A program made the position numbers and the translations under genes. This document shows, in pieces, positions 1-64,000 of a stretch of DNA of 64,000 bases. The stretch's first letter is position 1, and every line of letters begins with the position of its first letter. The DNA comes from an uncultured bacterium. Lineage in GTDB: Bacteria > Desulfobacterota > Desulfobaccia > Desulfobaccales > 0-14-0-80-60-11. The stretch lies in assembly GCA_937943575.1 (NCBI GenBank), contig CALEAV010000014.1:115857-179856 (forward strand). The letters are read 5' to 3'. Under the pieces are notes generated by a model. The model was given only the letters and a program-made list of their open reading frames with translations, did not search any database and was not told the DNA's origin.

Positions 1-278
1 GCCACATTCTTGGTGCCGACGATAAGGCCGGTGCCCACCTCCTCGGTGGCCTTGATCACCCCCTTGAACAGCTCCTTGCTGACATTGACCGTCTCTGAGG
101 CCACCGCCCCTGTGCCGTGCAGGACATCGGTAACCGTCTGGCGGGCCAGATTGACCATCTCGCCCTCGATCTCCTGCAGGCCTTTGAGACTGCCGACGAT
201 CCCGGTTTTTACCGTGGAGCCGGCCTGCCCCAGCATTTCACCCAGACCGCCCTCTTTTTTGGTTTCTTCCGCCGCCAT
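1..278 (-). CDS. Small helical (phasin/LEA-like) protein, 3' end outside window
   Basis: The gene runs off the left edge, so only the first 92 codons are visible. The ATG at 278 is preceded by GGAGGT at a 4-base spacing, which fixes the start. The product begins MAAEETKKEGG and continues as an amphipathic helical stretch rich in Val, Thr, Gly and Glu, with no membrane segment, no cysteine and no catalytic motif. Composition resembles phasins and LEA-type helical proteins, but I do not recognise a family. It lies downstream of and on the same strand as the HMA_2 gene at 448-741, so it probably belongs to the same accessory cluster. Function unknown. Confidence 0.7.
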   Translation of the reverse strand, partial: MAAEETKKEGGLGEMLGQAGSTVKTGIVGSLKGLQEIEGEMVNLARQTVTDVLHGTGAVASETVNVSKELFKGVIKATEEVGTGLIVGTKNV

Positions 279-447
279 GATGACCTCCGACCTGCAGAAT
301 AGACCGGCATCGGTGCCGGCCAGGGTTAACCGCCACGCGGGCCAGGATCAGGGATCCGCCACCGGCCGCGGCGGATGCGTGGACATCACCGCCGCCCCGG
401 CCAGAGCCCCTCCCCCTGCGCCGCCACCCCTCCCCGGGAGGGAGGGG

Positions 448-741
448 CTAAAGATGCTTACTCAGCAGGGCCGCCAGCTCCAGGGGATTGACCTCCGGGA
501 AGAGGGAGGAGACGGCGTCCTTCAGGGCCCACAGGGACCAGAGGGAGGTGAGGGTCTGCCGGTCATACCGGAGATGCACCACTCCCTCCGCCGCCTCGGC
601 CCTGACCTGAAGGATGCCGTTGACGGCGCCAAGACTCGCCTCCAGGCTCCGGGCCAATTCGTCGTTGCCCTGCAACCTGGCCACTGCCAGAGTCAGCTCC
701 CCGGGTCGGGCCTTAAGAACCGTGATGCCCTCAACAGCCAT
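448..741 (-). CDS. HMA_2-domain small protein (cysteine-free)
   Basis: A 97-residue protein with the ferredoxin-like fold pattern of HMA_2 (heavy-metal-associated domain 2): a basic/aliphatic first strand (GELTLAVARLQGN), a helix with ELARSLEASL, a G-I-x-x-V turn, and a third strand ending VVHLRYD. The CxxC metal site of classical HMA domains is absent, and there is no cysteine at all. The C-terminal half (DAVSSLFPEVNPLELAALL) matches the tail of the larger HMA_2 protein at 1490-2053, which has a similar FRELLPEVDPEAL stretch. It is divergent from the HMA_2 gene at 1066. The family assignment is by pattern recognition; the biological role is not known. Confidence 0.7.
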   Translation of the reverse strand: MAVEGITVLKARPGELTLAVARLQGNDELARSLEASLGAVNGILQVRAEAAEGVVHLRYDRQTLTSLWSLWALKDAVSSLFPEVNPLELAALLSKHL

Positions 742-1065
742 GCCCCTCCCCCCTTCCCGGAGCAGAACCGGCCTCCCACGCCAGCTCCCGTCGGGAAACG
801 ATCCCCAGGATGCTCCACGTTAACACTTTTGCGCCGGGAAGAGAATTACTGAGTTTTTGATATATATCTATTTTAGTATTTAAATGTTCCCCGCCTTGGC
901 GTTAAGGTGGACCGATGGTGTCCTGTCAGCGCCGCAACCCGCTTCATTACCTGCATGAAACTAATTATTTTCTAACTTTCTGATGATGCTTTTTTAATGC
1001 CGGGATCGTAATGTCCCCTTCAGGAAACCGGGAAAAACCATCCGGAGCAGAGGCAGGCGGACCTG
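742..1065. other. Divergent intergenic region of the HMA_2 cluster
   Basis: A 324-base spacer between two divergent HMA_2 genes. It is markedly AT-rich between about 840 and 1000, unlike the surrounding GC-rich DNA, and should hold promoters for both directions. It contains the GATATATATC palindrome annotated separately. No open frame of interest is seen. Confidence 0.6.
859..868. promoter_or_regulatory. Candidate operator, palindrome GATATATATC
   Basis: A perfect 10-base palindrome in the AT-rich part of the divergent spacer. A one-mismatch version (GATATATGTC) occurs just upstream of the padR-type gene at 2438-2447. Recurrence in the two divergent spacers of one cluster suggests a shared site for the cluster's PadR regulator; this is inference. 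Confidence 0.4.
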
Positions 1066-1431
1066 ATGAAAGTGATTTCCTCTTATATCCATGCCCTGGA
1101 AGGACGGTTGCGGATCAAGATTCCTGAGGTAAAAAACTCGCCTTCCAAAGCCCGGGAAGTGGAACGGCACCTGTTGCTGACGCCGGGGGTGCATGAAGTG
1201 TCGGCCAATCCGGTGACCGGCAACGTCCTGATCCTGTATAATCCTCGTCTCTGCCGCCAGGAGGAGGTGATCGGGGCGCTCCGGGAGCTGGGGTATCTGG
1301 AGGAGTCCCCGGCGCCTGGCGGCCCGGCCGGCCCACCCCGAGAGGGCGATCTCGTGGGCCGGGTCTTCTCCTCGGTGGCCTCGGCGGTGGTGGAGGTGGC
1401 GCTCTCCCGGCTGGTGGCGGCCCTGATCTGA
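1066..1431 (+). CDS. HMA_2-domain small protein with amphipathic C-terminus
   Basis: A 121-residue protein. Residues 8-75 follow the HMA_2 pattern: EGRLRIKIPEVKN as first strand, a helix through AREVERHLLLTPGVHEVSA, then GNVLILYNP, and a second helix VIGALRELGYL. A Pro/Gly linker follows, then a hydrophobic amphipathic helix (about 92-121: LVGRVFSSVASAVVEVALSR) that could dock on a membrane or partner. One cysteine is present (LCRQEE) but no CxxC, so classical metal transfer is unlikely. It is divergent from the HMA_2 gene at 448-741 and convergent with the one at 1490-2053. Confidence 0.75.
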   Translation: MKVISSYIHALEGRLRIKIPEVKNSPSKAREVERHLLLTPGVHEVSANPVTGNVLILYNPRLCRQEEVIGALRELGYLEESPAPGGPAGPPREGDLVGRVFSSVASAVVEVALSRLVAALI

Positions 1432-1489
1432 CTTTCGGACCGGGCCAGGCCTGGCGTCCGATTCTTTTGCCACCCAGTGATATGGCTTT

Positions 1490-2053
1490 TCATCCCTGCT
1501 TGGCTTCCGGCGGCGCCGCTGGCTCAGGCGAGGGCCGGTTCAACATCACAAAGCTGCTGAAGGCGAACCAGAAGTAATCATACCAGGAGGGGAGCGGAAT
1601 CTTGTCCGCCTTCAGCAGGCTGCGCACCCCCAGGACAAGCAGCCCCAGCGGCAGCAGCAGCCGCAGGTCCACCCCGCCGGTGAGTCGGGCCACCCCGGCA
1701 TTCAGCGCGGCAGCCGCCCCCATCAGCCCCCCGGAGCCGACCGGATTGCCCGCCCCCCCCTGTCCGGCAAGGACTTCCCGGTTCAGGGGCAGGGCCTCGG
1801 GGTCGACCTCCGGCAAAAGTTCCCGGAACCCAGCGGTCAGGGCCGCCAGGGCGCCCTCAGACAGGAGCTCGGCCCCGTCAAAGTAAAGCACCAAACTGCC
1901 GCTGGCGGGTCGGGCCTCCACCCGCCGGATCCCCGGGATCTGGTGCAGCCGTGCTTCCGCCTGCCGGGCCAGGGTGGGATTGCCCCGGAGTCTGGCCACC
2001 TTCAGACGCACCCGCCCCGGCAGGGCGTGGGCCACTTCCACCCCTGAAGCCAT
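1490..2053 (-). CDS. HMA_2 domain fused to C-terminal membrane segments
   Basis: A 187-residue protein. The N-terminal part (about 1-90) is an HMA_2 domain: GRVRLKVARLRGN strand, helix ending IPGIRRVEA, GSLVLYFD strand, FRELLPEVDPEAL helix, and no CxxC. A Gly/Ala-rich middle leads to two hydrophobic stretches (around 128-148, LRLLLPLGLLVLGVRSLL, and 156-172, WYDYFWFAFSSFVML), so the C-terminus is probably membrane-embedded. It starts 18 bases after the DUF5132 gene on the same strand, so the two are likely co-transcribed and may act together at the membrane. Related HMA_2 modules are known at the N-termini of some P-type ATPases; no ATPase is visible here, though the cluster is cut by the window edge. 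Confidence 0.75.
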   Translation of the reverse strand: MASGVEVAHALPGRVRLKVARLRGNPTLARQAEARLHQIPGIRRVEARPASGSLVLYFDGAELLSEGALAALTAGFRELLPEVDPEALPLNREVLAGQGGAGNPVGSGGLMGAAAALNAGVARLTGGVDLRLLLPLGLLVLGVRSLLKADKIPLPSWYDYFWFAFSSFVMLNRPSPEPAAPPEAKQG

Positions 2054-2071
2054 GGGAGCCTCCCTCCCCTT

Positions 2072-2350
2072 TCAGGCCGAGGGCGCCGGGCCGGGGGGGG
2101 TGGCCGCCTCCTGGGCCCGCTCCGCCTTGCATTCCGCCACCAGATCGCTGATCTGCTCCGCCGCTTCGGCGGCATATTCCTTGGCGGCGTCAGCCAGGGC
2201 CAGGTACCCTTTGATCAGGGTCTTGGCCAAGGGCCGGGAGACTGCCGCCACCGCCGGCAGCACAATGGGCGCCGCCAGCGCCACCCCCAGGATCACCAGG
2301 ATACTGGGAACCGTGCCTTTCAACCCGTCATCCAGGAGCGCCATTGCCAT
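2072..2350 (-). CDS. DUF5132 family small membrane protein
   Basis: A 92-residue protein with an N-terminal MALLDDGLKG-type start, one long hydrophobic helix (about residues 13-38) and then a charged Ala-rich helix with AKEYAAEAAEQISDL. This arrangement matches DUF5132, a family of unknown function that I associate with HMA_2 genes. GGAGGATGGCA upstream gives a good ribosome site. It heads the minus-strand pair with the HMA_2-membrane protein and is divergent from the PadR gene. Its expression is probably controlled from the 2351-2458 spacer. The family call is from memory of the pattern; no function is established. Confidence 0.7.
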   Translation of the reverse strand: MAMALLDDGLKGTVPSILVILGVALAAPIVLPAVAAVSRPLAKTLIKGYLALADAAKEYAAEAAEQISDLVAECKAERAQEAATPPGPAPSA

Positions 2351-2437
2351 CCTCCTTTACCCGTGGATTGACTCTGGTCGTTTACGCCTGAGCTACAGTT
2401 AACCAAAAACTAACGCTTCCCTCAATAATTTTAAATC

Positions 2438-2447
2438 GATATATGTC
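2438..2447. promoter_or_regulatory. Candidate PadR operator, GATATATGTC
   Basis: An imperfect 10-base palindrome 11 bases upstream of the padR-type start and within the divergent spacer, matching 859-868 at 9 of 10 positions. A position this close to the start would suit autorepression. The site lies in an AT-rich stretch, so chance occurrence is possible. Confidence 0.4.
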
Positions 2448-2458
2448 TTTATCTGAAT

Positions 2459-2776
2459 ATGGATTCACTCCAGTCCTCCATCTGGAACGGACTGCTGCAG
2501 CTCTACATCCTGCACCAGGCGGAGAGAGGCCCCACCTATGGCGGCAGGCTGAAAAAACAGTTGGCTCTCCACGGCTATAACATCAGTCCGGGCAGCCTTT
2601 ATCCTTTGCTGCACAACCTGGAGCGGTCCGGTCTGTTGCGGGGCTGGATCAAAGTCTACAAGGGCCGGGCCCGGAGGCACTACATCATCACGGAGCAGGG
2701 GCGGCTCCGCCTCCAGGAGCTCCGGGCCGGGCTGAAGGCGGTGGTGGCGGAGCTCCTCCCGCCTCTGGAAAATTAG
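2459..2776 (+). CDS. PadR family transcriptional regulator
   Basis: A 105-residue winged-helix protein. The N-terminal helix and the ISPGSLYPLLHNLERSGLL segment (about 41-61) are the PadR/PF03551 DNA-recognition signature, followed by the wing RRHYIITEQGRLRLQEL. It is of the short PadR subtype, without the long C-terminal coiled-coil domain. PadR proteins are usually repressors released by a ligand. Its position, divergent from DUF5132 with matching palindromes in both cluster spacers, suggests it controls the HMA_2/DUF5132 genes. No clear Shine-Dalgarno precedes the ATG, so translation may be weak or leaderless. Confidence 0.85.
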   Translation: MDSLQSSIWNGLLQLYILHQAERGPTYGGRLKKQLALHGYNISPGSLYPLLHNLERSGLLRGWIKVYKGRARRHYIITEQGRLRLQELRAGLKAVVAELLPPLEN

Positions 2777-4323
2777 CCGGGACAGAAAAACCCCGCCGGT
2801 GGGCTTTTGGGGGCCGGCAGGCCCGCCCCTGGGAGAGGGCCTCGGGAGGGGGGGCCTTCCTCCATCAGTGGTCAGCCTCCCTGAGGGAGCTTTTCAGGCT
2901 TCCCCTCCTTTGCGGGAGGGCCGCAGGAGAACGGGGCCCAAAAGGCTGGCGGGGCCTCCGCAGGCACCCCCGGGACAGACGGCCCGGTGGGAATACGGTC
3001 CGGACGGCCCCCTGGGCGGGCGCCTCCGCTGAGGGGGGCCGATCCTCCGTGGATCACCGTCGTCGCTGCTTGGCGGCCACTCAGGAACCCCCTGCGGGGA
3101 AAACGGCAGCTCCGGCCTCATGTGCCGGCAATGCAGCCTTGGTCACGACCAAAGTCGGTTGACGTGGGAGGTGCGGCTGCCGGCAGCCCCCTGCCTCCCC
3201 TGCCTGCCCTTGGCCGAACCAGGAGCCATCCCGCCCGACACCGACATGCAGGCCAGAGCCGGGGCCGGATGGGGCAATCCGGCCCCCCTGAACCGGCAGG
3301 AGCAAACCGTCCCTTGCCCCGCAACCCCGAAAACACCCCGCCGGTGGCCGGGTTTCTGATGCCGGAGACCCGGTTGCGGCCGTCATTGGCGGATGCAGGA
3401 CTGTCTCATTTCCCCTCACGGGCGCCGGGGAGGAGGGCTTGTGCGCCCGGTCCGGGGCGGTGGGGATGAATCGGGACTGCCCGGCCCTGAAGGCGAACCG
3501 CCAGGAGCGGCAGACCCAGATCGCATCCCTCCATGGCGGCGGTGAGGCGACGGATCTCCCTCCGGGCCCGGGCTTCGGTCCTTCCCTTTCAATCAGGAGG
3601 GTTGAAGCTCTGCCCCTGCATCGTTGGGCCGGCAGCGTCGCCCCCTCTCGCCGGTGCGATGCCGGCGTCCGCAAAGGCCCCGCCCCGGTCTCCACGGCCT
3701 GGGCAGCCACCCCCCGGCAGATTCCCGTCCCGGCCCGGAAGGGGGCCAGGGAGATAAGGAAACAAGGTCCCCAGGTGACTTCCAAAAGAGCCGCCTAAAC
3801 CAAGATCTTTGGCCCGTTAGGGATGGACAAAGGGACGACAGGGCGGAGGCCCGGCAGCCTGATCAATTCCTCATGGCCGTTGGTCCGTGCACCGCGAGTC
3901 TTTCAGGATCTGGGAAATGAGGGGGAATCCCAAGGCCCGGGCGCATGTCCGGAGACGGGGCAACACTGACCCGCTGGAGTCCCGGCCGGGACCATCCCGC
4001 CGGGTGAACGCCGCCTCCCCCGGCAATGCTCCGGCCGCCAATCCAAGGTCAGTTTCTCCGCAACCTCCCTGAACGGCGTCGGCCCGGCGCGGCACGGGGC
4101 GGGGGGGAAATGGCAGGGGGGAACCGGAGAGGACAAGGGGGCCATCCAAGGCGGTGAAGCGCCGAAACGCCGGGCACCCGGGTGGCATCGGCATCCTTGG
4201 GTCTTCCGGAGGGGGGGCAGGCGGGGAGGCGCCGGCAGAGGCCCGCACCCGGCGGCCTGAAAAGCCCTGGCAGGCCAGGGCGCGGCGGCCCTGGGCGGAA
4301 TACCGGGGGGAGTAACTTTAAGC
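2777..4323. other. GC-rich stretch with no recognisable gene
   Basis: About 1.5 kb after the padR gene. Open frames on both strands are long only because stops are rare at this GC content: their translations are Pro/Arg/Gly-rich, overlap each other and carry no domain signature. I see no rRNA, no known structured RNA and no insertion-sequence ends. It may be decayed genic DNA. Confidence 0.5.
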
Positions 4324-4360
4324 CAAAAGAAAGGGGGCGCGGCGGTGAACCTCGCCCCCT
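4324..4360 (-). terminator. Rho-independent terminator of tRNA-fMet
   Basis: On the minus strand AGGGGGCG (4353-4360) pairs perfectly with CGCCCCCT (4332-4339) across a 13-base loop, followed by TTCTTTT. It lies 8 bases past the CCA end of the tRNA, so it ends that transcript. Confidence 0.85.
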
Positions 4361-4368
4361 GAGTTTCC

Positions 4369-4445
4369 TGGTAGCGGGGGGTGGATTTGAACCACCGACC
4401 TTCGGGTTATGAGCCCGACGAGCTTCCAGGCTGCTCCACCCCGCG
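4369..4445 (-). tRNA. Initiator tRNA-fMet (CAT)
   Basis: A 77-base cloverleaf on the minus strand with encoded CCA. The anticodon stem-loop TCGGGCTCATAACCCGA carries the three consecutive G:C pairs that mark initiator tRNAs, and the anticodon is CAT. The first acceptor position is C opposite U72, so the pair is unpaired, as required for formylation; many bacteria have C1 opposite A72. The T-arm is GGTGG/CCACC with a TTCAAAT loop. Promoter and terminator are both visible, so this is a monocistronic transcript. Confidence 0.97.
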
Positions 4446-4457
4446 GCATCTGATAAT

Positions 4458-4485
4458 ATTATATACCCTCTCCCCAAGGCGTCAA
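4458..4485 (-). promoter_or_regulatory. Sigma-70 promoter of tRNA-fMet
   Basis: On the minus strand TTGACG (4485-4480), a 16-base spacer and a perfect TATAAT (4463-4458). The predicted transcription start is about 6 bases before the tRNA 5' end. Confidence 0.85.
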
Positions 4486-4898
4486 CTGTTCTCGGGAAAA
4501 ATATCACAAAAAATCCCTTACCAGCCTGATCTGGACACCTTCGCCCCTCCTCCTTAACCAGGGTCAGCCCTGATAATTCTTTCTGCAAAAAACCGCCCAT
4601 TCCTTGGTCCCTGGACCAGGCTGCGGACCGCCCTGTCAACGGGGCGCGTGTCTCCCCCGCCACTGCTTCCAGGCTGCCCCCGACTGCCAGGGCTGGTCCG
4701 GCAGGTCTGAAATCTGCCGGGGGAATAAACGGCCTCCCGGCCCCTGGAAAAAGGTCCTTTTTCCGGGGAATACCCCCTGACAACTTTTCTAAAAATTTCT
4801 CTGGGGGTGAACAGGAAGTTCCTTTACCGGGGGACGGCTCAGGCATAATTATTCCCGGGGCCTTTTGAACTTGGCGAGGCTGAAGGGTCGCAGCGCCC
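4486..4898. other. Intergenic, no gene seen
   Basis: About 410 bases between the tRNA promoter and the 3' end of the MFS gene. Base composition is mixed and there is no supported reading frame. Confidence 0.5.
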
Positions 4899-6125
4899 CT
4901 AAAGTATGGGCGCCCCACCCTCCCCCGCCCGCCGCAGATCCTCCTCCACATGACGCCTGGCGGCCAGGAAAAATCCGGCCGCCGCCGCCAGGGCCGCCAG
5001 GGTCAGGGCCACCCCGGCGGTGAGGTGCCAGAGGTCCGCCACCAGTCCGATGAGAAAGGGGGAAGGCACATCCCCCACCAGGTGGATGACGATGATGTTG
5101 AGGGCCACCGCCCGGGCCCGGCGGGCCGGCCCGGCCACGCTCACCACCACCGCGGTGAGGAGGCCGGGATGGAGGAACAACAGAAAGACGGCCCCCACAA
5201 TGCCCGGGATGTAGAGCCCGGGGGTGGCGGCAAATATGGCCACGGCACCCAAGGGCAGGGCGGCAAGGGCTCCCCCGGCGCTGAGCCACAAAGGCCCGTC
5301 GGCCCGGCGGGCCACAAGGCGGCTTCCCAGATATCCCCCGACCACCGTGCCCACCCCCCCGGCCACCGTCACCGCACCAAAGAGGAGGTAGTTGGCCTGG
5401 GCCAGACTCAGACCCTTGTCCACCTCCAGGAAGCGGGGCATCCAGAAGGCCAGGCCCCCCAGGGTGAAGGTGGTCATGCCGTAGCCCAGCATCAGCCTCC
5501 TCAGGCTGGGAATCCGCCAGAGGGCCAGGAAGGAGGCCTGGGGAGCGGTTCCCTCCTCCGGGTTGCGAGGGGGAGGCAGCGCCGCAGTGGGCAGCCGGGT
5601 CACCGCCCACGCCAGAAGCAGACCCGGCACGCCCCCCACCAGAAAGACGGGCCGCCAGCCGAGGCGGCTCCCCAGAAAGCCCCCGGCGAGATAAGCCAGG
5701 GCGGCCCCCACCGGGATGGCCAGATAAAAGATACCCAGGGCAGAGCTGCGACGATGCAAGGGCAGCCGGTCGGCCAGGTAGGCCGGGGCCAGGGTGCCGA
5801 AGGAGGCCTCCCCCACCCCTACCAGGCCCCGGGTGAGCAAAAGCCAGGGGTAGGAGCTCACCCAAGCGGTGAGGCTGGTGGCCACCGACCACAGCGCCGC
5901 GCCGGCGGCCATCAGCCGCAGGCGGCCGTAGCGGTCCCCCAGCCAGCCGAAGAGGGGGGAGGTGGCCAGATAGACCAGGAAAAAGGCGGTGCCCAGAAAC
6001 CCGTAGGCCCGCCCGCTCAAGCTGAGCTCGTCCTTGATGAGGCTGGCCAGGGCGGCCAGAAGATACCGGTCCAGGTAATCCAGGAGGTTGAGGCCGGTGA
6101 GAAGCAGGAGGGCACGGGTTCCCAT
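4899..6125 (-). CDS. MFS transporter, Spinster-like
   Basis: A 408-residue membrane protein with about 12 hydrophobic segments. The MFS signature follows TM2 (GWLGDRYGRLRLMAAG, about residues 60-75), and the N-terminus NLLDYLDRYLLAAL is close to the NxxNYxDR motif of the Spinster/MFS_1 group. TM5 ends in GWRPVFLVGGVPGLLLA, also typical of this subgroup. Substrate cannot be read from sequence; relatives carry lipids, organic acids or aromatic compounds. It stands alone, 126 bases after the small gene at 6252-6620 on the same strand. The start is taken at ATG 6125. Confidence 0.85.
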   Translation of the reverse strand: MGTRALLLLTGLNLLDYLDRYLLAALASLIKDELSLSGRAYGFLGTAFFLVYLATSPLFGWLGDRYGRLRLMAAGAALWSVATSLTAWVSSYPWLLLTRGLVGVGEASFGTLAPAYLADRLPLHRRSSALGIFYLAIPVGAALAYLAGGFLGSRLGWRPVFLVGGVPGLLLAWAVTRLPTAALPPPRNPEEGTAPQASFLALWRIPSLRRLMLGYGMTTFTLGGLAFWMPRFLEVDKGLSLAQANYLLFGAVTVAGGVGTVVGGYLGSRLVARRADGPLWLSAGGALAALPLGAVAIFAATPGLYIPGIVGAVFLLFLHPGLLTAVVVSVAGPARRARAVALNIIVIHLVGDVPSPFLIGLVADLWHLTAGVALTLAALAAAAGFFLAARRHVEEDLRRAGEGGAPIL

Positions 6126-6251
6126 GGGCGTGAGGGGAGGGGCCTAAAGCGGGTGAAAGAGGGCCTCTAAAGCGAGGCCATCAGCCGGCATCCGGGATGG
6201 GCCCGAGCATTTATGGGGGCGCAGGACCTTCCCCCCTTCCCCACAGCCCGG

Positions 6252-6620
6252 TCAGGCGAGCCGGATGAAGACCGTCTCCCGCTCCGCCTCGCCGGTGAGG
6301 AGGGACTCCCGGCCGTCCTCGGAGACAAAGCGCCTCAGGGGAAATTCCTCCCCGGGAAACCAGTCGATGGCAAAGGCATAGCCGCCGTCCCGCCGCCGCA
6401 GCACCAGATGCGCGGGCTCCTCCTCCTCTTCTTTCAGGGGATAGAGGAGATACAGGGTGTAGGCGGCCTCCCCGCCCCCCTCCTCCCCCCGGTCCCGGCG
6501 GCCGGTCCAGAGCTCAAAGCCCTCCCCGAACAGACCGGAGAGCCAATAAAGCTGGATGAAATCGTGGGGGAAATCGAAGGCCGCCTGCGGGGAAGCGGCC
6601 TCCGCCTCGTCCCGGGTCAT
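6252..6620 (-). CDS. Conserved-looking hypothetical downstream of frdB
   Basis: A 122-residue acidic protein whose ATG overlaps the frdB stop in an ATGA junction, so it is translationally coupled to the fumarate reductase operon. The sequence alternates aromatic and acidic residues (DFPHDFIQLYWLSGLFG near the start; an EEEEEP loop; YAFAIDWFPGEEFPL) in a way that suggests a small beta-rich soluble domain. There are no cysteines, signal peptide or membrane segments. I do not recognise a family. An accessory or assembly role for the reductase is suggested only by position. Confidence 0.65.
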   Translation of the reverse strand: MTRDEAEAASPQAAFDFPHDFIQLYWLSGLFGEGFELWTGRRDRGEEGGGEAAYTLYLLYPLKEEEEEPAHLVLRRRDGGYAFAIDWFPGEEFPLRRFVSEDGRESLLTGEAERETVFIRLA

Positions 6621-7348
6621 TTGCCCTTGAGCCCCGCCCAGGCCATCTTGCGGCGCACCAGGGCGAGCTGCTGCTGCAGAGGGATCTCCATGGGGCAGAT
6701 GTCATCACAGGCCATCAGCCCGATGCAGCCGAAAACCCCCTCATCGGTGCCCACCACCTCAAAGACCTGCTGCGGCGAACGCTCGTCCCGGGGGTCAATG
6801 AGGAACCGGGCAATGCGGTTCAATCCCGCGGCGCCCACAAAATCCGCCCGCATGTTGGCGGTGGCGCAGGCGGCAATGCAGGAACCGCACTCAATGCAAC
6901 GCTCCGCCTCGTAAATCTCCTGGGCCAGGGCGTTGTCCATGCGCTCTTCGGGGGACTTGGGGTCAAATTCCTTGTCCGTATGGATCCAGGCCTCCAGATT
7001 CTCATTCAACTGGCGGAACCACACCCCGGTGTCCACCGACAGATCCCCCACCAGCTTGAACACCGGCAAGGGCATCAGGGTGATGCGATCCGGCAAATCC
7101 TGGGTGAGGGTCTTGCAGGCTAACCCCGGCCGCCCATTGATCAACATGCCGCAGGAGCCGCAGACCGCCGCCCGACAGACAAAATCAAACATCAAGGACG
7201 GGTCCTGCTCCTCCCTCAGACGGTTCAAAGCAATGAACAACGTCATGTTGGGAGTCTCATCCAACTGAAACTCCTGCATCCGGGGCGCAATCTCCGGAGT
7301 GGCCGGATTGTAACGGAAAATACTGAAAGTCAACAACCTCTCAGCCAT
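6617..7348 (-). CDS. frdB: Fumarate reductase iron-sulfur subunit
   Basis: A 243-residue FrdB/SdhB. The N-terminal plant-ferredoxin domain holds the [2Fe-2S] ligands C58, C63, C66 and C78 (CRAAVCGSC...LAC). The C-terminal domain carries CIECGSC plus C161 for [4Fe-4S], and C208, C214 and C218 (CIGLMACDDICP) for the [3Fe-4S] and [4Fe-4S] clusters. It passes electrons between the quinone-reactive FrdC and the flavin of FrdA on the cytoplasmic face. The start at 7348 is chosen because the residues upstream are encoded by a repeat and the family N-terminus begins here; AAAGGA lies 8 bases upstream. A composite repeat separates it from frdA, and it overlaps the next gene by 4 bases. Confidence 0.95.
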   Translation of the reverse strand: MAERLLTFSIFRYNPATPEIAPRMQEFQLDETPNMTLFIALNRLREEQDPSLMFDFVCRAAVCGSCGMLINGRPGLACKTLTQDLPDRITLMPLPVFKLVGDLSVDTGVWFRQLNENLEAWIHTDKEFDPKSPEERMDNALAQEIYEAERCIECGSCIAACATANMRADFVGAAGLNRIARFLIDPRDERSPQQVFEVVGTDEGVFGCIGLMACDDICPMEIPLQQQLALVRRKMAWAGLKGK

Positions 7349-7371
7349 GACAATGGTCCTTTGGTGGCAGT

Positions 7372-7502
7372 GTTGGGGGATTGGGCCAGGGAGCGCAACC
7401 CCCTGCCCCCTCCCCCACACCCCCACCCCCAACCCCAAGATGGGAGTTGGGGAGGGGGCCCGGGGGAGGGCGGGGGAACGAGTTTCCCCGGCCCTCCCCC
7501 GG
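7372..7502. repeat. Composite palindromic repeat, copy 1 (inside frd operon)
   Basis: GC-rich palindromic element between frdA and frdB. The first module contains GGGCCAGGGAGCGCAACCCC and CCTGCCCCCTCCCCCA; the second module (about 7465-7502) has GGAGGGCGGGGGAAC pairing with the CCCCGGCCCTCCCCC that follows. The same two modules recur at 23992, 45721 and, first module only, at 31450 and 59773. It may form a strong hairpin in the frd mRNA. Confidence 0.7.
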
Positions 7503-7507
7503 TTACC

Positions 7508-9316
7508 CTACTTGATGGGCATGGTGCCGTAGCCCCGGTCGCCGGGGGGCAGCTCGGTGATCTTCACCGGTTCGTAGTCGATGACGGGCATGGATGCGCC
7601 GGGGGGCCAGGTGGCCAGGGTGCGTTTCAGCCAGTTGACGTCGTCCCGCTGGGGGTAGTCCTCCCGGTAGTGGCTGCCCCGGCTTTCGGTGCGCAAAAGC
7701 GCCCCCTGGGCGATGCACAGCGCCAGCCGGAGCATGCCGGGCAGGCGCAGGGCGGCGAAGAGTTCGGGGTTGGGGCCCAGGCCGCTGGAGCGCAGACGGA
7801 GATCCTGGGAGCGCTGGTAGAGCTCCTGGAGGGTGGCAACGGCCTGCTGCAGGCCCTCACCGGTGCGGAAGATGCCCACGTGTTCCAGGAGGGTCTCTTC
7901 CATCTTTTTGCGCAGGACGTAGACGTCTTCAGAGCCGGAGGCCCGCCGCCTGAGCGCCTCAATGCGGGCGGCCTGGGCGGCCAGGTGGTCCTCCACCAGG
8001 GAGAAGGGGAAGGTGAGGGGCGCTTCCTTGACGAATTCCGCCACTCTCTCGCCCACCACCATGCCGGCCACAATGGTTTCGGCCAGGGAGTTGCCGCCCA
8101 GGCGGTTGAAGCCGTGGAGGTCCCAGCAGGCGGCCTCGCCGGCGGCATAGAGGCGGCTCAGGCCCACCACCTCCCCGTGGATGTTGGTGCGCACCCCGCC
8201 CATGGAGTAATGCTGCGTGGGCCGCACCGGGATGAGCTCGTGGACGCAGTTGATGCCCAGGAAGTTGGCGCAGATGGTGTAGACTTCCCGGAGGTTGGTG
8301 CAGATGTGGGCCTCCCCCAGGTGGCGCAGATCCAGCCACAGGTGGGGGCCGTAGGGGGAGTCCACCCCGAAGCCCTTGCGCATGTGGTGCACCATCCAGC
8401 GGCTCACCACGTCCCGGGAGGCCACCTCTTTCTTGACCGGCTCATAGTCCGGCATGAAGCGGTGCAGGTTCTTGTCCAGGAGATAGCCGCCGTCGCCCCG
8501 GCAGCCCTCGGTGACCAGGATGCCGGCGGGCACAATGCCGGTGGGGTGGAACTGCACCGCCTCCATGTTGCCCAGGGGCACCACCCCGGTGTCCAGTGCG
8601 ATGGCCATGCCGGTGCCCTCGTTGATCACCGCGTTGGTGGAGACCCCGTACATGCGGCCGTAGCCGCCGGTGGCGATGACCGTGGCCTTGGCGAGATAGG
8701 GGCGAAGCTCTCCGGTGCGCAGGCTGACCACCACGGCGCCGTAGCATTCCTTGCCGTCGTGGATGAGAGCGATGGCCTCGGAGCGGTCGTGCACGGTGAT
8801 GCCCAGCTTCACCACCACCGAGTCCATGGCGTACTGGAGGACGTGGCCGGTGCCGTCGGAGGCGAAGCAGGTGCGCCACTTGGCGGTGCCCCCGAACTGG
8901 CGCTGGGCGATGAGGCCGGCCTTTTCGGGGAGCTCCTCCACCTCCACGCCGTCGGGCAGGGTGCGCTTGCCCGGCACCACCCGGGACCAGGGCACGCCCC
9001 ACTGGGCCATCTGGCGCACCGCCACCGGGGCCAGCTCCACAAAGAGGCGGGCCACCTCCTGGTCGCAGCCCCAGTCCGAGCCCTTGACGGTGTCTTCGAA
9101 ATGGATGTCGGGATTGTCACCATAGCCCATGGCCACATTGCCCAGGCTGGCCTGCATGCCGCCTTGGGCCGCGGTGCTGTGGGAACGCCGAGGGGGCACC
9201 AGGCTCAGGATGGTGACCGTGTGGCCGCGACTGGCGGCCTCAATGGCTACCCGTTCGCCGGCCAGACCGGCGCCGATGACCAGAACATCAGTGAGATGGG
9301 CCTCAGACCACTTCAT
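7508..9316 (-). CDS. frdA: Fumarate reductase flavoprotein subunit
   Basis: A 602-residue FAD subunit. It shows the dinucleotide fold VLVIGAGLAGE (about 11-21), the covalent-FAD histidine region RSHSTAAQGGM (about 44-54), the substrate-site HFTPTG-like AVQFHPTGIVPAGILVTEG, the catalytic Arg region in ASRDVVSRWM, and RPTQHYSMGGVRTN followed by GFNRLGGNSLAET. The sequence order and the RQFGGTAKWRTCFASDGTGH stretch resemble the Wolinella-type menaquinol:fumarate reductase. The enzyme reduces fumarate to succinate, or runs in reverse, coupled to the menaquinone pool. The start lies 1 base after frdC's stop, so coupling is tight. Confidence 0.96.
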   Translation of the reverse strand: MKWSEAHLTDVLVIGAGLAGERVAIEAASRGHTVTILSLVPPRRSHSTAAQGGMQASLGNVAMGYGDNPDIHFEDTVKGSDWGCDQEVARLFVELAPVAVRQMAQWGVPWSRVVPGKRTLPDGVEVEELPEKAGLIAQRQFGGTAKWRTCFASDGTGHVLQYAMDSVVVKLGITVHDRSEAIALIHDGKECYGAVVVSLRTGELRPYLAKATVIATGGYGRMYGVSTNAVINEGTGMAIALDTGVVPLGNMEAVQFHPTGIVPAGILVTEGCRGDGGYLLDKNLHRFMPDYEPVKKEVASRDVVSRWMVHHMRKGFGVDSPYGPHLWLDLRHLGEAHICTNLREVYTICANFLGINCVHELIPVRPTQHYSMGGVRTNIHGEVVGLSRLYAAGEAACWDLHGFNRLGGNSLAETIVAGMVVGERVAEFVKEAPLTFPFSLVEDHLAAQAARIEALRRRASGSEDVYVLRKKMEETLLEHVGIFRTGEGLQQAVATLQELYQRSQDLRLRSSGLGPNPELFAALRLPGMLRLALCIAQGALLRTESRGSHYREDYPQRDDVNWLKRTLATWPPGASMPVIDYEPVKITELPPGDRGYGTMPIK

Positions 9317-9317
9317 G

Positions 9318-9995
9318 TCAGACCTTTACCGAAGTGAAATAAAAGACCACCAGGGCCACAAAGCCCAGGGCCACCAATCCCAGGGTGGCATACACCAGAT
9401 ACTTGGTGAACTTCTGGCGATGCACCCAGCTCCACTTCACCAGGATGCGGTACAAGCCCAGCATGGCGTGGATCTCCGCCAGGACCAGCAGGGCCAGGAG
9501 CAGGGAGAAGTGGCCGGACTGGACCCGAAGCGCGCTTTTGGCCGCCTCGATGGGCCAGGTGGAGAGGGTGGACCAGATGTGGATGGCGGAGAGCACCAGC
9601 ACCCCCAGACCGGTGAGGATCTGCGCCAGCCAGGCCCAGGTGTCCAGGTGCTGCAGGCGGCGGGAATGCTGGAGAAAGATGCGCATCTCCTCCACCCGCC
9701 AGGGGGCCTTGCGCATGGCCGCCAGGCCGTGCACGAGGATGGCCAGGATCACCAGGGGGATGCCGATGTAGGAGATGTAATATTCATCCAGGAACTGGGA
9801 ATCCCGGTTGAAGGTCTCCTGCCCCAGGATGATGCTGGAGACCGCAAAAAGATGAAACTGCAGGAAGCCCAAAAGAAAGAGGCCGGTGAAGAGTTCCACC
9901 AGCTCCGTGCCGGCTTCCCAGCGGGGGCTTTTGGCCAAAGTCTTCTGGAGATACACGGGGGCACCTTGCAGACGGGAAATAGAGAAAATTCGCAC
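9318..9995 (-). CDS. frdC: Fumarate reductase cytochrome b subunit
   Basis: A 225-residue integral membrane protein with five hydrophobic helices and histidines at 48, 89, 139 and 176 in helices I, II, IV and V. They are spaced like the four haem ligands (44, 93, 143, 182) of the dihaem Wolinella FrdC, so a dihaem B-type anchor is expected. It oxidises menaquinol and feeds FrdB. The start is the GTG at 9995, which lacks a good Shine-Dalgarno; an internal GTG about 14 codons later is an alternative. The order frdC-frdA-frdB is typical of epsilon- and deltaproteobacterial operons. Confidence 0.92.
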   Translation of the reverse strand: MRIFSISRLQGAPVYLQKTLAKSPRWEAGTELVELFTGLFLLGFLQFHLFAVSSIILGQETFNRDSQFLDEYYISYIGIPLVILAILVHGLAAMRKAPWRVEEMRIFLQHSRRLQHLDTWAWLAQILTGLGVLVLSAIHIWSTLSTWPIEAAKSALRVQSGHFSLLLALLVLAEIHAMLGLYRILVKWSWVHRQKFTKYLVYATLGLVALGFVALVVFYFTSVKV

Positions 9996-10130
9996 AATTT
10001 GAAACCATATCCCGACTCGGAGGGTTCGTCAAGGGGTGAGAGGATTTTTCCCGGCCGCCCCTGCCATTGGTCTCGGCCATGCAGCTCCACTCCCCTTGCA
10101 TTCCGGCGGGGAACGGGGTATGAGAGACCC

Positions 10131-11153
10131 ATGGGAGAGGAGGAAAAACTGCGGGGGACAGCGCCCCCGCCGGCGGCCGCCGGGCGCTGGCTGGCCATCG
10201 CCAGGGAGGTCCTTCAGGCCGAGGCCCAGGCCATCCTCAAGGTGGCGGAGCGCCTGACGGACAGTCTGGCCCGGGCCGTGGCCCTGATTCTCGCCCACCC
10301 CGGCAAGGTGGTGGTGAGCGGCATCGGCAAATCGGGGGCCATCGCCCACAAGATCGCCGCCACCCTGGCCAGCACCGGGACCCCGGCGGTGTTCCTGCAC
10401 GCCGCGGAGGCGGTGCACGGGGACCTGGGCATCTACACCCCCGGCGACCCCAGCCTCCTCATCTCCAAAAGCGGCGCCACCGCCGAGCTTCTGCGCCTCA
10501 TCCCGGTGCTCCGGCGCTTCCGCTCACCCCTCATCGCGTTGGTGGGAAACCTCCACAGCCCCCTGGCCCGGGAGGCCGATGTGGTCCTGGATGCCCGGGT
10601 GGAGCGGGAGGCAGACCCCCTGAACCTGGCCCCCACCTGCAGCACCACCGCCGCCCTGGCCCTGGGGGACGCCCTGGCGGTGGCCCTGATGCACGCCCGC
10701 AACTTCACCAAGGACGACTTCGCCCGCTACCACCCCGCCGGCCAGCTGGGGCGCAATCTGTGGCTCACCGTGGCCGACGTCATGCACCGGGGGGAGGCGG
10801 TGGCCTGGGTGGGGCCGGAGACTCCTTTGCGCCAGGTGATCATCGCCATGACGGAACGCCCCCTGGGGGCCGCCTGCGTGGTGGACGAGGCCGGCAACCT
10901 GCTGGGGCTCATCACCGACGGGGATTTGCGCCGGGCCCTCATCACCCGCCAGGACATCCGGGGGGTCACGGCCCAAGAGATCATGACCGCCCGGCCCACC
11001 ACCATCACTCCCGGGGCCAGCCTCAAGGAGGCGGCCCAGCTCATGGAGGACCGCCCCTCCCAGATCTCGGTGCTGCCGGTGGTGGAGCCCTCAAGCCGCC
11101 GCTGCCTGGGGCTCATCCGCATCCACGACATCTACCAGCCCGAGCTGATCTGA
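10131..11153 (+). CDS. kdsD: Arabinose-5-phosphate isomerase
   Basis: A 340-residue protein with an N-terminal SIS domain and two C-terminal CBS domains, the KdsD/KpsF architecture. It interconverts ribulose 5-phosphate and arabinose 5-phosphate for Kdo and lipopolysaccharide synthesis. Visible motifs are SGIGKSGAIAHK (about 63-74), FLHAAEAVHGDLG (89-101), the SKSG phosphate loop, and CBS segments beginning VADVMHRGE and TAQEIMTARP. The ATG at 10131 is chosen as the first Met in frame before the conserved domain; the Shine-Dalgarno is weak. It is divergent from frdC. It implies a Kdo-containing outer membrane, i.e. a Gram-negative cell. Confidence 0.93.
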   Translation: MGEEEKLRGTAPPPAAAGRWLAIAREVLQAEAQAILKVAERLTDSLARAVALILAHPGKVVVSGIGKSGAIAHKIAATLASTGTPAVFLHAAEAVHGDLGIYTPGDPSLLISKSGATAELLRLIPVLRRFRSPLIALVGNLHSPLAREADVVLDARVEREADPLNLAPTCSTTAALALGDALAVALMHARNFTKDDFARYHPAGQLGRNLWLTVADVMHRGEAVAWVGPETPLRQVIIAMTERPLGAACVVDEAGNLLGLITDGDLRRALITRQDIRGVTAQEIMTARPTTITPGASLKEAAQLMEDRPSQISVLPVVEPSSRRCLGLIRIHDIYQPELI

Positions 11154-11382
11154 GGCGGGAGCCCGCAGTGGAAACGCCTCGCTGTCCCCGGCCGGGCCGG
11201 GGATCGCCGGCCCCGACCCGCCTCAGGCCCTCCCCCTGCAGGGGCGGCGGCAGTGGCAGCCACCCACCGACCCCGGCGATGCGGCCCTCCCTCCATAAGG
11301 AGCGGCGGCCGGGTGCCCGGACTGCCGCCAAGGGGGTGCGGCCTTCCCACCTTCCCCCGGCCCCCCCGCAGCGGGCGGCGTC

Positions 11383-12651
11383 TCAGCCCTCCAGCTCCTG
11401 CCAGTAGCGCCAGAACTCCGGGAAGGACTTGGCCACGCAGCCCGGATCCTCGATGACCACTCCGGGGACCTTCAGGCCTGCCACCGCAAAGCTCATGGCC
11501 AGGCGGTGATCGTCATAGGTGTGGATGATCGCGCCGTGAAGAGGGCGTCCACCCCGGATGAGGAGGCCGTCGGCGGTCTCCTCCACCTCCCCGCCCATCC
11601 TTCTCAGCTCCGTGGCCACCGCCGCCAGACGGTCCGATTCCTTGTGGCGCAGATGGCCGACGCCGGTGATCACCGTGTCGCCCTGGGCAAAGGCCGCCAC
11701 CACCCCCAGGGTGGGGACCTGGTCCGGCATGGCGCTCATGTCCACGGTGATGCCGATGAGGGGCCCGCCCACGACGGTCAGACCCGCCGGCGAGCTCTCC
11801 AGGTGGCAGCCCATGCGGGCCAGCACCGACAGGAAGTCGATGTCGCCCTGGGTGGAATCCACACTGAGGTTGGCCACCGTCACCCGGCCGCCGGTCACCG
11901 CCGCTGCGGCCCAGAAGTAGGCGGCGCTGGAGGCATCCGCCTCCACCGCGTACTCCCGGGGCTGGTAGGCCTGGCCGCCGGGCACCTGGAAAAACCGGTA
12001 CCCCCGGCGAAAATACGAGATGCCGTAGGCGGCCATCACCTCCAGGGTGAGGTCCACATAGGGCCGGGAGACCAGCTCGCCGGTGATCTCCACCTCCACC
12101 CCCAGGGGGGCCAGGGGGCCGATGAGGAGCAGGGCGGAGAGATACTGGCTGCTCACCCGGCCCGAGAGGCGGGTGCGGCCCCCGGTGAGGCCGCCCTGGA
12201 CGATGACCGGCGGACAGCCATCCCCCCGCTGGGATTCGGCCTTGACCCCCAAGAGCCTCAGGGCGGCCAATAGCTCCCCCACCGGCCGCTGGCACAGCCG
12301 GGGGCTGCCGGTGAGAAGGTACTCCCCCTGCCCCAGGGCGACCAGGGCGGTGAAGAAGCGGTGGGAGGTGCCGGAATTGCCGAAATGCAAAGGCTCGGCC
12401 ACCGGCTGGAGGCGGCCGCCGGTGCCCCGGAGGCGGACGGTGGCGTCCTCCCAGTCGATGCCGGCCCCCAGCTTCCGGAGGGCCTGGGCGGTGAGGAGAG
12501 TGTCCTCGGCCACCAGGGCGTTGGTCACCAGGCTTTCCCCCCCGGCCAGGGCGCCGGCGATGAGGGCCCGGTGGGTGAGACTCTTGGAGCCCGGCAGGGA
12601 GACGGTGGCCTCCACCTTATCCCGGGGGTGGATTTCCCGCGTGATGTCCAT
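11383..12651 (-). CDS. aroA: EPSP synthase (3-phosphoshikimate 1-carboxyvinyltransferase)
   Basis: A 422-residue shikimate-pathway enzyme that joins phosphoenolpyruvate to shikimate 3-phosphate. Recognition points are LPGSKSLTHRALIAGALA (about 19-36), the PEP-site segment FGNSGTSHRFFTAL (where many family members have GNSGTTMR or GNAGTAMR), RPVGELLAALR, and the C-terminal HKESDRLAAVATELRRMGGEV with HTYDDHRLAMSFAVAGL. The SHR variant in the PEP loop is notable because residues in this loop affect glyphosate sensitivity in the family. The gene stands alone, 52 bases from miaA on the same strand. Confidence 0.95.
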   Translation of the reverse strand: MDITREIHPRDKVEATVSLPGSKSLTHRALIAGALAGGESLVTNALVAEDTLLTAQALRKLGAGIDWEDATVRLRGTGGRLQPVAEPLHFGNSGTSHRFFTALVALGQGEYLLTGSPRLCQRPVGELLAALRLLGVKAESQRGDGCPPVIVQGGLTGGRTRLSGRVSSQYLSALLLIGPLAPLGVEVEITGELVSRPYVDLTLEVMAAYGISYFRRGYRFFQVPGGQAYQPREYAVEADASSAAYFWAAAAVTGGRVTVANLSVDSTQGDIDFLSVLARMGCHLESSPAGLTVVGGPLIGITVDMSAMPDQVPTLGVVAAFAQGDTVITGVGHLRHKESDRLAAVATELRRMGGEVEETADGLLIRGGRPLHGAIIHTYDDHRLAMSFAVAGLKVPGVVIEDPGCVAKSFPEFWRYWQELEG

Positions 12652-12703
12652 AGATTACCTTTCAGATGCCCGGAAGGACCCGGCCCGGCGCCTCTTTAGG
12701 CCC

Positions 12704-13636
12704 TCAGGGCCTGTGCCTCCCGAAAAATTCCCGCAGCAGCGCCAGCATCTCCGGCAGGTCCCGGGGGTGGAACCAGCGCATCTCCGGGTCGGCCCGAAAC
12801 CAGGTGAGCTGCCGCTTGGCATAGCGGCGGGTGTCCCGCTTGATGGCCGCCACCACCTCCTCGAACTCCATCTCCCCCTGCAGATAGGCCACCAGGTGGC
12901 GGTAGCCCAGGGCCCTCAGGGGTTTGAGGTCCGGGGGATAACGGCTGAGCAGCCCCCGGACCTCCTCCAGCCACCCCGCCGCCAGCATGGCCTCCACCCG
13001 GGCCTCGATGCGGGCGTAAAGCTCCTCCCGGGGCAGGGTGAGGCCGATTTTCACCGTTTCATAGGGGCGGTCGGCAAAGCGGTGGGCCGCGGCCAGCTCG
13101 CTCATGGGCCTGCCGCTCCCCTCCACCACCTCCAGGGCCCTGAGGATGCGGTAGGTGTCCCCGGGGGGCAGGCGGGCGGCGGTGGCCGGGTCCCGTTGCC
13201 GCAGCCGCTCATACAAAGCCGGCAATCCCCTCTCCGCCAGCTCCTGTCTCAGCCGGGCCCGGATCTCCGGGTACTTGCCGCCGTCGGGGAAGAGTCCTCC
13301 CAGCAGGGCCCTGATATACAGGCCGGTGCCGCCCACCACCAGAGGCCTGACCCCCCGCCGGATGAGCCCGTCGATCACCGCCCGGGCCTCGGCGAGGTAG
13401 CGGGCGGCGTCATAGGGCTCGTCGGGCGCCGCCACGTCCAGGAGGTGGTGGGGCACCAGGGCCCGCTCCGCCGCGCTGGGCTTGGCAGTGCCGATGTCCA
13501 GCTCCCGATAGACCTGCAGGGAGTCGGCGTTGACGATCTCGGCCCCCAGCTCCGGCGCCAGGGCCAGGGCCACCCGGGTCTTGCCCACCGCGGTGGGCCC
13601 GGCCAGCACCGCCACCTTGGGTCTTTCCGCCCTCAC
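12704..13636 (-). CDS. miaA: tRNA dimethylallyltransferase
   Basis: A 310-residue enzyme that transfers a dimethylallyl group to A37 of tRNAs reading UNN codons. It has the P-loop GPTAVGKT (13-20), NADSLQVYRELDIGTAKP, HHLLDVAAPDEPYDAARY, GGTGLYIRALL, and TRRYAKRQLTWFR near the C-terminus, all MiaA hallmarks. The start is the GTG at 13636, whose GTGA overlaps the mutL stop, giving coupled mutL-miaA translation. A longer frame reaching 13690 would overlap mutL and is not needed for the domain. Confidence 0.94.
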   Translation of the reverse strand: MRAERPKVAVLAGPTAVGKTRVALALAPELGAEIVNADSLQVYRELDIGTAKPSAAERALVPHHLLDVAAPDEPYDAARYLAEARAVIDGLIRRGVRPLVVGGTGLYIRALLGGLFPDGGKYPEIRARLRQELAERGLPALYERLRQRDPATAARLPPGDTYRILRALEVVEGSGRPMSELAAAHRFADRPYETVKIGLTLPREELYARIEARVEAMLAAGWLEEVRGLLSRYPPDLKPLRALGYRHLVAYLQGEMEFEEVVAAIKRDTRRYAKRQLTWFRADPEMRWFHPRDLPEMLALLREFFGRHRP

Positions 13637-15360
13637 CCCTTGGGCCGCCGGAACAGGTGGTGGAGCTCGGAGAGCGACAGGAGGCGCCACAGGGGCCGGC
13701 CATGGGGGCAGGTGGCGGGGCTGCCCACCTCATCCAGCTGGGAGAGCAGGCTGCCCATCTCCTCCGGGCTTAGGGTCTGGCCGGCCTTGATGGCCCCCCG
13801 GCAGGCCAGGGCCAGGCGGGCCCGCTCCCGAACCGCCGCGGGATCGGTGCCGCTCTTGATGGGGCTGGCGGCCTCCACCGCCTCCAGGACCGCGGCCTCC
13901 AGGTCGGCGCCGGCCAGACAGGCGGGCGCCCCGGTGAGGAGGAAGCTGGCGCCGCCGAAGGGCTCCAGGGTGAGGCCCAGCCCGGCGAGGGCCTCCAGGT
14001 TGTCTGCCAGCCATCCCGCCTGGGCCGGGCTCACCTCCACCACCCGGGGAAAGAGGAGGGCCTGGCGGGCCGGCGATACGTCTCCCAGACGCTCATAGAG
14101 CACCCGCTCGTGGGCAGCGTGCTGATCGATGATGATGAGGCCGGCGGGGGACTGGGCCAAAAGATAGGTGGCGGCCAGCTGTCCCATGAGGGTCAGGTCC
14201 TGAAACCGCCCCCCGGGGAGCGCTGCCGCCTCGGGCCGCACCTCCGGGGCCCGCCCCGGGAAAGGGAGGGGGGCGGCATGGAGGACCACCGGATCCACCG
14301 CCGCTCCGGCCTCCGCCACCCGGGGCACGGCCGCCGGCTGCCAGCTCACCTGGTAGACCGGCCTCTCCCCCCCCAGGGGCCCCAGACCCTGGCGCAGGGC
14401 GGCGAGGAGCAGACCGTAGATGCGGCCGGGCTCCCGGAAGCGCACCTCGGCCTTGGCCGGATGCACATTGACGTCCACCATCTCCGGCGGCAGGCGCAGG
14501 GCAACCACCGCCGCCGGGTGCCGCCCCCGGGGCAGCCGCCCCTGATACACTTCCTTGAGGACTGCCCCCAGCATGCGGTCCTGGACCACCCGGCGGTTGA
14601 CCAGGAGGGTCTGGAAGCGGCTGCTGGCGAGGGAAAAGTCCGGGGCCGACATCAGCCCCCGGACCCCCAGGGGGCCGGCCTCCAGTTCAAAGGGCATAAG
14701 ATTCTGGGCCAGCTCCGGGCCGAAGAGGGCCGCCACCCGCTCCGCCAGGCTGGCGGCCGCCGGGGCGCTCACCAGGACCCGGGCCGGGGTGGCCAGCTCG
14801 AAGTGCACCTCGGGGTAGCCCAAAGCCAGGTGGCGCACCACCTCCAGGGCCTGGGCCTGCTCCGCCTCCTTGCTTTTCAAAAACTTGCGCCGGGCGGGGG
14901 TGTTGTAAAACAGCTCCTCCACCAGCACCTGGGTGCCGGGGGCGGCGGGGGCCGGCCCCAGCTCCAGGACCTCGCCGCCCCGGACCACCAGGCGGGTGCC
15001 GGCCTCGGCGTCGTGCGGCCGGGAGATGAGGGTGAGGCGGGAGACCGCCGCCAGGCTGGCCAGGGCCTCGCCCCGGAACCCCAGGGTGGTGACGGCCAAC
15101 AGGTCCTCCTCCCGACGGATCTTGCTGGTGGCGTGGCGCAGGATGGCCAGGGGGACATCCTCCGGCTCCAGCCCGACGCCGTCGTCGGCCACCAGCACCC
15201 GGCGACGGCCGCCCTCCTCCAGGCGGATTGAGATGTGCCCCGCCCCGGCGTCCAGGGCGTTTTCCACCAGCTCCTTGACCACCGCGGCGGGCCGGGTGAT
15301 GACCTCGCCGGCGGCGATCCGGGCGGCGGTGGCCGGCTCCAGCACTGCGATCTGTCCCAT
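13633..15360 (-). CDS. mutL: DNA mismatch repair protein MutL
   Basis: A 575-residue MutL. The N-terminal GHKL ATPase is intact: IAAGEVITRPAAVVKELVENALDAGA, VADDGVGL, HATSKI, TTLGFRGEALASL. The middle part has LFYNTPARRKFLKS and VDVNVHPAKAEVRF. In the C-terminal dimerisation domain, LIIIDQHAAHERVLYERL and the terminal ACRGAIKAGQTLSPEEM and CPHGRPLW are typical; the metal-binding DQHAxxER endonuclease motif is present, as in organisms without MutH. The ATG at 15360 follows GAGGG; a frame extending upstream to 15438 lacks family similarity. Linked to miaA by a 4-base overlap. Confidence 0.95.
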   Translation of the reverse strand: MGQIAVLEPATAARIAAGEVITRPAAVVKELVENALDAGAGHISIRLEEGGRRRVLVADDGVGLEPEDVPLAILRHATSKIRREEDLLAVTTLGFRGEALASLAAVSRLTLISRPHDAEAGTRLVVRGGEVLELGPAPAAPGTQVLVEELFYNTPARRKFLKSKEAEQAQALEVVRHLALGYPEVHFELATPARVLVSAPAAASLAERVAALFGPELAQNLMPFELEAGPLGVRGLMSAPDFSLASSRFQTLLVNRRVVQDRMLGAVLKEVYQGRLPRGRHPAAVVALRLPPEMVDVNVHPAKAEVRFREPGRIYGLLLAALRQGLGPLGGERPVYQVSWQPAAVPRVAEAGAAVDPVVLHAAPLPFPGRAPEVRPEAAALPGGRFQDLTLMGQLAATYLLAQSPAGLIIIDQHAAHERVLYERLGDVSPARQALLFPRVVEVSPAQAGWLADNLEALAGLGLTLEPFGGASFLLTGAPACLAGADLEAAVLEAVEAASPIKSGTDPAAVRERARLALACRGAIKAGQTLSPEEMGSLLSQLDEVGSPATCPHGRPLWRLLSLSELHHLFRRPKG

Positions 15361-15589
15361 GCCCTCAGCTTGCCAAGCCTGACGCTCTTGGTTTATGATT
15401 TCCCCTGACGGGAGGGCTGTGATCCGGTTCTTCCTCACCGCCCCGCCGGTCGTATCCAGAACCGGCCTTCTTCCGACCGGCGGGGCTTTCTTCCCGGTGG
15501 TGCAACGGCCCGCCCCTCATCCCTTGGCCGGCTCCTGCCGGGAAAAGTGCCTTTTTCCAGGACTATACCACAATTCCGACGGAGGGGCC

Positions 15590-15763
15590 ATGGGCAAAAG
15601 CCAGGGGGCAGGCCTCACGCCCCGGGAGGAGCAGGTCCTCAAGGTGGCCAAGGAGATCGTGGTGAAGTTCATCGAGGTGGGGCGCCTCTCCCCGGCCTCC
15701 TTTCCCGAGACCTTTCAGATGGTGATCGACACGGTGCGCCGTTCCCTTGAGCCCCAGGAGTGA
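15590..15763 (+). CDS. Small hypothetical protein upstream of rph
   Basis: A 57-residue protein with GGAGG 4 bases before the ATG. The sequence starts MGKSQGAGLTPREEQVLKVA and is predicted helical, with a TxREEQVLxxA pattern reminiscent of helix-turn-helix ends but too short for a regulator. There is no membrane segment or cysteine. It is co-directional with rph, 184 bases upstream. I think related small proteins occur in Deltaproteobacteria, but I cannot name a family. Confidence 0.65.
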   Translation: MGKSQGAGLTPREEQVLKVAKEIVVKFIEVGRLSPASFPETFQMVIDTVRRSLEPQE

Positions 15764-15947
15764 CGGCCCGGCAAACCGGGTCCCTGCCGGGGGGAAACGC
15801 CCGAAAGGGACCCGAAAGGGAGGCACCCCACCTTCAGCCCTTCGCCCTGATGACAGGAGGAAGGGTCTCGTGCCCCCCGGGCGGGGACAATGACCGGCCG
15901 GGACGGTTGAGGCCCGGCCTCAGGGACAATCCGGAAAAGGAGACTCC

Positions 15948-16685
15948 ATGCGCCGCAGCGGCGGGCGGGCCACCGATGCCCTGAGGCCCGTGAGCATCGA
16001 ACCGGGGTACCTGGACTTCGCCGACGGCTCGGCCCTGGTCACCTGGGGCCGCACCCGGGTGTTGTGCGCCGCCTCGGTGGTGAATCAGGTGCCGCCCTTC
16101 AAGCAATATACCGGGGAGGGCTGGGTGACGGCGGAGTATGCCATGCTGCCCCGCGCCACCACCACCCGCCAGCCCCGGGAGGGCCTGGCCGGGCGGCCCC
16201 GGGGCCGCTCCCAGGAGATCCAGCGCCTCATCGGCCGGGCCCTCCGGGCGGTGTGCGATCTCAAGGCCCTGGGGGAGCGCACGGTTATTCTGGATTGCGA
16301 TGTGCTCCAGGCCGACGGCGGCACCCGGGCGGCGGCCATCACCGGCGCCTTTGTGGCCCTGGCCCTGGCCCTGGAGCCCCTGCGCCGCCGGGAGGAGCTG
16401 GAGATCCTCCCCCTCACCGGCCAGGTGGCGGCGGTGAGCCTGGGTAGGGTGGCCGGCAGCCTGCTGCTGGACCTGGACTACGAGGAGGACTCCCAGGCGG
16501 AGGTGGATGCCACGGTGGTGGGCACCCATCGGGGCGAGCTGGTGGAGGTGCAGGCGGCCGGGGAGGGCCGCACCTTCCCGCCGGAGCTGCTCCCGGAGCT
16601 TCTCAGCCTGGCCTTTCGGGGGCTTGCCCCCCTCTTTCGCCTGCAGGTGGAGGCCCTGGCGCCATGGCTGCCCCTGCCGTGGTGA
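15948..16685 (+). CDS. rph: Ribonuclease PH
   Basis: A 245-residue phosphorolytic 3'-5' exoribonuclease that trims tRNA 3' ends. Signature stretches are GSALVTWGRTRVLCAASV, the RPRGRSQEIQRLIGRALRAV segment (Arg pair that binds phosphate and RNA), DCDVLQADGGTRAAAITGAFVAL and DLDYEEDSQAEVDATVVGT. GGAGA lies upstream of the ATG at 15948. The 3' end overlaps rdgB by 22 bases, and a tRNA-Pro gene lies 10 bases past rdgB, so a processing enzyme and a possible substrate may share a transcript. Confidence 0.95.
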   Translation: MRRSGGRATDALRPVSIEPGYLDFADGSALVTWGRTRVLCAASVVNQVPPFKQYTGEGWVTAEYAMLPRATTTRQPREGLAGRPRGRSQEIQRLIGRALRAVCDLKALGERTVILDCDVLQADGGTRAAAITGAFVALALALEPLRRREELEILPLTGQVAAVSLGRVAGSLLLDLDYEEDSQAEVDATVVGTHRGELVEVQAAGEGRTFPPELLPELLSLAFRGLAPLFRLQVEALAPWLPLPW

Positions 16686-17308
16686 TCGCCACCCGCAACC
16701 CCGGGAAGGTGCGGGAGCTGGCGGAGCTCCTGGCGGACCTGCCGCTTCGCCTCCTCAGCCTGGCGGACTTCCCGGAATTGCCGGAGATCCCTGAGGAGGG
16801 GGAGACCTTCCTGGCCAACGCCGTGGCCAAGGCCCGGCAGGTGGCCGCCCTCACGAGGCTCCCGGCCCTGGCGGACGACTCCGGCCTGGAGGTGGCGGCC
16901 CTGGGGGGCCGGCCCGGGGTGCATTCGGCCCGCTACGCCGCCGACCGCACCGCGCCTTTGCCCCCCACGGACGAGGACAACTGGCGCAAGCTCCTGCAGG
17001 AGCTCACCGGGGTGCCTGAAGGGGCGCGGCAGGCCCGCTTTGTCTGCGTCATCGCCCTGGCCCTGCCCGACGGCCGCCTCTTCACCGCCCGGGGGGAGTG
17101 CTCCGGCACCATCGCCTCCGAACCCCGGGGCCACCACGGCTTCGGGTATGACCCGGTCTTCTGGCTGCCTGAGTATGGCGCCACCATGGCGGAGGTGGGT
17201 CTGGAGGTAAAAAACCGCCTCAGCCACCGGGCTCGGGCTTTGGCGGAGATGAAAGAGGTCCTGCGGCGCCTGGTGGCCGAGGGGGCTTTCAGCGGTCCGT
17301 CCGCCTGA
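16664..17308 (+). CDS. rdgB: dITP/XTP pyrophosphatase
   Basis: A 214-residue Ham1/RdgB-type nucleotide-pool cleaner that hydrolyses non-canonical purine triphosphates. Motifs: VVIATRNPGKVREL (about 6-19), EGETFLANAVAKARQVA, ALADDSGLEVAALGGRPGVHSARYA, GECSGTIASEPRGHHGFGYDPVFWLPEYGATMAEV, and NRLSHRARAL near the end. All expected active-site residues are present. The start overlaps the end of rph, so coupling is likely; rph-rdgB is a widespread gene pair. Confidence 0.95.
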   Translation: MAAPAVVIATRNPGKVRELAELLADLPLRLLSLADFPELPEIPEEGETFLANAVAKARQVAALTRLPALADDSGLEVAALGGRPGVHSARYAADRTAPLPPTDEDNWRKLLQELTGVPEGARQARFVCVIALALPDGRLFTARGECSGTIASEPRGHHGFGYDPVFWLPEYGATMAEVGLEVKNRLSHRARALAEMKEVLRRLVAEGAFSGPSA

Positions 17309-17318
17309 GCCATCTTGT

Positions 17319-17396
17319 CGGGACGTGGCGCAGCCTGGTCAGCGCGCGTGCCTTGGGAGCACGAGGTCGGCGGTTCAAATCCGCCCGTCCCGACCA
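17319..17396 (+). tRNA. tRNA-Pro (TGG)
   Basis: A 78-base cloverleaf with encoded CCA. The acceptor stem is CGGGACG/CGTCCCG, the anticodon stem is CGTGC/GCACG around loop CTTGGGA giving anticodon TGG, and the T-arm has GGCGG/CCGCC with TTCAAAT. It begins 10 bases after the rdgB stop, with no terminator between, so it may be co-transcribed with rph-rdgB. Only 4 bases separate it from the end of the convergent gene at 17401. Confidence 0.95.
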
Positions 17397-17400
17397 TTCC

Positions 17401-17727
17401 TTAGCGGCTGGCCGGCTTCATGACCTCCTGGGCCCAGCTCAGGGCCGCCGACACCCGGGGAAAGCCGATGGTGCTGGTCAGCAGGATGAGGGCGTGGGTG
17501 ATCTCCTCCGGCGCCGCCCCGGCCGCCAACGCCCGGCGCACGTGGCTGTGCACCGAGCCCTCCGAGCCGATGGCCGCCGCGGCCGCCATCTGGATGAGGT
17601 GCGAGGTCTTCTCCTCCAGGGGACCCGCCTGCCGCACCGTCTCCCCCAGGCGCTCCAGGGCGTTGACAAATTCCCCGTGTTTTTCCTTCAGATTGCGATA
17701 CCAGGCGGGGTAGCCGGCATTGACCAT
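17401..17727 (-). CDS. Carboxymuconolactone decarboxylase-like protein without CxxC
   Basis: A 108-residue all-helical protein of the CMD/AhpD superfamily: IQMAAAAAIGSEGSVHSHVRRALAAGAAPEEITHALIL follows the CMD helix pattern. AhpD-like members have ECxYCxxxH at this place; here it reads IGSEGSVHSHV, keeping the histidine but lacking both cysteines, so alkyl-hydroperoxidase chemistry is unlikely. AAGGAGG lies just upstream of ATG 17727, which rejects the longer frame. Function remains open; cysteine-free relatives include gamma-carboxymuconolactone decarboxylase itself. Confidence 0.8.
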   Translation of the reverse strand: MVNAGYPAWYRNLKEKHGEFVNALERLGETVRQAGPLEEKTSHLIQMAAAAAIGSEGSVHSHVRRALAAGAAPEEITHALILLTSTIGFPRVSAALSWAQEVMKPASR

Positions 17728-18221
17728 ACCTGCCTCCTTATGGGGTCTGGAACCATCATGCCCCAAGGGGAGGGGGCCCGTCAAGGACCGGAAGCGGGGC
17801 CGGGGGAAGACCCGTTCCCCTTTCTGGTCAGGGGGACCACCCGCCAGGGAGGGGCGATCATCTTTGGGCGGGGCCAGGAAAGGCCCGGTCCCCCTCCGGG
17901 TGATGGGACTGCGGCGGACAGCCATGGCAAGGGGGCCGCGGTCCCGGACTCCCCCCGCCCAGACCCGCTCAGCCCACCCCTTGAACTTTTTATGAAAACG
18001 GGGAGGCGGCCCCCAGGCGTGGTTGGAGATGAAAGGGGCGGTTCAGCCTTCCCCTGCACCTCAATCCATGTCCCCAAGCAAGACCGGCAGACCGCGGCAG
18101 CTCCAGGTCCCTTGGCGTGGGAGGAGGTTCTTGAGGCGTGGCCGGGACCGGGGCCCGACTCTCCATGTCACCAAGCTTGCGAGGGGAACCCACCGGCTCT
18201 CCCCCCCGGAAAACCGCCTCC
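17728..18221. other. GC-rich intergenic region, no gene seen
   Basis: About 490 bases between two minus-strand genes. The frames crossing it are Pro/Arg/Gly-rich shadows. No promoter, terminator or structured RNA is evident. Confidence 0.5.
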
Positions 18222-19151
18222 CTAGACCTGGTACGGTCGGGCCAGGGTCAGGGCCTGGATCAGGCGGGTGAGGAGGGCGTTCACCGGGGTGGGCACCCCA
18301 AGGCGCGCCCCCCGGGCCGCCACTTCGCCGTTGAGGGCCGCGATCTCCGTTTCCCGGCCGGCCAGCACGTCCTGGAGCATGGAGGAAAGGTTGGCGGCGG
18401 TGGCGGCGCACACCTCCCTGAGCCGCGCCTCCGGGTCCACGGCCACCTCCAGCCCCTGGGCCGAAGCCACCGCCTGCGCCTCCCGGGCGGCGGCCAGGGC
18501 CACCTCCCAGGCCGGGGGGAGCTCCGGCAGCACGCCGTTTGGCACCCTGAGGAGGGCCGTCAGGGGATTGACGGCCACATTCACCAGGAGCTTTTCCCAG
18601 AGCATGGCCTCAATGTCCAGGCGCACCTCACAGGGCAACCCGGCCTGGCGGAACTCCGCCGCCACCGCCCTCAGCTCCTCCGGGCTCACCCGGGCCCCGG
18701 GAGCGGGCCCGATGTAGGTGAACCCCCGGCCGGCATGGATGACCTCGCCCTCCCGGGGCCGGGTGGCCCCGAGAAAGCTCACCCCGGCCAGCAGGCGTTC
18801 CCGGCCCGCCACTTCCGCCAGGCGCTCCAGGTTGCCCAAGCCGTTCTGCAGGGTGAGGATGAGGCCCCCCGGGGCCAGGAGGCCGGGGAGGAGCCGGGCT
18901 GCCGCGGCGGTGGCCGGGGCCTTCACCGTCACCACCACCAGGTCCGCTGGGCCGGCTTCCGACGCCGGGCGCACCGGCACCTGGACCCGCCGGGCCTCCC
19001 CCTCCAGGGGGCGAAAAAGCAGGCCCTCCCGGGTGAGGCGGGCGGCCCGCTCGGGGCGGTGATCCACCAGGACCACCTCCCGGCCGGCCTCATGCAATTG
19101 GACGGCCACCAGGGACCCCAGGGCCCCGGGGCCGAGCACCGCAATCCTCAC
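18222..19151 (-). CDS. panE: 2-dehydropantoate 2-reductase family protein
   Basis: A 309-residue ketopantoate reductase-type enzyme, making pantoate for coenzyme A with NADPH. The Rossmann motif is VLGPGALGSLVAVQL (about 5-19), ADLVVVTVKAPAT carries the conserved VKA, and ILTLQNGLGNLERL the NG motif. The second half has the catalytic-lysine segment LWEKLLVNVAVNPLTALL (K near 195) and LNGEVAARGARLGVPTPVNALL at the C-terminus. All PanE landmarks are present; since the family includes paralogues acting on other substrates, the exact substrate is inferred. It is monocistronic here. Confidence 0.85.
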   Translation of the reverse strand: MRIAVLGPGALGSLVAVQLHEAGREVVLVDHRPERAARLTREGLLFRPLEGEARRVQVPVRPASEAGPADLVVVTVKAPATAAAARLLPGLLAPGGLILTLQNGLGNLERLAEVAGRERLLAGVSFLGATRPREGEVIHAGRGFTYIGPAPGARVSPEELRAVAAEFRQAGLPCEVRLDIEAMLWEKLLVNVAVNPLTALLRVPNGVLPELPPAWEVALAAAREAQAVASAQGLEVAVDPEARLREVCAATAANLSSMLQDVLAGRETEIAALNGEVAARGARLGVPTPVNALLTRLIQALTLARPYQV

Positions 19152-19393
19152 GGTCCATCCTCCGCAGGCCTAAAGGCGCAAGCGGGAAACAAGGCAAAGC
19201 AGAGGGATCAGGGGCATGACCCTTCGCCCCTCTGCCCTGTCCCGTGGCCGGAGGCTTCCGGAAGAGAACCGGGCCACGCCCGGCACCACCCCCCGGGGGG
19301 GAATGACGGCGGGCTGCCTCCAGTCTCCGGGCCCTTAGCGATACGTGAACCACTTTTTCATTTTATCTGAATTTCCGTCAAGATTCTTTTCCG

Positions 19394-19423
19394 TTGTGAC
19401 GAAAAGAGGGATATTGGTATACT
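19394..19423 (+). promoter_or_regulatory. Candidate promoter of phoU
   Basis: TTGTGA (19394-19399), an 18-base spacer and TATACT (19418-19423). CTTTTC and GAAAAG flank the -35 as a short inverted repeat with a 9-base gap, which could be an operator. A PhoB box is not obvious. Confidence 0.5.
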
Positions 19424-19445
19424 TGAAGGAAGGATGGGGGGCAGC

Positions 19446-20147
19446 ATGGCGACGGCGATGACGGTTTCCCGGCAATTGGATCAGGAGCTGGAGAGCCTCA
19501 AGCAGAAGCTCCTGGCGATGGCAGCCCTGGCAGAGAGCGCAGTGCAGAAGAGCGTCCTGTCCGTCTCCGAACGCAACTCTGATCTGGCCCGGGACGTCAT
19601 CACCGAGGACATCACCATCAACCGCATGGAGCTGGACATCGAGGAGCAAGCCTTCCGGCTTTTGGCCCTCCGCCAGCCGCTGGCCACGGATCTGCGCCTC
19701 ATCGTGGCCGCCATGCGCATCGCCACCGAGCTGGAACGCATCGCCGATCAGGCGGTGAACATCGCCGAGCGGGCCCTGGAGCTCAATGCCCGGGAGCCCC
19801 TGGAGTTGCCCATCGACATCCGGCCCATGGCCGATTTGGCCCTGGGCATGGTGCGCACCAGCATTGAGGCCTTTGTGCAGCAGGACCCCCGCCTGGCGGT
19901 GCAGGTCTGTCAGCGGGACGTGGAAGCGGACATCATGGATGACGAATACATCCAGAAGATTCTGGATGCCATGATCCAGGAGTCCCGCTGGGTGGTGCGC
20001 CTGCATCACTTCATGATCATCATCCGCAACCTGGAGCGCATCGCTGATCTGGCTACCAACATCGCCGAGGACATCGTCTTCATCGTGGAGGGCAAGGTCA
20101 TCAAACATCGGTGCGAAGACTGGGCACTCTTTGCCCCGCCAGCCTGA
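19446..20147 (+). CDS. phoU: Phosphate transport system regulator PhoU
   Basis: A 233-residue PhoU with two tandem three-helix bundles. The metal-binding E(D)xxxD signatures are visible as TELERIADQAVNIAERAL (first repeat) and RNLERIADLATNIAEDIVFI (second repeat). PhoU links the Pst transporter to PhoR and dampens the phosphate response. No pst or phoBR genes are in this window, so it is detached from its usual operon. An in-frame ATG 12 bases upstream (19434) is possible, but it lies almost at the predicted transcript start. The 3' end overlaps dnaA tail-to-tail by 47 bases. Confidence 0.9.
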   Translation: MATAMTVSRQLDQELESLKQKLLAMAALAESAVQKSVLSVSERNSDLARDVITEDITINRMELDIEEQAFRLLALRQPLATDLRLIVAAMRIATELERIADQAVNIAERALELNAREPLELPIDIRPMADLALGMVRTSIEAFVQQDPRLAVQVCQRDVEADIMDDEYIQKILDAMIQESRWVVRLHHFMIIIRNLERIADLATNIAEDIVFIVEGKVIKHRCEDWALFAPPA

Positions 20148-21477
20148 CCTGGGCCTGGGCCAGCTTCTCCTCCAGAAACCTCATCTCCTCCTCCAGCCGG
20201 GGCTGGATGCGCCGGTCCCGCTCCAGGCTCTGGAGTGCATGCACCACCGAGGAGTGGCTGCGATTAAAGAGGCGGCCCAACTCGGTGACGGTCTTGCCGG
20301 TATAGAGCTGGGCGAAGTAGAGGGCCACCTGCCGGGCCCGGACCAGCTTTTTCTGCCGGGAGCGCCCCAGGAGATCCTTGACGCTCACCTGGAAGTACTC
20401 CCCCACCAGCTTCTGGATCTGCGGGATGGTGAGGCGGGAGTCCACCGCCTTGAGGTCGTGGAGCACCTCCTGGGCCGCCCTTAAGGTGATGGGCTCCTGA
20501 AGCAGGGTGGCCCGGGCCGCCAGGCAGTCCAGGGCGCTCTCCAGGCGGCGCACATCCTCGGTGAGGTGCTCCGCCAGATACTCCAGGACCGGCCGGGGGG
20601 CAGCCAGCGCCCGTTCCTCGGCCTTGCGCACCAAAATCTGCACCCGGGTGGGGAAGTCCGGCTGGCCGATGGGGGTGATCAGCCCCCCGGTGAGCCGGGA
20701 GCTCAGCTCCCTGGAGAGCTGGCCGATCTCCCCGGGCAGATAGCAGCTGGTGAACACCAACCGCTTCTGCCGGCTCATCAAGGCGTCCAGGGTGTAGCAG
20801 AGCTCCGCCTGGATCTTTTCCTTGCCGCTCAAAAACTGCACCTCCTCCAGGAGCAGCACGTCGCACTCCTGGCGGTATTTCTCCTTGAAGCGCCCCATCT
20901 GCCCGGCCTTGAGGGAGCGCACCATATCGTTGGCGAAGTCCTCGGCGGTGGCATAGAGGATGCGGGTGCCCGGCTCGGTCTCCCGGAGGAAGTTGCCCAC
21001 CGCCTGGGAGAGGTGGCTCTTCCCCAGGCCGGGGCCGGAGGTGAGAAAGAGGATGCCGTTTAACAGGGTGTCATTGCGGGCCAGGGCCTGGGAGGCCTGA
21101 AAGGCCAGGCGGTTGGAGGCGCCCACCACGAAGCGCTCGAAGGTGAAGGCCCGGTGCAGGGGGCGGCCGTTTTTGGGGGGCGCCAGCTCCGGCAGGGCGG
21201 GCTGCACCCCCGGCGGCTGGCCCGGGGTTTGCCCCCGGCCCCGGCCGGCGGCCGCCACCTCCACCGGCCCCTGATACCCCAGGGAGGCGAGGGTCCGGGT
21301 AATGAGGGGCAGGTAGTGGCTCTCCAGCCAGCGCCGGGCAAAGGGGTTGGGGCACACCAGGCGCAGGCCTCCCCCCGGGGAGCCCTCCACCTTCACCGGC
21401 TCCAGCCAGAGGGCGAAACTCGAGGGGGAGATCCGCTCCTTCAGATGCTTTCGGGCAGCTTCCCACAAGTCGTCCAT
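20101..21477 (-). CDS. dnaA: Chromosomal replication initiator DnaA (divergent)
   Basis: A 458-residue DnaA with four domains: N-terminal DLWEAARKHLKERISPSSFALWLEP (1-27), a Pro/Gly linker (about 78-105), the AAA+ core and the C-terminal DNA-binding domain. The Walker A is SGPGLGKSH (147-155; usually GKTH), Walker B CDVLLLEEVQF (205-215; usually LLIDDIQF), sensor 2 DVRRLESAL (308-316). The DNA-recognition signature reads NRSHSSVVHA (405-414), where E. coli has GRDHTTVLHA, so the acidic residue is replaced by Ser. Domain order and length are normal, so it is probably functional, but as the origin initiator or a paralogue is not settled: no dnaN or recF follows. The ATG at 21477 is preceded by GGGGGA. 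Confidence 0.88.
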   Translation of the reverse strand: MDDLWEAARKHLKERISPSSFALWLEPVKVEGSPGGGLRLVCPNPFARRWLESHYLPLITRTLASLGYQGPVEVAAAGRGRGQTPGQPPGVQPALPELAPPKNGRPLHRAFTFERFVVGASNRLAFQASQALARNDTLLNGILFLTSGPGLGKSHLSQAVGNFLRETEPGTRILYATAEDFANDMVRSLKAGQMGRFKEKYRQECDVLLLEEVQFLSGKEKIQAELCYTLDALMSRQKRLVFTSCYLPGEIGQLSRELSSRLTGGLITPIGQPDFPTRVQILVRKAEERALAAPRPVLEYLAEHLTEDVRRLESALDCLAARATLLQEPITLRAAQEVLHDLKAVDSRLTIPQIQKLVGEYFQVSVKDLLGRSRQKKLVRARQVALYFAQLYTGKTVTELGRLFNRSHSSVVHALQSLERDRRIQPRLEEEMRFLEEKLAQAQVRLAGQRVPSLRTDV

Positions 21478-21784
21478 GACATCCCCCACTGACAGGGGTA
21501 TGGTAACCTCTCCTCCCACCTGCGGCAATGGGGCTCCCCGGCAATGGCAGTTACCTCCCACTTAGCCGGAAACGGGGCCCGGCGGGAGGAAAGCCATATC
21601 TCGGGCGGGATTGCGGCCTCCAGATAATTTTTTGTTATTTCAATAAGTTAATCTTAAAGGGTCCATTGGTGTCCGGTTTTTTGGACTGCCCGCCCCCCCG
21701 CCGCCCGACCCCCCAAACTTGACCATTCTCCTCTTTCCTTTCAATTTCATAGGGTGCCTGGGTCCTCCCCCTGCAAAATTTCCT

Positions 21785-21848
21785 AACCTGCTCATTACAA
21801 TCCAAGAACCTGAGGTGAATAAAAATTTTTTTGTAATTTGAGCAGGTT
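21785..21848. repeat. Long inverted repeat upstream of dnaA
   Basis: Left arm AACCTGCTCATTACAA (21785-21800) and right arm TTGTAATTTGAGCAGGTT (21831-21848) are reverse complements apart from a 2-base insertion, across a 30-base spacer. Further ACCTG words occur at 21808 and 21868. It could be an operator pair, origin element or cruciform. Confidence 0.75.
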
Positions 21849-21963
21849 GATAATGTTTTGCGTTTTTACCTGATAACTTTCCGGCGGATATCCCATGGCC
21901 TCATCAGGGATTACCCAAGATCTTTTAAGGGATTCACTGATCAGGCGGGGCCACCCCTCCTCC

Positions 21964-21991
21964 TTGACAAATCCCCGGCAGGGGATATGAT
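21964..21991 (+). promoter_or_regulatory. Sigma-70 promoter of the GNAT gene
   Basis: Perfect TTGACA (21964-21969), 16-base spacer, TATGAT (21986-21991). The predicted start near 21998 lies downstream of two in-frame ATGs at 21987 and 21990 and therefore supports the ATG at 22020 as the translation start. Confidence 0.75.
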
Positions 21992-22019
21992 GCCCTTAAG
22001 CCCCCTCCGAGGCGGTCCC

Positions 22020-22589
22020 ATGATCAACTATGTCGCCTATCGCAAGTTCGTCACCCTGAAAAACGGCAAGCGGGTGATGTTCCGGTTCCTCAACGAACAG
22101 GACCGGGAAAACCTCATCCGCCTCTTCCAGGAGGCCCCGGAGGAGGACACCCGCTTCCTCAAGCAGGATGTCAAGGATGTGAAGCTCATCAACTTCTGGG
22201 TGGATCACATCAACTACCGCAAGGTCCTGCCCCTGGTGGCGGTGGACCTGGAGGACAACCGCCTGGTGGCCGACGCCACCCTGCACCGGGGCAAGCACTC
22301 CGCCAAGCACATCGGCGAGATCCGCATCTTCGTCTCCCGGGCCTACCGCAACCTGGGACTGGGGTCGCTGATGCTGGAGGAGCTCATCAACCTGGCCCGC
22401 AAGGAGGGTCTGCAATGGCTCAAGGCGGAGATCATCGCCGACCACAAAAAGGTCATCAAGGCCTTCCGGGAGAAGGGCTTTGAGCATCGGGCCACCCTGG
22501 ACGATTACTTCCTCCGCAAGGACGGCATGACCCACGACGTGGTGCTGATGATGCGCCCGGTGATCAGACGGGAGGAGGGGGAGTTTTAG
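22020..22589 (+). CDS. GNAT family N-acetyltransferase
   Basis: A 189-residue GCN5-related acetyltransferase. The acetyl-CoA pyrophosphate-binding motif is RNLGLGSLMLEELINLA (about 114-130; R/QxxGxG/A), preceded by strand GEIRIFVSRAYR and followed by LKAEIIADHKKVIKAFREKGF, the typical strand-helix pair. The N-terminal half (VTLKNGKRVMFRFLNEQDRENLIRLFQ) is the usual substrate-side region. The acceptor cannot be read from sequence. It is transcribed from its own promoter, divergent from dnaA. Confidence 0.88.
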   Translation: MINYVAYRKFVTLKNGKRVMFRFLNEQDRENLIRLFQEAPEEDTRFLKQDVKDVKLINFWVDHINYRKVLPLVAVDLEDNRLVADATLHRGKHSAKHIGEIRIFVSRAYRNLGLGSLMLEELINLARKEGLQWLKAEIIADHKKVIKAFREKGFEHRATLDDYFLRKDGMTHDVVLMMRPVIRREEGEF

Positions 22590-22790
22590 CCCCGAACGCC
22601 GGCCGGTGAGCCGGAGAGGAGGGGGGGCACCTGGAGTTCGCTGGAGAGGCACCCGGACTGCGGCCCCCGGCCGGGAATGAGAGGGGGGCGTTTCCCCACC
22701 CCCTGACCCCATGAGGGGGTGGGAGGCGGAGGGGAGGGCGGACCCCCTGAATTCCCCCCACACCCGTCAGCTTCCATCCCTGGAGTGGCA

Positions 22791-23966
22791 ATGTGCGGCG
22801 TGGCATCCGGATTGGAGGTCTTTCTCCGCCAGCCGCCGGCGTGGGTGGCAGGCGCCCGGCTGGGGCTCCTCAGCCACCCCGCCAGCGTGGACCGGCGCTA
22901 CCGCCATGCCCGGGAGCTCATCGCCGCCCACTTTCCCGGGCAGCTGGTGCGCCTCTTTTCCCCCCAGCACGGCCTGGGCGGGGAAAAGCAGGACAACATG
23001 GTGGCCTCCCCGGATGGCGTGGACCCCTGCCTGGGGATTCCGGTGGTGAGCCTCTACGGCCCCCGGCTGGCCCCGTCCCCGGAGACCCTGGCGGATCTGG
23101 ACGCGGTGCTGGTGGACCTGCAGGATGTGGGCACCCGGGTCTACACCTACCAGGCCACCCTGGCCGCCCTGATGGCGGCCGCCGGTGAGGCGGGGGTGAA
23201 GGTGGTGGTGCTGGACCGGCCCAATCCCCTGGGGGGGGTGCAGGTGGAGGGCAATCTCCTGAAGCCGGCCTTTGCCTCCTTTGTGGGCCCCTACCCCCTG
23301 CCCATGCGCCACGGCCTCACCCTGGGGGAGCTGGCCCGCTTCTATCAGGGCGAATACGGCCTCTCCTGCGAATTGGAGGTCATCCCCGCCCACGGCTGGC
23401 GCCGGGGGATGTACTTCGACGCCACCGGCCTGCCCTGGGTGCTCCCCTCCCCCAATCTCCCCACCCTGGAGGGCGCCTTGGTCTATCCCGGGCAGGTTCT
23501 CCTGGAGGGCACCAATCTCTCGGAGGGCCGGGGCACCACCCGCCCCTTTGAGTTCTTTGGGGCCCCCTTCCTGGAGCCCCGGCGGCTGCTGGCGGAGCTG
23601 GACCCGCCCCCGGCGGGGGTGGTCTTCCGGGAGGTCCTCTTCGAGCCCACCTTCCACAAGTGGCAGGGCCAGCCCTGCCGGGGCTTCCAGCTGCACGTCA
23701 CCGACCGGGCCGCCTTCAGGCCCTATGCCGCCACCCTGGCGCTCCTCCGGGCCGTCCTGAGGCTTTACCCCGACTCCTTCGCCTGGCGCCAGCCCCCCTA
23801 TGAATATGACACCCAGCGCCTCCCCTTCGATTTGCTCACCGGGGATGCGGCCATCCGGAAGGGCCTGGAGCAGGGGGTCACGGCGGCTGAGCTGGAGGCC
23901 GCCTGGCAGGGGGAGCTTGCCCACTACCTCGCCCGGCGCCGGCCTTATCTCCTTTACCCGGAATAA
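22791..23966 (+). CDS. DUF1343 / NamZ-like exo-N-acetylmuramidase
   Basis: A 391-residue DUF1343 protein; the family includes NamZ (GH171), which removes terminal N-acetylmuramic acid from peptidoglycan fragments. Landmarks: LFSPQHGLGGEKQDNM (about 59-74), LVDLQDVGTRVYTYQATL, VVVLDRPNPLGGVQVEGN, PLPMRHGLTLGELA, LPSPNLPTLEGALVYPGQVL, EGTNLSEGRGTTRPFEFFGAP and EPTFHKWQGQPCRGFQLH. No signal peptide is seen at the chosen ATG (GGAG just upstream), so it may work in the cytoplasm on recycled muropeptides, or the export signal is missing. It ends in the composite repeat copy 2. Confidence 0.88.
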   Translation: MCGVASGLEVFLRQPPAWVAGARLGLLSHPASVDRRYRHARELIAAHFPGQLVRLFSPQHGLGGEKQDNMVASPDGVDPCLGIPVVSLYGPRLAPSPETLADLDAVLVDLQDVGTRVYTYQATLAALMAAAGEAGVKVVVLDRPNPLGGVQVEGNLLKPAFASFVGPYPLPMRHGLTLGELARFYQGEYGLSCELEVIPAHGWRRGMYFDATGLPWVLPSPNLPTLEGALVYPGQVLLEGTNLSEGRGTTRPFEFFGAPFLEPRRLLAELDPPPAGVVFREVLFEPTFHKWQGQPCRGFQLHVTDRAAFRPYAATLALLRAVLRLYPDSFAWRQPPYEYDTQRLPFDLLTGDAAIRKGLEQGVTAAELEAAWQGELAHYLARRRPYLLYPE

Positions 23967-23991
23967 ACCGCCGCCGGCAGGCATCCCATTT

Positions 23992-24155
23992 TTGGGAGAG
24001 GGGGCCAGGGATCACAGCCCCCTGCCCCCCCCACCCCCTTACCTCTCCGGGGCAAATCGAGGCTCTTACCTCGATTTACCAATGATAATGCCGAGTTAGT
24101 AGAGGAGCGAGAGGTGAGGGCGTAAGAACTGAGTTCCACCGGCCCTCCCCTCCGC
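23992..24155. repeat. Composite palindromic repeat, copy 2
   Basis: Between the convergent ends of the namZ-like gene and mnmE. The first module (23992-24042) contains TTGGGAGAGGGGGCCAGGG and GCCCCCTGCCCC; the second (24114-24155) contains GTGAGGGCG and CCGGCCCTCCCCTCC. Between them lies a perfect hairpin AAATCGAGG-CTCTTA-CCTCGATTT (24054-24077) not found in the other copies, which could serve as a bidirectional terminator. Confidence 0.7.
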
Positions 24156-24158
24156 CAG

Positions 24159-25535
24159 CTACTTGCCGATGCAGAAGCGGGAGAAGATCTCCTCCAGCAG
24201 GTCGTCGCCAGCGGTCTCGCCGGTGAGGCGGCCCAGCTCCTCCAGGGCGCCCCGCAGGTCCTCGGCCAGAAGCTCCCAGGCCGTCGGCCTTTCCAGGTGC
24301 CCCAGGGCCGCCTGCAGGTGGGCCAGGGTGGCCCGCAGGTGCTCATGGTGGCGGGCTTGGGTGATGACCTCCCCGGTGGCGGGCACACCCCCTTCCAGGA
24401 CCGCGGCCACCAACCGGTCCTTCAATTCCTCCACCCCCTCGCCGGTGAGGGCTGAAAGCTTCAGGACCGGAAAGGGCGAAATCTGCGCCAGTTCGGCCTC
24501 CTCCAGGCCCCGGGGCAGGTCGGCCTTGTTCACCACCACCAAGCCCCGCCGCCCGGAGAGGTCGGACAGACGCCGGCGGTCCTCGGCGTCCAGGGGCTGG
24601 CTGTGGTCCACCAGGTAGAGGATGACATCGGCGCTGGCCAGGCGCTCCCGGGTCTTGGCCAGGCCCAGCTCCTCCACCCGGTCGCCCGCTTCCCGCAGGC
24701 CGGCGGTGTCGGTGAGGCGGATCAGCACCCCCTGCCAGCTCACCGCCTCCTCGATGAGGTCCCGGGTGGTGCCGGGGATGTCGGTGACGATGGCCCGCTC
24801 CTCCTCCAGGAGGCGGTTGAGGAGGCTGGATTTGCCCACATTGGGCCGCCCGGCCAGCACCACCCGGACCCCTTCCTTGAGGAGCCGCCCTTCCCGGTAG
24901 GTGGCCGCCAGGCGGGTGAGTTCCGCCGCCACCGGGGCCAGCCCGGCGGCCAGGGCTTCGGGCTCCACTTCCTCCGCCTCCTCGGGGAAATCCAGGGCCG
25001 CCTCCACCCGGGCCGAGACGGACAGGAGAGCATCCCGGGCGGCCGCCAGCCGGCGCCCCAGGCCCCCGGCCAGATGCTCCTGGGCCACCCGCAGGGCGGC
25101 CCCGCTTTTGGCCTCGATGACCTCCAGGACCGCCTCGGCCTGGGAGAGACTGAGGCGCCCGGAGAGGAAGGCCCGCAGGGTGAATTCCCCCGGCCGGGCC
25201 AGGCGGGCGCCCTCCTCCAGGACCCCGGCCAGGATCTCCCGCAGGACCTGGGGCCCGGAGTGGCAGTGAATCTCCACCACCTCCTCCCGGGTGTAGGAGT
25301 GGGGGGCCCGCATGACGGTGAGGAGCACCTCATCGACCACCCGGCCCTGCCCGTCCAGGAAATGCCCCAGGTAGAGGCGGTGGGATGCCAGCCGGGGCCG
25401 GGGCCGCCATGGCCGGAAGCGGCGCCGGGCGATGGCCTCCGCCGCCGGGCCGCTCAGGCGCACCACCCCGATGCCCCCCAGCCCCGGGGGGGTGGCGATG
25501 GCGGCGATGGTGTCCTCGAGGCCGTCAGGCGGCAG
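24159..25535 (-). CDS. mnmE: tRNA modification GTPase MnmE
   Basis: MnmE/TrmE, partner of MnmG in modifying U34 of tRNAs. Visible are the folate-binding N-terminal domain (VVRLSGPAAEAI, HCHSGPQVLREIL, RPGEFTLRAFLSGRLSLSQAEAV), the G domain with G1 GRPNVGKSS, G2 PGTTRD, G3 DTAG, G4 NKAD, and the C-terminal FCIGK with its essential Cys. The expected N-terminus DTIAAIATPPGLGGIG is encoded in frame upstream of the first GTG (25466), but no ATG, GTG or TTG lies before it in a sensible position. I therefore start at CTG 25535, giving 458 residues (E. coli: 454); ATT at 25541 is another option. It overlaps jag by 11 bases. Confidence 0.9.
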   Translation of the reverse strand: MPPDGLEDTIAAIATPPGLGGIGVVRLSGPAAEAIARRRFRPWRPRPRLASHRLYLGHFLDGQGRVVDEVLLTVMRAPHSYTREEVVEIHCHSGPQVLREILAGVLEEGARLARPGEFTLRAFLSGRLSLSQAEAVLEVIEAKSGAALRVAQEHLAGGLGRRLAAARDALLSVSARVEAALDFPEEAEEVEPEALAAGLAPVAAELTRLAATYREGRLLKEGVRVVLAGRPNVGKSSLLNRLLEEERAIVTDIPGTTRDLIEEAVSWQGVLIRLTDTAGLREAGDRVEELGLAKTRERLASADVILYLVDHSQPLDAEDRRRLSDLSGRRGLVVVNKADLPRGLEEAELAQISPFPVLKLSALTGEGVEELKDRLVAAVLEGGVPATGEVITQARHHEHLRATLAHLQAALGHLERPTAWELLAEDLRGALEELGRLTGETAGDDLLEEIFSRFCIGK

Positions 25536-26211
25536 GGGAATTGTCGGGAGACTCCTTCTTCTTGGCCGGGTAGACCACCACCTTCTTGTAGAGGCCCTCG
25601 CCCCGGCTCATGGTCTTGAGCTCGCTGTCGCCCTGCAGGGCCAGGTGGATGATGCGGCGGTCGTGGGGGTTCATGGGGGTGAGGGTGACGGGCTTGCCGG
25701 TGCGCTTCACCTTGTCCCCGGACTTCAGGGCCAGCTGCACCAGGGCCTGCTCGTGCCGGGCCCGGTAGGATTCGATGTCAATCACCACCCGCAGCTTCTT
25801 TTTGCTCTGCTTGGCCAGGATTTTGGTGAGGAGATACTGCAGGGCCTCCAGGGTCTGGCCCTGCTTGCCGATGAGCAGCCCGGCATCGGCGGAGTCGATG
25901 GTCAGGGCCAGGCGGTCCCCCTCCAGGGCGGCCTGGACCGCGGCGCTCTCCCCCATGAGGGCGAGGAGGCGGGAGAGAAGGTCCCGGCCCCGGCTCACCA
26001 CCTCCTCGTCGCCCGCGGCGGTCTCCGGAAGTTCAGGCCCGGAGCGGAGGGCCGCCCGAATTCTGGCCTTGCGGCTCCCCAGGCCGAAGATCCCGGGGGA
26101 CCCCACGGAGATGATCTCGATCTCCAGGTTGTCGGGGGGCTGCTGAAAATGCTCACAGGCGTGCTCAATGGCCTCCTCGGTGGTTTTGCCTTCAAACTCG
26201 AGAAATTCCAT
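25525..26211 (-). CDS. jag: RNA-binding protein Jag/KhpB
   Basis: A 228-residue protein with the three Jag modules: Jag_N (MEFLEFEGKTTEEAIEHACE; then GSPGIFGLGSRKARI), a KH domain with SADAGLLIGKQGQTLEALQYL (GxxG loop IGKQG), and a C-terminal R3H region with ESYRARHEQALVQLA and MNPHDRRIIHLALQ. It is an RNA-binding regulator of envelope and division genes, conserved beside yidC. It starts 17 bases after the yidC stop in the same operon and overlaps mnmE at its 3' end. Confidence 0.93.
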   Translation of the reverse strand: MEFLEFEGKTTEEAIEHACEHFQQPPDNLEIEIISVGSPGIFGLGSRKARIRAALRSGPELPETAAGDEEVVSRGRDLLSRLLALMGESAAVQAALEGDRLALTIDSADAGLLIGKQGQTLEALQYLLTKILAKQSKKKLRVVIDIESYRARHEQALVQLALKSGDKVKRTGKPVTLTPMNPHDRRIIHLALQGDSELKTMSRGEGLYKKVVVYPAKKKESPDNSPAA

Positions 26212-26228
26212 AGGGGGTCCCCACGAGG

Positions 26229-27908
26229 TCAGGCAAGGTACTTGTTGGTGAAATGCTGCTGCACAATGGCCAGGACGTTGTTCACCAGCCAGTAGATCAC
26301 CAGCCCGGCGGCGAAATTGAGAAAGAGAAAGGTGAAGATGATGGGCAGAAACATCATCATCTTGGCCTGGGTGGGGTCGCCGGCGGTGGGGGTCATCTTC
26401 TGCTGGATCACCATGGAGGCCCCCATGATGATGGGGGTGATGAGGAGCGGGTCCTTGGCGGAGAGGTCCGCCAGCCAGACAATGTCCGTGAAGGGAAGGG
26501 TGGAGATAAAGGCCGCATGCCGGAGTTCAATGGCATAGGTGAGGATGTTGTACAGGGCGATGAACACCGGCAGCTGCAGGAGCATGGGCAGGCACCCTCC
26601 CAGCGGGTTCACCTTGAAGGTGCGATACAGCGCCATGAGCTCCCGGTTCATGGCCTCCCGGTCGTCCTTGTACTTTTCCCGGATCTGGGCCACCCGGGGC
26701 TGGAGCTTCTGCATCTCCTTCATGGATTTGAAGCTCTTGTGGTTGGGCCACAGGAAGACCAGGCGGGTGAGGAGGGTCAAAATGACCAGCGACCAGCCAT
26801 AATTGTGGCAGAGGCGGTCAATGAATTTCAGCAGGTACAACAGGGGCTTGGCCAGGATATCGAACCAGCCGAAGTGCACCAGCCGCTCCAGGCCCAGGCC
26901 GGCAGCCGCCAGGGCCCCCATCTCCTTGGGGCCGGCATAGAAGGTGAGGGCGGCCTGGGTGCTCTGCCCGGGGCTCACCGTGAAGGGCAGGGTCATCTGG
27001 GCGGTAAGGGCGGTGGGAGCCGGCTGGGTCAGGGTGACCGTCCCCTGGGGCTGGTTCGCCGGGGCCACCGCCAAAAGGAAATAGCCCTCGTCCAGCACCG
27101 CCCAGTCCAGTTTGCCGGTGAAGTTCACCGGGGCCTTCAAGCCGGCGTGGGTCTCCTCCAGGCGCCGGTTGATGAGGGTGTGGGCCATGAGGTAGCCTTT
27201 GCGGTCCGCCGCCTCCGTGGCGCTCAACGTCAGCTCCAGGTGCCCTTCCACGGGCTGGGAGGCCCGGCTGGCGGCGCTCACCTCCAGGTCCATCACATAG
27301 TTTTGGGCATGGAAGCGGTAGGTGCGGGTGAGGGTCACCCCCTGGGGGGTGGTGGCGGTGAAGCGCAGGGTGGCCGTCTGGTCGCCCTCCAGAGTCAGCC
27401 CGGCCCGGTCGGCCTCATAGGTGAGCTCGGCGGGCACCGCGAGGTTCTGGCCGCTGAGGCTGAGCCTGAGGGGGAGGTCCTGCCCGGGGGCCGGCCGCAC
27501 CAGGTCCTTCAGGGGCGCAGCGGCCTTCTCCGGGTCCCGCCAGCGCTCCAGGTCCAGGCTGAAAAACCCCAGGGAGAGGCTGTAGATGCGCTCAAAGGGC
27601 AGGCGGTCCCGGAACCTTTTCAGGCGGAGGCTCTTCAAGGCCGCGCCCTGCTCCGTGAACACCGCCCGGTAGAGGGGGGTGTCCACCACGATGTCCCGGG
27701 CCGGGCGGGCGGCGGGGCTGACCGTGGGCCCCGGGGTCGGCACCGGGGCCGGGGCGAGAGTTGACGGCGGGGGCGGGGCCACCGGTTTGGCGTCCGGCAC
27801 CGGCACCGGCGCCGGGGGCAGGGTCTTTTTGGTCTTCTCGCCCAGATACATGAAGACCATGAAAATCACAAAGCTGAGAATGAGGGCAAGCAAAGCCCGT
27901 TTTTCCAT
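26229..27908 (-). CDS. yidC: Membrane protein insertase YidC
   Basis: A 559-residue Gram-negative-type YidC. The N-terminal TM (RALLALILSFVIFMVFMYLG, 4-23) is followed by a Pro-rich linker, the large periplasmic beta-sandwich domain (about 80-340) and the conserved 60KD_IMP core with GWFDILAKPLLYLLKF, NYGWSLVILTLLTRLVFLW, GGCLPMLLQLPVFIALYNIL and LPIIFTFLFLNFAAGLVIYW. It inserts inner-membrane proteins with or without SecYEG. AAGGAG precedes the ATG at 27908; the frame upstream is not part of the protein. It lies 10 bases after yidD. Confidence 0.96.
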   Translation of the reverse strand: MEKRALLALILSFVIFMVFMYLGEKTKKTLPPAPVPVPDAKPVAPPPPSTLAPAPVPTPGPTVSPAARPARDIVVDTPLYRAVFTEQGAALKSLRLKRFRDRLPFERIYSLSLGFFSLDLERWRDPEKAAAPLKDLVRPAPGQDLPLRLSLSGQNLAVPAELTYEADRAGLTLEGDQTATLRFTATTPQGVTLTRTYRFHAQNYVMDLEVSAASRASQPVEGHLELTLSATEAADRKGYLMAHTLINRRLEETHAGLKAPVNFTGKLDWAVLDEGYFLLAVAPANQPQGTVTLTQPAPTALTAQMTLPFTVSPGQSTQAALTFYAGPKEMGALAAAGLGLERLVHFGWFDILAKPLLYLLKFIDRLCHNYGWSLVILTLLTRLVFLWPNHKSFKSMKEMQKLQPRVAQIREKYKDDREAMNRELMALYRTFKVNPLGGCLPMLLQLPVFIALYNILTYAIELRHAAFISTLPFTDIVWLADLSAKDPLLITPIIMGASMVIQQKMTPTAGDPTQAKMMMFLPIIFTFLFLNFAAGLVIYWLVNNVLAIVQQHFTNKYLA

Positions 27909-27918
27909 ACCGAGCTCC

Positions 27919-28128
27919 TTAAGGGACGGGGTCCCAGCCGCCGGAGGAGAAAGGGTGGCAGCGGAGGAGCCGCCCCAGGGCCAGGGCCAAGCCCCGCCCC
28001 GGGCCATGGCGGGCCACCGCCTCGGCAGCATACTGGGAACAGGTGGGGCTGAACCGGCAGCAGGGCGGCAGCCAGGGCGAGAGCAGGATCTGATAGGCCC
28101 GGATCAGGGCCAGAATGATGGCGGTCAT
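27919..28128 (-). CDS. yidD: Membrane protein insertion efficiency factor YidD
   Basis: A 69-residue YidD. The family motif is complete: [31 protein letters not shown] with the three cysteines (CCRF, PTCS) and then [14 protein letters not shown] at the C-terminus. It is an amphipathic peripheral protein assisting YidC. The ATG overlaps the rnpA stop by 4 bases (ATGA), giving the classical rpmH-rnpA-yidD-yidC order. Confidence 0.95.
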
Positions 28129-28487
28129 GCACCTTGGGTGCGGGGGGCAAGGAGAATCCGGGCCAACTCCCGCGTCACATCAGCATAGGTCAGGGTCTCT
28201 GCCCCCTTGCGGGCCAGGATGATGATATCCTGGCAGGGCAGCTCCTCCCGGTGGCGGCGGAAGAATTCCCTGAGCAGTCGTCTCACCCGATTGCGCCGCA
28301 CCGCCTTCCCCAGACGCCGGGTCACCACCAGCCCCAGGCGGGGCCGGGGTTCACCCCCCGGGGGCGCCAGGATGACGGTGAAGTGCGGGGCCGTCAGCCT
28401 CCGGCCCGCGGCCTGGGCGGCCAAGTATTCCCGGCGGCGCCGGATGCGGTCCGCCTTGCGGAAGCGGGCCCGGCCGCCGGCCTCCAG
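28125..28487 (-). CDS. rnpA: Ribonuclease P protein component
   Basis: The protein subunit of RNase P, which matures tRNA 5' ends. The core is unmistakable: [17 protein letters not shown] near the start, a central [29 protein letters not shown] (RNR basic helix) and [22 protein letters not shown]. No ATG, GTG or TTG precedes the core in frame until GTG 28703/ATG 28721, upstream of rpmH, which would make rnpA swallow rpmH. I choose the CTG at 28487 (120 residues; E. coli RnpA 119), but the start is uncertain. It overlaps yidD by 4 bases. Confidence 0.88.
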
Positions 28488-28531
28488 GTCCGCAGGCGGC
28501 CCCCCCCCACCGGGAGGCGTCTCCGGGGCGG

Positions 28532-28666
28532 TTAAACCGTCAGGCGTTTGCGTCCTTTGGCGCGGCGGCGCTTGAGAACCCGGCGGCCGCCTTTGCTGCT
28601 CATGCGGGCCAAAAACCCGTGGGTGCGGGCCCGCCTGAGCCGACTGGGCTGGTAGGTGCGCTTCAT
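28532..28666 (-). CDS. rpmH: 50S ribosomal protein L34
   Basis: A 44-residue ribosomal protein, starting [19 protein letters not shown] and continuing with [19 protein letters not shown] to LTV, the full L34 sequence. AAGGAA lies 8 bases upstream of the ATG. It heads the rpmH-rnpA-yidD-yidC-jag-mnmE series on the minus strand, conserved near bacterial origins. Confidence 0.97.
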
Positions 28667-28709
28667 GAGAGTGATTCCTTATGCAAGGGCCGATTCGACT
28701 CACAAACTG

Positions 28710-28740
28710 TTTATAAATCATGTCAGCGGCCTTTTGTCAA
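28710..28740 (-). promoter_or_regulatory. rpmH: Sigma-70 promoter of rpmH operon
   Basis: On the minus strand TTGACA (28740-28735) followed after 17-19 bases by TTTATAAA (28717-28710). The transcript should begin near 28703, leaving a leader of about 37 bases before rpmH. Confidence 0.75.
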
Positions 28741-28932
28741 GGCGCCGGACCTGCCGGCGGGCTAATGGCCGGCCCCCGGGGGAGGCACGGGGGCTGTCCG
28801 GAGGCGTTTCCCTCCCCGGAGCCCCATCCCCCTTTCCGTCACCGGGCCGGGAGGCAGACGCCCCATCGGGCGGCGCCGGGGGGCCCCCCAGCCTTCAAGG
28901 CGGCCAAATTTCCCTTGTAATTTTGGGAAAAG

Positions 28933-30914
<1,982 letters not shown>

Positions 30915-30917
30915 ACG

Positions 30918-31427
30918 ATGCTGGCCCTCACGGTTCTCCTCCTCCTCCTCGCACTGGGGCTGCTGTATTTCCAAAATCTGGTCCTGCACCCCTACGTGCA
31001 GGTGCGTTTTCTGAGCCTCCTCACCTTTGTGGTGGGCCTGCGCCAGCCCCTGGCGGTGGCGGTGGGCGTGGCCGTCTTTGTGGGTCTCCTCCAGGATGCC
31101 TTTGCCCTGACCCCCTTCGGCCTCCACCTGGCCGGGGCCGTCCTGTTGCTGACTGCGGCCCGGTTTCTCAGCCGGCGGCTGCTGCTGGCTGCTCCGGGAG
31201 CGCAGATTGCCCTGGCGGCCTCGGCCCTCCTCCTGGAGGAGGTGGCCCTGCGTCTGGTCCTGGGTTTTGTGGGCCAGCCTCTCCCCCCCTGGCGGGAGCT
31301 CCTGCGCCCGCTGGCGGTGGAAATCTCGGCCACGGCGCTTCTGGCCCCCCTCATGTTCTCGGCGGTGGAGCGCCTGAACCTCGGCCTCTGGCGCCTGGGC
31401 TGGCGTCCCCGGCGGGAGCTGCGCTAA
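30918..31427 (+). CDS. mreD: Rod shape-determining protein MreD
   Basis: A 169-residue polytopic protein with about five hydrophobic helices and the MreD pattern of a short LHPYVQVRF loop after TM1 and GLLQDAFALTPFGLHLAG in the middle. It starts 3 bases after mreC. Sequence conservation in this family is low, so identity rests on topology plus position between mreC and a PBP2 gene. Confidence 0.9.
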   Translation: MLALTVLLLLLALGLLYFQNLVLHPYVQVRFLSLLTFVVGLRQPLAVAVGVAVFVGLLQDAFALTPFGLHLAGAVLLLTAARFLSRRLLLAAPGAQIALAASALLLEEVALRLVLGFVGQPLPPWRELLRPLAVEISATALLAPLMFSAVERLNLGLWRLGWRPRRELR

Positions 31428-31449
31428 AATGAGACGGCAGCTGAGAGCC

Positions 31450-31511
31450 TTGGGAAGAGGGGGCCAGGGATCGTGGGCCCCTGCCCCTCTTCCTCCTTCC
31501 CCCACCCCTTT
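31450..31511. repeat. Composite palindromic repeat, copy 3 (first module)
   Basis: TTGGGAAGAGGGGGCCAGGG with the returning arm GGGCCCCTGCCCCTCTTCC, then CTTCCCCCACCCC, starting 22 bases after the mreD stop. It is the first module only. The arms have co-varied: the extra AA in GGGAAGAGG is matched by TT in CCTCTTCC, so pairing appears to be kept. Confidence 0.65.
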
Positions 31512-31799
31512 TGAATTTAGAAAGTGCAATCAAGGCGTGGGCCACGCTTGAAGGAGACAAGGGGAGGGATGGGCAGGGGTCCGTTGACCCCGCAGCCCGC
31601 CCCGTAAAAATCACTTCCGGAACGGGCTCAAAGCGACGTGAGGACATGGGTTTGGGGGAGAGGGAACCAGGCGGACCGAGGCCCTCACCTCCTTCTGCCA
31701 CCGCGGAGGGCGGGAAAGCGTCGCCTCCCTCGCCCCCTCCCTCAAGCAGGATAAAAAGACAGGCCCCCCAGAGCCGGCTTGGGGGGAAAAACCGGCCCG
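31512..31799. other. mreD-mrdA spacer, no gene seen
   Basis: About 290 bases following repeat copy 3. There is no clear promoter; mrdA may still be transcribed through from mreBCD. Confidence 0.4.
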
Positions 31800-33674
31800 A
31801 TGATTTTCCCTGATCCCGACCGGAGAACTGCGGATTACCTGGAGCCGCCCCTGGTGCGGGCCATGCCCCCGGAGGAGCAGGAGCGGGCCCGCCGCACCCT
31901 GGCCGCCTTGTCCGCCGTCATTTTGGTGCTCTTCGGGGTCCTGCTCCTCCGGCTCTGGTCCCTGCAGCTGGTGCAGGGGGAGCAGCTGAAGCTGCGCTCG
32001 GAGAGCAACCGGCTGCGCACCCAGGACCTGCCGCCCTGGCGGGGCATGATCCTGGACCGGCACGGCGAGGTCCTGGTCTCCAACCGCCCCAGCTTCGATC
32101 TGGTGGTGATGCTGGAGGAGGTCCCCGACCCCGTCCCCCTGGCCGCCCGCCTGGCCGCCCTCCTCAAGCTGGACGAAGCCGTCCTCCTGGAACAGCTGCA
32201 GGGGGCCCGTCAGGCCAACCAACATCAGGTGCGCCTCAAAGGGGACCTCACCTGGGAGGAGCTGGCCCTGGTGGAGAGCCGCAAACCCGAACTCCCCGGG
32301 GCCACCATCGTCGTCCAGCCCAAGCGGGAGTACCGGCACGGCTCCCTGGCCTGTCATGTCCTGGGCTATCTGGGGGAGATCACCGAGGCGCAGCTCAAAA
32401 GCGGCCGCTATCCGCACCACAAGATGGGGGATTTTTTGGGGCGCTGCGGCATCGAGGCGGCCTGGGAGGACTACCTGCGGGGCCAACGGGGCTATCGCCG
32501 CATTGAGGTGGATGCCTACGGCCGGGAGCTGGGCCAGCTGGAGGTGCAGAACTCCCTGCCCGGCGCCAATGTCTTCCTCACCCTGGACGCCCCCCTGCAG
32601 CGGGAGGCCGAGGCCTGTCTGGCGGGACAGCACGGTGCCATCGTGGCGGTGGAGGCCAAAACCGGGAAGATCCGGGCCCTGGCCTCCTCCCCCGCCTACT
32701 CCCCGGAAGCCTTCGAGCGGGGTCTGAGTGCCGCGGAATGGCAGCGCCTCAGCAAGGACCCCAGCCACCCCCTGGAGAACCGGGCCCTCAAGGGCCAGTA
32801 TCCGCCGGGCTCCACCTTCAAGATCGTCATGGCCTTGGCCGCCTTGGAAGAAAAGGTGGTGACGCCCTCCTCTGTCATTTATTGCAGCGGCGCCATGCCC
32901 CTGGGCAACCACACCTTCCGCTGCTGGAAGAAGGGCGGCCACGGCGGCATGAACCTGCATTCCGCCCTGGTGCATTCCTGCGATGTCTATTTCTACCAGG
33001 TGGGGCGCCGCCTGGGGATTGAGCGCATCGCCAAGTGGAGCCGCCGCTTCGGGCTGGGCGCGCCCACGGGCCTCAAACTGGACAAGGAGATGCCCGGGCT
33101 GGTGGCCTCCAGCCACTGGAAGCAGGCCCGCTTCGGCTTCCCCTGGCAGGAGGGCGACACGGTGAGCGTCTCCATCGGCCAGGGCTACAACCTGGCCACG
33201 CCCCTGCAGATGGCTCTGGTGGCCGCGGCCGTGGCCAACGGCGGCCTGGTGCTGGAGCCGCAGCTGGTGGAGAAGGTGGAGAGCCCCGCCGGGGAGGTCC
33301 TCTATCAGGCCGCCCCGGTGATCAGGTCCCGCCTGGAGGCCAACCCCCGGCACCTGGCCCTGATCCAGAAGGCCCTCACCGACGTGGTGGCCCAGGGCAC
33401 CGGCAAGGGCGCCCGCCTGCCGCATCTGCAGGTGGCCGGCAAGACCGGCACCTCCCAGGTGGTGTCCCTGGAAAAGGAGAAGCGGGCCGGCAAGGGGGTC
33501 AGAAAATACCAGAACCACGCCTGGTTTGTGGCCACCGCGCCGGCAGAGGACCCCCAGCTGGCGGTGGCGGTGCTGGTGGAGCACGGGGGTGGGGGCGGCG
33601 CCGTGGCCGCGCCTTTGGCCAAGCGGGTGCTGGCCGCCGCCTTTCCTCCGCCCGCAGTGGCCAAGGCCCCCTGA
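31800..33674 (+). CDS. mrdA: Penicillin-binding protein 2
   Basis: A 624-residue class B PBP for cell elongation. A TM at about 32-52 anchors it; the pedestal region has RGMILDRHGEVLVSNRPS (81-98) and LPGATIVVQPKREYRHG. The transpeptidase carries SxxK GSTFK (337-341, active Ser338), SxN as SCD (393-395; Asn replaced by Asp, as in many PBP2s) and KTGT (548-551). It crosslinks peptidoglycan with RodA and MreC. ATG 31800 is preferred over a TTG seven codons upstream. RodA is not adjacent. Confidence 0.95.
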   Translation: MIFPDPDRRTADYLEPPLVRAMPPEEQERARRTLAALSAVILVLFGVLLLRLWSLQLVQGEQLKLRSESNRLRTQDLPPWRGMILDRHGEVLVSNRPSFDLVVMLEEVPDPVPLAARLAALLKLDEAVLLEQLQGARQANQHQVRLKGDLTWEELALVESRKPELPGATIVVQPKREYRHGSLACHVLGYLGEITEAQLKSGRYPHHKMGDFLGRCGIEAAWEDYLRGQRGYRRIEVDAYGRELGQLEVQNSLPGANVFLTLDAPLQREAEACLAGQHGAIVAVEAKTGKIRALASSPAYSPEAFERGLSAAEWQRLSKDPSHPLENRALKGQYPPGSTFKIVMALAALEEKVVTPSSVIYCSGAMPLGNHTFRCWKKGGHGGMNLHSALVHSCDVYFYQVGRRLGIERIAKWSRRFGLGAPTGLKLDKEMPGLVASSHWKQARFGFPWQEGDTVSVSIGQGYNLATPLQMALVAAAVANGGLVLEPQLVEKVESPAGEVLYQAAPVIRSRLEANPRHLALIQKALTDVVAQGTGKGARLPHLQVAGKTGTSQVVSLEKEKRAGKGVRKYQNHAWFVATAPAEDPQLAVAVLVEHGGGGGAVAAPLAKRVLAAAFPPPAVAKAP

Positions 33675-33687
33675 GGGGCAACGACCC

Positions 33688-34362
33688 TCAGTCGTCCTCC
33701 TCCCTCTGCCAGCCCTGGGCGCCGATGAGCTTGACAAAGCGGCAGCCCCCCAAATACTCCGTCTTCAGCTCGCCGGTGGGCAGGCGGCGGATGCGGGTGA
33801 GGGTCTGGTTCCAGCGGTCGCCCACGGGGATGACCAGGCGCCCCCCCAAGCCCAGCTGCTCCACCAGAGCCGGGGGCACCTTGGGGGCGCCGGCGGTGAC
33901 GATGATGGCGTCGTAAGGGGCGGCAGGCGGCCAGCCCAGGGTGCCGTCCCCCACGATCACATGGACGTTTTTGTAGCCCAGGCGCTGCAGAAGCTCCTCC
34001 GCCGGCCGGGCCAGGGAGGCCAGGCGCTCGATGGTGTAAACCTCCCTGGCCAGCTCCGCCAGGATGGCGGCCTGGTAGCCGCTACCGGTGCCCACCTCCA
34101 GCACCTTTTCGGCCCCGGTGAGCTCCAGGGCCTCGGTCATCAGGGCCACCATGTAGGGCTGGGAGATGGTCTGGCCGTCGCCGATGGGCAGGGGATAGTC
34201 GTTGTAGGCCTGGTCCCACAGATGCCGGGGCACAAAGAGGTGGCGGGGGACGCGCTCCAGGGCCGCCAGCACCCGGGGGTCCCGGATGCCGCGGCGCCGG
34301 ATCTGGCCCTCCACCATCAGGTGGCGCTCCTGCTCACGGTCTTTTTCCGAAGTGTCGCTCAT
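33688..34362 (-). CDS. pcm: Protein-L-isoaspartate O-methyltransferase
   Basis: A 224-residue SAM-dependent enzyme that methylates isoaspartyl residues to start their repair. Motifs: MVEGQIRRRGIRDPRVLAAL (about 16-35), PRHLFVP, AYNDYPLPIGDGQTISQPYMVALM, motif I VLEVGTGSGYQAAILAEL, and YDAIIVTAGAPKVPPALVEQLGLGGRLVIPVG. The start is set at ATG 34362, since everything upstream is non-homologous Pro/Arg-rich frame. It is convergent with mrdA (13 bases between stops). Confidence 0.94.
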   Translation of the reverse strand: MSDTSEKDREQERHLMVEGQIRRRGIRDPRVLAALERVPRHLFVPRHLWDQAYNDYPLPIGDGQTISQPYMVALMTEALELTGAEKVLEVGTGSGYQAAILAELAREVYTIERLASLARPAEELLQRLGYKNVHVIVGDGTLGWPPAAPYDAIIVTAGAPKVPPALVEQLGLGGRLVIPVGDRWNQTLTRIRRLPTGELKTEYLGGCRFVKLIGAQGWQREEDD

Positions 34363-34529
34363 GGCCGGCCCTCTCCGGAACCGCGACCTGGGGGTCGGGG
34401 CTGGGGGCAGGGGCGGTAGCGGTCCCCCCCCCACCCCGTCAGGGGGCAGGCGGGAGACGGGGGGCCCTGCGTCCCCGTGCTCACCGGTTCTGGTGTTAAT
34501 GTAAGGCATCTGAGGAGGGAGGGAAAGAG

Positions 34530-34733
34530 GTGAGGGGCTGTCGGTTTCACCCGGAGCGAGAGGCTCCGTATCGCTGCGACAAGATGGAGTATGCCTACTG
34601 TGAGGAGTGTCTGGCGGAATGCCGGGCCTGCACCGATCCCTGCAACTACTGCAAGAGTCGGCCGGCCTGCCTGATCTGGGCGCACTGCGGCATGGAGGCC
34701 AAAAGGCGCTGTCGGGAGGGGAAAGCCGGCTGA
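34530..34733 (+). CDS. Small cysteine-rich zinc-binding protein
   Basis: A 67-residue protein starting at GTG 34530 with GGAGGGA upstream. Ten cysteines and two histidines in CxxH-, CxxC- and CxxCxxxC-type spacings (CRFHPE, YRCDKMEYAYCEECLAEC, CTDPCNYCKSRPAC) resemble a B-box-like zinc finger. Similar mini-proteins starting C-x-HP-E-x-A-PYRC-x-KM occur, I believe, in Deltaproteobacteria. Function unknown; possibly a metal-stabilised protein-interaction module. It is divergent from pcm. Confidence 0.75.
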   Translation: MRGCRFHPEREAPYRCDKMEYAYCEECLAECRACTDPCNYCKSRPACLIWAHCGMEAKRRCREGKAG

Positions 34734-34848
34734 GAGGGCTCCCCTCACCCCCTGCCCGCACCTGAGCGTTCGGCAGGCTGCCCCCGGCGCCAGAGGCGCG
34801 GCCTGCCGGGGAGTCGACCCTCAGCCGCCGGAGCGGCTCCCGCCCCCC

Positions 34849-36138
34849 TTACACCTTCTTCTCCCAGCGCAGGAGATCCGTCACCTGGGCCAGGGTGCGG
34901 CCCTCCTTGATCTCCTCCCGGATGCGGTTTTCCTTCTCCAGGACGTCCATGGCCCGGTTGGCGTACTCCACCGCCAGGCGCTGGGGGAGCACGGTGACGC
35001 CGTCGTCATCCCCCACCAGGTAATCCCCGGTCTCCACCCGGGTGGCGCCGATGCGGATGGGCACGCCGATCTCCCCGAAGCCCCGGGGCTCCCCGGCGTT
35101 GGGCATGATCAGGCGGGTGAACACGGGGAACTGCAGGCGCATGATGTCCCCGGCGTCCCGGATGGCGCCGTCCACCACCACTCCCGCCACCCCCTTTTGC
35201 AGGGCCGAGTGGGTGGCCAGCTCCCCCCAGATGGCGGGCCCCACCCCGCCGGCGTCGATGACCAGGACCTCCCCGGGCTGGGCGGCGTCGATGGCCTCCA
35301 CCGGCTTGGCCCAGTCCCCGGGATAGGTGCGCACCGTCAGCGCCCGGCCCACCAGGCGGATGCCGGGAAAGAGCGGCCGGATGCCCTCCAGCACCCCCGC
35401 CCGGTGCAGGGCGTCGGAGAGATTGGCCGCCGACACCAGGCTCAGGACCCGCAGGATCTCCGCCTCCCCGGCCCGTTTGAAGAGGTCGGTGGGGATCACC
35501 GCCCCTTCGTCCAGGGCCCTTCTCAGGTCCCGGGTGGCGGCCTCCGGGTCCTTGGCCTTGGTGATGGCCCCGCCGACGATGACGTAGCTGGCACCATGGG
35601 CCACCGCCTGGGCGGCGGTCTCCGAGTTGATGCCGCCGGCCACCCCCACCGGCACGGACACCGCCTCGCTCACTGCCTTGAGGGTGGCGAAGGGGTCCTG
35701 GGCCCGCATCTGCTCGTCGATGGGCACATGCACGGTGATGTAGTCCACCCCCAGGGCCTCCACCTGCCGGGCCCGGGCCACCGGGTCGGGGACGGCGATG
35801 AGGTCGACGACGATCTTGGCGCCGTAGTTCTTGCCCGCCTGGACGCATTCCAGGATGGTGGCGTCCGAGGCCGCGGCCAGGACATCGATGAGGTGCGCCC
35901 CGGCCTTGGCGGCCGCCTCCACCTCGATGCGGCCGGCGTCCATGACCTTCATGTCCGCCACGATGGTCTTGTCCGGGAACCGCCGTTTCAGCTCCCTCAC
36001 CGCATCCAGGCCTTCACTTTTGATGAGGGGGGTGCCGGCCTCCACCCAGTCCACGCCGGCGGGCACCGCCTTCTCCGCCACCAGCAGGGCCCGGTGCAGG
36101 TCCACAAAATCCAGGGCCAACTGCAATGTCACCCTCAT
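34849..36138 (-). CDS. Hexulose-6-phosphate synthase fused to RraA-like domain
   Basis: A 429-residue fusion. Residues 1-210 are an OMPDC-fold hexulose-6-phosphate synthase (LQLALDFVDLHRALLVAEK, ADMKVMDAGRIEVEAAAKAGA, VDYITVHVPIDEQM, GVAGGINSETAAQAVAHGA). It condenses formaldehyde with ribulose 5-phosphate, or runs in reverse to make pentose. Residues 212-429 are RraA-like (SAANLSDALHRAGVLEGIRP, GDWAKPVEAID, VIDAGGVGPAIWGELATHSA, GVAGVVVDGAIRDAGDI), a fold shared by RNase E regulators and some aldolases. The same fusion is known in archaea and some bacteria. It lies 53 bases after the PHI gene, so both steps are co-expressed. Confidence 0.9.
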   Translation of the reverse strand: MRVTLQLALDFVDLHRALLVAEKAVPAGVDWVEAGTPLIKSEGLDAVRELKRRFPDKTIVADMKVMDAGRIEVEAAAKAGAHLIDVLAAASDATILECVQAGKNYGAKIVVDLIAVPDPVARARQVEALGVDYITVHVPIDEQMRAQDPFATLKAVSEAVSVPVGVAGGINSETAAQAVAHGASYVIVGGAITKAKDPEAATRDLRRALDEGAVIPTDLFKRAGEAEILRVLSLVSAANLSDALHRAGVLEGIRPLFPGIRLVGRALTVRTYPGDWAKPVEAIDAAQPGEVLVIDAGGVGPAIWGELATHSALQKGVAGVVVDGAIRDAGDIMRLQFPVFTRLIMPNAGEPRGFGEIGVPIRIGATRVETGDYLVGDDDGVTVLPQRLAVEYANRAMDVLEKENRIREEIKEGRTLAQVTDLLRWEKKV

Positions 36139-36191
36139 AGGTTATTCCTTGCGGCTCCCCGGGAGGCGGCCTGGGCTTCCTTTTGCCCCTC

Positions 36192-36806
36192 TCATTCCAG
36201 ATTGGCGTGCCGGGAGAGGACGGCCGTCGGGCTGAGCCCCAGGCGCTGCTGATAGAGGATAAAGATCACACACTCCAGAAAGAAAAACGCCGCCTGTTCA
36301 AAGAGGCTCCCCGGACATTGGGCCGACGCCGGTTCCCCCGCCTGGGTGAGCTTGGTGGTGCCGGGGATGACCAGGGACACCTGGGCCTCCCGGGCGATGG
36401 TGGAGGCAGGCGAGGCGGTGAGGGCCAGGGTGCGGGCCCCGGCGGCGTTGGCCCGGCGCAGCACCTCCCGGGGCTGGGGGGTCTCCCCGGAGCCGGAGAT
36501 CACCAGGAGCAGGTCCCCGGGGGCCAGCCGGGGGGTGATGGTCTCACCCACCACATACACGGTGAGCCCCAGGTGCATGAGGCGCATGAGAAAGCTTCGG
36601 AGGATGAAGCCGGAACGGCCGGTGGCGCAGCCGAAGATGCGGGGGGCGAGCTCCAGTTCGTGAATCAGGGTCTCGGCCAGATGCGGGGGCAGGCGCCGGA
36701 AGACGTCCTGCAGCTCCCTGAACATCTGGTCCAGGGCCCCGGTGAGGGTGGCGTTGTCGGGAGACCCCAAAAAAAAGGCCTCCCGGGACGCAGTCGGAAG
36801 GCACAT
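36192..36806 (-). CDS. 6-phospho-3-hexuloisomerase (SIS domain)
   Basis: A 204-residue SIS-domain isomerase converting hexulose 6-phosphate to fructose 6-phosphate. It shows RIFGCATGRSGFILRSFLMRLMHLG (about 58-82), [24 protein letters not shown] and LFEQAAFFFLECVIFIL near the end, the PHI pattern. GGAGG precedes ATG 36806. Pairing with the hexulose-phosphate synthase supports the substrate call over other SIS isomerases. The pair allows formaldehyde assimilation or detoxification, or pentose synthesis without the oxidative pentose-phosphate route. Confidence 0.88.
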   Translation of the reverse strand: MCLPTASREAFFLGSPDNATLTGALDQMFRELQDVFRRLPPHLAETLIHELELAPRIFGCATGRSGFILRSFLMRLMHLGLTVYVVGETITPRLAPGDLLLVISGSGETPQPREVLRRANAAGARTLALTASPASTIAREAQVSLVIPGTTKLTQAGEPASAQCPGSLFEQAAFFFLECVIFILYQQRLGLSPTAVLSRHANLE

Positions 36807-37105
36807 GGCTCCCTCCTTCGGTCCCGGTCCGCACCGCCGCGGCGGATCCAGGCCATGTGGGATGACATCTGAATTTTTTTTAGCATAAGTTGAAGCCTTC
36901 TCCCAAGCAGTTTTTTGCACCAGGGCCGGGGAAACCATCGCCCCTGCCCCCCTCCATCGGGGCACCGGGGGGGCCAGAGACCCTGCCCTCGAAGGGGGCC
37001 GGATTTTCCAAGGAAAATTTCGCCCCCCTGGGTGACAATGTGAGTCAACTGTTTATATCTTATGAGTGACCTCACCGGATGCACCCCACAAGCGAGGAAG
37101 GCCGC

Positions 37106-37624
37106 ATGGGACGCTATCAGGAACGCAAATGGAGCGGCGAAAAGGGGAAGAAATTCGGCCATGCCGGCCGCACCGAGGACCCCTACCAGCCGGCGGAGGG
37201 CCAGGAGGCCTCGTTGTGCACCTCCTGCCGGGCCCTGTACCAGAACAAGCGTTGGTTTTTCGATGAGAAGATGGCGGCCCGCCTGGCGGGCACCGACCAG
37301 GTGCGGGAGGTCATCTGCCCCACCTGCCGCAAGATCAGGGACCGCTACCCCGAGGGGGTCCTCACCCTGAGCGGCGAGTTCTTCAACGAGCGGCGGGAGG
37401 AGATCCTGGGCCTCATCGAGAAGGAGGCCGCCAAGGTGGCCAACCGCTCGGTGGCCGACCGCATCATCCAGATCCTCCCGGAGGGCGACAAGGTGGTGGT
37501 GGAGACCACCACGGAAAAGCTGGCCCAGCATCTGGGGCGCACCATCTACCGGGCCTACAAGGGAGATCTGGACTTCCGCTGGTCGGAGATGAACCGCTTT
37601 GTGCGGGTCTACTGGAGGCGCTGA
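37106..37624 (+). CDS. BCAM0308/NMD3-like zinc-ribbon protein
   Basis: A 172-residue protein. The first part is basic (MGRYQERKWSGEKGKKFGH), followed by two CxxC knuckles, CTSCRALYQ (about 39-47) and CPTCRKIRDRYP (about 71-82), forming a zinc ribbon, and a C-terminal domain with GDKVVVETTTEKLAQHLGRTIYRAYKGDL. The pattern is that of the BCAM0308 family, distantly like the N-terminus of the ribosome-export factor NMD3, hinting at RNA or ribosome binding. ATG 37106 has AGGAAGG upstream; an ATG at 37079 would add nine residues. A terminator follows directly. Confidence 0.8.
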   Translation: MGRYQERKWSGEKGKKFGHAGRTEDPYQPAEGQEASLCTSCRALYQNKRWFFDEKMAARLAGTDQVREVICPTCRKIRDRYPEGVLTLSGEFFNERREEILGLIEKEAAKVANRSVADRIIQILPEGDKVVVETTTEKLAQHLGRTIYRAYKGDLDFRWSEMNRFVRVYWRR

Positions 37625-37631
37625 AGACGGG

Positions 37632-37668
37632 GCGGGCCTGCCCGGGCAGCCAGGTCCGCGCACTTTTT
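37632..37668 (+). terminator. Rho-independent terminator
   Basis: GCGGGCCTG (37632-37640) pairs with CAGGTCCGC (37651-37659) with one G:U pair, followed by TTTTT (37664-37668). It ends the zinc-ribbon gene's transcript and isolates the csp region downstream. Confidence 0.75.
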
Positions 37669-37692
37669 CCGGGGAGGGTGGCGGGATAAGAA

Positions 37693-37720
37693 TTGACAAG
37701 CCCGGAAAATGCGCGATAAT
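37693..37720 (+). promoter_or_regulatory. Sigma-70 promoter of csp leader
   Basis: TTGACA (37693-37698), 16-base spacer, GATAAT (37715-37720). The predicted start near 37727 precedes a structured leader of about 130 bases before the cold-shock gene. Confidence 0.8.
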
Positions 37721-37726
37721 CAACTT

Positions 37727-37803
37727 GTTTAGCATGTCAGACCGCAGGGCGGCCAAGCCCTGGCTGTAATCGGAGGGGATGCTAAATTCCCTCCGATTTT
37801 TTG
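37727..37803 (+). ncRNA. Structured csp leader / short terminated RNA
   Basis: A predicted 77-base transcript from its own promoter to a strong terminator. Hairpin 1 is CAGGGC-GGCCAA-GCCCTG (37745-37762). The terminator hairpin has stem AATCGGAGGG/CCCTCCGATT and an 11-base loop that contains ATGCTAAA (37779-37786). The transcript's 5' end carries TTTAGCAT (37728-37735), an exact complement, so a pseudoknot or antiterminator can form. It either acts as an attenuator for the csp gene at 37859 or is a free sRNA. It matches no riboswitch class I know. Confidence 0.6.
37768..37803 (+). terminator. Intrinsic terminator in csp leader
   Basis: A perfect 10-base-pair stem (37768-37777 with 37789-37798) and a T-run to 37802. 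It stands 56 bases upstream of the csp ATG, so csp expression needs readthrough or antitermination, unless a second promoter exists. Confidence 0.85.
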
Positions 37804-37858
37804 TTTGACTGCTGGCGCCCTGCCCGAAGCGGGAGAATTTTCAGGAGGTCCTTTTTTC

Positions 37859-38062
37859 ATGAAGGAACGCGGTCGAGTGAAGTGGTTCAACGATTCCAAG
37901 GGGTTTGGGTTCATCACCCGGGAAAACGGCCCCGATGTCTTCGTGCATCACAGCGCCATTGTGGGCGAAGGTTTCAAGACCCTGGCGGAGAACCAGGAAG
38001 TGGAGTTTGAGGTGGTGCAGGGTCCCAAAGGGGCTCAGGCCCAGAATGTGGTGAAGCTGTAA
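37859..38062 (+). CDS. Cold-shock protein (CspA family)
   Basis: A 67-residue OB-fold nucleic-acid chaperone: [15 protein letters not shown] with RNP1 KGFGFI (14-19), RNP2 VFVHHS (27-32) and [23 protein letters not shown] precedes ATG 37859. The family melts RNA structure, and E. coli CspA-type proteins are established antiterminators; here the gene sits behind an intrinsic terminator, which fits autoregulation. It is followed by a small basic protein and an RRM protein on the same strand. Confidence 0.96.
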
Positions 38063-38136
38063 CCCAACCCCCAGGCGGCGGTGCGGGTGGGGCCGGATGT
38101 GCCGCCCTGCCCCGCCGCCAGGTCCCGAGGTGGCCC

Positions 38137-38283
38137 GTGGCACGGAACCGCTATGGCTGGCAGAAACGGGCCAAAGAGCTGGCCCGGCGCCAGAAAAATG
38201 AAGAAAAGATGAAGCGCCGGCAGAACAAAAGCGCCAAGCCGGCCGCCCCGGCGGAGGAGACTCCGGAATCCCCCCGGGAGTAA
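38137..38283 (+). CDS. Small basic protein between csp and RRM gene
   Basis: A 48-residue protein from GTG 38137 (GAGG upstream). The first 31 residues are very basic and helical (NRYGWQKRAKELARRQ, then KMKRRQNK), and the tail is acidic and Pro-rich (APAEETPESPRE). No cysteines or membrane segment. It ends 11 bases before the RRM gene and belongs to the same gene series, suggesting RNA or ribosome contact. I recall similar short proteins near RNA-binding genes in Geobacter-like genomes but cannot name a family. Confidence 0.7.
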   Translation: MARNRYGWQKRAKELARRQKNEEKMKRRQNKSAKPAAPAEETPESPRE

Positions 38284-38294
38284 AAGGATCCATC

Positions 38295-38582
38295 ATGCCC
38301 ATGAAATTGTATGTGGGGAACCTGCCCCACGACATGACGGAGGAGCAGCTCCGTACCCTGTTTTCTGAGGCCGGGCACGTGATGTCGGCCAAAATCGTAC
38401 TGGACCGCCAGACGGCCCAGCCCCGGGGCTTCGCCTTCGTGGAGATGGAGAGCAAGGCCGAAGGCCAGCGGGCCATCAGCATGTTCAACAGCAAGATGGT
38501 GGACGGCCGCACCCTGGCGGTCAATGAAGCCCGCCCCAAGGCCAAGGGCTCCTTCGGGGGCCGCAGCCGGGGCTACCGGTAA
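38295..38582 (+). CDS. RRM-type RNA-binding protein
   Basis: A 95-residue single RNA-recognition-motif protein. RNP2 is LYVGNL (5-10) and RNP1 RGFAFVEM (44-51), each with the aromatic residues that stack on RNA, followed by a Gly/Arg-rich tail (GSFGGRSRGYR). Such glycine-tailed RRMs resemble the cyanobacterial Rbp proteins, often cold-induced. It is third in the csp series, which supports a cold or RNA-structure role. Confidence 0.95.
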   Translation: MPMKLYVGNLPHDMTEEQLRTLFSEAGHVMSAKIVLDRQTAQPRGFAFVEMESKAEGQRAISMFNSKMVDGRTLAVNEARPKAKGSFGGRSRGYR

Positions 38583-38889
38583 GAAGTGGAACCCGCGGGG
38601 CGGTGATCAGGGGCGGGGGCAAAAACTGAGAGCGTCGCCAGGGGTTTTAGGGGGAAGGCCGGGGGAGCGCCGAATCCCCTTGCCCTCCATCCAAAGTTCC
38701 GGCGGCGCAAGGCACGGGAAGGCCGGGGGGGCACTGAATCACTTTCCCCTCCACCCCTTCCCCCCACCTTGAAATATCCCAAGGAAATTGAGGCCCTGGC
38801 CTCGGTTTCCTTTTAAATTCTGGAGGTAGGGGGGAGGGAGCCGGGGCCGCCGCCCCCCGGCCCTTGCTTTCGCCAGTCGGTCGAATTGC
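38583..38889. repeat. Intergenic region with imperfect tandem 40-base repeat
   Basis: The convergent space between the RRM gene and cbpM-like. Two related blocks, 38652-38692 (GGAAGGCCGGGGGAGCGCCG, then CCCCTTGCCCTCC) and 38716-38757 (GGGAAGGCCGGGGGGGCACTG, then TTTCCCCTCCACC), repeat in direct orientation 64 bases apart. No gene is seen. Confidence 0.5.
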
Positions 38890-39264
38890 TCAGCGGCCCA
38901 CCAGCAGCCGGCGGCGCAGGGCCTCAATCTCCCGGAGCAGCTCCTGCTCCCGCTCAGCAAAGCGCCGCTCCATCTCCTCCAGCCGGGCCAGCAGGTCCTC
39001 AATCTGCTCCCGCAAATGCAGCACCACCTCCACCGCCGCCAAATCCAGGCCCAGCAGCTCATGGAGCCGCCGGATGCGGGCCAGGCGTTCGATGTCCCGG
39101 GCGCTGTAGCCCGGCTCGCCGCCGGGGGTGGGCCGGGGGGAGAGAAGGGCCTCGGCCTCCACCAGCTCCAGGAATTCCATCGGCACTCGGGCCATCTGGG
39201 CCGCCATACTCCGGGAAAAAATCACCCCCCCGCCGGGGTTGTTCTCCTCAGGCCGCCTGGGCAT
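38890..39264 (-). CDS. MerR-like chaperone regulator (CbpM/HspR type)
   Basis: A 124-residue protein with a MerR-type helix-turn-helix followed by a coiled coil. YSARDIERLARIRRLHELLGLDLAAVEVVLHLREQIEDLL (about 51-90) is the MerR/HspR pattern; the remainder (LEEMERRFAEREQELLREIEALRRRL) is coiled coil. Genes of this kind follow cbpA/dnaJ and encode CbpM modulators or HspR repressors. It starts 17 bases after the cbpA-like gene on the same strand. Whether it binds DNA or the J-domain is undecided. Confidence 0.8.
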   Translation of the reverse strand: MPRRPEENNPGGGVIFSRSMAAQMARVPMEFLELVEAEALLSPRPTPGGEPGYSARDIERLARIRRLHELLGLDLAAVEVVLHLREQIEDLLARLEEMERRFAEREQELLREIEALRRRLLVGR

Positions 39265-39281
39265 GGCTTCCCTCCCCTTCC

Positions 39282-40232
39282 TCAGGCTGCGCCCCGCAGC
39301 CGGCGCCATTGATGCAGGAGCTCCCTTTCCTGGTCCGTCAGAGCCTCCGGCAGCACTGCCTCCACCTGCACATAGAGGTCCCCCCGCTCCCCGGGGTGGT
39401 GGAGCCGGGGCATCCCCAGTCCCTTGAGGCGGAAGACCCGGCCGTTTTTGGTGCCCGGGGGGATGTCCAGGCGCACGGTGCGGTCCAGGGCGGGGACGGT
39501 CACCTTGCCCCCCAAAAGCAGGGTGAAGAGGTCCACCGGCAAAGTCAGCCTGAGATCGTCCCCCTCCCGCTGGAAGCGCTCATGGGGCCTGACCTCAATG
39601 ACCAAAAGCAGGTCCCCGGGCTCGCCGCCGGTGAGGCTCGGCTCCCCCTGGCCCTTGAGGCGCAGCCGGGAGCCGGTCTTCACCCCCGGGGGGATTTTGG
39701 CCTCGAGCTTGCGGCCGCCGGGCAGCTCCAGCAGGCGGCTGGTGCCCCGGAAGGCCTCCTCCAGGGTGACGGCTACAGGAAATTCCACATCCCGGCCGGG
39801 CCGGGGCCGGGGCCGGAAGAACTCCGCCTCGGCAAAGCCCCTCCCCGGCCCCCCGAAGAGCGTCTCGAAGAAGCTGGAGAAATGCCCGCCGCCGAAGAGC
39901 TCGGCGAACTCCTCGGGGCTGAGGGTGCGGAAGGTGTAGGTGGTGCCGGGGCTGGCCTGCCACCTGGCCCAGTCGAAGTCCTCGGGCCGGCCGCCCCTCT
40001 GGGTGAACTCCTGCCACTGGGAGCCGAATTCATCGTATTTCCTGCGTTTTTCCGGATCGGAGAGGACCTCGTAGGCCTCGCTGATCTCCTTGAACCTCTC
40101 CGCCGCCTCGGGCTTGCCCGGGTTGACGTCGGGGTGGTATTTGCGGGCCAGCCGGCGGAAGGCCTTTTTGATCTCCTCCGGGGTGGCGTTTTTCTCCACC
40201 CCCAGGATGCGGTAGTAGTCCTTGTATTCCAT
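39282..40232 (-). CDS. cbpA: DnaJ-class co-chaperone (CbpA type)
   Basis: A 316-residue Hsp40. The J-domain (1-70) has the HPD motif in [11 protein letters not shown]; a Gly/Phe-rich linker with [20 protein letters not shown] follows; then two C-terminal substrate domains ([42 protein letters not shown]). The four CxxCxGxG zinc repeats of DnaJ are absent, so this is class B, CbpA-like. It stimulates DnaK. It lies 3 bases after rnr and 17 before the MerR-like gene, forming an rnr-cbpA-cbpM series. Confidence 0.93.
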
Positions 40233-40235
40233 GGC

Positions 40236-42446
40236 TCATTCCCGGGAGGCGGGCACCTCCCCCGCCGCGGGCACCTGCCGCCGCGACCGCCGGCGCCGGC
40301 CCCCTGCCCCGGTCTGGGCCGCGGCGGCCTCCTCCTCCACCAGCACCAGGCTGACATGGCGCCGTTTCAGGTCCACCTGGGAGACCCGCACCAGCACCCG
40401 GTCCCCCAGCCGGAAGACCCGGCGGTGGCGCCTGCCCAGCAGCATCTGCCGGGCTTCATCAAACTTGTAGTAGTCATCCGGCAGGTCCACCAGCCTGACC
40501 AGGCCGTCGGCGTAGATTTCCTCCAGGGAGACGAAAAAGCCGAAAGGGGTTACCCCGGTGATGCGGCCGTGGAAGACCTCCCCCAGCCGCTGGGCCAGGC
40601 AGCGCACCTGCATGCGGGCCAGCATCTCCCGCTCCGCCTCGATGGCCCGGCGCTCCCGCTGGGAGAGATAGCGAGCCTCCTCCTCCAGGCTGTCGGGGTC
40701 CAGGGGCACCGGCGGCCGGCGGCCCTCCAGCCTGGCGGTGAGGAGCCGGTGGATGAGGAGGTCGGGGTAGCGCCGGATGGGGGAGGTGAAGTGGGTGTAG
40801 TAGTCCACCGCCAGCCCGTAGTGCCCCAGATTGACGCCGGCGTAACGGGCCTGCTTGAGGGACCTGAGCAGCATGATCTGCACCATGTCCCCCAAGGGGG
40901 TCTCCTGGACCTGGGCCAGGAAATCCCTGAGCACCCGGGGGTCCCGGTTGGCCTCTTTGGGCAGGTGGAAGCCCAGGTATTTGACGAAGGTGCGGAAGGC
41001 CTCCATCTTTATGGGGTCCGGCCGCTCATGCACCCGGAAGAGGGAGGGCTCCCCCAGAAAGTCGGCCACCGCCTCGTTGGCCGCCAGCATGAACTCCTCG
41101 ATGATCTGGTGGGACAGGAGATGGTCCACCCGCAGGATGTCGGTGGGCCAGCCCTTGTCGTCCAGAACCACCTCGGCCTCGGGGATGCTAAGGAGCAGGC
41201 TGCCCCGCTCCCAGCGGCGCTGCCTGAGCAGCCGGGTGAGCTCGGCCATCCAGGTGAACATCTTAACAAGCGGCCGGTAGCGGGCCCGGAGCTTCCGGTC
41301 CCGGCCCTCCAGCAGGCTTTGCACCAGGCGGTAGGTGAGGCGGGCCTGGTTGTGCACCACCGCCCGGCTGAAGGTGGCCCTCCTGAGCTGCCCCCGCCGG
41401 TCGTAGGTGAGGCTGGCCACCACCGCCAGGCTGTCCTCCCCGGGAGTGAGGCTGCAGATGCGGGTGGAGAGGTCCTCGGGGAGCATGTGCACCGCCCGGT
41501 GGGGAAAATAGACGCTGGTGCCCCGAAAATGGGCCTCCCGGTCCAGGGCGCTGCCCGGCGCCACATAATGGCTGACATCGGCGATGGCCACATGGAGGGT
41601 GTAGGAGCCGCCGGGTTTTTTCACCACGCACACCGCGTCGTCGAAGTCCCGGGCGGCCTCCGGATCGATGGTGATGAAGGGCAGGTGCCTCAGGTCCTGG
41701 CGCCGGGCCAGCTCCTCAGCAGGGATGGTCCCGGGCACCCGGGCCGCCTCCGCCAGCACCTCGGGGGGAAACTCATCGGGCAGCCCAAACTTGCCGATGA
41801 CGATGAGGGTCTGGACCTCAGCGTCCTCCACCCGCCCCAGCACCTTAAGGACCTCCCCCTGGGGGTTGAGGTGGGCGGTGGGGTAATGGGTGATGCGGGC
41901 CCTGACCACCTCCCCCACCGCGGCGCCGTTGAGGCTGGCCGGCGGAATCACCAGGTTGAAGAGGAGATGCTCATCCTCCGGCTCCACATAGTAGGTGTCC
42001 CCCGCCTGGCAGAGCAGCCCCAGCACCTCCTTGAGGCGGCGTTCCAGGATGCGGATGACTTTGCCCTCCCGGCGCCTGCCCCGGCGGCCCTCCAGCCGCA
42101 CCACCACCCGGTCGCCGTGCAGCGCCCCGGAGAGGTCGGCGGCGTTGATGAAGATATCCTTGCCGCCGTCTTCCGGGGTGACAAAGCCGTAGCCGTCGGG
42201 GTGCACGGAGAGCTCCCCCGCCACCAGGTTCATCTGGTCGGTGAGGCCGTAGCGGTTCCCTTTGATGAGCACCACCTCCCCCCGGGCCACCAGCCGGGTG
42301 ACGCCCTCCTCCACCCAAGCGGTCTGGTCCGGCGGCAGCCTGAGCCGGTCAGTGAGCTCGGCCAGGGTCAGGGGCCTCCCGGCTTGGCGAAAGGCCTGCA
42401 GCAGCTTCTTCTCCCCGGGGGGACGTCTCCGTTTGCGGGGGCTCAT
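40236..42446 (-). CDS. rnr: Ribonuclease R
   Basis: A 736-residue RNase II/R exonuclease. Order: N-terminal winged helix (PLTLAELTDRLRLPPDQ), cold-shock domains (GYGFVTPEDGGKDIFI), the RNB catalytic domain with ITIDPEAARDFDDAVCVV (the catalytic Asp cluster), IADVSHYVAPGSALDREA, YFPHRAVHMLPEDLS, HFTSPIRRYPDLLIHRLL, and a C-terminal S1 domain with GRITGVTPFGFFVSLEEIYADGLV plus a basic tail. It degrades structured RNA, including at low temperature, fitting the adjacent csp/RRM genes. AAGGAGG precedes ATG 42446. Confidence 0.95.
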   Translation of the reverse strand: MSPRKRRRPPGEKKLLQAFRQAGRPLTLAELTDRLRLPPDQTAWVEEGVTRLVARGEVVLIKGNRYGLTDQMNLVAGELSVHPDGYGFVTPEDGGKDIFINAADLSGALHGDRVVVRLEGRRGRRREGKVIRILERRLKEVLGLLCQAGDTYYVEPEDEHLLFNLVIPPASLNGAAVGEVVRARITHYPTAHLNPQGEVLKVLGRVEDAEVQTLIVIGKFGLPDEFPPEVLAEAARVPGTIPAEELARRQDLRHLPFITIDPEAARDFDDAVCVVKKPGGSYTLHVAIADVSHYVAPGSALDREAHFRGTSVYFPHRAVHMLPEDLSTRICSLTPGEDSLAVVASLTYDRRGQLRRATFSRAVVHNQARLTYRLVQSLLEGRDRKLRARYRPLVKMFTWMAELTRLLRQRRWERGSLLLSIPEAEVVLDDKGWPTDILRVDHLLSHQIIEEFMLAANEAVADFLGEPSLFRVHERPDPIKMEAFRTFVKYLGFHLPKEANRDPRVLRDFLAQVQETPLGDMVQIMLLRSLKQARYAGVNLGHYGLAVDYYTHFTSPIRRYPDLLIHRLLTARLEGRRPPVPLDPDSLEEEARYLSQRERRAIEAEREMLARMQVRCLAQRLGEVFHGRITGVTPFGFFVSLEEIYADGLVRLVDLPDDYYKFDEARQMLLGRRHRRVFRLGDRVLVRVSQVDLKRRHVSLVLVEEEAAAAQTGAGGRRRRSRRQVPAAGEVPASRE

Positions 42447-42565
42447 GCACCCTCCTTGGGGGGCGGCGGGCCGGACGCAGCCACGGCGCCCCGCCTCCCC
42501 CGCCGCCGGAACGGCGTCAGGGGAAGGCCGCGGGTCATCGCCTTCTGGCTTTCCGGACGCAATCC

Positions 42566-42594
42566 TTTGCCTTTGTTGGGGGTTATTATATACA
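42566..42594 (+). promoter_or_regulatory. hisD: Candidate promoter of hisD
   Basis: TTTGCC (42566-42571), 17-base spacer, TATACA (42589-42594) in an AT-rich patch of the divergent rnr-hisD spacer. The -35 match is moderate. Confidence 0.4.
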
Positions 42595-42637
42595 ATTACC
42601 AGGTCAGGGCAGACTTTTTCCCAGGGGAGGGCCGACA

Positions 42638-43945
42638 GTGGCTTCCGTGGCGCTGCAAGTGGAATATCTCCGGACATTGACTCCCGCCAGGCGGGAACAG
42701 TTGCTGCAACGCTCCCACACCGAGGTGACCGACGTCCTGGCGGAGGTCCGGGAGATTCTCACCGCCCTCCGGACGAAAGGCGACGAGGAGACCCTGCGCT
42801 GGCACCGCCAGTACAAGGCCGACCTGACGGCGGCGGAGCTGGAGGTGACGGCGGCGGAGATCGAGGGCGCCCTCTCCCGGGTGGACCCGGAGGTGCTCCA
42901 GGCCCTTCAGCGGGCCGCGGCGCAGATCGAGACCTTCCATGCCGCCCAGCGGGAGCGGGAGATCCAGGCCCTGGAGGTGGCCCCCGGCATCCTGGCTGGC
43001 CGCCTGATTAGGCCCCTGGAGCGGGTGGGCTGCTACATCCCCGGGGGGCTGGCCAGCTACCCCTCCAGCGCCCTCATGACCATCATCCCCGCCAAGGTGG
43101 CGGGGGTCAGGGAGATCATCGCCTGCACCCCGCCGGGGCCGGAGATGGCCGTCAATCCGGCCACCCTGGCGGCCGCCCACCTGGCCGGGGCCAGCCGCAT
43201 CTTCAAGATCGGCGGCCCCTGGGCCATCGGCTCCCTGGCCTTCGGCACGGCCCTGGTCCCCAAGGTGGACAAGATCGTGGGGCCGGGGAACAAGTGGGTC
43301 ACCGCCGCCAAGCTCCTGGTCTTCGGCGAAGTGGACATCGACTCCCCCGCCGGCCCCAGCGAGGCCCTCATCCTGGCGGACGACTCGGCGGACCCCCGCT
43401 ATGTGGCGGCGGACTTCCTCTCCCAGATCGAACATGACGCCGATGCCGCCGCCGTGCTGGTCACCACCCACGAGCCCCTGGCCCGGCGGGTGGTGGAGCT
43501 TTTGGCCGCCGAGCTCCCCTCCCTGCCCCGGCGGGAGATCCTGGAGGCCGCCCTGGCCGGGGCCTCCGCCTTCCTGGTGGCCCGGGACCTGGAGGAGGCG
43601 GTGGAGTTCACCAACGCCTACGCCGCCGAGCACCTGCAGATCCTCACCCGGGAGCCTTTCTCGCTTTTGCCCCGCATCCGCCATGCCGGCTCCATCTTCT
43701 TAGGCCCTTATGCCCCGGTGCCGGTGGGGGACTATGCCAGCGGCACCAACCATGTACTCCCCACCGGGGGCTGCGCCCGGCGCTTTTCGGGACTGAGCGT
43801 GGATGATTTTGTGAAGAAGCCCACCTTCCAGCACCTCACCCGGGAAGGGCTGGCGGCTCTCAAGGACACGGTGATTCTGCTGGCGGAGGCCGAGGGCCTG
43901 CCGCTGCACGCCCGGGCGGTGGCGGAGCGCTTTCGCTACGCCTGA
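42638..43945 (+). CDS. hisD: Histidinol dehydrogenase (atypical)
   Basis: A 435-residue HisD-family enzyme; HisD oxidises histidinol to histidine in two NAD-dependent steps. Zinc and catalytic elements are conserved: [16 protein letters not shown] (Glu-His pair), [15 protein letters not shown] and HARAVAERF. The cofactor-side segment reads [20 protein letters not shown] where classical HisD has GGAQAIAALAYGT, and [14 protein letters not shown] replaces IDMLAGPSE. It may therefore be true HisD or a family member acting on another diol. GTG start at 42638 with GGGAGGG upstream. No other his genes are nearby; a radical SAM gene starts 11 bases downstream. Confidence 0.85.
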
Positions 43946-43956
43946 GGGTCTCCGGC

Positions 43957-44799
43957 ATGAAATGGCGGGAGATTGAAACCACCCGGCGGCATCTGGGGGC
44001 TCCAGGGATCCGGTATTACGCCTATGCCCTGAAGCGCCAGCTCCGGCGCCGGGGGCGGTTTTTCCTGCGCCGCCGGCTGGCCCGGGGGGATTTCATCTCC
44101 GTCAACCTGGAGACCACCGCCTTCTGCAACCGCACCTGCTCCTTCTGTTTCAACCATCCCCGCTTCCCCCCCCGGGAGCGGGGCCTGATGGCCGCCGAGA
44201 TGTTCCGCCGGATCGTGGCGGAGCTGGCGGCCCTGCAGTTCGACGGCCGCCTGTCCCTCTACTTTTACGGGGAGCCCCTCCTGGACCGGCGCCTGCCCGA
44301 GTGGGTGCGTCACCTGCGGCAGCAGCTCCCCCGGGCCTACCTCCACCTGGCCACCAACGGGGATCTCCTCACCGAGGAACTCTTCCTGACCCTGGTGGAC
44401 GCCGGGATGGAGATGTTTTACATCACCAATTACGATGACGAGGACAAACCCCACCTCACCCGTCTGCGGCACAAATACCCCTTCCACGTGGAGCTGCGGC
44501 AGATGGCGGAGGCCCGGCTCACCGACCGGGCCGGGATGATCTTCCGCCACGGCCGGGAGCTGGAGCGCCCCTGCCTCCGGCCCGCCAGCCAGCTGGTGAT
44601 CAACTGGCGGGGGGAGGTGCTCCTCTGTTGCCATGACTTCTACGGCCGGTTTAAAATGGGACAGGTGGGGGAGCAGAGCCTGAAGGAGATCTGGCAGAGT
44701 CCGGAGTTTCGCCGCTGCCGGGAGCTGTTGGCCCGGGGACAGCGGTCAGCGCTGTCCCTGTGCCGCCATTGCGATGATACCGGCGCCGTGGCGTTTTAA
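43957..44799 (+). CDS. Radical SAM/SPASM-like protein
   Basis: A 280-residue radical SAM enzyme. The [4Fe-4S] site is CNRTCSFC (C57, C61, C64), followed by a TIM-barrel half with LSLYFYGEPLLDRRLPEWV and HLATNGDLLTEELFLTLVDAGM. The C-terminal part has CLRPASQLVINWRGEVLLCC, MGQVGEQSLKEIWQSPEFRRCR and CRHC, the SPASM/twitch-like auxiliary cluster region. Such proteins modify peptides or small molecules; no precursor peptide gene is seen nearby. Substrate unknown. Co-directional with hisD at 11 bases. Confidence 0.88.
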   Translation: MKWREIETTRRHLGAPGIRYYAYALKRQLRRRGRFFLRRRLARGDFISVNLETTAFCNRTCSFCFNHPRFPPRERGLMAAEMFRRIVAELAALQFDGRLSLYFYGEPLLDRRLPEWVRHLRQQLPRAYLHLATNGDLLTEELFLTLVDAGMEMFYITNYDDEDKPHLTRLRHKYPFHVELRQMAEARLTDRAGMIFRHGRELERPCLRPASQLVINWRGEVLLCCHDFYGRFKMGQVGEQSLKEIWQSPEFRRCRELLARGQRSALSLCRHCDDTGAVAF

Positions 44800-44903
44800 G
44801 AGGGCGGGGGAGAGGTTCCTGAGGCGGGATCAGGGATTTGCGCCGGCCCCGTCTTTTTCAGCCTGATTCCATGACCGGACGGCCAACCAACGGACATGAC
44901 GCC

Positions 44904-45719
44904 ATGAGCACCCCCAAAAGCGCCGCCTTGGACGTCAGCGACATCGCCGACGTGCAGAAACTGCCCAGCCCCCACACCATCGACATCGACAAGGTGGGGG
45001 TGAAAAACATCTCCTACCCCATCGTGGTGCTGGACAAGTTCAACGGCACCCAGCACACCGTGGCCCGCATCAACATGTACGTCAACCTGCCCCACCGGCA
45101 CAAGGGCACCCATATGAGCCGCTTCATCGAGATCCTCTCCGAGTGCCGGCGGGACATCAGCATCAAAAACATCGAATCCATCCTGGAGGAGACCCGGCGC
45201 CGCCTCAACGCCCAAAGCGCCCACATCGAGATGACCTTCCCCTACTTCATCGACAAGCCGGCGCCGGTGACCAAGGCCCGGGGGCTGATGGAATACATCT
45301 GCTCCTTCAAGGGCTCCCTGGATGAACACGGCCGCATGGACCTGGTGGTGGGCATCACCGTGCCCATCACCACGCTCTGCCCCTGCTCCAAGGAGATCAG
45401 CGCCGCCGGGGCCCACAACCAGCGGGGCGAGGTGCGGGTGCAGGTGCGCTTCAAAAAGTTCTTCTGGATCGAGGACTTAATCCGCCTGGTGGAGGAATCC
45501 GCCTCCTGCGAGGTCTACGCCCTCCTCAAACGCCAGGACGAAAAATACGTCACCGAACGGGCCTACGCCAACCCCATGTTCGTGGAGGACGTGGTCCGGG
45601 AAATCGCCCACAAGCTCCAAAAAGACCCCAACTTCACCTGGTACGCGGTGGAATCGGAAAATTTCGAATCCATCCACAACCACTCCGCCTATGCCTATAT
45701 CGAGTCCAGGTCAACGTGA
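44904..45719 (+). CDS. folE2: GTP cyclohydrolase FolE2 (type IB)
   Basis: A 271-residue FolE2, forming 7,8-dihydroneopterin triphosphate from GTP for folate and queuosine routes. Features: DIDKVGVKNISYPIVVLDK near the N-terminus, MYVNLPHRHKGTHMSRFIEIL, and the metal-site segment ITTLCPCSKEISAAGAHNQRG with its essential Cys, plus ESIHNHSAYAYIE at the end. FolE2 can use Mn or Fe where FolE needs Zn, and is often Zur-controlled, but I see no Zur box here. ATG 44871 is an alternative start adding 11 residues; neither has a strong Shine-Dalgarno. Confidence 0.94.
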   Translation: MSTPKSAALDVSDIADVQKLPSPHTIDIDKVGVKNISYPIVVLDKFNGTQHTVARINMYVNLPHRHKGTHMSRFIEILSECRRDISIKNIESILEETRRRLNAQSAHIEMTFPYFIDKPAPVTKARGLMEYICSFKGSLDEHGRMDLVVGITVPITTLCPCSKEISAAGAHNQRGEVRVQVRFKKFFWIEDLIRLVEESASCEVYALLKRQDEKYVTERAYANPMFVEDVVREIAHKLQKDPNFTWYAVESENFESIHNHSAYAYIESRST

Positions 45720-45720
45720 G

Positions 45721-45850
45721 GGTGGGAGAGGGGGCCAGGGAGCGCAGCCCCCTGCCCCCTCTCCCACACCCTCTCCCCCACCCCCGGTGGTGGGGAGGGG
45801 AATGTGAGGGGAGGGCGGAGGAGCCACACTCCCCGGCCCTCCCCTCCGTC
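45721..45850. repeat. Composite palindromic repeat, copy 4 (most complete)
   Basis: It begins 1 base after the folE2 stop and ends at the Lon-like gene. Module 1 (45722-45768): GTGGGAGAGGGGGCCAGGG pairs with CCCCCTGCCCCCTCTCCCAC. A middle hairpin CCCCTCCCC-type arm (about 45773-45800) follows with CCCCCACCCCCGG and TGGTGGGGAGGGG. Module 2 (45805-45850): GAGGGGAGGGCGG pairs with CCGGCCCTCCCCTC. It lies between convergent genes, as copy 2 does. Confidence 0.75.
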
Positions 45851-45853
45851 GCC

Positions 45854-48295
45854 TCACTGGCCGCAGCTGGAGGGAGGCGCCGCCGGGCTGCCGCCCTTTT
45901 TCCCCTCCTCCTCCTTCATCAGTTCCCGGGCGGTCTCCATGAGGCGCCTCAGGGTCTGGTCCACCTTGTAATTGATGGTGTCGGGCTCCCAGGTGCCGTC
46001 GGGCAGCCGCCGGCCGGCGGGGAGGCCGGTGAAGAGCTCCACCGCCTCGTCGATGTGGCCCACGGCGTAGACGTGGAACTTCCCCTGGCGCACCGCCTCC
46101 ACCACCTCTTTGTCCAGCATCAGGTCCTTCAAATTGGCCCTGGGGATGACCACGCCGTGGCTGCCGTCCAGCCCCCGGGCCTTGCAGACCTTGTAGAAGC
46201 CCTCGATCTTCCAGTTGACCCCGCCGATGGGCTGGGCTTCGCCCCGCTGGGAGACCGAGCCGGTGATGGCCAGGTTCTGCTTCAGGGGCACGTCGGCCAA
46301 CACGGAGAGCAGGGTGAGGAGCTCCGCCATGGAGGCGCTGTCGCCCTCCACCAGGCCGTAGCTCTGCTCAAAGGTGAGGCTGGCGGACAACGTCAGGGGC
46401 TTGTCCTGGGCGAAGCGGCTCTTGAGGAAGCCCGCCAGGATGAGGACCCCCTTGTTGTGGATGTTCCCCGCCATCTGGGCTTCCCGGTCGATGGCCACCA
46501 CCCCTTCCTTGCCCAGGGAGTAGGTGGCGGTGATGCGGCTGGGGCGCCCGAAGGTGTGGTCCCCCAGGGCATAGACGCTCAGGCCGTTGATCTGGCCCAC
46601 CACCGCCCCGGAGGTCTCGATGAAGAGCATGCCCTCCTCGATGAACTCCTGGAGCTTCTCCTCCGGCAGGTCGCAGCGGTGGATCTTCTCCCGGATGGCC
46701 TTCTCCACGTCGGAGCCGAAAATGACCTCGTGGGCGTTGGTTTGGGCCCAGAAGTGGGCCTCCTTCACCACATCCAGGATCTCCTTGAGCTGCAGGGTGA
46801 GCTTCTCCTGGCGGCCGGCCAGCTCCCGGGCGTGCTCAACGAGGCGGGCCATGCCGGTTTTGTGCACCGGCAGGAGCTTCTCCTCCTTGCAGTAGGAGGC
46901 CACCAGCCGGCAGAAGGCGTCCAGGTGCTCCGGGGTCTCCTTCATCACCGAATCCAGGTGGGCCTTGACCTTGAAGAGCTTCTGGAAATCCTCGTCATAG
47001 ATATAAAGGAGCTGGTAGACGAAGGGGTCCCCCAGCAAAATCACCTTGATCTTCAGGGGGATGGGCTGGGGCTGGAGGGTGCGGGCGGCGATGAAGCCCA
47101 GCTGCTCCGCCAAGTCCTCGATCTTGATCACCTGTTCCTTGAGGCAGCGCTTCAGGGCCTCATAGGAGAAAAACCAGCGCAACAGATCAATGACGTGCAG
47201 GATGAGGTAGCCGCCGTTGGCCCGGTGGATGGCCCCGGGCCGGATGAGGGTGAAGTCGGTGACCAGGGCGCCGAACTGGGCCCGGCGCTCCACCCCGCCG
47301 AAGAGGTTGGAGTAGTTGGGATTGTTTTCCAGGATGACCGGGGCGCCTTTGGTATCGGAGTTGTCCACAAAGACGTTCACCTGGTACTGGGTGAAGCTGG
47401 GCTCCGGCACCGGAAAGGGGAAGGGACCGGGGCCGGGGCGCTTCTTGAAGTCCTCCAGGTTTTTCAGGATCTCCCTCTCCACCTCCCGGAGATATTCGGT
47501 GACCTGGGGATAGAGGCGGTATTTGTCCACCAGCTCCTCGATGTAGTGGCCCACGGCGGCCAGGGCCATGTCCTGGTCCAGCTTTTTTTCCGCTTCGGCG
47601 AACTCCTTCTCCATGCGGCGGATCTTGCGGATGGCTTCGTTCATCTGCTCATGGAGGATGGCGGAGCGCTGGCGCAGGGCCTCCCGCTCCTCCTCGGTGA
47701 GGGCCTTGAGCTCCTCCTCGGTGAGGGGCTTGCCGTCCTTGCCCGGGAAGATCATCAGCCCGGTCTGGGAGATGTTGAGGATGAAGCCCTCTTCCGTGGC
47801 CTTGGCGTCCAGTTCCTGGAGGATGGCGTTGCGGGCCTGGGTGAACTGCCGCATGAGGGCTTCCCGGCGGTTGGCGTATTCCTCGCTTTCGAAGACCTCG
47901 GGGATGTGCTGGCGGAGGCTGCTGATCAGCTCCTCCATGTCCGCCTTGAGGGTGCGGCCCATGCCGCTGGGGAGGGTAAGCGAGCGGGGCTTCTCCGGCT
48001 CCTTGAAATTGTGCACATAGAGATAGTCGGGGGGGGAGGGCTCCTTGGCGGCCAGCTCCTGGATATAGGCCCTGACCATTTCGGTCTTGCGGGACAAGGG
48101 GGGGCCGGCCACAAAGATGTTGTATTCCGGGTCCTTGATGCCCAGTCCGAACTCCAGGGCGCGCCAGGCCCGCTCCTGTCCCACCACCTTGACCCCGTCG
48201 GTGGGCAGATCCAGGGTGGTTTCAAACCCCAGGCTGTTGGGATCGCATTCCGCCCGCAGACTCTCCGGTTTCAGTTCCCACGCCTGTGTGGTCAT
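45854..48295 (-). CDS. Lon-like protease with degenerate Walker A (LonB/LonC-type)
   Basis: An 813-residue protein of the AAA_32/S16 group. The C-terminal protease is intact: Ser653 in EGDSASMAEL and Lys696 in GGVNWKIEGFY, spaced 43 residues apart, as in Lon (S679/K722). The P-loop, in contrast, reads AGPPLSRKTEM (63-73) in place of GxPGTGKT, so ATP hydrolysis may be weak or lost, as in LonC proteins. The middle (about 120-290) is a helical insertion rich in Glu/Arg, and YLILHVIDLLRW and VILLGDPFVYQLL follow the AAA pattern. It likely degrades or remodels damaged proteins. Confidence 0.88.
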   Translation of the reverse strand: MTTQAWELKPESLRAECDPNSLGFETTLDLPTDGVKVVGQERAWRALEFGLGIKDPEYNIFVAGPPLSRKTEMVRAYIQELAAKEPSPPDYLYVHNFKEPEKPRSLTLPSGMGRTLKADMEELISSLRQHIPEVFESEEYANRREALMRQFTQARNAILQELDAKATEEGFILNISQTGLMIFPGKDGKPLTEEELKALTEEEREALRQRSAILHEQMNEAIRKIRRMEKEFAEAEKKLDQDMALAAVGHYIEELVDKYRLYPQVTEYLREVEREILKNLEDFKKRPGPGPFPFPVPEPSFTQYQVNVFVDNSDTKGAPVILENNPNYSNLFGGVERRAQFGALVTDFTLIRPGAIHRANGGYLILHVIDLLRWFFSYEALKRCLKEQVIKIEDLAEQLGFIAARTLQPQPIPLKIKVILLGDPFVYQLLYIYDEDFQKLFKVKAHLDSVMKETPEHLDAFCRLVASYCKEEKLLPVHKTGMARLVEHARELAGRQEKLTLQLKEILDVVKEAHFWAQTNAHEVIFGSDVEKAIREKIHRCDLPEEKLQEFIEEGMLFIETSGAVVGQINGLSVYALGDHTFGRPSRITATYSLGKEGVVAIDREAQMAGNIHNKGVLILAGFLKSRFAQDKPLTLSASLTFEQSYGLVEGDSASMAELLTLLSVLADVPLKQNLAITGSVSQRGEAQPIGGVNWKIEGFYKVCKARGLDGSHGVVIPRANLKDLMLDKEVVEAVRQGKFHVYAVGHIDEAVELFTGLPAGRRLPDGTWEPDTINYKVDQTLRRLMETARELMKEEEGKKGGSPAAPPSSCGQ

Positions 48296-48375
48296 GAGGC
48301 CTCCTTAGGCGGCTAATAACCGAAGGGCAAAAACTCCGGTGCCAGCATATCATCCGGGGATGGGAAAGGCAACGG

Positions 48376-49314
48376 TCAGCGGCGGGTGGAGAGGTGGTTG
48401 AGGGAGCAGATCTGGGGGTTATGATAGCCCGGGCCTTCCACCTGCAGGGTGGTGTGCTCCAGGCCGAAGCGCTGCCGCAACAGCTCCTCCAGCTCCCAGA
48501 TGAGGCAGTCCCGGTCCTGGCGGTGGCTGACGACCACGTGGGCGCTCAAGGCATACAAGCCGCTGGCGATGGTCCAGATGTGCAGATCGTGGATGCCGGC
48601 CACCCCGGGGTGGGTGCTCAGGGCGGCCTCCACCTCCTCCAGGTTCAGGTGCCGGGGGGTGGCCTCCATGAGGATGTCCGCCGCCTCCAGGATCAGGCGG
48701 CCGCTCCCCACGACAATCAGGACGGCCACCACCACCGCCGCCAGGGGGTCAAACCAATACCAGCCCCGCCAGAGGATGGCCACGGCCGCGGCCATGGCGG
48801 CCAGCGAGCCCAGGGAGTCGGCGGCCAGGTGGAGGAAGGCGGAGCGCAGGTGCAGGCCCCGCTCCCGGGTGGGGTAGAGCACCCAGGCGCCCAAAAGGTT
48901 GACCCCAAGCCCCAAAGTGGCGATGATGAGGAGGGGCAGGCTCTTCACCTCCGGGGGGGCGAAGAAGCGGGTGTGGGCCTCGAAGAGGATATAGCCCGCC
49001 ATGGCCCACAGGGCCAGGCCGTTCACCAGGGCCGCCAGGATCTCCAGACGGTGGTAGCCGTAGGTCTTGTGGGCGGTGGGGGGGCGGCTGGCGAAGTGAA
49101 GCGCCGCCAGGCTCAGGCCCAGGGCGGCCACGTCGCTGAACATGTGGCCGGCATCGGCGAGCAGGGCCAGACTGTTGGTGAGGAGGGCCCCCACCAGTTC
49201 GGCCACAAAAAAGGCGGCCTGGGTGAGGAAGGCGAAGAGCAGGCGCCGGCGGCTGCTGGTGTAACGATGATCGTGGGCGGGGGGGTGACAGGGGGAGGAC
49301 AGGCCCTCGCTCAT
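48376..49314 (-). CDS. Cation diffusion facilitator (CzcD-like)
   Basis: A 312-residue CDF exporter with six TM helices. TM2 has LLADAGHMFSDVAALGLSL (metal-site HxxxD) and TM5 LHLAADSLGSLAAM (second HxxxD), the pattern of zinc/cadmium/cobalt exporters. The His-containing N-terminus (PCHPPAHDHRYTSSRRR) resembles the CzcD start. The cytoplasmic C-terminal domain has HPGVAGIHDLHIWTIASGLYALSAHVVV. It probably exports Zn2+ or related ions by proton exchange. The ATG overlaps the GreA-like stop (ATGA), so the two are coupled. Confidence 0.93.
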   Translation of the reverse strand: MSEGLSSPCHPPAHDHRYTSSRRRLLFAFLTQAAFFVAELVGALLTNSLALLADAGHMFSDVAALGLSLAALHFASRPPTAHKTYGYHRLEILAALVNGLALWAMAGYILFEAHTRFFAPPEVKSLPLLIIATLGLGVNLLGAWVLYPTRERGLHLRSAFLHLAADSLGSLAAMAAAVAILWRGWYWFDPLAAVVVAVLIVVGSGRLILEAADILMEATPRHLNLEEVEAALSTHPGVAGIHDLHIWTIASGLYALSAHVVVSHRQDRDCLIWELEELLRQRFGLEHTTLQVEGPGYHNPQICSLNHLSTRR

Positions 49315-49799
49315 GCCAGATCCATCTCAATGTCTACGATGATATAGGCCCGGCGGCCCCCCGGGGTGTGCAGTTCCACCCGCTCCCCCCTCAGGCGCCC
49401 CATGAGGGCCTGGCCCAGGGGCGAGCCGATGGAGAGGCGGCCGTTTTGGGGATCGGCTTCCACCGGCCCCACCAGGCGGTAGCGGACCTCCTCGCCGTTG
49501 GCCAGGTTGCGGATGCTGACGGTGGAGTTGAAGCGCACCCGGTCCGGCGGCAGGTTGCTCCCCACCAGCACCTCGGCGTTGGCCAGGATGCGTTTGAGTT
49601 CCTGGATGCGGGCATCCACCCACTGGCGCCGGGCCAGGGTGTGCTGCAGGTCCCACCCGGGATCACTGATGCCGTCCTGGGCGCCCTCCAGGATTTCCTG
49701 AAGCAGACGGGGGCGCTCCACCCGGCTCAGGAGATCCAGTTCGCGCACCAGCTTCTCATAGCCGGCCCGGGTGAGGAGGATTTTTTCTTCCGGTGCCAT
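49311..49799 (-). CDS. GreA/GreB-family factor with altered tip
   Basis: A 162-residue two-domain protein: N-terminal coiled coil (1-78) and C-terminal FKBP-like domain (VRFNSTVSIRNLANGEEVRYRLVGPVEADP, ISIGSPLGQALMG-type segment), matching GreA/GreB. The coiled-coil tip, which in GreA carries GDLSENAEY with the catalytic acids, reads AQDGISDPGWDLQHTLARR here. Acidic residues remain but the arrangement differs, so RNA-cleavage stimulation may be changed. The start ATG 49799 has no strong Shine-Dalgarno. It is coupled to the CDF exporter. Confidence 0.82.
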   Translation of the reverse strand: MAPEEKILLTRAGYEKLVRELDLLSRVERPRLLQEILEGAQDGISDPGWDLQHTLARRQWVDARIQELKRILANAEVLVGSNLPPDRVRFNSTVSIRNLANGEEVRYRLVGPVEADPQNGRLSIGSPLGQALMGRLRGERVELHTPGGRRAYIIVDIEMDLA

Positions 49800-49894
49800 A
49801 AACTGGGGGCTCCCCGGCCCCGCTATGGTATTTTTACCGGAAAAGGCCGGGCCGGTCAACGCGTCGGCGGAGGCAGCCCCGGCCGGGGGAAAGG

Positions 49895-50512
49895 ATGTTC
49901 CTGCGTTTGGGCCCCGACCTTTGTCTGCGCACCCTGCTCAGGCCGTATTTGGCCCGGCGGGGGGAGCGGGTAGTGGTCCTGGAGGCCGCCCGGGTCTTTC
50001 CCCCGGGGCACCCCACCACCCGCATGTGCCTGGAACTGCTGGCGGGGCTGGTGCCGGCCCTGAAGCCCCGGGCCTGTCTGGATGTGGGCGCCGGCTCCGG
50101 CGTCCTGGCCCTGGCCGCGGCGGCTTTGGGCGTGGAGCGGGTCGTCGGGGTGGACCCCTGCCCCCGGGCGGTGCAAACCACCCGGGCCAACGCCCGGCGC
50201 AACGGCTTGGGGGAGGTGGTCCGGGTCATCCGGGGAACCGCCTCCTGTTTGAAGGGCCCCTTTCCCCTGCTGGCGGCCAATCTGCCCTTTCCCGTGCTGG
50301 CGGCCGAGGCCGGGAACCTAAGCCGCCTGGCCGCCCCGGAGGCGGCCCTGATCCTGTCGGGCTTCCGGGACCTACAGGAGGAGGAGCTTCTCGCGCGGCT
50401 TAAGCCCGGGGGCTGGCAATTGACGGCCCGGCGCGCCCGGGATGAGTGGCCCCTGGTCCTGCCGCCGGAGGGCAGCTTCACCTGGGTGGCCTGGGCCCTG
50501 CGCCGCTCCTAA
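49895..50512 (+). CDS. PrmA-like SAM methyltransferase
   Basis: A 205-residue class I methyltransferase. It has FPPGHPTTRMCLELLAGL (about 35-52), close to the GTGxHPTT segment of ribosomal protein L11 methyltransferase, motif I LDVGAGSGVLALAAAALG (about 61-78), VVGVDPCPRAVQTTRANARRN, and LLAANLPFPVLAAEA in place of the NI/LxxxPL motif. It lacks the N-terminal substrate domain of full PrmA (about 290 residues), so its target may differ. It is divergent from the GreA-like gene. Confidence 0.83.
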   Translation: MFLRLGPDLCLRTLLRPYLARRGERVVVLEAARVFPPGHPTTRMCLELLAGLVPALKPRACLDVGAGSGVLALAAAALGVERVVGVDPCPRAVQTTRANARRNGLGEVVRVIRGTASCLKGPFPLLAANLPFPVLAAEAGNLSRLAAPEAALILSGFRDLQEEELLARLKPGGWQLTARRARDEWPLVLPPEGSFTWVAWALRRS

Positions 50513-50611
50513 GGAGAGGCCGGGAGGCCGCTGTCCCGCTCTCCCCCTGGCCCTTTCTGCAACGGATTCACCTTAAACCTCCGGATCGCTTCATCCGCTG
50601 GGGAGGAGTCC

Positions 50612-51061
50612 ATGGAATACGCCCAAGGCAGCATCGGCCGGGTCTTTGTGGTGCGGCTTCATGACGGGGACCGCCTCCCCGAAGCCCTGGAGGGCCTGGC
50701 CCGGGAGCAGGGGATAAAAGAGGCGGTGGTGATCCTCATCGGCGGGGCCAAGGCGGGCAGCCGCCTGGTAGTGGGCCCGGATGCCGCCCGTCCGGAGGCC
50801 ATTGTCCCCCTCCTCCACACCCTGGCGGGCATCCAGGAGGTGGTGGGGGTGGGCACCCTCTTCCCCGGGGAGGCGGGGGAACCGGTGCTCCATCTCCATG
50901 CCGCCTGCGGCCGGGAGGGCGACGCCACCGTGGGCTGCACCCGGGCGGGGGTGGAGGTCTGGCTGGTGGGGGAGGCCATCATCCTGGAGCTCCTCGGCAC
51001 CGGGGGAATCCGGCGACCGGAGCCCCCCAGTGGCTTGTCATTGCTGCAGGTGAAAAAATGA
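50612..51061 (+). CDS. PPC/DUF296 domain protein
   Basis: A 149-residue single-domain protein of the PPC (DUF296) fold. Landmarks: GRVFVVRLHDGDRLPEALE (about 9-27), the conserved IGGAKAGSRLVVGP loop, and LHLHAACGREGDATVGC with the His-x-His pair and GEAIILELLGTG at the end. Plant relatives bind AT-rich DNA; the bacterial ones are trimeric with unknown role. It is co-directional with the methyltransferase and the peroxiredoxin. Confidence 0.9.
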   Translation: MEYAQGSIGRVFVVRLHDGDRLPEALEGLAREQGIKEAVVILIGGAKAGSRLVVGPDAARPEAIVPLLHTLAGIQEVVGVGTLFPGEAGEPVLHLHAACGREGDATVGCTRAGVEVWLVGEAIILELLGTGGIRRPEPPSGLSLLQVKK

Positions 51062-51205
51062 TCCCCGGGCCCGGCAAACTTGACGGCGCCCAGCCACCGC
51101 CTTATGTTTTGGGGGAATCAGGGAGCGTCCAGGGCGGCGGCACACGAACTGCGCCCAGGAACTCTCCAGGGAAAGGAAGATCAGCCCAGGGCAGGAGGAA
51201 CGGCA

Positions 51206-51808
51206 ATGGCACTGAAGGTGGGTAAGCCGGCTCCGGATTTCGAGGCTCCGGCCTACATCAATGGCGAGATCAAAAAGGTGAAGCTGTCGGATTACCGGGG
51301 CAAATTTGTGCTCCTCTACTTTTACCCGGGCGACTTCACTTTTGTCTGCCCCACCGAGCTGACCTCGGTGGCGGTCAAGTATAAGGACCTGCAGGCCTTG
51401 AACTGTGAAGTCCTGGCCATCAGTGTGGACAGCCCCTACACCCACAAGGTCTGGCAGGAAACCGAGCTCTCCAAGATGGTGGAGGGGGGTCTGCCTTATC
51501 CCATGCTCTCCGATCCCGGGGGCACCATCGGCCAGCTCTACGGGGTCTATGATGAGGACACCGGAGTGGATGTGCGGGGCCGCTTCCTCATCGATCCGGA
51601 CGGCAACCTGCAGGCCCTGGAGATTCTGGCCCCGGCCATCGGCCGCAACACCGCCGAGATGATCCGCCAGGTGAAGGCCTGCAAGCACGTCCTGGCCACC
51701 GGCGAAGCCACCCCCGCCGGCTGGGAGGAGGGGAAAAAGACCCTCAAGCCGGAGCCCGGACTCTCCGGCCGGGTGTGCGAGATCTGGAACCCGGAAATGG
51801 CCTTTTAG
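51206..51808 (+). CDS. 2-Cys peroxiredoxin
   Basis: A 200-residue typical 2-Cys peroxiredoxin. Peroxidatic Cys48 lies in FYPGDFTFVCPTEL and resolving Cys191 in GRVCEIWN; the GGLPYPMLSDPGGTIGQLYGV segment is the GGLG-type region of peroxide-sensitive members. It reduces H2O2 and organic hydroperoxides with thioredoxin or an AhpF-like donor, useful for an anaerobe exposed to oxygen. GGAGGAA precedes ATG 51206; the longer frame has no homology. Confidence 0.95.
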   Translation: MALKVGKPAPDFEAPAYINGEIKKVKLSDYRGKFVLLYFYPGDFTFVCPTELTSVAVKYKDLQALNCEVLAISVDSPYTHKVWQETELSKMVEGGLPYPMLSDPGGTIGQLYGVYDEDTGVDVRGRFLIDPDGNLQALEILAPAIGRNTAEMIRQVKACKHVLATGEATPAGWEEGKKTLKPEPGLSGRVCEIWNPEMAF

Positions 51809-52322
51809 GGAGGAGGCGGCGGGAGATCTGCCGCACCGGGGAAGGCCGGTGCCGGCCCGCCCCCGGACCGGGTCGTTCCTTGAGGAGGCGTCCGGGTTTG
51901 CCCGGTGCTGGCGGACGGATTTGGTTTCCTCACCGGCGGGGGCGGAGGTTTCCGGGAGAGAGGGGCCGGCCTCTGCCGCTGCTGGCTCCTCCTTGGCTTT
52001 GTTGGTCCCGACCCCCTTGCCCCGCGATTTGGCGGTATCTCGGGGGTTGTATTTTTGTGCCCCCAGCGGCACCCGGGCCAAAAGGAGGCCCCTGAAAGCC
52101 CCCCGACACCAGAGCCCTTCGCAGGAACACCCCGGTCGGGATTTGGCTTTTTCATCGGCAGGGAAAGGAGGGGGTTAAATTTCCGGGGGCCTGAGAGGCG
52201 GTGATCCCGGGGAGGCTGTCTCAAATCCGCGCCTGAGCCGGGATGAGGGGCAGCCGGCGCCCGCCGGGCGCTGCCGTCCGGGGCAGGCGGCCCCCCTCTC
52301 CATTGATCAGGAGCCCTGAGAG
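51809..52322. other. Intergenic, no gene seen
   Basis: About 510 GC-rich bases after the peroxiredoxin. Frames here are shadows with Pro/Arg/Gly bias. No regulatory signal is recognised. Confidence 0.5.
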
Positions 52323-52895
52323 ATGAGGACGCCCCCGGCAATAGGGAAAACCCTTCGGTTCCCGGCCGGCTGGCTGGGGCCGGTGATCCTCTTGTTTATT
52401 GTGATGCCCGTATGGGGAGGCCCCGATATGCAACTGAAATCTCCCGCCTTTCCTGACGGCGGCAGGATCCCCCAAATCTACACCATGCCGGGGGCCGGCG
52501 GCCAGAACCGCTCCCTGCCCCTCATCTGGTCCGGCGCCCCCAGCGGCACCCGGTCTTTCGCCCTGTCCATGGTGGATCCGCACCCGGTGGCCCGCAACTG
52601 GGTCCACTGGCTGGTGATCAACCTGCCGCCGGAGATCGCCGCCCTCCCCGAGGGCGCCTCCGGCCGGGCCATGCCTGCCGGCGCGGTGGAGCTCCACAAT
52701 TCCTGGGGCAGACCCGGCTACGGCGGCCCCCAGCCGCCCCCGGGCACCGGGGATCACCCGTATGTCATCACCCTGTATGCCCTGAGCGTCCCCGCTCTGG
52801 ACCTGAAGCCCGCCGCCACCCTGGCGGAGTTTGAGCGGGCTTTGGCGGGCAAGGTCCTGGGGCAGGCCCGCATCACCGGCTATTACGGGCGCTGA
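52323..52895 (+). CDS. YbhB/YbcL family (PEBP-like) protein, exported
   Basis: A 190-residue protein with an N-terminal hydrophobic signal (about 12-33, PAGWLGPVILLFIVMPVWG) and a phosphatidylethanolamine-binding-protein fold. Family motifs: LPLIWSGAPSGTRSFALSMVDPHP (ligand-site Asp and Pro), NWVHWLVINLPP, and YGGPQPPPGTGDHPYVITLYAL. Bacterial members are periplasmic; function is not well defined. It is monocistronic. Confidence 0.9.
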   Translation: MRTPPAIGKTLRFPAGWLGPVILLFIVMPVWGGPDMQLKSPAFPDGGRIPQIYTMPGAGGQNRSLPLIWSGAPSGTRSFALSMVDPHPVARNWVHWLVINLPPEIAALPEGASGRAMPAGAVELHNSWGRPGYGGPQPPPGTGDHPYVITLYALSVPALDLKPAATLAEFERALAGKVLGQARITGYYGR

Positions 52896-53046
52896 CGGGG
52901 CGGGCCCCTGGCCAGCCCTGGGCGGGGGAGAAAGGCGGGCAGGGAGGGGGCCGGCGCCGGGCTCCGGGGTCTGGCGGCGCACCTCAGGCCCCCGGTCGAC
53001 TTCCTGCCTCAGCCGGCGGGCCTGGACACCCTCCCCGCAGAATCCC

Positions 53047-53487
53047 TCAGGAAAAAAAGCGTGACAGTTCCTGCTTGAAGCGGCGCACCTGGTCCTCCAC
53101 CTGGAGGCGGTGGCGCTGCACAATGGCCTCCCGGATCTTGCGCACCATTTCGTCCAGGCTCAGGGGTTTGACCACTATCTCGGTCTGCTCGTAGTAGGTG
53201 TAGGAGACGGATTGCGCCCGGCGGTTGAGCATCAGAATGAGGCGGACGCCGGGAAGGCGCTGCCGTATGTTCTCGATGAGTTTCTGCGCCTCGGGGTGGT
53301 TCAGATCCGTGATCACCAGATCGAATTTTTCCGACTGGATGATCTCGGCGGCCTCGGGGATCGACGACGCCAGCCGGAATTCCTGAATTCCCAGAAGCTT
53401 GAAGACCTGGGCCAGAAAATCCCGGCACCAGTCGTCGGCATCCACCACCAGAATCCGGCCCCGGATCTGCGGGTTTTTGCTGTCCAT
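53047..53487 (-). CDS. Stand-alone response-regulator receiver
   Basis: A 146-residue single-domain receiver. The acidic pocket is DADD (17-20), the phosphorylation site D61 in LVITDLNHPE, and the conserved Lys107 in IVVKPLS. The switch Thr/Ser position reads LMLNRRA (Asn), an unusual substitution. The C-terminal helix (KIREAIVQRHRLQVEDQVRRFKQ) extends beyond the domain and may mediate dimerisation. No kinase is adjacent. Confidence 0.88.
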   Translation of the reverse strand: MDSKNPQIRGRILVVDADDWCRDFLAQVFKLLGIQEFRLASSIPEAAEIIQSEKFDLVITDLNHPEAQKLIENIRQRLPGVRLILMLNRRAQSVSYTYYEQTEIVVKPLSLDEMVRKIREAIVQRHRLQVEDQVRRFKQELSRFFS

Positions 53488-54261
53488 CCGGCTGCCTCCT
53501 CATCAGGGTGGCGTCGGGGCAATGGATGTGTGAAGGAAACCGTCAAGGACCCGGTGTGGCGGCCCTGACCTACCGGTCCTCCCACCTGGAGCTTTGGACC
53601 TCCCCTTCCCCTGTCCTGATATTTTATTGCAAGGAGGGGCCCGGGGGCAAGAGGAAGCCGGGGAGCCGCGGCGCCCCTTCCCCGGGCCCTTTCCGGCCCC
53701 GACCCCCTCACCCCGGGCCTCTCAGCCCGCGGGACGCCAGCCGTGCCACCCCCGCCCCACCTCCTCCCCGGTCAGGTTCCGGAAACCGACCCGGAAAGGG
53801 GGGGAACAAGGGGCGCCCCCACCGCGGCCCCCAGGTGCACCGCAGCCTCGCCTCCCGGGGGGTCCCAATCCGGCCGGGGGCGCAGGTCCCGCAGGCCCAC
53901 GTCTCGGGGCCCCTGGTCCGTCCGGGCATGGGGGGCGTTTGCTCAGACCTGTCCGCCCAAAATATAATGGCCGGGAGGGGGAGGCCCGGCCATGTGCGGA
54001 GAAAGGAGAAATTGGTATGGGATTTCGGGGGTAACCTTTCCTTTTATCTCCTGCAGGAAGGATGCCAAAGTGGCCAGAAATATATCTCCCTTGAATCATT
54101 AGCCTTTTTTTTCGACCCCCTTGCCCCCGGCGCCGGCACGGTTCAATTTTTTATACGGTCCACCCCCCACCTCCCCCCTGCTGCCGCTGACAGCCACTCC
54201 CCCTTTGTCTTTCCAGCCAGTTTAAAAATCTTGCCCTCAAGTTTGGAGGGGCAAAAAATTT
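53488..54261. other. Intergenic, no gene seen
   Basis: About 770 bases between the receiver's start and the 3' end of the GT9 gene. The left two thirds are GC-rich with Pro/Arg-biased shadow frames; from about 54000 it becomes more AT-rich. No RNA gene is recognised. Confidence 0.5.
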
Positions 54262-55206
54262 TTACCGGGCCGCCAGCAGAAGCCGGGCGGCCTGGAGCAC
54301 CCGGGAAAGGCTCAGCCTCCCAAGGTCGCCGCCGGGAGCCTGCACCACCGTGACGGGGTGGTGGGGAGGCGCCCAGACCACCGGATCGGTGGGGCCGAAG
54401 AGGGCCAGCACCCGCCTTGCCCCCGCCGCCGCCGCCAGGTGGGTGAGGCCGCTGTCGTTGCCCAGGAAGAGTCGGGTTCGGGCCAATACCAGGGCCACTT
54501 CCGGCAAGGGGCGCTCATGGAGCAGATAGTGCCCCTGAGCCCGGGCCAGCCCCTCCAGGTAGGGCTGCCAGGCGGCCTCCGCCGGCCCCGTCACCCAGAC
54601 CACCGGGTAAGGATATTCCCAGGACAGGGCCCGCATGACCTCGTAGTAGCGGTCCAGGGGCCAGTTTTTGGCCGGGCTGCCGCTCCCCGGGGCCGCCGCC
54701 AGGAACTCTGCCTCCCGGGGCAGATGGGGCGGCCAGGGCCCGTCGGGGGCCAGCGGCAGCCGGAACGGCGGCGGGCCGTCTGCCCCCACCAGGCCGCTCA
54801 GGTGACGGAGCTGCCGACGGGCCAGGGGCTCCCGTTCCTCCCCCGGGGCGCTGGGAACCCAGACCACCCGGCCCACCCCCGCCTCCCGGAGGCGCCGGGC
54901 CAGGGTGTCCGGCGGCCGGGGCCGGAAGACCACCGCCAGCGCCACCCCCTCCAGGCGGCGGCGCAGCTCCGGGGGCAGGGGGCCGTCCTCACAATGCAGC
55001 CAGGCCCAGAGGGCCTCCTGGCCGTCCCAGATGGCCTCCAGGCCCAGGGCAGGGGAAAGGAGGCGCCAGCGCTCGGGGTGTCCCACCGCCGCCAGGCGGG
55101 CGTTTGGAAAGCGCCGCCTCAGCGCCGCCAGGGCCGGCCCGGCCAGCAGGAGATCTCCCAGCGCCCCCTGGTGCCACAGAAGGACCTTCTTCTCCCCCTC
55201 TTCCAT
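54262..55206 (-). CDS. Glycosyltransferase family 9 (heptosyltransferase-like)
   Basis: A 314-residue GT-B enzyme. The start KKVLLWHQGALGDLLLAGPALAALRRRFP (about 6-34) is the ADP-heptose transferase signature, FLAAAPGSGSPAKNWPLDRYYEVMRAL the donor-site loop, and LFLGNDSGLTHLAAAAGARRVLALFGPTDPVVWAPP (about 243-278) the C-terminal GNDSG/HLAAA/FGPT block. It probably adds heptose or a related sugar to the lipopolysaccharide core. It lies 5 bases after the remnant of a GT39-type gene on the same strand. Confidence 0.9.
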   Translation of the reverse strand: MEEGEKKVLLWHQGALGDLLLAGPALAALRRRFPNARLAAVGHPERWRLLSPALGLEAIWDGQEALWAWLHCEDGPLPPELRRRLEGVALAVVFRPRPPDTLARRLREAGVGRVVWVPSAPGEEREPLARRQLRHLSGLVGADGPPPFRLPLAPDGPWPPHLPREAEFLAAAPGSGSPAKNWPLDRYYEVMRALSWEYPYPVVWVTGPAEAAWQPYLEGLARAQGHYLLHERPLPEVALVLARTRLFLGNDSGLTHLAAAAGARRVLALFGPTDPVVWAPPHHPVTVVQAPGGDLGRLSLSRVLQAARLLLAAR

Positions 55207-55211
55207 AAAAT

Positions 55212-56320
55212 TTAGTTTATTACGTTGATTATATAAACCTTTACATTATCGTTATCGTTTTGGTATACCAATGACAAATAGCCGGCAGTGTCAATTTTGA
55301 CAAACATGTCTAAAAAATGGTCGGCTCCGGAAAACCCAGACATTGGACACAGAACGATAATTTTTACATTATGTTGAAAAAGAGTTTCCAGGAAATTATT
55401 ACCTGACCAAGGCTCATCATTGTTTTTTTGGCAAACAATTCAATTGGGTTGGCAACAAAAGACCTTAGAGATTTGCGCCCGGTAATATAAATATAATATG
55501 GTATCCATTCCTGATGCCAGGATATCATCTTCCTGAGTATTTTTCTTGACCCAATCAAATAATTTTTGAAATTCCTTCCAATCTGGTCTCTTTTGACTGG
55601 ACAAGGGCGTAAAAAACCTGGATAATTGAACTTTTTGTTTTCAATAATGTTTTATTGCATAATTTATGCCATAGATGAATAAAATGAAAATAAGCCCGGC
55701 CATGGCGACAATTCTTCCCCCCAAAAGGGGACAGCGGTTCCGGTGCGGTGATATACGTCTGGCAGAAATAGAGGATACAATAAAGGATTTATGGGGATAA
55801 AAAAGCGAAAAGGGGGGCATGGCCAGACCAGGATTACTCCAAGATAAATAAAAGCATTATGTTGGATTTAAAAGCAAGATAAGAATTGAACAATGTTCCC
55901 TTTGAACGAGATTTCATATCATAATAACTGCCAAAAATTATAAAAATTTTCCCAAGAGTTCCCGTCAAATATAGCAATGACCTCAAAAGCGTCAATGGCG
56001 ACAGAAAGCCCCTTTTCTAATAAAAACAAAAATAATATAATGGACAAGCCAAAGAGCATTTCTGTCAATAACAGGCTGCTAAAATAGGGGTTTTTTTCTG
56101 GCAGGGTGGATCAGGAAGATTAATCATTCGGCAACCTCTCCCTTCTGGAAGGGGTTTTTGCCGTTGCCATGCAGATGCCATCATCATGATAAACTCCCAC
56201 AACACCCGGAACCATGTGGACATATCCGAAAATAAAGCATAAAATCCCCCATGAAACTGCCATATATCCATCATGAGAAAATTTAAAGTTTATTTTCCTT
56301 AAGCCCCAAACCATTGCCAC
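55212..56320 (-). pseudogene. Decayed GT39/ArnT-like membrane glycosyltransferase
   Basis: An AT-rich remnant on the minus strand. The N-terminal part (from 56320) encodes a TM and GVVGVYHDDGICMATAK, then shifts frame to LPEGRGCRMINLPDPP and KKTPIL, matching the YHDDGxYxxTAxALAEGxGYR pattern of GT39-type proteins. The C-terminal part reads FDWVKKNTQEDDILASGMDT, shifts to TGRKSLRSFVANPIELFAK, shifts again to NNDEPWSGNNFLETLFQHN and LCPMSGFSGADHF, and ends at TAA 55212-55214. At least three frameshifts and a large internal deletion are implied, as an intact gene would be about 1.6 kb. Low GC, unlike its neighbours. Confidence 0.7.
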
Positions 56321-56327
56321 TTCTCTC

Positions 56328-57344
56328 CTAAGGTTTCCGCCTCAACCCCCGGTGGGCCGGGATCACATCCAGGAGGGCAAAGGGAGTGGCCACGGCGCTG
56401 ATGGGCTCCCCCACCTGGAGGATGGCCGCCTCCCCCACCGGACCCAGGTGGCCGTCGGCCCGGGCCAGATAACTCAGCCGCCAGGGATCAACGCCCATCA
56501 CCCGGGCGCAGGTGGCATCCACCGCTGGCAGGTTCCGCCCCAGGACCAGGACCCCCGCCGCCTTGGGGGGACCCATGATGGGGCCGTCCCCCTCCATGCC
56601 CACAATACCGTCCACGATGGCGAGATGCGGCCGCACCGTGGCGGTGACGTCCAGGATGCATTGCGGGATGCCGGCCCAGTGCAGCACGTTTTTCGGCCAG
56701 CCGTAGTAGCTCCCCGGGAGAACCCCGAAGAGGTTCTTCATGGACAGGGTCACCCCGGCCCAGTGGTGGGTCTTGAGTTTGGCCACGGAGACGACAAAGT
56801 CGGCCTCCAGGAGGCTCGCCGGCAACGTCAGATGCCGGAGGCGGGACCAGCCCCCGGCGTTTTTGACCCTCACCCCGTCGTCGTAATTCAGATCCACAAA
56901 GGCCAGCCGCTCTGCCCGGAGCATCTCCGCATAGCCGGACTGCTCCAGCACCAGGTGGGTGTCCCGCACGTGGCCGGGACCTTCGGCCACCACCACCTCC
57001 CCGGCCCCCATCCTCCGGAATACCTCCGCCGCCGCCCGGATGACCGCCGGGTGGGTGTTGATCTGGGGTTTGCCTTCCGCCGTCTCCACCAGATTGGGTT
57101 TGAGGAGCACCCGCCGGCCCTGCACCTCCTCAGCCCGCAGTCCCACCTCCCGGAAGCCCGCCAGCATCAGCCCGGTGAGGTCCATCCCGTAGTCCGGGGC
57201 CCGGCCGATGAAGACCCGTTCCGTCCAGGCCCGACGCCGCAGCTGCCGCCTCAGGGCGTATCCCGACCAGGCCAGGGCGGCGCCCCCCAGGGTGCCCAGG
57301 ACAAAGGCGCGGCGGCTGAGGGTCACATCGTTCCTCCTTCCCAC
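56328..57344 (-). CDS. DUF362 domain protein with twin-arginine-like signal
   Basis: A 338-residue DUF362 protein. The N-terminus LSRRAFVLGTLGGAALAWSGYAL (about 9-31) resembles a Tat signal, suggesting export of a folded cofactor-bearing protein. The domain shows VLLKPNLVETAEGKPQINTHPAVIRA, EVVVAEGPGH, DFVVSVAKLKTHHWAGVTLSMKNLFGVLPG (the KLKTH and KNxFG hallmarks) and AIVDGIVGMEGDGPIMG. Many DUF362 proteins carry a ferredoxin tail; this one has none. It overlaps the toroid protein gene by 22 bases, so the two probably cooperate. Confidence 0.87.
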   Translation of the reverse strand: MGRRNDVTLSRRAFVLGTLGGAALAWSGYALRRQLRRRAWTERVFIGRAPDYGMDLTGLMLAGFREVGLRAEEVQGRRVLLKPNLVETAEGKPQINTHPAVIRAAAEVFRRMGAGEVVVAEGPGHVRDTHLVLEQSGYAEMLRAERLAFVDLNYDDGVRVKNAGGWSRLRHLTLPASLLEADFVVSVAKLKTHHWAGVTLSMKNLFGVLPGSYYGWPKNVLHWAGIPQCILDVTATVRPHLAIVDGIVGMEGDGPIMGPPKAAGVLVLGRNLPAVDATCARVMGVDPWRLSYLARADGHLGPVGEAAILQVGEPISAVATPFALLDVIPAHRGLRRKP

Positions 57345-58195
57345 GGGAGAAGGCCGCCCTGGGGGCAGAGGGCCAGCGCCGCCACCGCCAGGGACTCGGT
57401 CTCATAGGGCGCCACCTCCTGCCGCCGGAGGCAGGCCCGCAGCCAGGCTTCGGCAGCCGGCGGGCGCTCCCCCCAGGCCGACAGCCCCACTAAGGCCCAG
57501 CCCAGGGACCTGGGGGTCCGCAGGCGGGACACCTCCCGATGCAGATACTCCAGGCTGGCGGCCACCTGCGCCCGGGGCACCCCGCGGGCCAGGGCGGTGA
57601 GGGCCACCCCGGTGCTGTCCGGCATCGCCTGCAGGGTAACCCCGAAGACCCGGGTGTTGCCGTAATTCCAGCCGCCCTGGGGCAGCTGCCGGTCCAGCAG
57701 CAGGCGCCGGCCGTCGTGGACCCGGGGATGGTCCAGGAATCCTGCGGCGCTCAGGGCCAGAAGGGTGAGGGCGGTGGGCTCCACCCAGGAGTGGGTGTCG
57801 GCGATCCAGGGCCACCCGGGGATGGCGGTGTCATGCTCGGCGGGATCGTCGGACTTTCGGGGGAAGTGCTTGCCGGTGGCGGCCAGGAGAAACTCCACCG
57901 CCCGGCGGCTGGCGGTTTGAAATTCCGGCAGCCCCTGCCAGGCCAGCACGGCCACCGGGGTGGGATGAAAGGCCTCGGGGTGCTGTGGCGAGACCGGGAT
58001 GCGGCCGTCGGGGAGCTGGCCCGCCGCCAAGCTCGCCGCACCCTCCTGCCAGAGCTCCGCTTCCTGGCCGGCCTGGCGCAGAGCCAGGACCGCCCAGGCG
58101 GTGGCGTCGCTGCGGAAGCCGCCCTGCACCCTACTCCGAAACCCGCCCTCCGGCAGGGCCCGCTCCCGGATGGCTCGCACCGCCTCCGCCGGCAC
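57323..58195 (-). CDS. Prenyltransferase/squalene-cyclase-repeat-like protein
   Basis: A 290-residue all-helical protein with repeats of the alpha/alpha-toroid type: GGFRSRVQGGFRSDATAWAVLALRQAG, QLPDGRIPVSPQHPEAFHP, SWVEPTALTLLALSAAG, LPQGGWNYGNTRVFGVTLQ and DSTGVALTALARG each hold the QxxDGxW-like or WxxxTALxLLAL pattern. There is no signal peptide and no catalytic DxDD. Such domains bind lipids or peptides. GTG start at 58195 with GGAGGG upstream. Coupled to the DUF362 gene. Confidence 0.8.
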   Translation of the reverse strand: MPAEAVRAIRERALPEGGFRSRVQGGFRSDATAWAVLALRQAGQEAELWQEGAASLAAGQLPDGRIPVSPQHPEAFHPTPVAVLAWQGLPEFQTASRRAVEFLLAATGKHFPRKSDDPAEHDTAIPGWPWIADTHSWVEPTALTLLALSAAGFLDHPRVHDGRRLLLDRQLPQGGWNYGNTRVFGVTLQAMPDSTGVALTALARGVPRAQVAASLEYLHREVSRLRTPRSLGWALVGLSAWGERPPAAEAWLRACLRRQEVAPYETESLAVAALALCPQGGLLPWEGGTM

Positions 58196-58277
58196 CGTTA
58201 CCCTCCACGGCTATTATGCCAGGAGAGCCCCTCACCGGCAAGGGCGGGGTGAAGGGGCTAATGGAGGTTATATCTTT

Positions 58278-58895
58278 TCACCTTTGGGCGGGCGGGGCCT
58301 GCCGGGCGGCCAGCCTCTGCCCGGTGCGGGTGCCGAGCTGCTCCGGCGGGGCGCCGGCCAGCAGGGCCTGCACCTCGTCATACAGGCGCCGGTTGAGGTC
58401 CTCCGCCGGGGCCTCCCCTGTGAGCACGGCCAGAATCTGGGCGGCGATCTCGGGCTCCGTCTCCAGCTCGGCCAGGAGCCCGGCCGCCTCTTCCCGGGGC
58501 ACCTCCGCCAGCAGCACCGCGGCGAACACCACCTTGGGGTCCCCCCCTTCGGCCTTGAGGAGGTCCGTGGCCAGCGCCAGGGCCTGCTCCAGCCGGGGGG
58601 CGGCCGTGGGCTTCAGGCGGGCGCTCACCCGCTCTTTGAGGCGCTCCCGGAAGGTGGCCATGGCCCGGCGCTCCGCCATGAGCTCCGGCACGCACTTGTC
58701 GGCGTATTGGCAGTACTCCGCGCAGCCCAGCTCGATTCTGGGGTTGTAAAAGAGGTGGCCGCACCAGGCACAGCGCCGCCTCGTATCATCCTTGAAGAAC
58801 TCGATCTCGGCCCCGCACTTGGGGCACTCCACCGTGAAGATGTCGTCCGCCTTCCAGAAGCGGGTGTCCTGGCCGGGGCATTTCACCTGCTCCAT
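58278..58895 (-). CDS. Zinc-ribbon protein of unknown function
   Basis: A 205-residue cytoplasmic protein. The N-terminus has KCPGQDTRFWKADDIFTVECPKCGAEIEFFKDDTRRRCAWCGHLFYNP with C-x2-C pairs forming one or two zinc ribbons, then CAEYCQYADKC, and a C-terminal helical region (about 75-190) with Ala/Leu/Glu-rich repeats. Genes of this layout sit beside ferredoxin/hydrogenase-type genes in Deltaproteobacteria as far as I recall. It is separated by 10 bases from the 4Fe-4S gene upstream. Confidence 0.75.
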   Translation of the reverse strand: MEQVKCPGQDTRFWKADDIFTVECPKCGAEIEFFKDDTRRRCAWCGHLFYNPRIELGCAEYCQYADKCVPELMAERRAMATFRERLKERVSARLKPTAAPRLEQALALATDLLKAEGGDPKVVFAAVLLAEVPREEAAGLLAELETEPEIAAQILAVLTGEAPAEDLNRRLYDEVQALLAGAPPEQLGTRTGQRLAARQAPPAQR

Positions 58896-58905
58896 GCCGT
58901 CCTCC

Positions 58906-59625
58906 TTACGCCGCCTTGACCCGCTGCTGCTGCACCACCTGGCCGGTGGGGGCCAGGGTGCAGATGGTGACCGGCAGGCGCTTGCCCGCCGCCTGCAGGG
59001 CCTGCCGCACCGCCTGGATGAGCCCCTGGCAGCAGGGCACCTCCATATTGACGATGGTGATGCCGGTGACGTCGTTCTGCTTCAGGATCTCGGTGAGCTT
59101 GGCGGCCTGTTCCTCCAGGTCCTCGAACTTGGGGCAGCCGCAGACCACCGCCCGGCCGGCGAGATACCGGGCATGGAAATCCCCGGCGGCAAAGGCGCTG
59201 CAGTCCGCCGCCACCAGGAGTTCTGCGCCCTGAAGGAAAGGCGCCTTCGGGGAGACCAGCTTCAGCTTCACCGGCCAGTGGCTCAAGGCCGATCCCCCGG
59301 CCTCCGGGGTGCCCTGGGGGGCAAACTGCCGCATGCGGCTCCCCGGGCAGGCAAAGACCGGCTCCGCGGCCGGGGCCGGCTCAGGGTGGGCCCCCTCCGC
59401 TCCCGGGGCCGGCCCCACGAACTCCTCGGCCTCCCGTTCCTCGATGATCAGGGCGCCCTGGGGGCAGGCCCCCAGACAGGCCCCCAGCCCGTCGCAATAT
59501 CTCTCCGCCACCAGCACGGCCTTGCCCTCGATGATCTCGAGGGCGCCCTCGGCGCAGGAGGGCACGCACAGGCCGCAGCCGTCGCATTTTTCCTGATCGA
59601 TGCGGATGATCTGCCGTTTGGCCAT
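58906..59625 (-). CDS. Two-cluster ferredoxin-type protein
   Basis: A 239-residue protein with a 2x[4Fe-4S] ferredoxin domain at the N-terminus, CDGCGLCVPSCAEGAL (about 14-29) and the second set CDGLGACLGACPQGAL (about 44-59), then a Pro/Ala linker and a C-terminal domain with LLVAADCSAFAAGDFHARYL, VCGCPKFEDLEEQ and NMEVPCCQGLIQAVRQAL. The last part resembles domains found with hydrogenases and CO dehydrogenases in anaerobes. GGAGAG precedes ATG 59625. Redox partner unknown. Confidence 0.87.
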   Translation of the reverse strand: MAKRQIIRIDQEKCDGCGLCVPSCAEGALEIIEGKAVLVAERYCDGLGACLGACPQGALIIEEREAEEFVGPAPGAEGAHPEPAPAAEPVFACPGSRMRQFAPQGTPEAGGSALSHWPVKLKLVSPKAPFLQGAELLVAADCSAFAAGDFHARYLAGRAVVCGCPKFEDLEEQAAKLTEILKQNDVTGITIVNMEVPCCQGLIQAVRQALQAAGKRLPVTICTLAPTGQVVQQQRVKAA

Positions 59626-59772
59626 GTTCTCTCCTTCTGTCACCCGGATCTTTAAGTGACCCTCAGGTCGAAGTCTCCGGATGAGGCTCTTTCTTATGAA
59701 AATAACCCGAAAAACGGCGGGCGCCCTGACGTAAGTCAAGCCCGGGGTGAATTATGACAGTTGGAACGATCC

Positions 59773-59839
59773 TATGGGAGAGGGGGCCAGGGGTCGCCGC
59801 CCCCTGCCCCCTCTCCCAAACCCTCTCCCCCAACCCCCT
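59773..59839. repeat. Composite palindromic repeat, copy 5 (first module)
   Basis: TATGGGAGAGGGGGCCAGGG with returning arm GCCCCCTGCCCCCTCTCCCA, then AACCCTCTCCCCCAACCCC, almost identical to copy 4. It is upstream of the 4Fe-4S gene, about 150 bases before its ATG on the opposite orientation side, so here it is 5' to a gene and not 3'. Confidence 0.75.
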
Positions 59840-59983
59840 AAGTTTGATTAAGGCATCCGAGGCATTAAGCCTCTATTGCGCCAGATAAGGGAAAATCCGG
59901 AGGGCAGTCTGGTGGAGGCGCGGCGGGTCCTCAAACTCCTCCCCATTGCCTCAAAGATCCACTTTCGCCAGATTATCAAATTA

Positions 59984-60745
59984 TTACCGGGCTTGAGACC
60001 TCTGGGGCGAAGACTCGGGCAGGAGGACTTGGGCCAGGTGATGGAAGGTGAGGGGGAGGTTTTCCGTTGCGGCCAGGGGCTTGAGATGCAGGAAACAGCC
60101 CCAGTCCAGGGAGATGAGGCCGGTGGCGCCGGTGGCCCGGACGGCCTCCAGATACGCCCGGCCGATCTCCCGGGCCAGCCCGGGGTGCTGGCGGTGAAAG
60201 ACCCCGCCGAAGCCGCAGCAGGAGAAGTGCGGGGACACCTCCGTCAGCCGCAGGCCCTCCACCTGGGACAGCAGCCGGCGGGCCAGGGGGAGGACCCCCA
60301 GCTGCCTGGCCTTGCAGGAGCGATGCAGGGCCAAGGTATGGGGATGCCGCGCCTGCCAGGGGAGGGGGCCCAGGGCGGCCAGGAATTCCCCCAGCTCAAC
60401 GGTGCGGGCCGCCAGGTCCCGGGCCAGGCGGGCTTCGGCCCGGGTCTCCGCCAGCTGCGGGTAATAGCGCCGCACCATCAGGGTGCAGGAGGCGCCGGGG
60501 CAGACGACGGCCTCGGCCCCGCCGAAGACCCGGAGGAAGTGGCGCATGAGGCGGCGGGCGGCGGGGAGGTTGCCCGTGGTGAGGGCGAACTGGCCGCAAC
60601 AGGTCTGCCCCCCGGGGTAATGCCAGGAGACCCCCAGGCGGTTCAGGATGCCGGCTGCGGCCACACCCGCCTCCGGGGCCCATTGATCCACCACGCAGGG
60701 AAGGAAGAGTGCCCAAGACATGGCCGTGAGGCGGCAGCGGCTCAT
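59984..60745 (-). CDS. LutA/CCG-domain iron-sulfur protein
   Basis: A 253-residue protein with two cysteine-rich CCG domains: FLPCVVDQWAPEAGVAAAGIL and QTCCGQFALTTG in the first, HRSCKARQ, SPHFSCCGFGGVFH and DWGCFLHLKP in the second. The order resembles LutA/YkgE of lactate oxidation and HdrB. The lactate operon partners (lutB, lutC) are not present, so it may serve another dehydrogenase. ATG 60721 is an alternative start removing 8 residues; neither has a clear ribosome site. Confidence 0.85.
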   Translation of the reverse strand: MSRCRLTAMSWALFLPCVVDQWAPEAGVAAAGILNRLGVSWHYPGGQTCCGQFALTTGNLPAARRLMRHFLRVFGGAEAVVCPGASCTLMVRRYYPQLAETRAEARLARDLAARTVELGEFLAALGPLPWQARHPHTLALHRSCKARQLGVLPLARRLLSQVEGLRLTEVSPHFSCCGFGGVFHRQHPGLAREIGRAYLEAVRATGATGLISLDWGCFLHLKPLAATENLPLTFHHLAQVLLPESSPQRSQAR

Positions 60746-60850
60746 CGGGAGGAACCGGGGCCGCCCGGTCCTTCACCTTGACATTATGGGCGAGACACCC
60801 CTAAAATAAAAGAAATTTGTGAGCCTTCAGGGAGTTGAGCCCCAGGTCCC

Positions 60851-62212
60851 ATGCCTCACCTGACCCCCGATTTTCCGGCCCAGATCCTGGTGGTGGACGA
60901 TGACCGGGCCATGCGGGAGGCCTGCTGCCAGATCCTGGCCCGGCAGGGGTTTCAGGTGGAGGCCGCCGCCGACGCCCGCCAGGGGCTGGCCCTGTTGGAA
61001 GACCGCTCCTATGACGTCATCCTCCTGGATCTGGTGATGCCGGAGGTGGACGGCCTGGAGGCCCTGAAGCGCATCAAGGCCCTGGACAGCACCTGCGAGG
61101 TCATCATCATCAGCGGCTACGGCACCATCCCCTCGGCGGTGGAGGCCATCAAATCCGGGGCTTTCCATTTCCTCTCCAAGCCCTTCGCCCCCGATGACCT
61201 GCGCCACCTGGTGGCCCGGGCCCTGGAAAAACGCCGCCTCAACCTGGAGAACCTGGCCCTGCGCCAGGAGCTGAAAAGCCACGAGGACCGGGGGGAGATC
61301 ATCTATCAGAGCCCGGCCATGGGCCGGGTCATGGAGATGGTGGCCCGGGTGGCGGCCACCGACAGCACCGTGCTCCTCACCGGGGAATCCGGCACCGGCA
61401 AGGGGCTGGTGGCCCACCAGATCCACCAGCTGAGCCGCCGGGCCAAACGGCCCTTCATCACCGTGGACTGCGGCACCCTGGTGGAGACCCTCATTGAGAG
61501 CGAGCTCTTCGGGCACGTCAAGGGCGCCTTCACCGGTGCGGATGCCAACAAGATCGGCAAATTCGAGCTGGCCCAGCACGGCACCCTCTTTTTCGACGAG
61601 ATCAGCAACATCAGCCTGGAGGTGCAGGCCAAGCTGCTGAGGGCGGTGGAGGAGCGCAAGGTCTGCAAGGTGGGCAGCCACCGGGTCATCACCGTGGATG
61701 TGCGCATCATCGCCGCCACCAACAAGGACCTGACCCAGGCCATCCAGGAGGGCACTTTCCGGGGGGATCTCTTCTACCGCCTCAACGTGGTGAACCTGCA
61801 TCTGCCCCCCCTGCGGGAGCGCAAGGAGGACATCCCCCTGCTGGCCCAGCATTTCCTGGCCAAATACACCCAGCGCCTGCGCAAGCCCATCCGGGGCATC
61901 TCGCCGGAGGTCCTGGAACTCCTGGTGCAGCATGACTGGCCGGGAAACGTCCGGGAGCTGGAAAACACCATCGAGCGCCTGGTGGTGCTGAGCACCGGCC
62001 CGGAGCTGGAGGTAACCGATCTCTCCTACGCCGGCTTCTTTCAGGGCCCGGCCCCGGATCGCCCCCCCCTGGCCCTGCGGGACCTGGAACGGGAACACAT
62101 CCGCCGCATCCTGAAGCGCTTCCCCCACAGCAAAAGCGAGGTGGCAAGGGTTCTGGGCATCGACCGCAAGACCCTGAGGGAGAAGCTGCGGCGCTACAAC
62201 CTGGAATCCTGA
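60851..62212 (+). CDS. NtrC-family sigma-54 response regulator
   Basis: A 453-residue three-domain regulator. Receiver (1-125): acidic DDD (16-18), phosphorylation site D60 in VILLDLVMPEVDG, Lys in SKPFAP. AAA+ domain: Walker A GESGTGKG, the sigma-54-contact loop GAFTGAD, Walker B TLFFDEISNI, and RADxxxRLNVV-type GDLFYRLNVVNLHLPPLRERKEDIPLLA. C-terminal Fis-type helix-turn-helix SEVARVLGIDRKTLREKLRRY. It activates sigma-54 promoters on phosphorylation; no kinase is adjacent. Confidence 0.95.
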   Translation: MPHLTPDFPAQILVVDDDRAMREACCQILARQGFQVEAAADARQGLALLEDRSYDVILLDLVMPEVDGLEALKRIKALDSTCEVIIISGYGTIPSAVEAIKSGAFHFLSKPFAPDDLRHLVARALEKRRLNLENLALRQELKSHEDRGEIIYQSPAMGRVMEMVARVAATDSTVLLTGESGTGKGLVAHQIHQLSRRAKRPFITVDCGTLVETLIESELFGHVKGAFTGADANKIGKFELAQHGTLFFDEISNISLEVQAKLLRAVEERKVCKVGSHRVITVDVRIIAATNKDLTQAIQEGTFRGDLFYRLNVVNLHLPPLRERKEDIPLLAQHFLAKYTQRLRKPIRGISPEVLELLVQHDWPGNVRELENTIERLVVLSTGPELEVTDLSYAGFFQGPAPDRPPLALRDLEREHIRRILKRFPHSKSEVARVLGIDRKTLREKLRRYNLES

Positions 62213-62425
62213 GCCCCGCCCCGGCCGCTGCCTCTTCAGGCCCCCCTCTCACTGAAGACGGTCCTTCCCGGCCCCCCGGCCTGAGGCGATGGGAGTATCC
62301 ACGCCCGCAGCGCCACCTCCCGCTGAACTCAGCCCTTCCCGGGGCCGCCTTGCATTTCCGCCATTTATGCTTATGTTCAAAACAGGCTGAACCCCAGCCC
62401 CCACCTCTTATGAAGGAGGCCCGCC

Positions 62426-62593
62426 ATGGTTCTGGAGCTCAATGACAAGGAAAAGGAGATTGTCAAACACGCCCTGGAGGTCTATCTGAGCGATCTCAGG
62501 GAGGAGATCGTCAAGACGGAGGCCCACACCTGGAAGCGCCCCCTGCATGAGGAGGAGGAGGTCATCAAAAAGGTCATCGCCGCCCTCTCCTGA
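62426..62593 (+). CDS. Small helical hypothetical protein
   Basis: A 55-residue charged protein beginning MVLELNDKEKEIVKHALEVY with AAGGAGG 7 bases upstream. It has a helical pattern with Glu/Lys repeats (LREEIVKTE; EEEEVIKKVIAALS) and a single TWKRPLHE loop, suggesting a helical hairpin. No cysteines. It is 213 bases downstream of the sigma-54 regulator on the same strand; a role in its pathway is only positional inference. Confidence 0.7.
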   Translation: MVLELNDKEKEIVKHALEVYLSDLREEIVKTEAHTWKRPLHEEEEVIKKVIAALS

Positions 62594-62785
62594 GCGTCAC
62601 CCTGTTTTCCTCATCTCCTGACCCTTTTGCACCAGGCCCCTATACTTCGGGGCCTGTCGCGTGTCGGCCTCTTGAGCCCTCCCGGGCGTCGGCCTCCCGG
62701 AACCGCTCCGGCTTGACGACATCCTCCGGCCTCCTTACCTTGGGGAAAAACCGGGGCCCGCATGACCCCGGCTCAGGAGGTTGCC

Positions 62786-63019
62786 ATGGCCCACATGAAA
62801 GCCGTCAGGGCCTGGGCGGTGAGTCTGGACCCCTCCGGCCTCATCGAGATGTCCGAGGAATACGGCCCCGACGCCCTGGAGTTCCTCAACGAGAACCTGG
62901 CCAAGGGGGACTTTCAGGTCCTCACCCGCAACACCCAGGGCTATGAAGGGGACATGATCATCGACTTTCCGGTGAGCGGCGGGGAATCCTACCGGGCGTT
63001 GGTCCTCCTGGAGAAATGA
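62786..63019 (+). CDS. Small hypothetical protein
   Basis: A 77-residue protein. AGGAGG lies 7 bases before ATG 62786, so I prefer it to the ATG at 62762. Sequence features: WAVSLDPSGLIEMSEEYGPDALEFLNENLA as a helical first half, then a short beta-like end (VLTRNTQGYEGDMIIDFP). No family recognised. It overlaps tail-to-tail with the LEA14-like lipoprotein by 62 bases. Confidence 0.65.
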   Translation: MAHMKAVRAWAVSLDPSGLIEMSEEYGPDALEFLNENLAKGDFQVLTRNTQGYEGDMIIDFPVSGGESYRALVLLEK

Positions 63020-63539
63020 GGTCCCGGCCGTAAAGGCGCCACAGCTCCCGGCCCTCCTCCAGGCTGGTGTGCCCCTCAAACCGGAAGGGCACCCGGATGA
63101 GTCCGGCCATCACCTGGCCCAGGCGGATGCCGCCGCTCAGGCGGTAGCTCACCCGCTCCCGCTCAAGCAGCCGGGGCGCCAGGCTCAGGGCGGCGGGCAG
63201 GTCCACCAGGACCGGGAACTCCACCCGGGCCTCCCCCCCGGCCGGCAGGTGCACCGGCCGGGAGCCGGCCCCCCGGGCCACGCTGCGGCCCTCCAGCCAC
63301 AGGTCGTAGTCGTAGCCGTGCACATCCAGGGGCACCCGGTTGGGGTTGGTGAGCCTCAGCACCGCAAAGACGGGCAGCCGGCCGCCTTGGGGGAGGCCCA
63401 GCATGACTCCCTCCACCTCCACCCGGGGGGCCTCGATCTCCCCCTTGGCCAACTGCTGCACGCCGCAGCCCGTCAGGACCACCAATAGGCAAAGTCCGGC
63501 TCCCAGGACGAGGCCGGCGGCAAGGCGGATCCCCCGCAT
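62958..63539 (-). CDS. LEA14-like (Water-stress/Hypersensitive) lipoprotein
   Basis: A 193-residue lipoprotein. The signal (RLAAGLVLGAGLCLLVVLTGCG, about 5-26) ends in a lipobox LTGC with the lipidated Cys25. The body is a single WHy/LEA14-type beta-sandwich: PRVEVEGVMLGLP, VFAVLRLTNPNRVPLDVHGYDYDLWLEGRSVARG, VEFPVLVDLPAAL and PFRFEGHTSLEEGRELW. It likely sits on an envelope membrane; function is uncharacterised. The 3' end overlaps the convergent gene by 62 bases. Confidence 0.83.
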   Translation of the reverse strand: MRGIRLAAGLVLGAGLCLLVVLTGCGVQQLAKGEIEAPRVEVEGVMLGLPQGGRLPVFAVLRLTNPNRVPLDVHGYDYDLWLEGRSVARGAGSRPVHLPAGGEARVEFPVLVDLPAALSLAPRLLERERVSYRLSGGIRLGQVMAGLIRVPFRFEGHTSLEEGRELWRLYGRDLISPGGPTPGRIPRRSPESR

Positions 63540-63608
63540 CCTGTATCCTCCCCCCTGTTCAGGGAGAAGGGCATTCCCTCCTCCCGTCTTTCTGGTAAAG
63601 ATTTTCTC

Positions 63609-63637
63609 TTGACACGATCGTTAACTTTGCCTGTAAA
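63609..63637 (+). promoter_or_regulatory. nrfH: Candidate promoter of nrfH
   Basis: TTGACA (63609-63614), 17-base spacer, TGTAAA (63632-63637). Transcription would start about 45 bases before the nrfH ATG. Confidence 0.55.
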
Positions 63638-63691
63638 ATAAGCCATTCCTCTCCTTCACAATTTCCAGGTCATGCTCACGGAGGGGCCGTC

Positions 63692-64000
63692 ATGCGGACG
63701 GTGGGCATCGTGGCGGTCGTCCTGGTCCTGGGCATTTTGGCGGGCCTCTTTGCCGCCTTCGGCCCTCCGGGGCTGTATGCCAGATCCGAAACCCCGGAAT
63801 TCTGCGCCGGCTGCCACAACATGGCCCCGCAGTATGAGGCCTGGTTCCACGTGGGGGCCCACCGGGGCCTCACCTGTGTGGACTGCCACCTGCCCAATGA
63901 GAATTTCCCCCTGCACCTGACCTGGAAGTCCATCACCGGGATGCGGGACCTGATGGAATGGCACCTGGGGCTGGTCTCCGAGGACCCCAGGGCCTCGGAG
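63692..64000 (+). CDS. nrfH: NrfH/NapC-type cytochrome c, 3' end outside window
   Basis: The first 103 codons are visible. An N-terminal TM anchor (about 3-22, TVGIVAVVLVLGILAGLFAA) is followed by haem motifs CAGCH (38-42) and CVDCH (62-66), the NapC/NirT arrangement. The CHNM continuation matches NrfH, whose first haem is ligated by the Met. NrfH takes electrons from menaquinol to the nitrite reductase NrfA, which would be expected just past the edge. GGAGG lies 6 bases before ATG 63692. Confidence 0.88.
   Translation, partial: MRTVGIVAVVLVLGILAGLFAAFGPPGLYARSETPEFCAGCHNMAPQYEAWFHVGAHRGLTCVDCHLPNENFPLHLTWKSITGMRDLMEWHLGLVSEDPRASE

Follow-up and report, generated by a model that had tools for sequence, protein, structure and literature searches.

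A conserved bacterial gene system of a P2-type ATPase, cysteine-free HMA_2 proteins and a DUF5132 protein

Described systems and the content of the locus

The CoBaHMA domains and calcyanin of calcifying cyanobacteria have an HMA fold without a CxxC motif and with conserved basic residues, and in calcyanin an HMA-fold domain is joined to Gly-rich helical repeats. In ferrosomes (fez), the ATPase FezB belongs to the P1B-6 class. FezB has been described as a putative ferrous iron transporter (PMC10979944). In the effluxosome of Mycobacterium tuberculosis, the small protein PacL (DUF1490) stabilises and clusters a P1B ATPase (PMC9374683, PMC13043812). Finally, perilipin 4 is a lipid-surface coat protein (PMC5889406).

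The window, i.e., the whole stretch of 64,000 nucleotides that was analyzed, starts with 2.8 kb that represent one end of a conserved and apparently undescribed bacterial gene system. Literature searches found no work on DUF5132, nothing relevant on DUF3562 or the HMA2-domain, and none linking MetK and a P-type ATPase in Nitrosospira. A sequence-only reading had named three HMA_2 proteins, a DUF5132 protein, a helical partner and a PadR regulator in these 2.8 kb; all these genes are real, and a profile search of the open reading frames gave matches to the HMA_2, DUF5132 and PadR families. The features are:

1..278 (ORF 3-278), minus strand: start of HEL, a protein of 231 aa with 11-residue amphipathic repeats, of which the N-terminal part is in the window and the remainder lies to its left
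448..741, minus strand: small HMA_2-like protein of 97 aa without CxxC (PF19991, 20.8 bits, below the Pfam cut-off of 30 bits)
859..868, no strand: probable PadR operator GATATATATC, perfectly palindromic and situated between 448-741 and 1066-1431, two divergent genes
1066..1431, plus strand (opposite strand): HMA_2 protein of 121 aa without CxxC (PF19991, 47.3 bits)
1490..2053, minus strand: HMA_2 domain followed by hydrophobic helices (HMA_2/TM), 187 aa (PF19991, 64 bits), the core gene between DUF5132 and HEL
2072..2350, minus strand: DUF5132 protein of 92 aa (PF17195, 32.3 bits), a core gene
2438..2447, no strand: second probable PadR operator GATATATGTC, within the minus-strand, sigma-70-like promoter at 2457 to 2428 that precedes DUF5132
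2459..2776, plus strand: PadR-type regulator of 105 aa (PF03551, 58.4 bits)
L006:6370-9411, left of the window, same strand as HEL: P2-type ATPase of 1013 aa with an N-terminal HMA_2 domain
L006:5846-6295, left of the window, same strand as HEL: ArsC/LMW-PTP-like protein
L006:4633-5838, left of the window, same strand as HEL: divergent MetK paralog

The gene at 448-741, which profiles built from the cluster detect at 1e-22 or better, is the first of the HEL-ATPase unit. After HEL come, on its strand, the ATPase, the ArsC/LMW-PTP-like protein and the MetK paralog, in that order. The suspicion that the left edge of the window cuts off a transporter or an enzyme was thus borne out for both. The ATPase also raises the number of HMA_2 domains to four, since it carries one itself.

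The locus resembles that of PacL in that a P-type ATPase is encoded together with a small protein that has a single membrane segment and a helix rich in Glu and Ala; in the family alignment, the DUF5132 protein has a hydrophobic segment followed by a Glu/Ala-rich helix. However, the pump is P1B there and P2-type here, PacL has a C-terminal metal-binding motif whereas a His-rich metal-binding tail is absent from the DUF5132 protein of the window and its close relatives, and the published accounts examined hold no counterparts to the HMA_2 proteins, HEL or MetK. Homology of DUF5132 to PacL/DUF1490 found no support at the sensitivity used: hhalign against six DUF1490 proteins gave a probability of 8% (a PacL-like sequence served only as query for finding the real DUF1490 records). 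Ferrosomes likewise have a P-type ATPase and small membrane proteins, but membership is rejected because the pump of the cluster is P2-type and not P1B-6 like FezB; HEL and MetK are extra in the present system, and a DUF4405-type FezC was not found by the searches made. By analogy, our best reading is that the system may work like PacL effluxosomes and ferrosomes while being a member of neither.

Conservation, spread and regulation

Of 99 relatives, 14 have DUF5132, and every one of these genomes carries, in the same short stretch, HMA_2 genes together with an ATPase frame that bears HMA_2. In a sample of 148 Nitrospirota genomes, HMA_2 adjoins DUF5132 in 16/16 genomes with DUF5132, while just 2 of 20 genomes without DUF5132 contain any HMA_2. 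The two genes are thus neighbours in 30/30 DUF5132-bearing genomes (14 plus 16, an unbiased co-occurrence count), as had been proposed for a genuine system. The core DUF5132–HMA_2/TM–HEL–ATPase–MetK recurs, with its order conserved across several phyla, in 80 loci of Desulfobacterota, Nitrospirota, ammonia oxidisers, anammox bacteria and others, and satellite HMA_2 genes of the 1066-1431 type are present in most loci. Because of the 30/30 co-occurrence and the conserved gene order, a chance assembly of the cluster is ruled out. Distances also correlate between the genes of the system (r 0.70-0.88). A plasmid search with DUF5132 gave no match, and one with the ATPase returned mainly ordinary cation ATPases and one Microvirga plasmid with the HMA_2 form of the ATPase and with DUF5132 and HMA_2 genes nearby.

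The PadR regulator behaves differently. It is intact in 6/14 relative loci and in 3/80 wider loci, the latter count ruling it out as a core member; its variability had been put forward as a sign of chance assembly, yet the other genes are strictly conserved. PadR is an addition local to this bacterial family. Its closest NCBIfam match is the Rv3488-type (85.9 bits, under the cut-off of 140). Within the 64 kb its probable operator is present just twice, each time in a divergent promoter region of the cluster, and it marks both such regions in four of the six loci with an intact PadR. In this family, PadR would bind at these two like candidate operators and control both transcription units. The HMA_2/DUF5132/PadR set proposed by the sequence-only reading stands as a real system, but with PadR outside the conserved core, and not as a free-standing set: its genes are the accessory half of an operon for a P2-type ATPase.

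HMA_2 domains without cysteines

The absence of CxxC, noted for the three HMA_2 proteins of the window, holds for all three and extends to every one of 298 HMA_2 ORFs (0/298), whereas GRxR is found in 209/298, and R14 and R16 are invariant in the HMA_2/TM form (1490-2053 type). The structural model of the 1490-2053 protein has an HMA (ferredoxin-like) fold in a Foldseek comparison, the best-covered matches being MerP (TM 0.71) and CopZ (TM 0.73, both by target length), with Foldseek E-values of only about 0.02-0.13. As judged from this model, the predicted HMA fold is retained without CxxC, and this is the rule in the system. Set beside the description of CoBaHMA and calcyanin, a likeness would consist of the cysteine-free HMA fold and the basic residues; here, the HMA_2 domain and the Gly/Ala repeat protein come from separate genes, together with a pump. 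A role of HMA_2 as a membrane or partner-binding module is plausible.

The pump, its accessory proteins and competing explanations

We consider it somewhat more probable than all else together that the region holds the accessory half of a conserved P2A-type divalent-cation pump operon, organised by dedicated membrane accessory proteins. This reading builds on what the analysis showed, namely gene content, conservation, co-inheritance, the modelled HMA fold, the cation-site residues, the 11-mer periodicity and operator conservation; we infer the ion, PadR binding, contacts between the proteins, binding to the membrane and what MetK does. The ATPase would export its ion from the cytoplasm, with DUF5132 and the HMA_2/TM protein assembling or stabilising it in the membrane. 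Lacking cysteines but bearing arginines, the HMA_2 domains, both on the pump and separate from it, may be docking or anionic-lipid-binding modules and not metal chaperones.

HEL would lie on the surface of the membrane that surrounds the pump, in the manner of synuclein or perilipin on their own surfaces. It is an exact 11/3 amphipathic repeat (a long gapless 11-residue hydrophobic periodicity near 98.2 degrees), with 57/57 homologs at 98.0-98.4 degrees and a periodicity exceeding that of all 1404 background ORFs. The long gapless 11-residue repeat, weak hydrophobicity and charged flanks are shared with synuclein and perilipin, while no sequence homology could be shown (synuclein E 2.7) and HEL stands in a bacterial operon. 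A likeness in mechanism, including lipid coating, is suggested by this analogy; AlphaFold predicts HEL as a stack of helices, and a soluble solenoid would fit too. This prediction and the lack of detectable homology between DUF5132 and PacL, a known scaffold, speak against the favoured reading. The same periodicity and weakly hydrophobic composition, being those of lipid-surface coat proteins, also speak for a storage compartment, in which the pump would fill a membrane-bounded vesicle with the cation, HEL would coat it and the HMA_2 and DUF5132 proteins would shape it, as Fez in ferrosomes. A ferrosome-like locus in another genome of the phylum (L067) points the same way, since it has HMA_2, DUF5132-like and MamC-like proteins beside feoAB and P1B ATPases (its DUF5132-like protein aligns to DUF5132 with an hhalign probability of 87%). 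However, no organelle is reported for the system in the literature examined, the ATPase class is unlike that of ferrosomes, and the present evidence fits a patch of the cell membrane equally; we regard such a compartment as possible but rather unlikely.

The ATPase of the favoured pump operon has the Cation_ATPase N and C domains, DKTGT and the cation-site residues in M4, M5 and M6 (PEGLP, N..E and N..(S/T)D). It resembles the PMR1/LMCA1-type Ca2+/Mn2+ ATPases in sequence, domain set and cation-site residues, but differs by its extra N-terminal HMA_2 domain and dedicated accessory operon, and it misses the PMR1 equivalog cut-off (601 of 798 bits). It is most likely a P2A-type divalent-cation pump for Ca2+ or Mn2+, an ion that sequence cannot fix with certainty. 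P2-type pumps function without partners in many bacteria, and the cation-site residues look ordinary, as a plain Ca2+/Mn2+ exporter with loosely linked neighbours of no joint role would have them; yet the gene order conserved across phyla, the match between the HMA_2 domain of the pump and those of its neighbours, and the correlated evolution of the genes make this improbable.

The MetK paralog shares all three domains and the ATP/triphosphate residues with MetK (S-adenosylmethionine synthetase) and passes the metK equivalog cut-off, but its methionine-binding residues are altered. The GAGDQG loop is lost or replaced, and the second methionine-contacting Asp is His in 59/59 paralogs, whereas in four canonical MetK copies of these genomes both are intact (the E. 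coli MetK sequence used as alignment yardstick is 62-66% identical to the real MetK copies found here). Though scored as MetK, these proteins probably lack the usual mode of methionine binding and would bind ATP or triphosphate. A pump and accessories serving a small-molecule pathway with a SAM-like or triphosphate product would agree with this changed pocket and with the ATPase and MetK being the tightest gene pair (r 0.88; MetK immediately downstream in 58/58 loci), but no other biosynthetic gene was found widely conserved in the neighbourhood of the loci, and we hold it very improbable.

Under the favoured pump operon, annotations as ‘unknown,’ ‘heavy metal domain,’ ‘calcium ATPase’ and ‘methionine adenosyltransferase’ come together in one conserved operon whose hosts include ammonia oxidisers, anammox bacteria, Nitrospirota and bacteria related to sulfate reducers, a bacterial 11/3 amphipathic repeat protein is tied to an ion pump, and caution is due with proteins scored as MetK, some of which probably lack the usual methionine binding. 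As a tentative prospect, which we judge doubtful, the system may be a new bacterial membrane compartment or pump platform, with a P2-type cation pump in a membrane domain whose coat consists of cysteine-free HMA domains and an 11-mer-repeat protein like synuclein or perilipin, and a repurposed SAM synthetase in the machine. Because the hosts include named strains (Nitrosospira, Nitrosovibrio, Desulforhabdus), the function of the operon can be tested, and genes so far ‘unknown’ can be studied together as a system for ion handling.

Gene content and distribution of the cluster

A sequence-only reading had described three HMA_2-type proteins without CxxC, a DUF5132 protein and a PadR regulator at the window start (position 1 is C14:115857) and had suspected that the left edge separates a transporter or enzyme from the cluster. 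Open reading frames and family matches confirm all of these genes, and CxxC is indeed absent from all three HMA_2-type proteins. The suspicion was also correct: the DNA to the left holds an ATPase and a MetK-like gene. This reading identifies the ORF at 3-278 as the start of a 231-aa helical protein (HEL).

448-741, minus strand: HMA_2-type protein (weak match)
1066-1431, plus strand: HMA_2-type protein
1490-2053, minus strand: HMA_2-type protein (HMA_2/TM)
2072-2350, minus strand: DUF5132 protein
2459-2776, plus strand: PadR regulator
left of the window, HEL's strand, after HEL: P-type ATPase, 1013 aa, with its own N-terminal HMA_2 domain
left of the window, HEL's strand, after the ATPase: ArsC/LMW-PTP-like protein, 149 aa
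left of the window, HEL's strand, after the ArsC/LMW-PTP-like gene: MetK-like protein, 401 aa

Between the PadR gene and a tRNA (4372-4445) lies ~1.6 kb of G+C-rich DNA (2777-4371), where inspection by eye identified no recognisable gene.

Two DUF5132 surveys provide the unbiased co-occurrence test. DUF5132 was found in 14 of 99 relatives, in all 14 within a short stretch that also holds HMA_2 genes and an ATPase frame with an HMA_2 domain, and in 16 of 148 sampled Nitrospirota genomes, adjoined by HMA_2 in 16/16; any HMA_2 occurred in 2 of 20 Nitrospirota genomes lacking DUF5132. Scanning genome contigs with a HEL alignment yielded 80 loci from Desulfobacterota, Nitrospirota (including Ca. 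Manganitrophus), Nitrosospira, Nitrosovibrio, Ca. Brocadia, Thiobacillaceae and others; as they were retrieved via HEL, their proportions apply to HEL-bearing loci. With sufficient flank, DUF5132 lies upstream in 58/60 and the ATPase is present in 56/62, 54 of these 56 also encoding MetK. In 58 of 58 loci the gene directly after the ATPase is a MetK gene of the same orientation, with a median gap of -3 bp. Between-locus distances correlate across cluster genes (Mantel r 0.70 to 0.88), which is consistent with co-inheritance, shared species phylogeny contributing.

Many Nitrospirota loci (flanks of L074-L137) carry pst/phoU phosphate genes beside the cluster (12-17 of 80 loci); other recurrent neighbours are CorA (8), DUF3562 (23) and a zinc-ribbon protein (25). 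In two relatives a further ATPase, of P1B type and with an HMA_2 domain, lies next to the cluster or inside it (L059:6371-8500, L063:12887-15190).

Putative regulation and a decayed second copy

The pattern GATATATRTC occurs at two places in the 64 kb (859-868 and 2438-2447; expected 0.02), both in divergent promoter regions of the cluster, the latter inside a sigma-70-like promoter preceding DUF5132. Sites at both of these positions also occur in three PadR-bearing relatives (L054, L055, L056) but not in two others (L052, L059), and most PadR-less loci have no such sites. Given this placement and distribution, both units are probably under the control of PadR as a local regulator, presumably through binding to these sites.

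The same genome contains a second, decayed copy (L007, G000:C1:18000-33000, about 5000-8800). PadR, DUF5132, HMA_2/TM and the ATPase survive there as broken remnants, and next to them one DUF5132 gene and two HMA_2 genes are intact. The nearest counterpart of this second copy is the cluster in a genome of the same genus (L052).

The ATPase and its MetK-like neighbor

The cluster ATPase is P2-type, with LMCA1, SPCA1 and SERCA as best solved relatives; its best NCBIfam model is the PMR1-type Ca-ATPase (601 bits, below the cut-off of 798). It keeps M4 PEGLP, M5 N..E and M6 N..(S/T)D, the residues that make up the Ca2+ sites in SERCA, and has Gln in M8 at the position of SERCA Glu908 (alignment read by eye). 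Ca2+ or Mn2+ would be the likeliest ion.

At least two MetK genes are present in 19 of 22 cluster-bearing genomes examined, and one in 7 of 8 genomes without the cluster. With residue roles taken from E. coli MetK, all 59 cluster sequences preserve the residues for ATP and triphosphate, except for a conserved Lys-to-Arg change. In the methionine pocket, by contrast, all 59 have His in place of the second contacting Asp, and the GAGDQG loop has given way to another sequence. The canonical MetK copies of four such genomes have both the Asp and the loop. The cluster MetK scores above the metK equivalog cut-off, so automatic annotation would label it methionine adenosyltransferase. The divergent copy is the sole MetK found in the window's genome; a canonical metK was not found in the whole assembly (96% complete), from which it may be missing.

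Putative accessory proteins and reading of the system

CxxC occurs in 0 of 298 HMA_2 ORFs and GRxR in 209; R14 and R16 are invariant in the membrane (TM) form. The predicted model of 1490-2053 shows an HMA fold like that of MerP and CopZ, after which come hydrophobic helices. In these respects the domains may resemble the CoBaHMA group, for which anionic-lipid binding has reportedly been proposed.

HEL is built of gapless 11-residue repeats. The maximum of its hydrophobic moment falls at 98.0-98.4 degrees in 57/57 sequences (at least 7.2 standard deviations over shuffles), which is the periodicity signature of a predicted 11/3 helix. The weakest HEL, at 4.06, scores above all 1404 ORFs that do not overlap HEL, the highest of which reaches 3.06. 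It is composed of Val, Ala, Gly and Thr, with Lys on one flank and Asp/Glu on the opposite flank. This composition is similar to that of synuclein and perilipin 4, both coat proteins of lipid surfaces (PMC5889406). We claim no homology; the HEL search reached a solved synuclein only at E 2.7. The AlphaFold model shows stacked helices with a 22-residue period, so that HEL is possibly a soluble solenoid.

Our literature search, in which subscription journals were thinly covered and an earlier publication may have escaped, found no description of this system. The main rival reading, a storage compartment, appears rather unlikely to us. The cluster partially resembles ferrosome loci, but its ATPase is of the wrong class, which rules out ferrosome identity. 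A ferrosome-like locus occurs in the same phylum (L067, G042:C1:616000-632000, about 4486-13929), with feoAB, two P1B ATPases, HMA_2, a MamC-like protein (NF038051, E 1.1e-12) and a DUF5132-like 91-aa protein. Although DUF5132 has no homology to PacL detectable by sequence comparison, the proposed mode of action is like that of the PacL effluxosome (PMC9374683, PMC13043812), and we lean slightly toward a pump whose organisation in the membrane would depend on accessory proteins dedicated to it.
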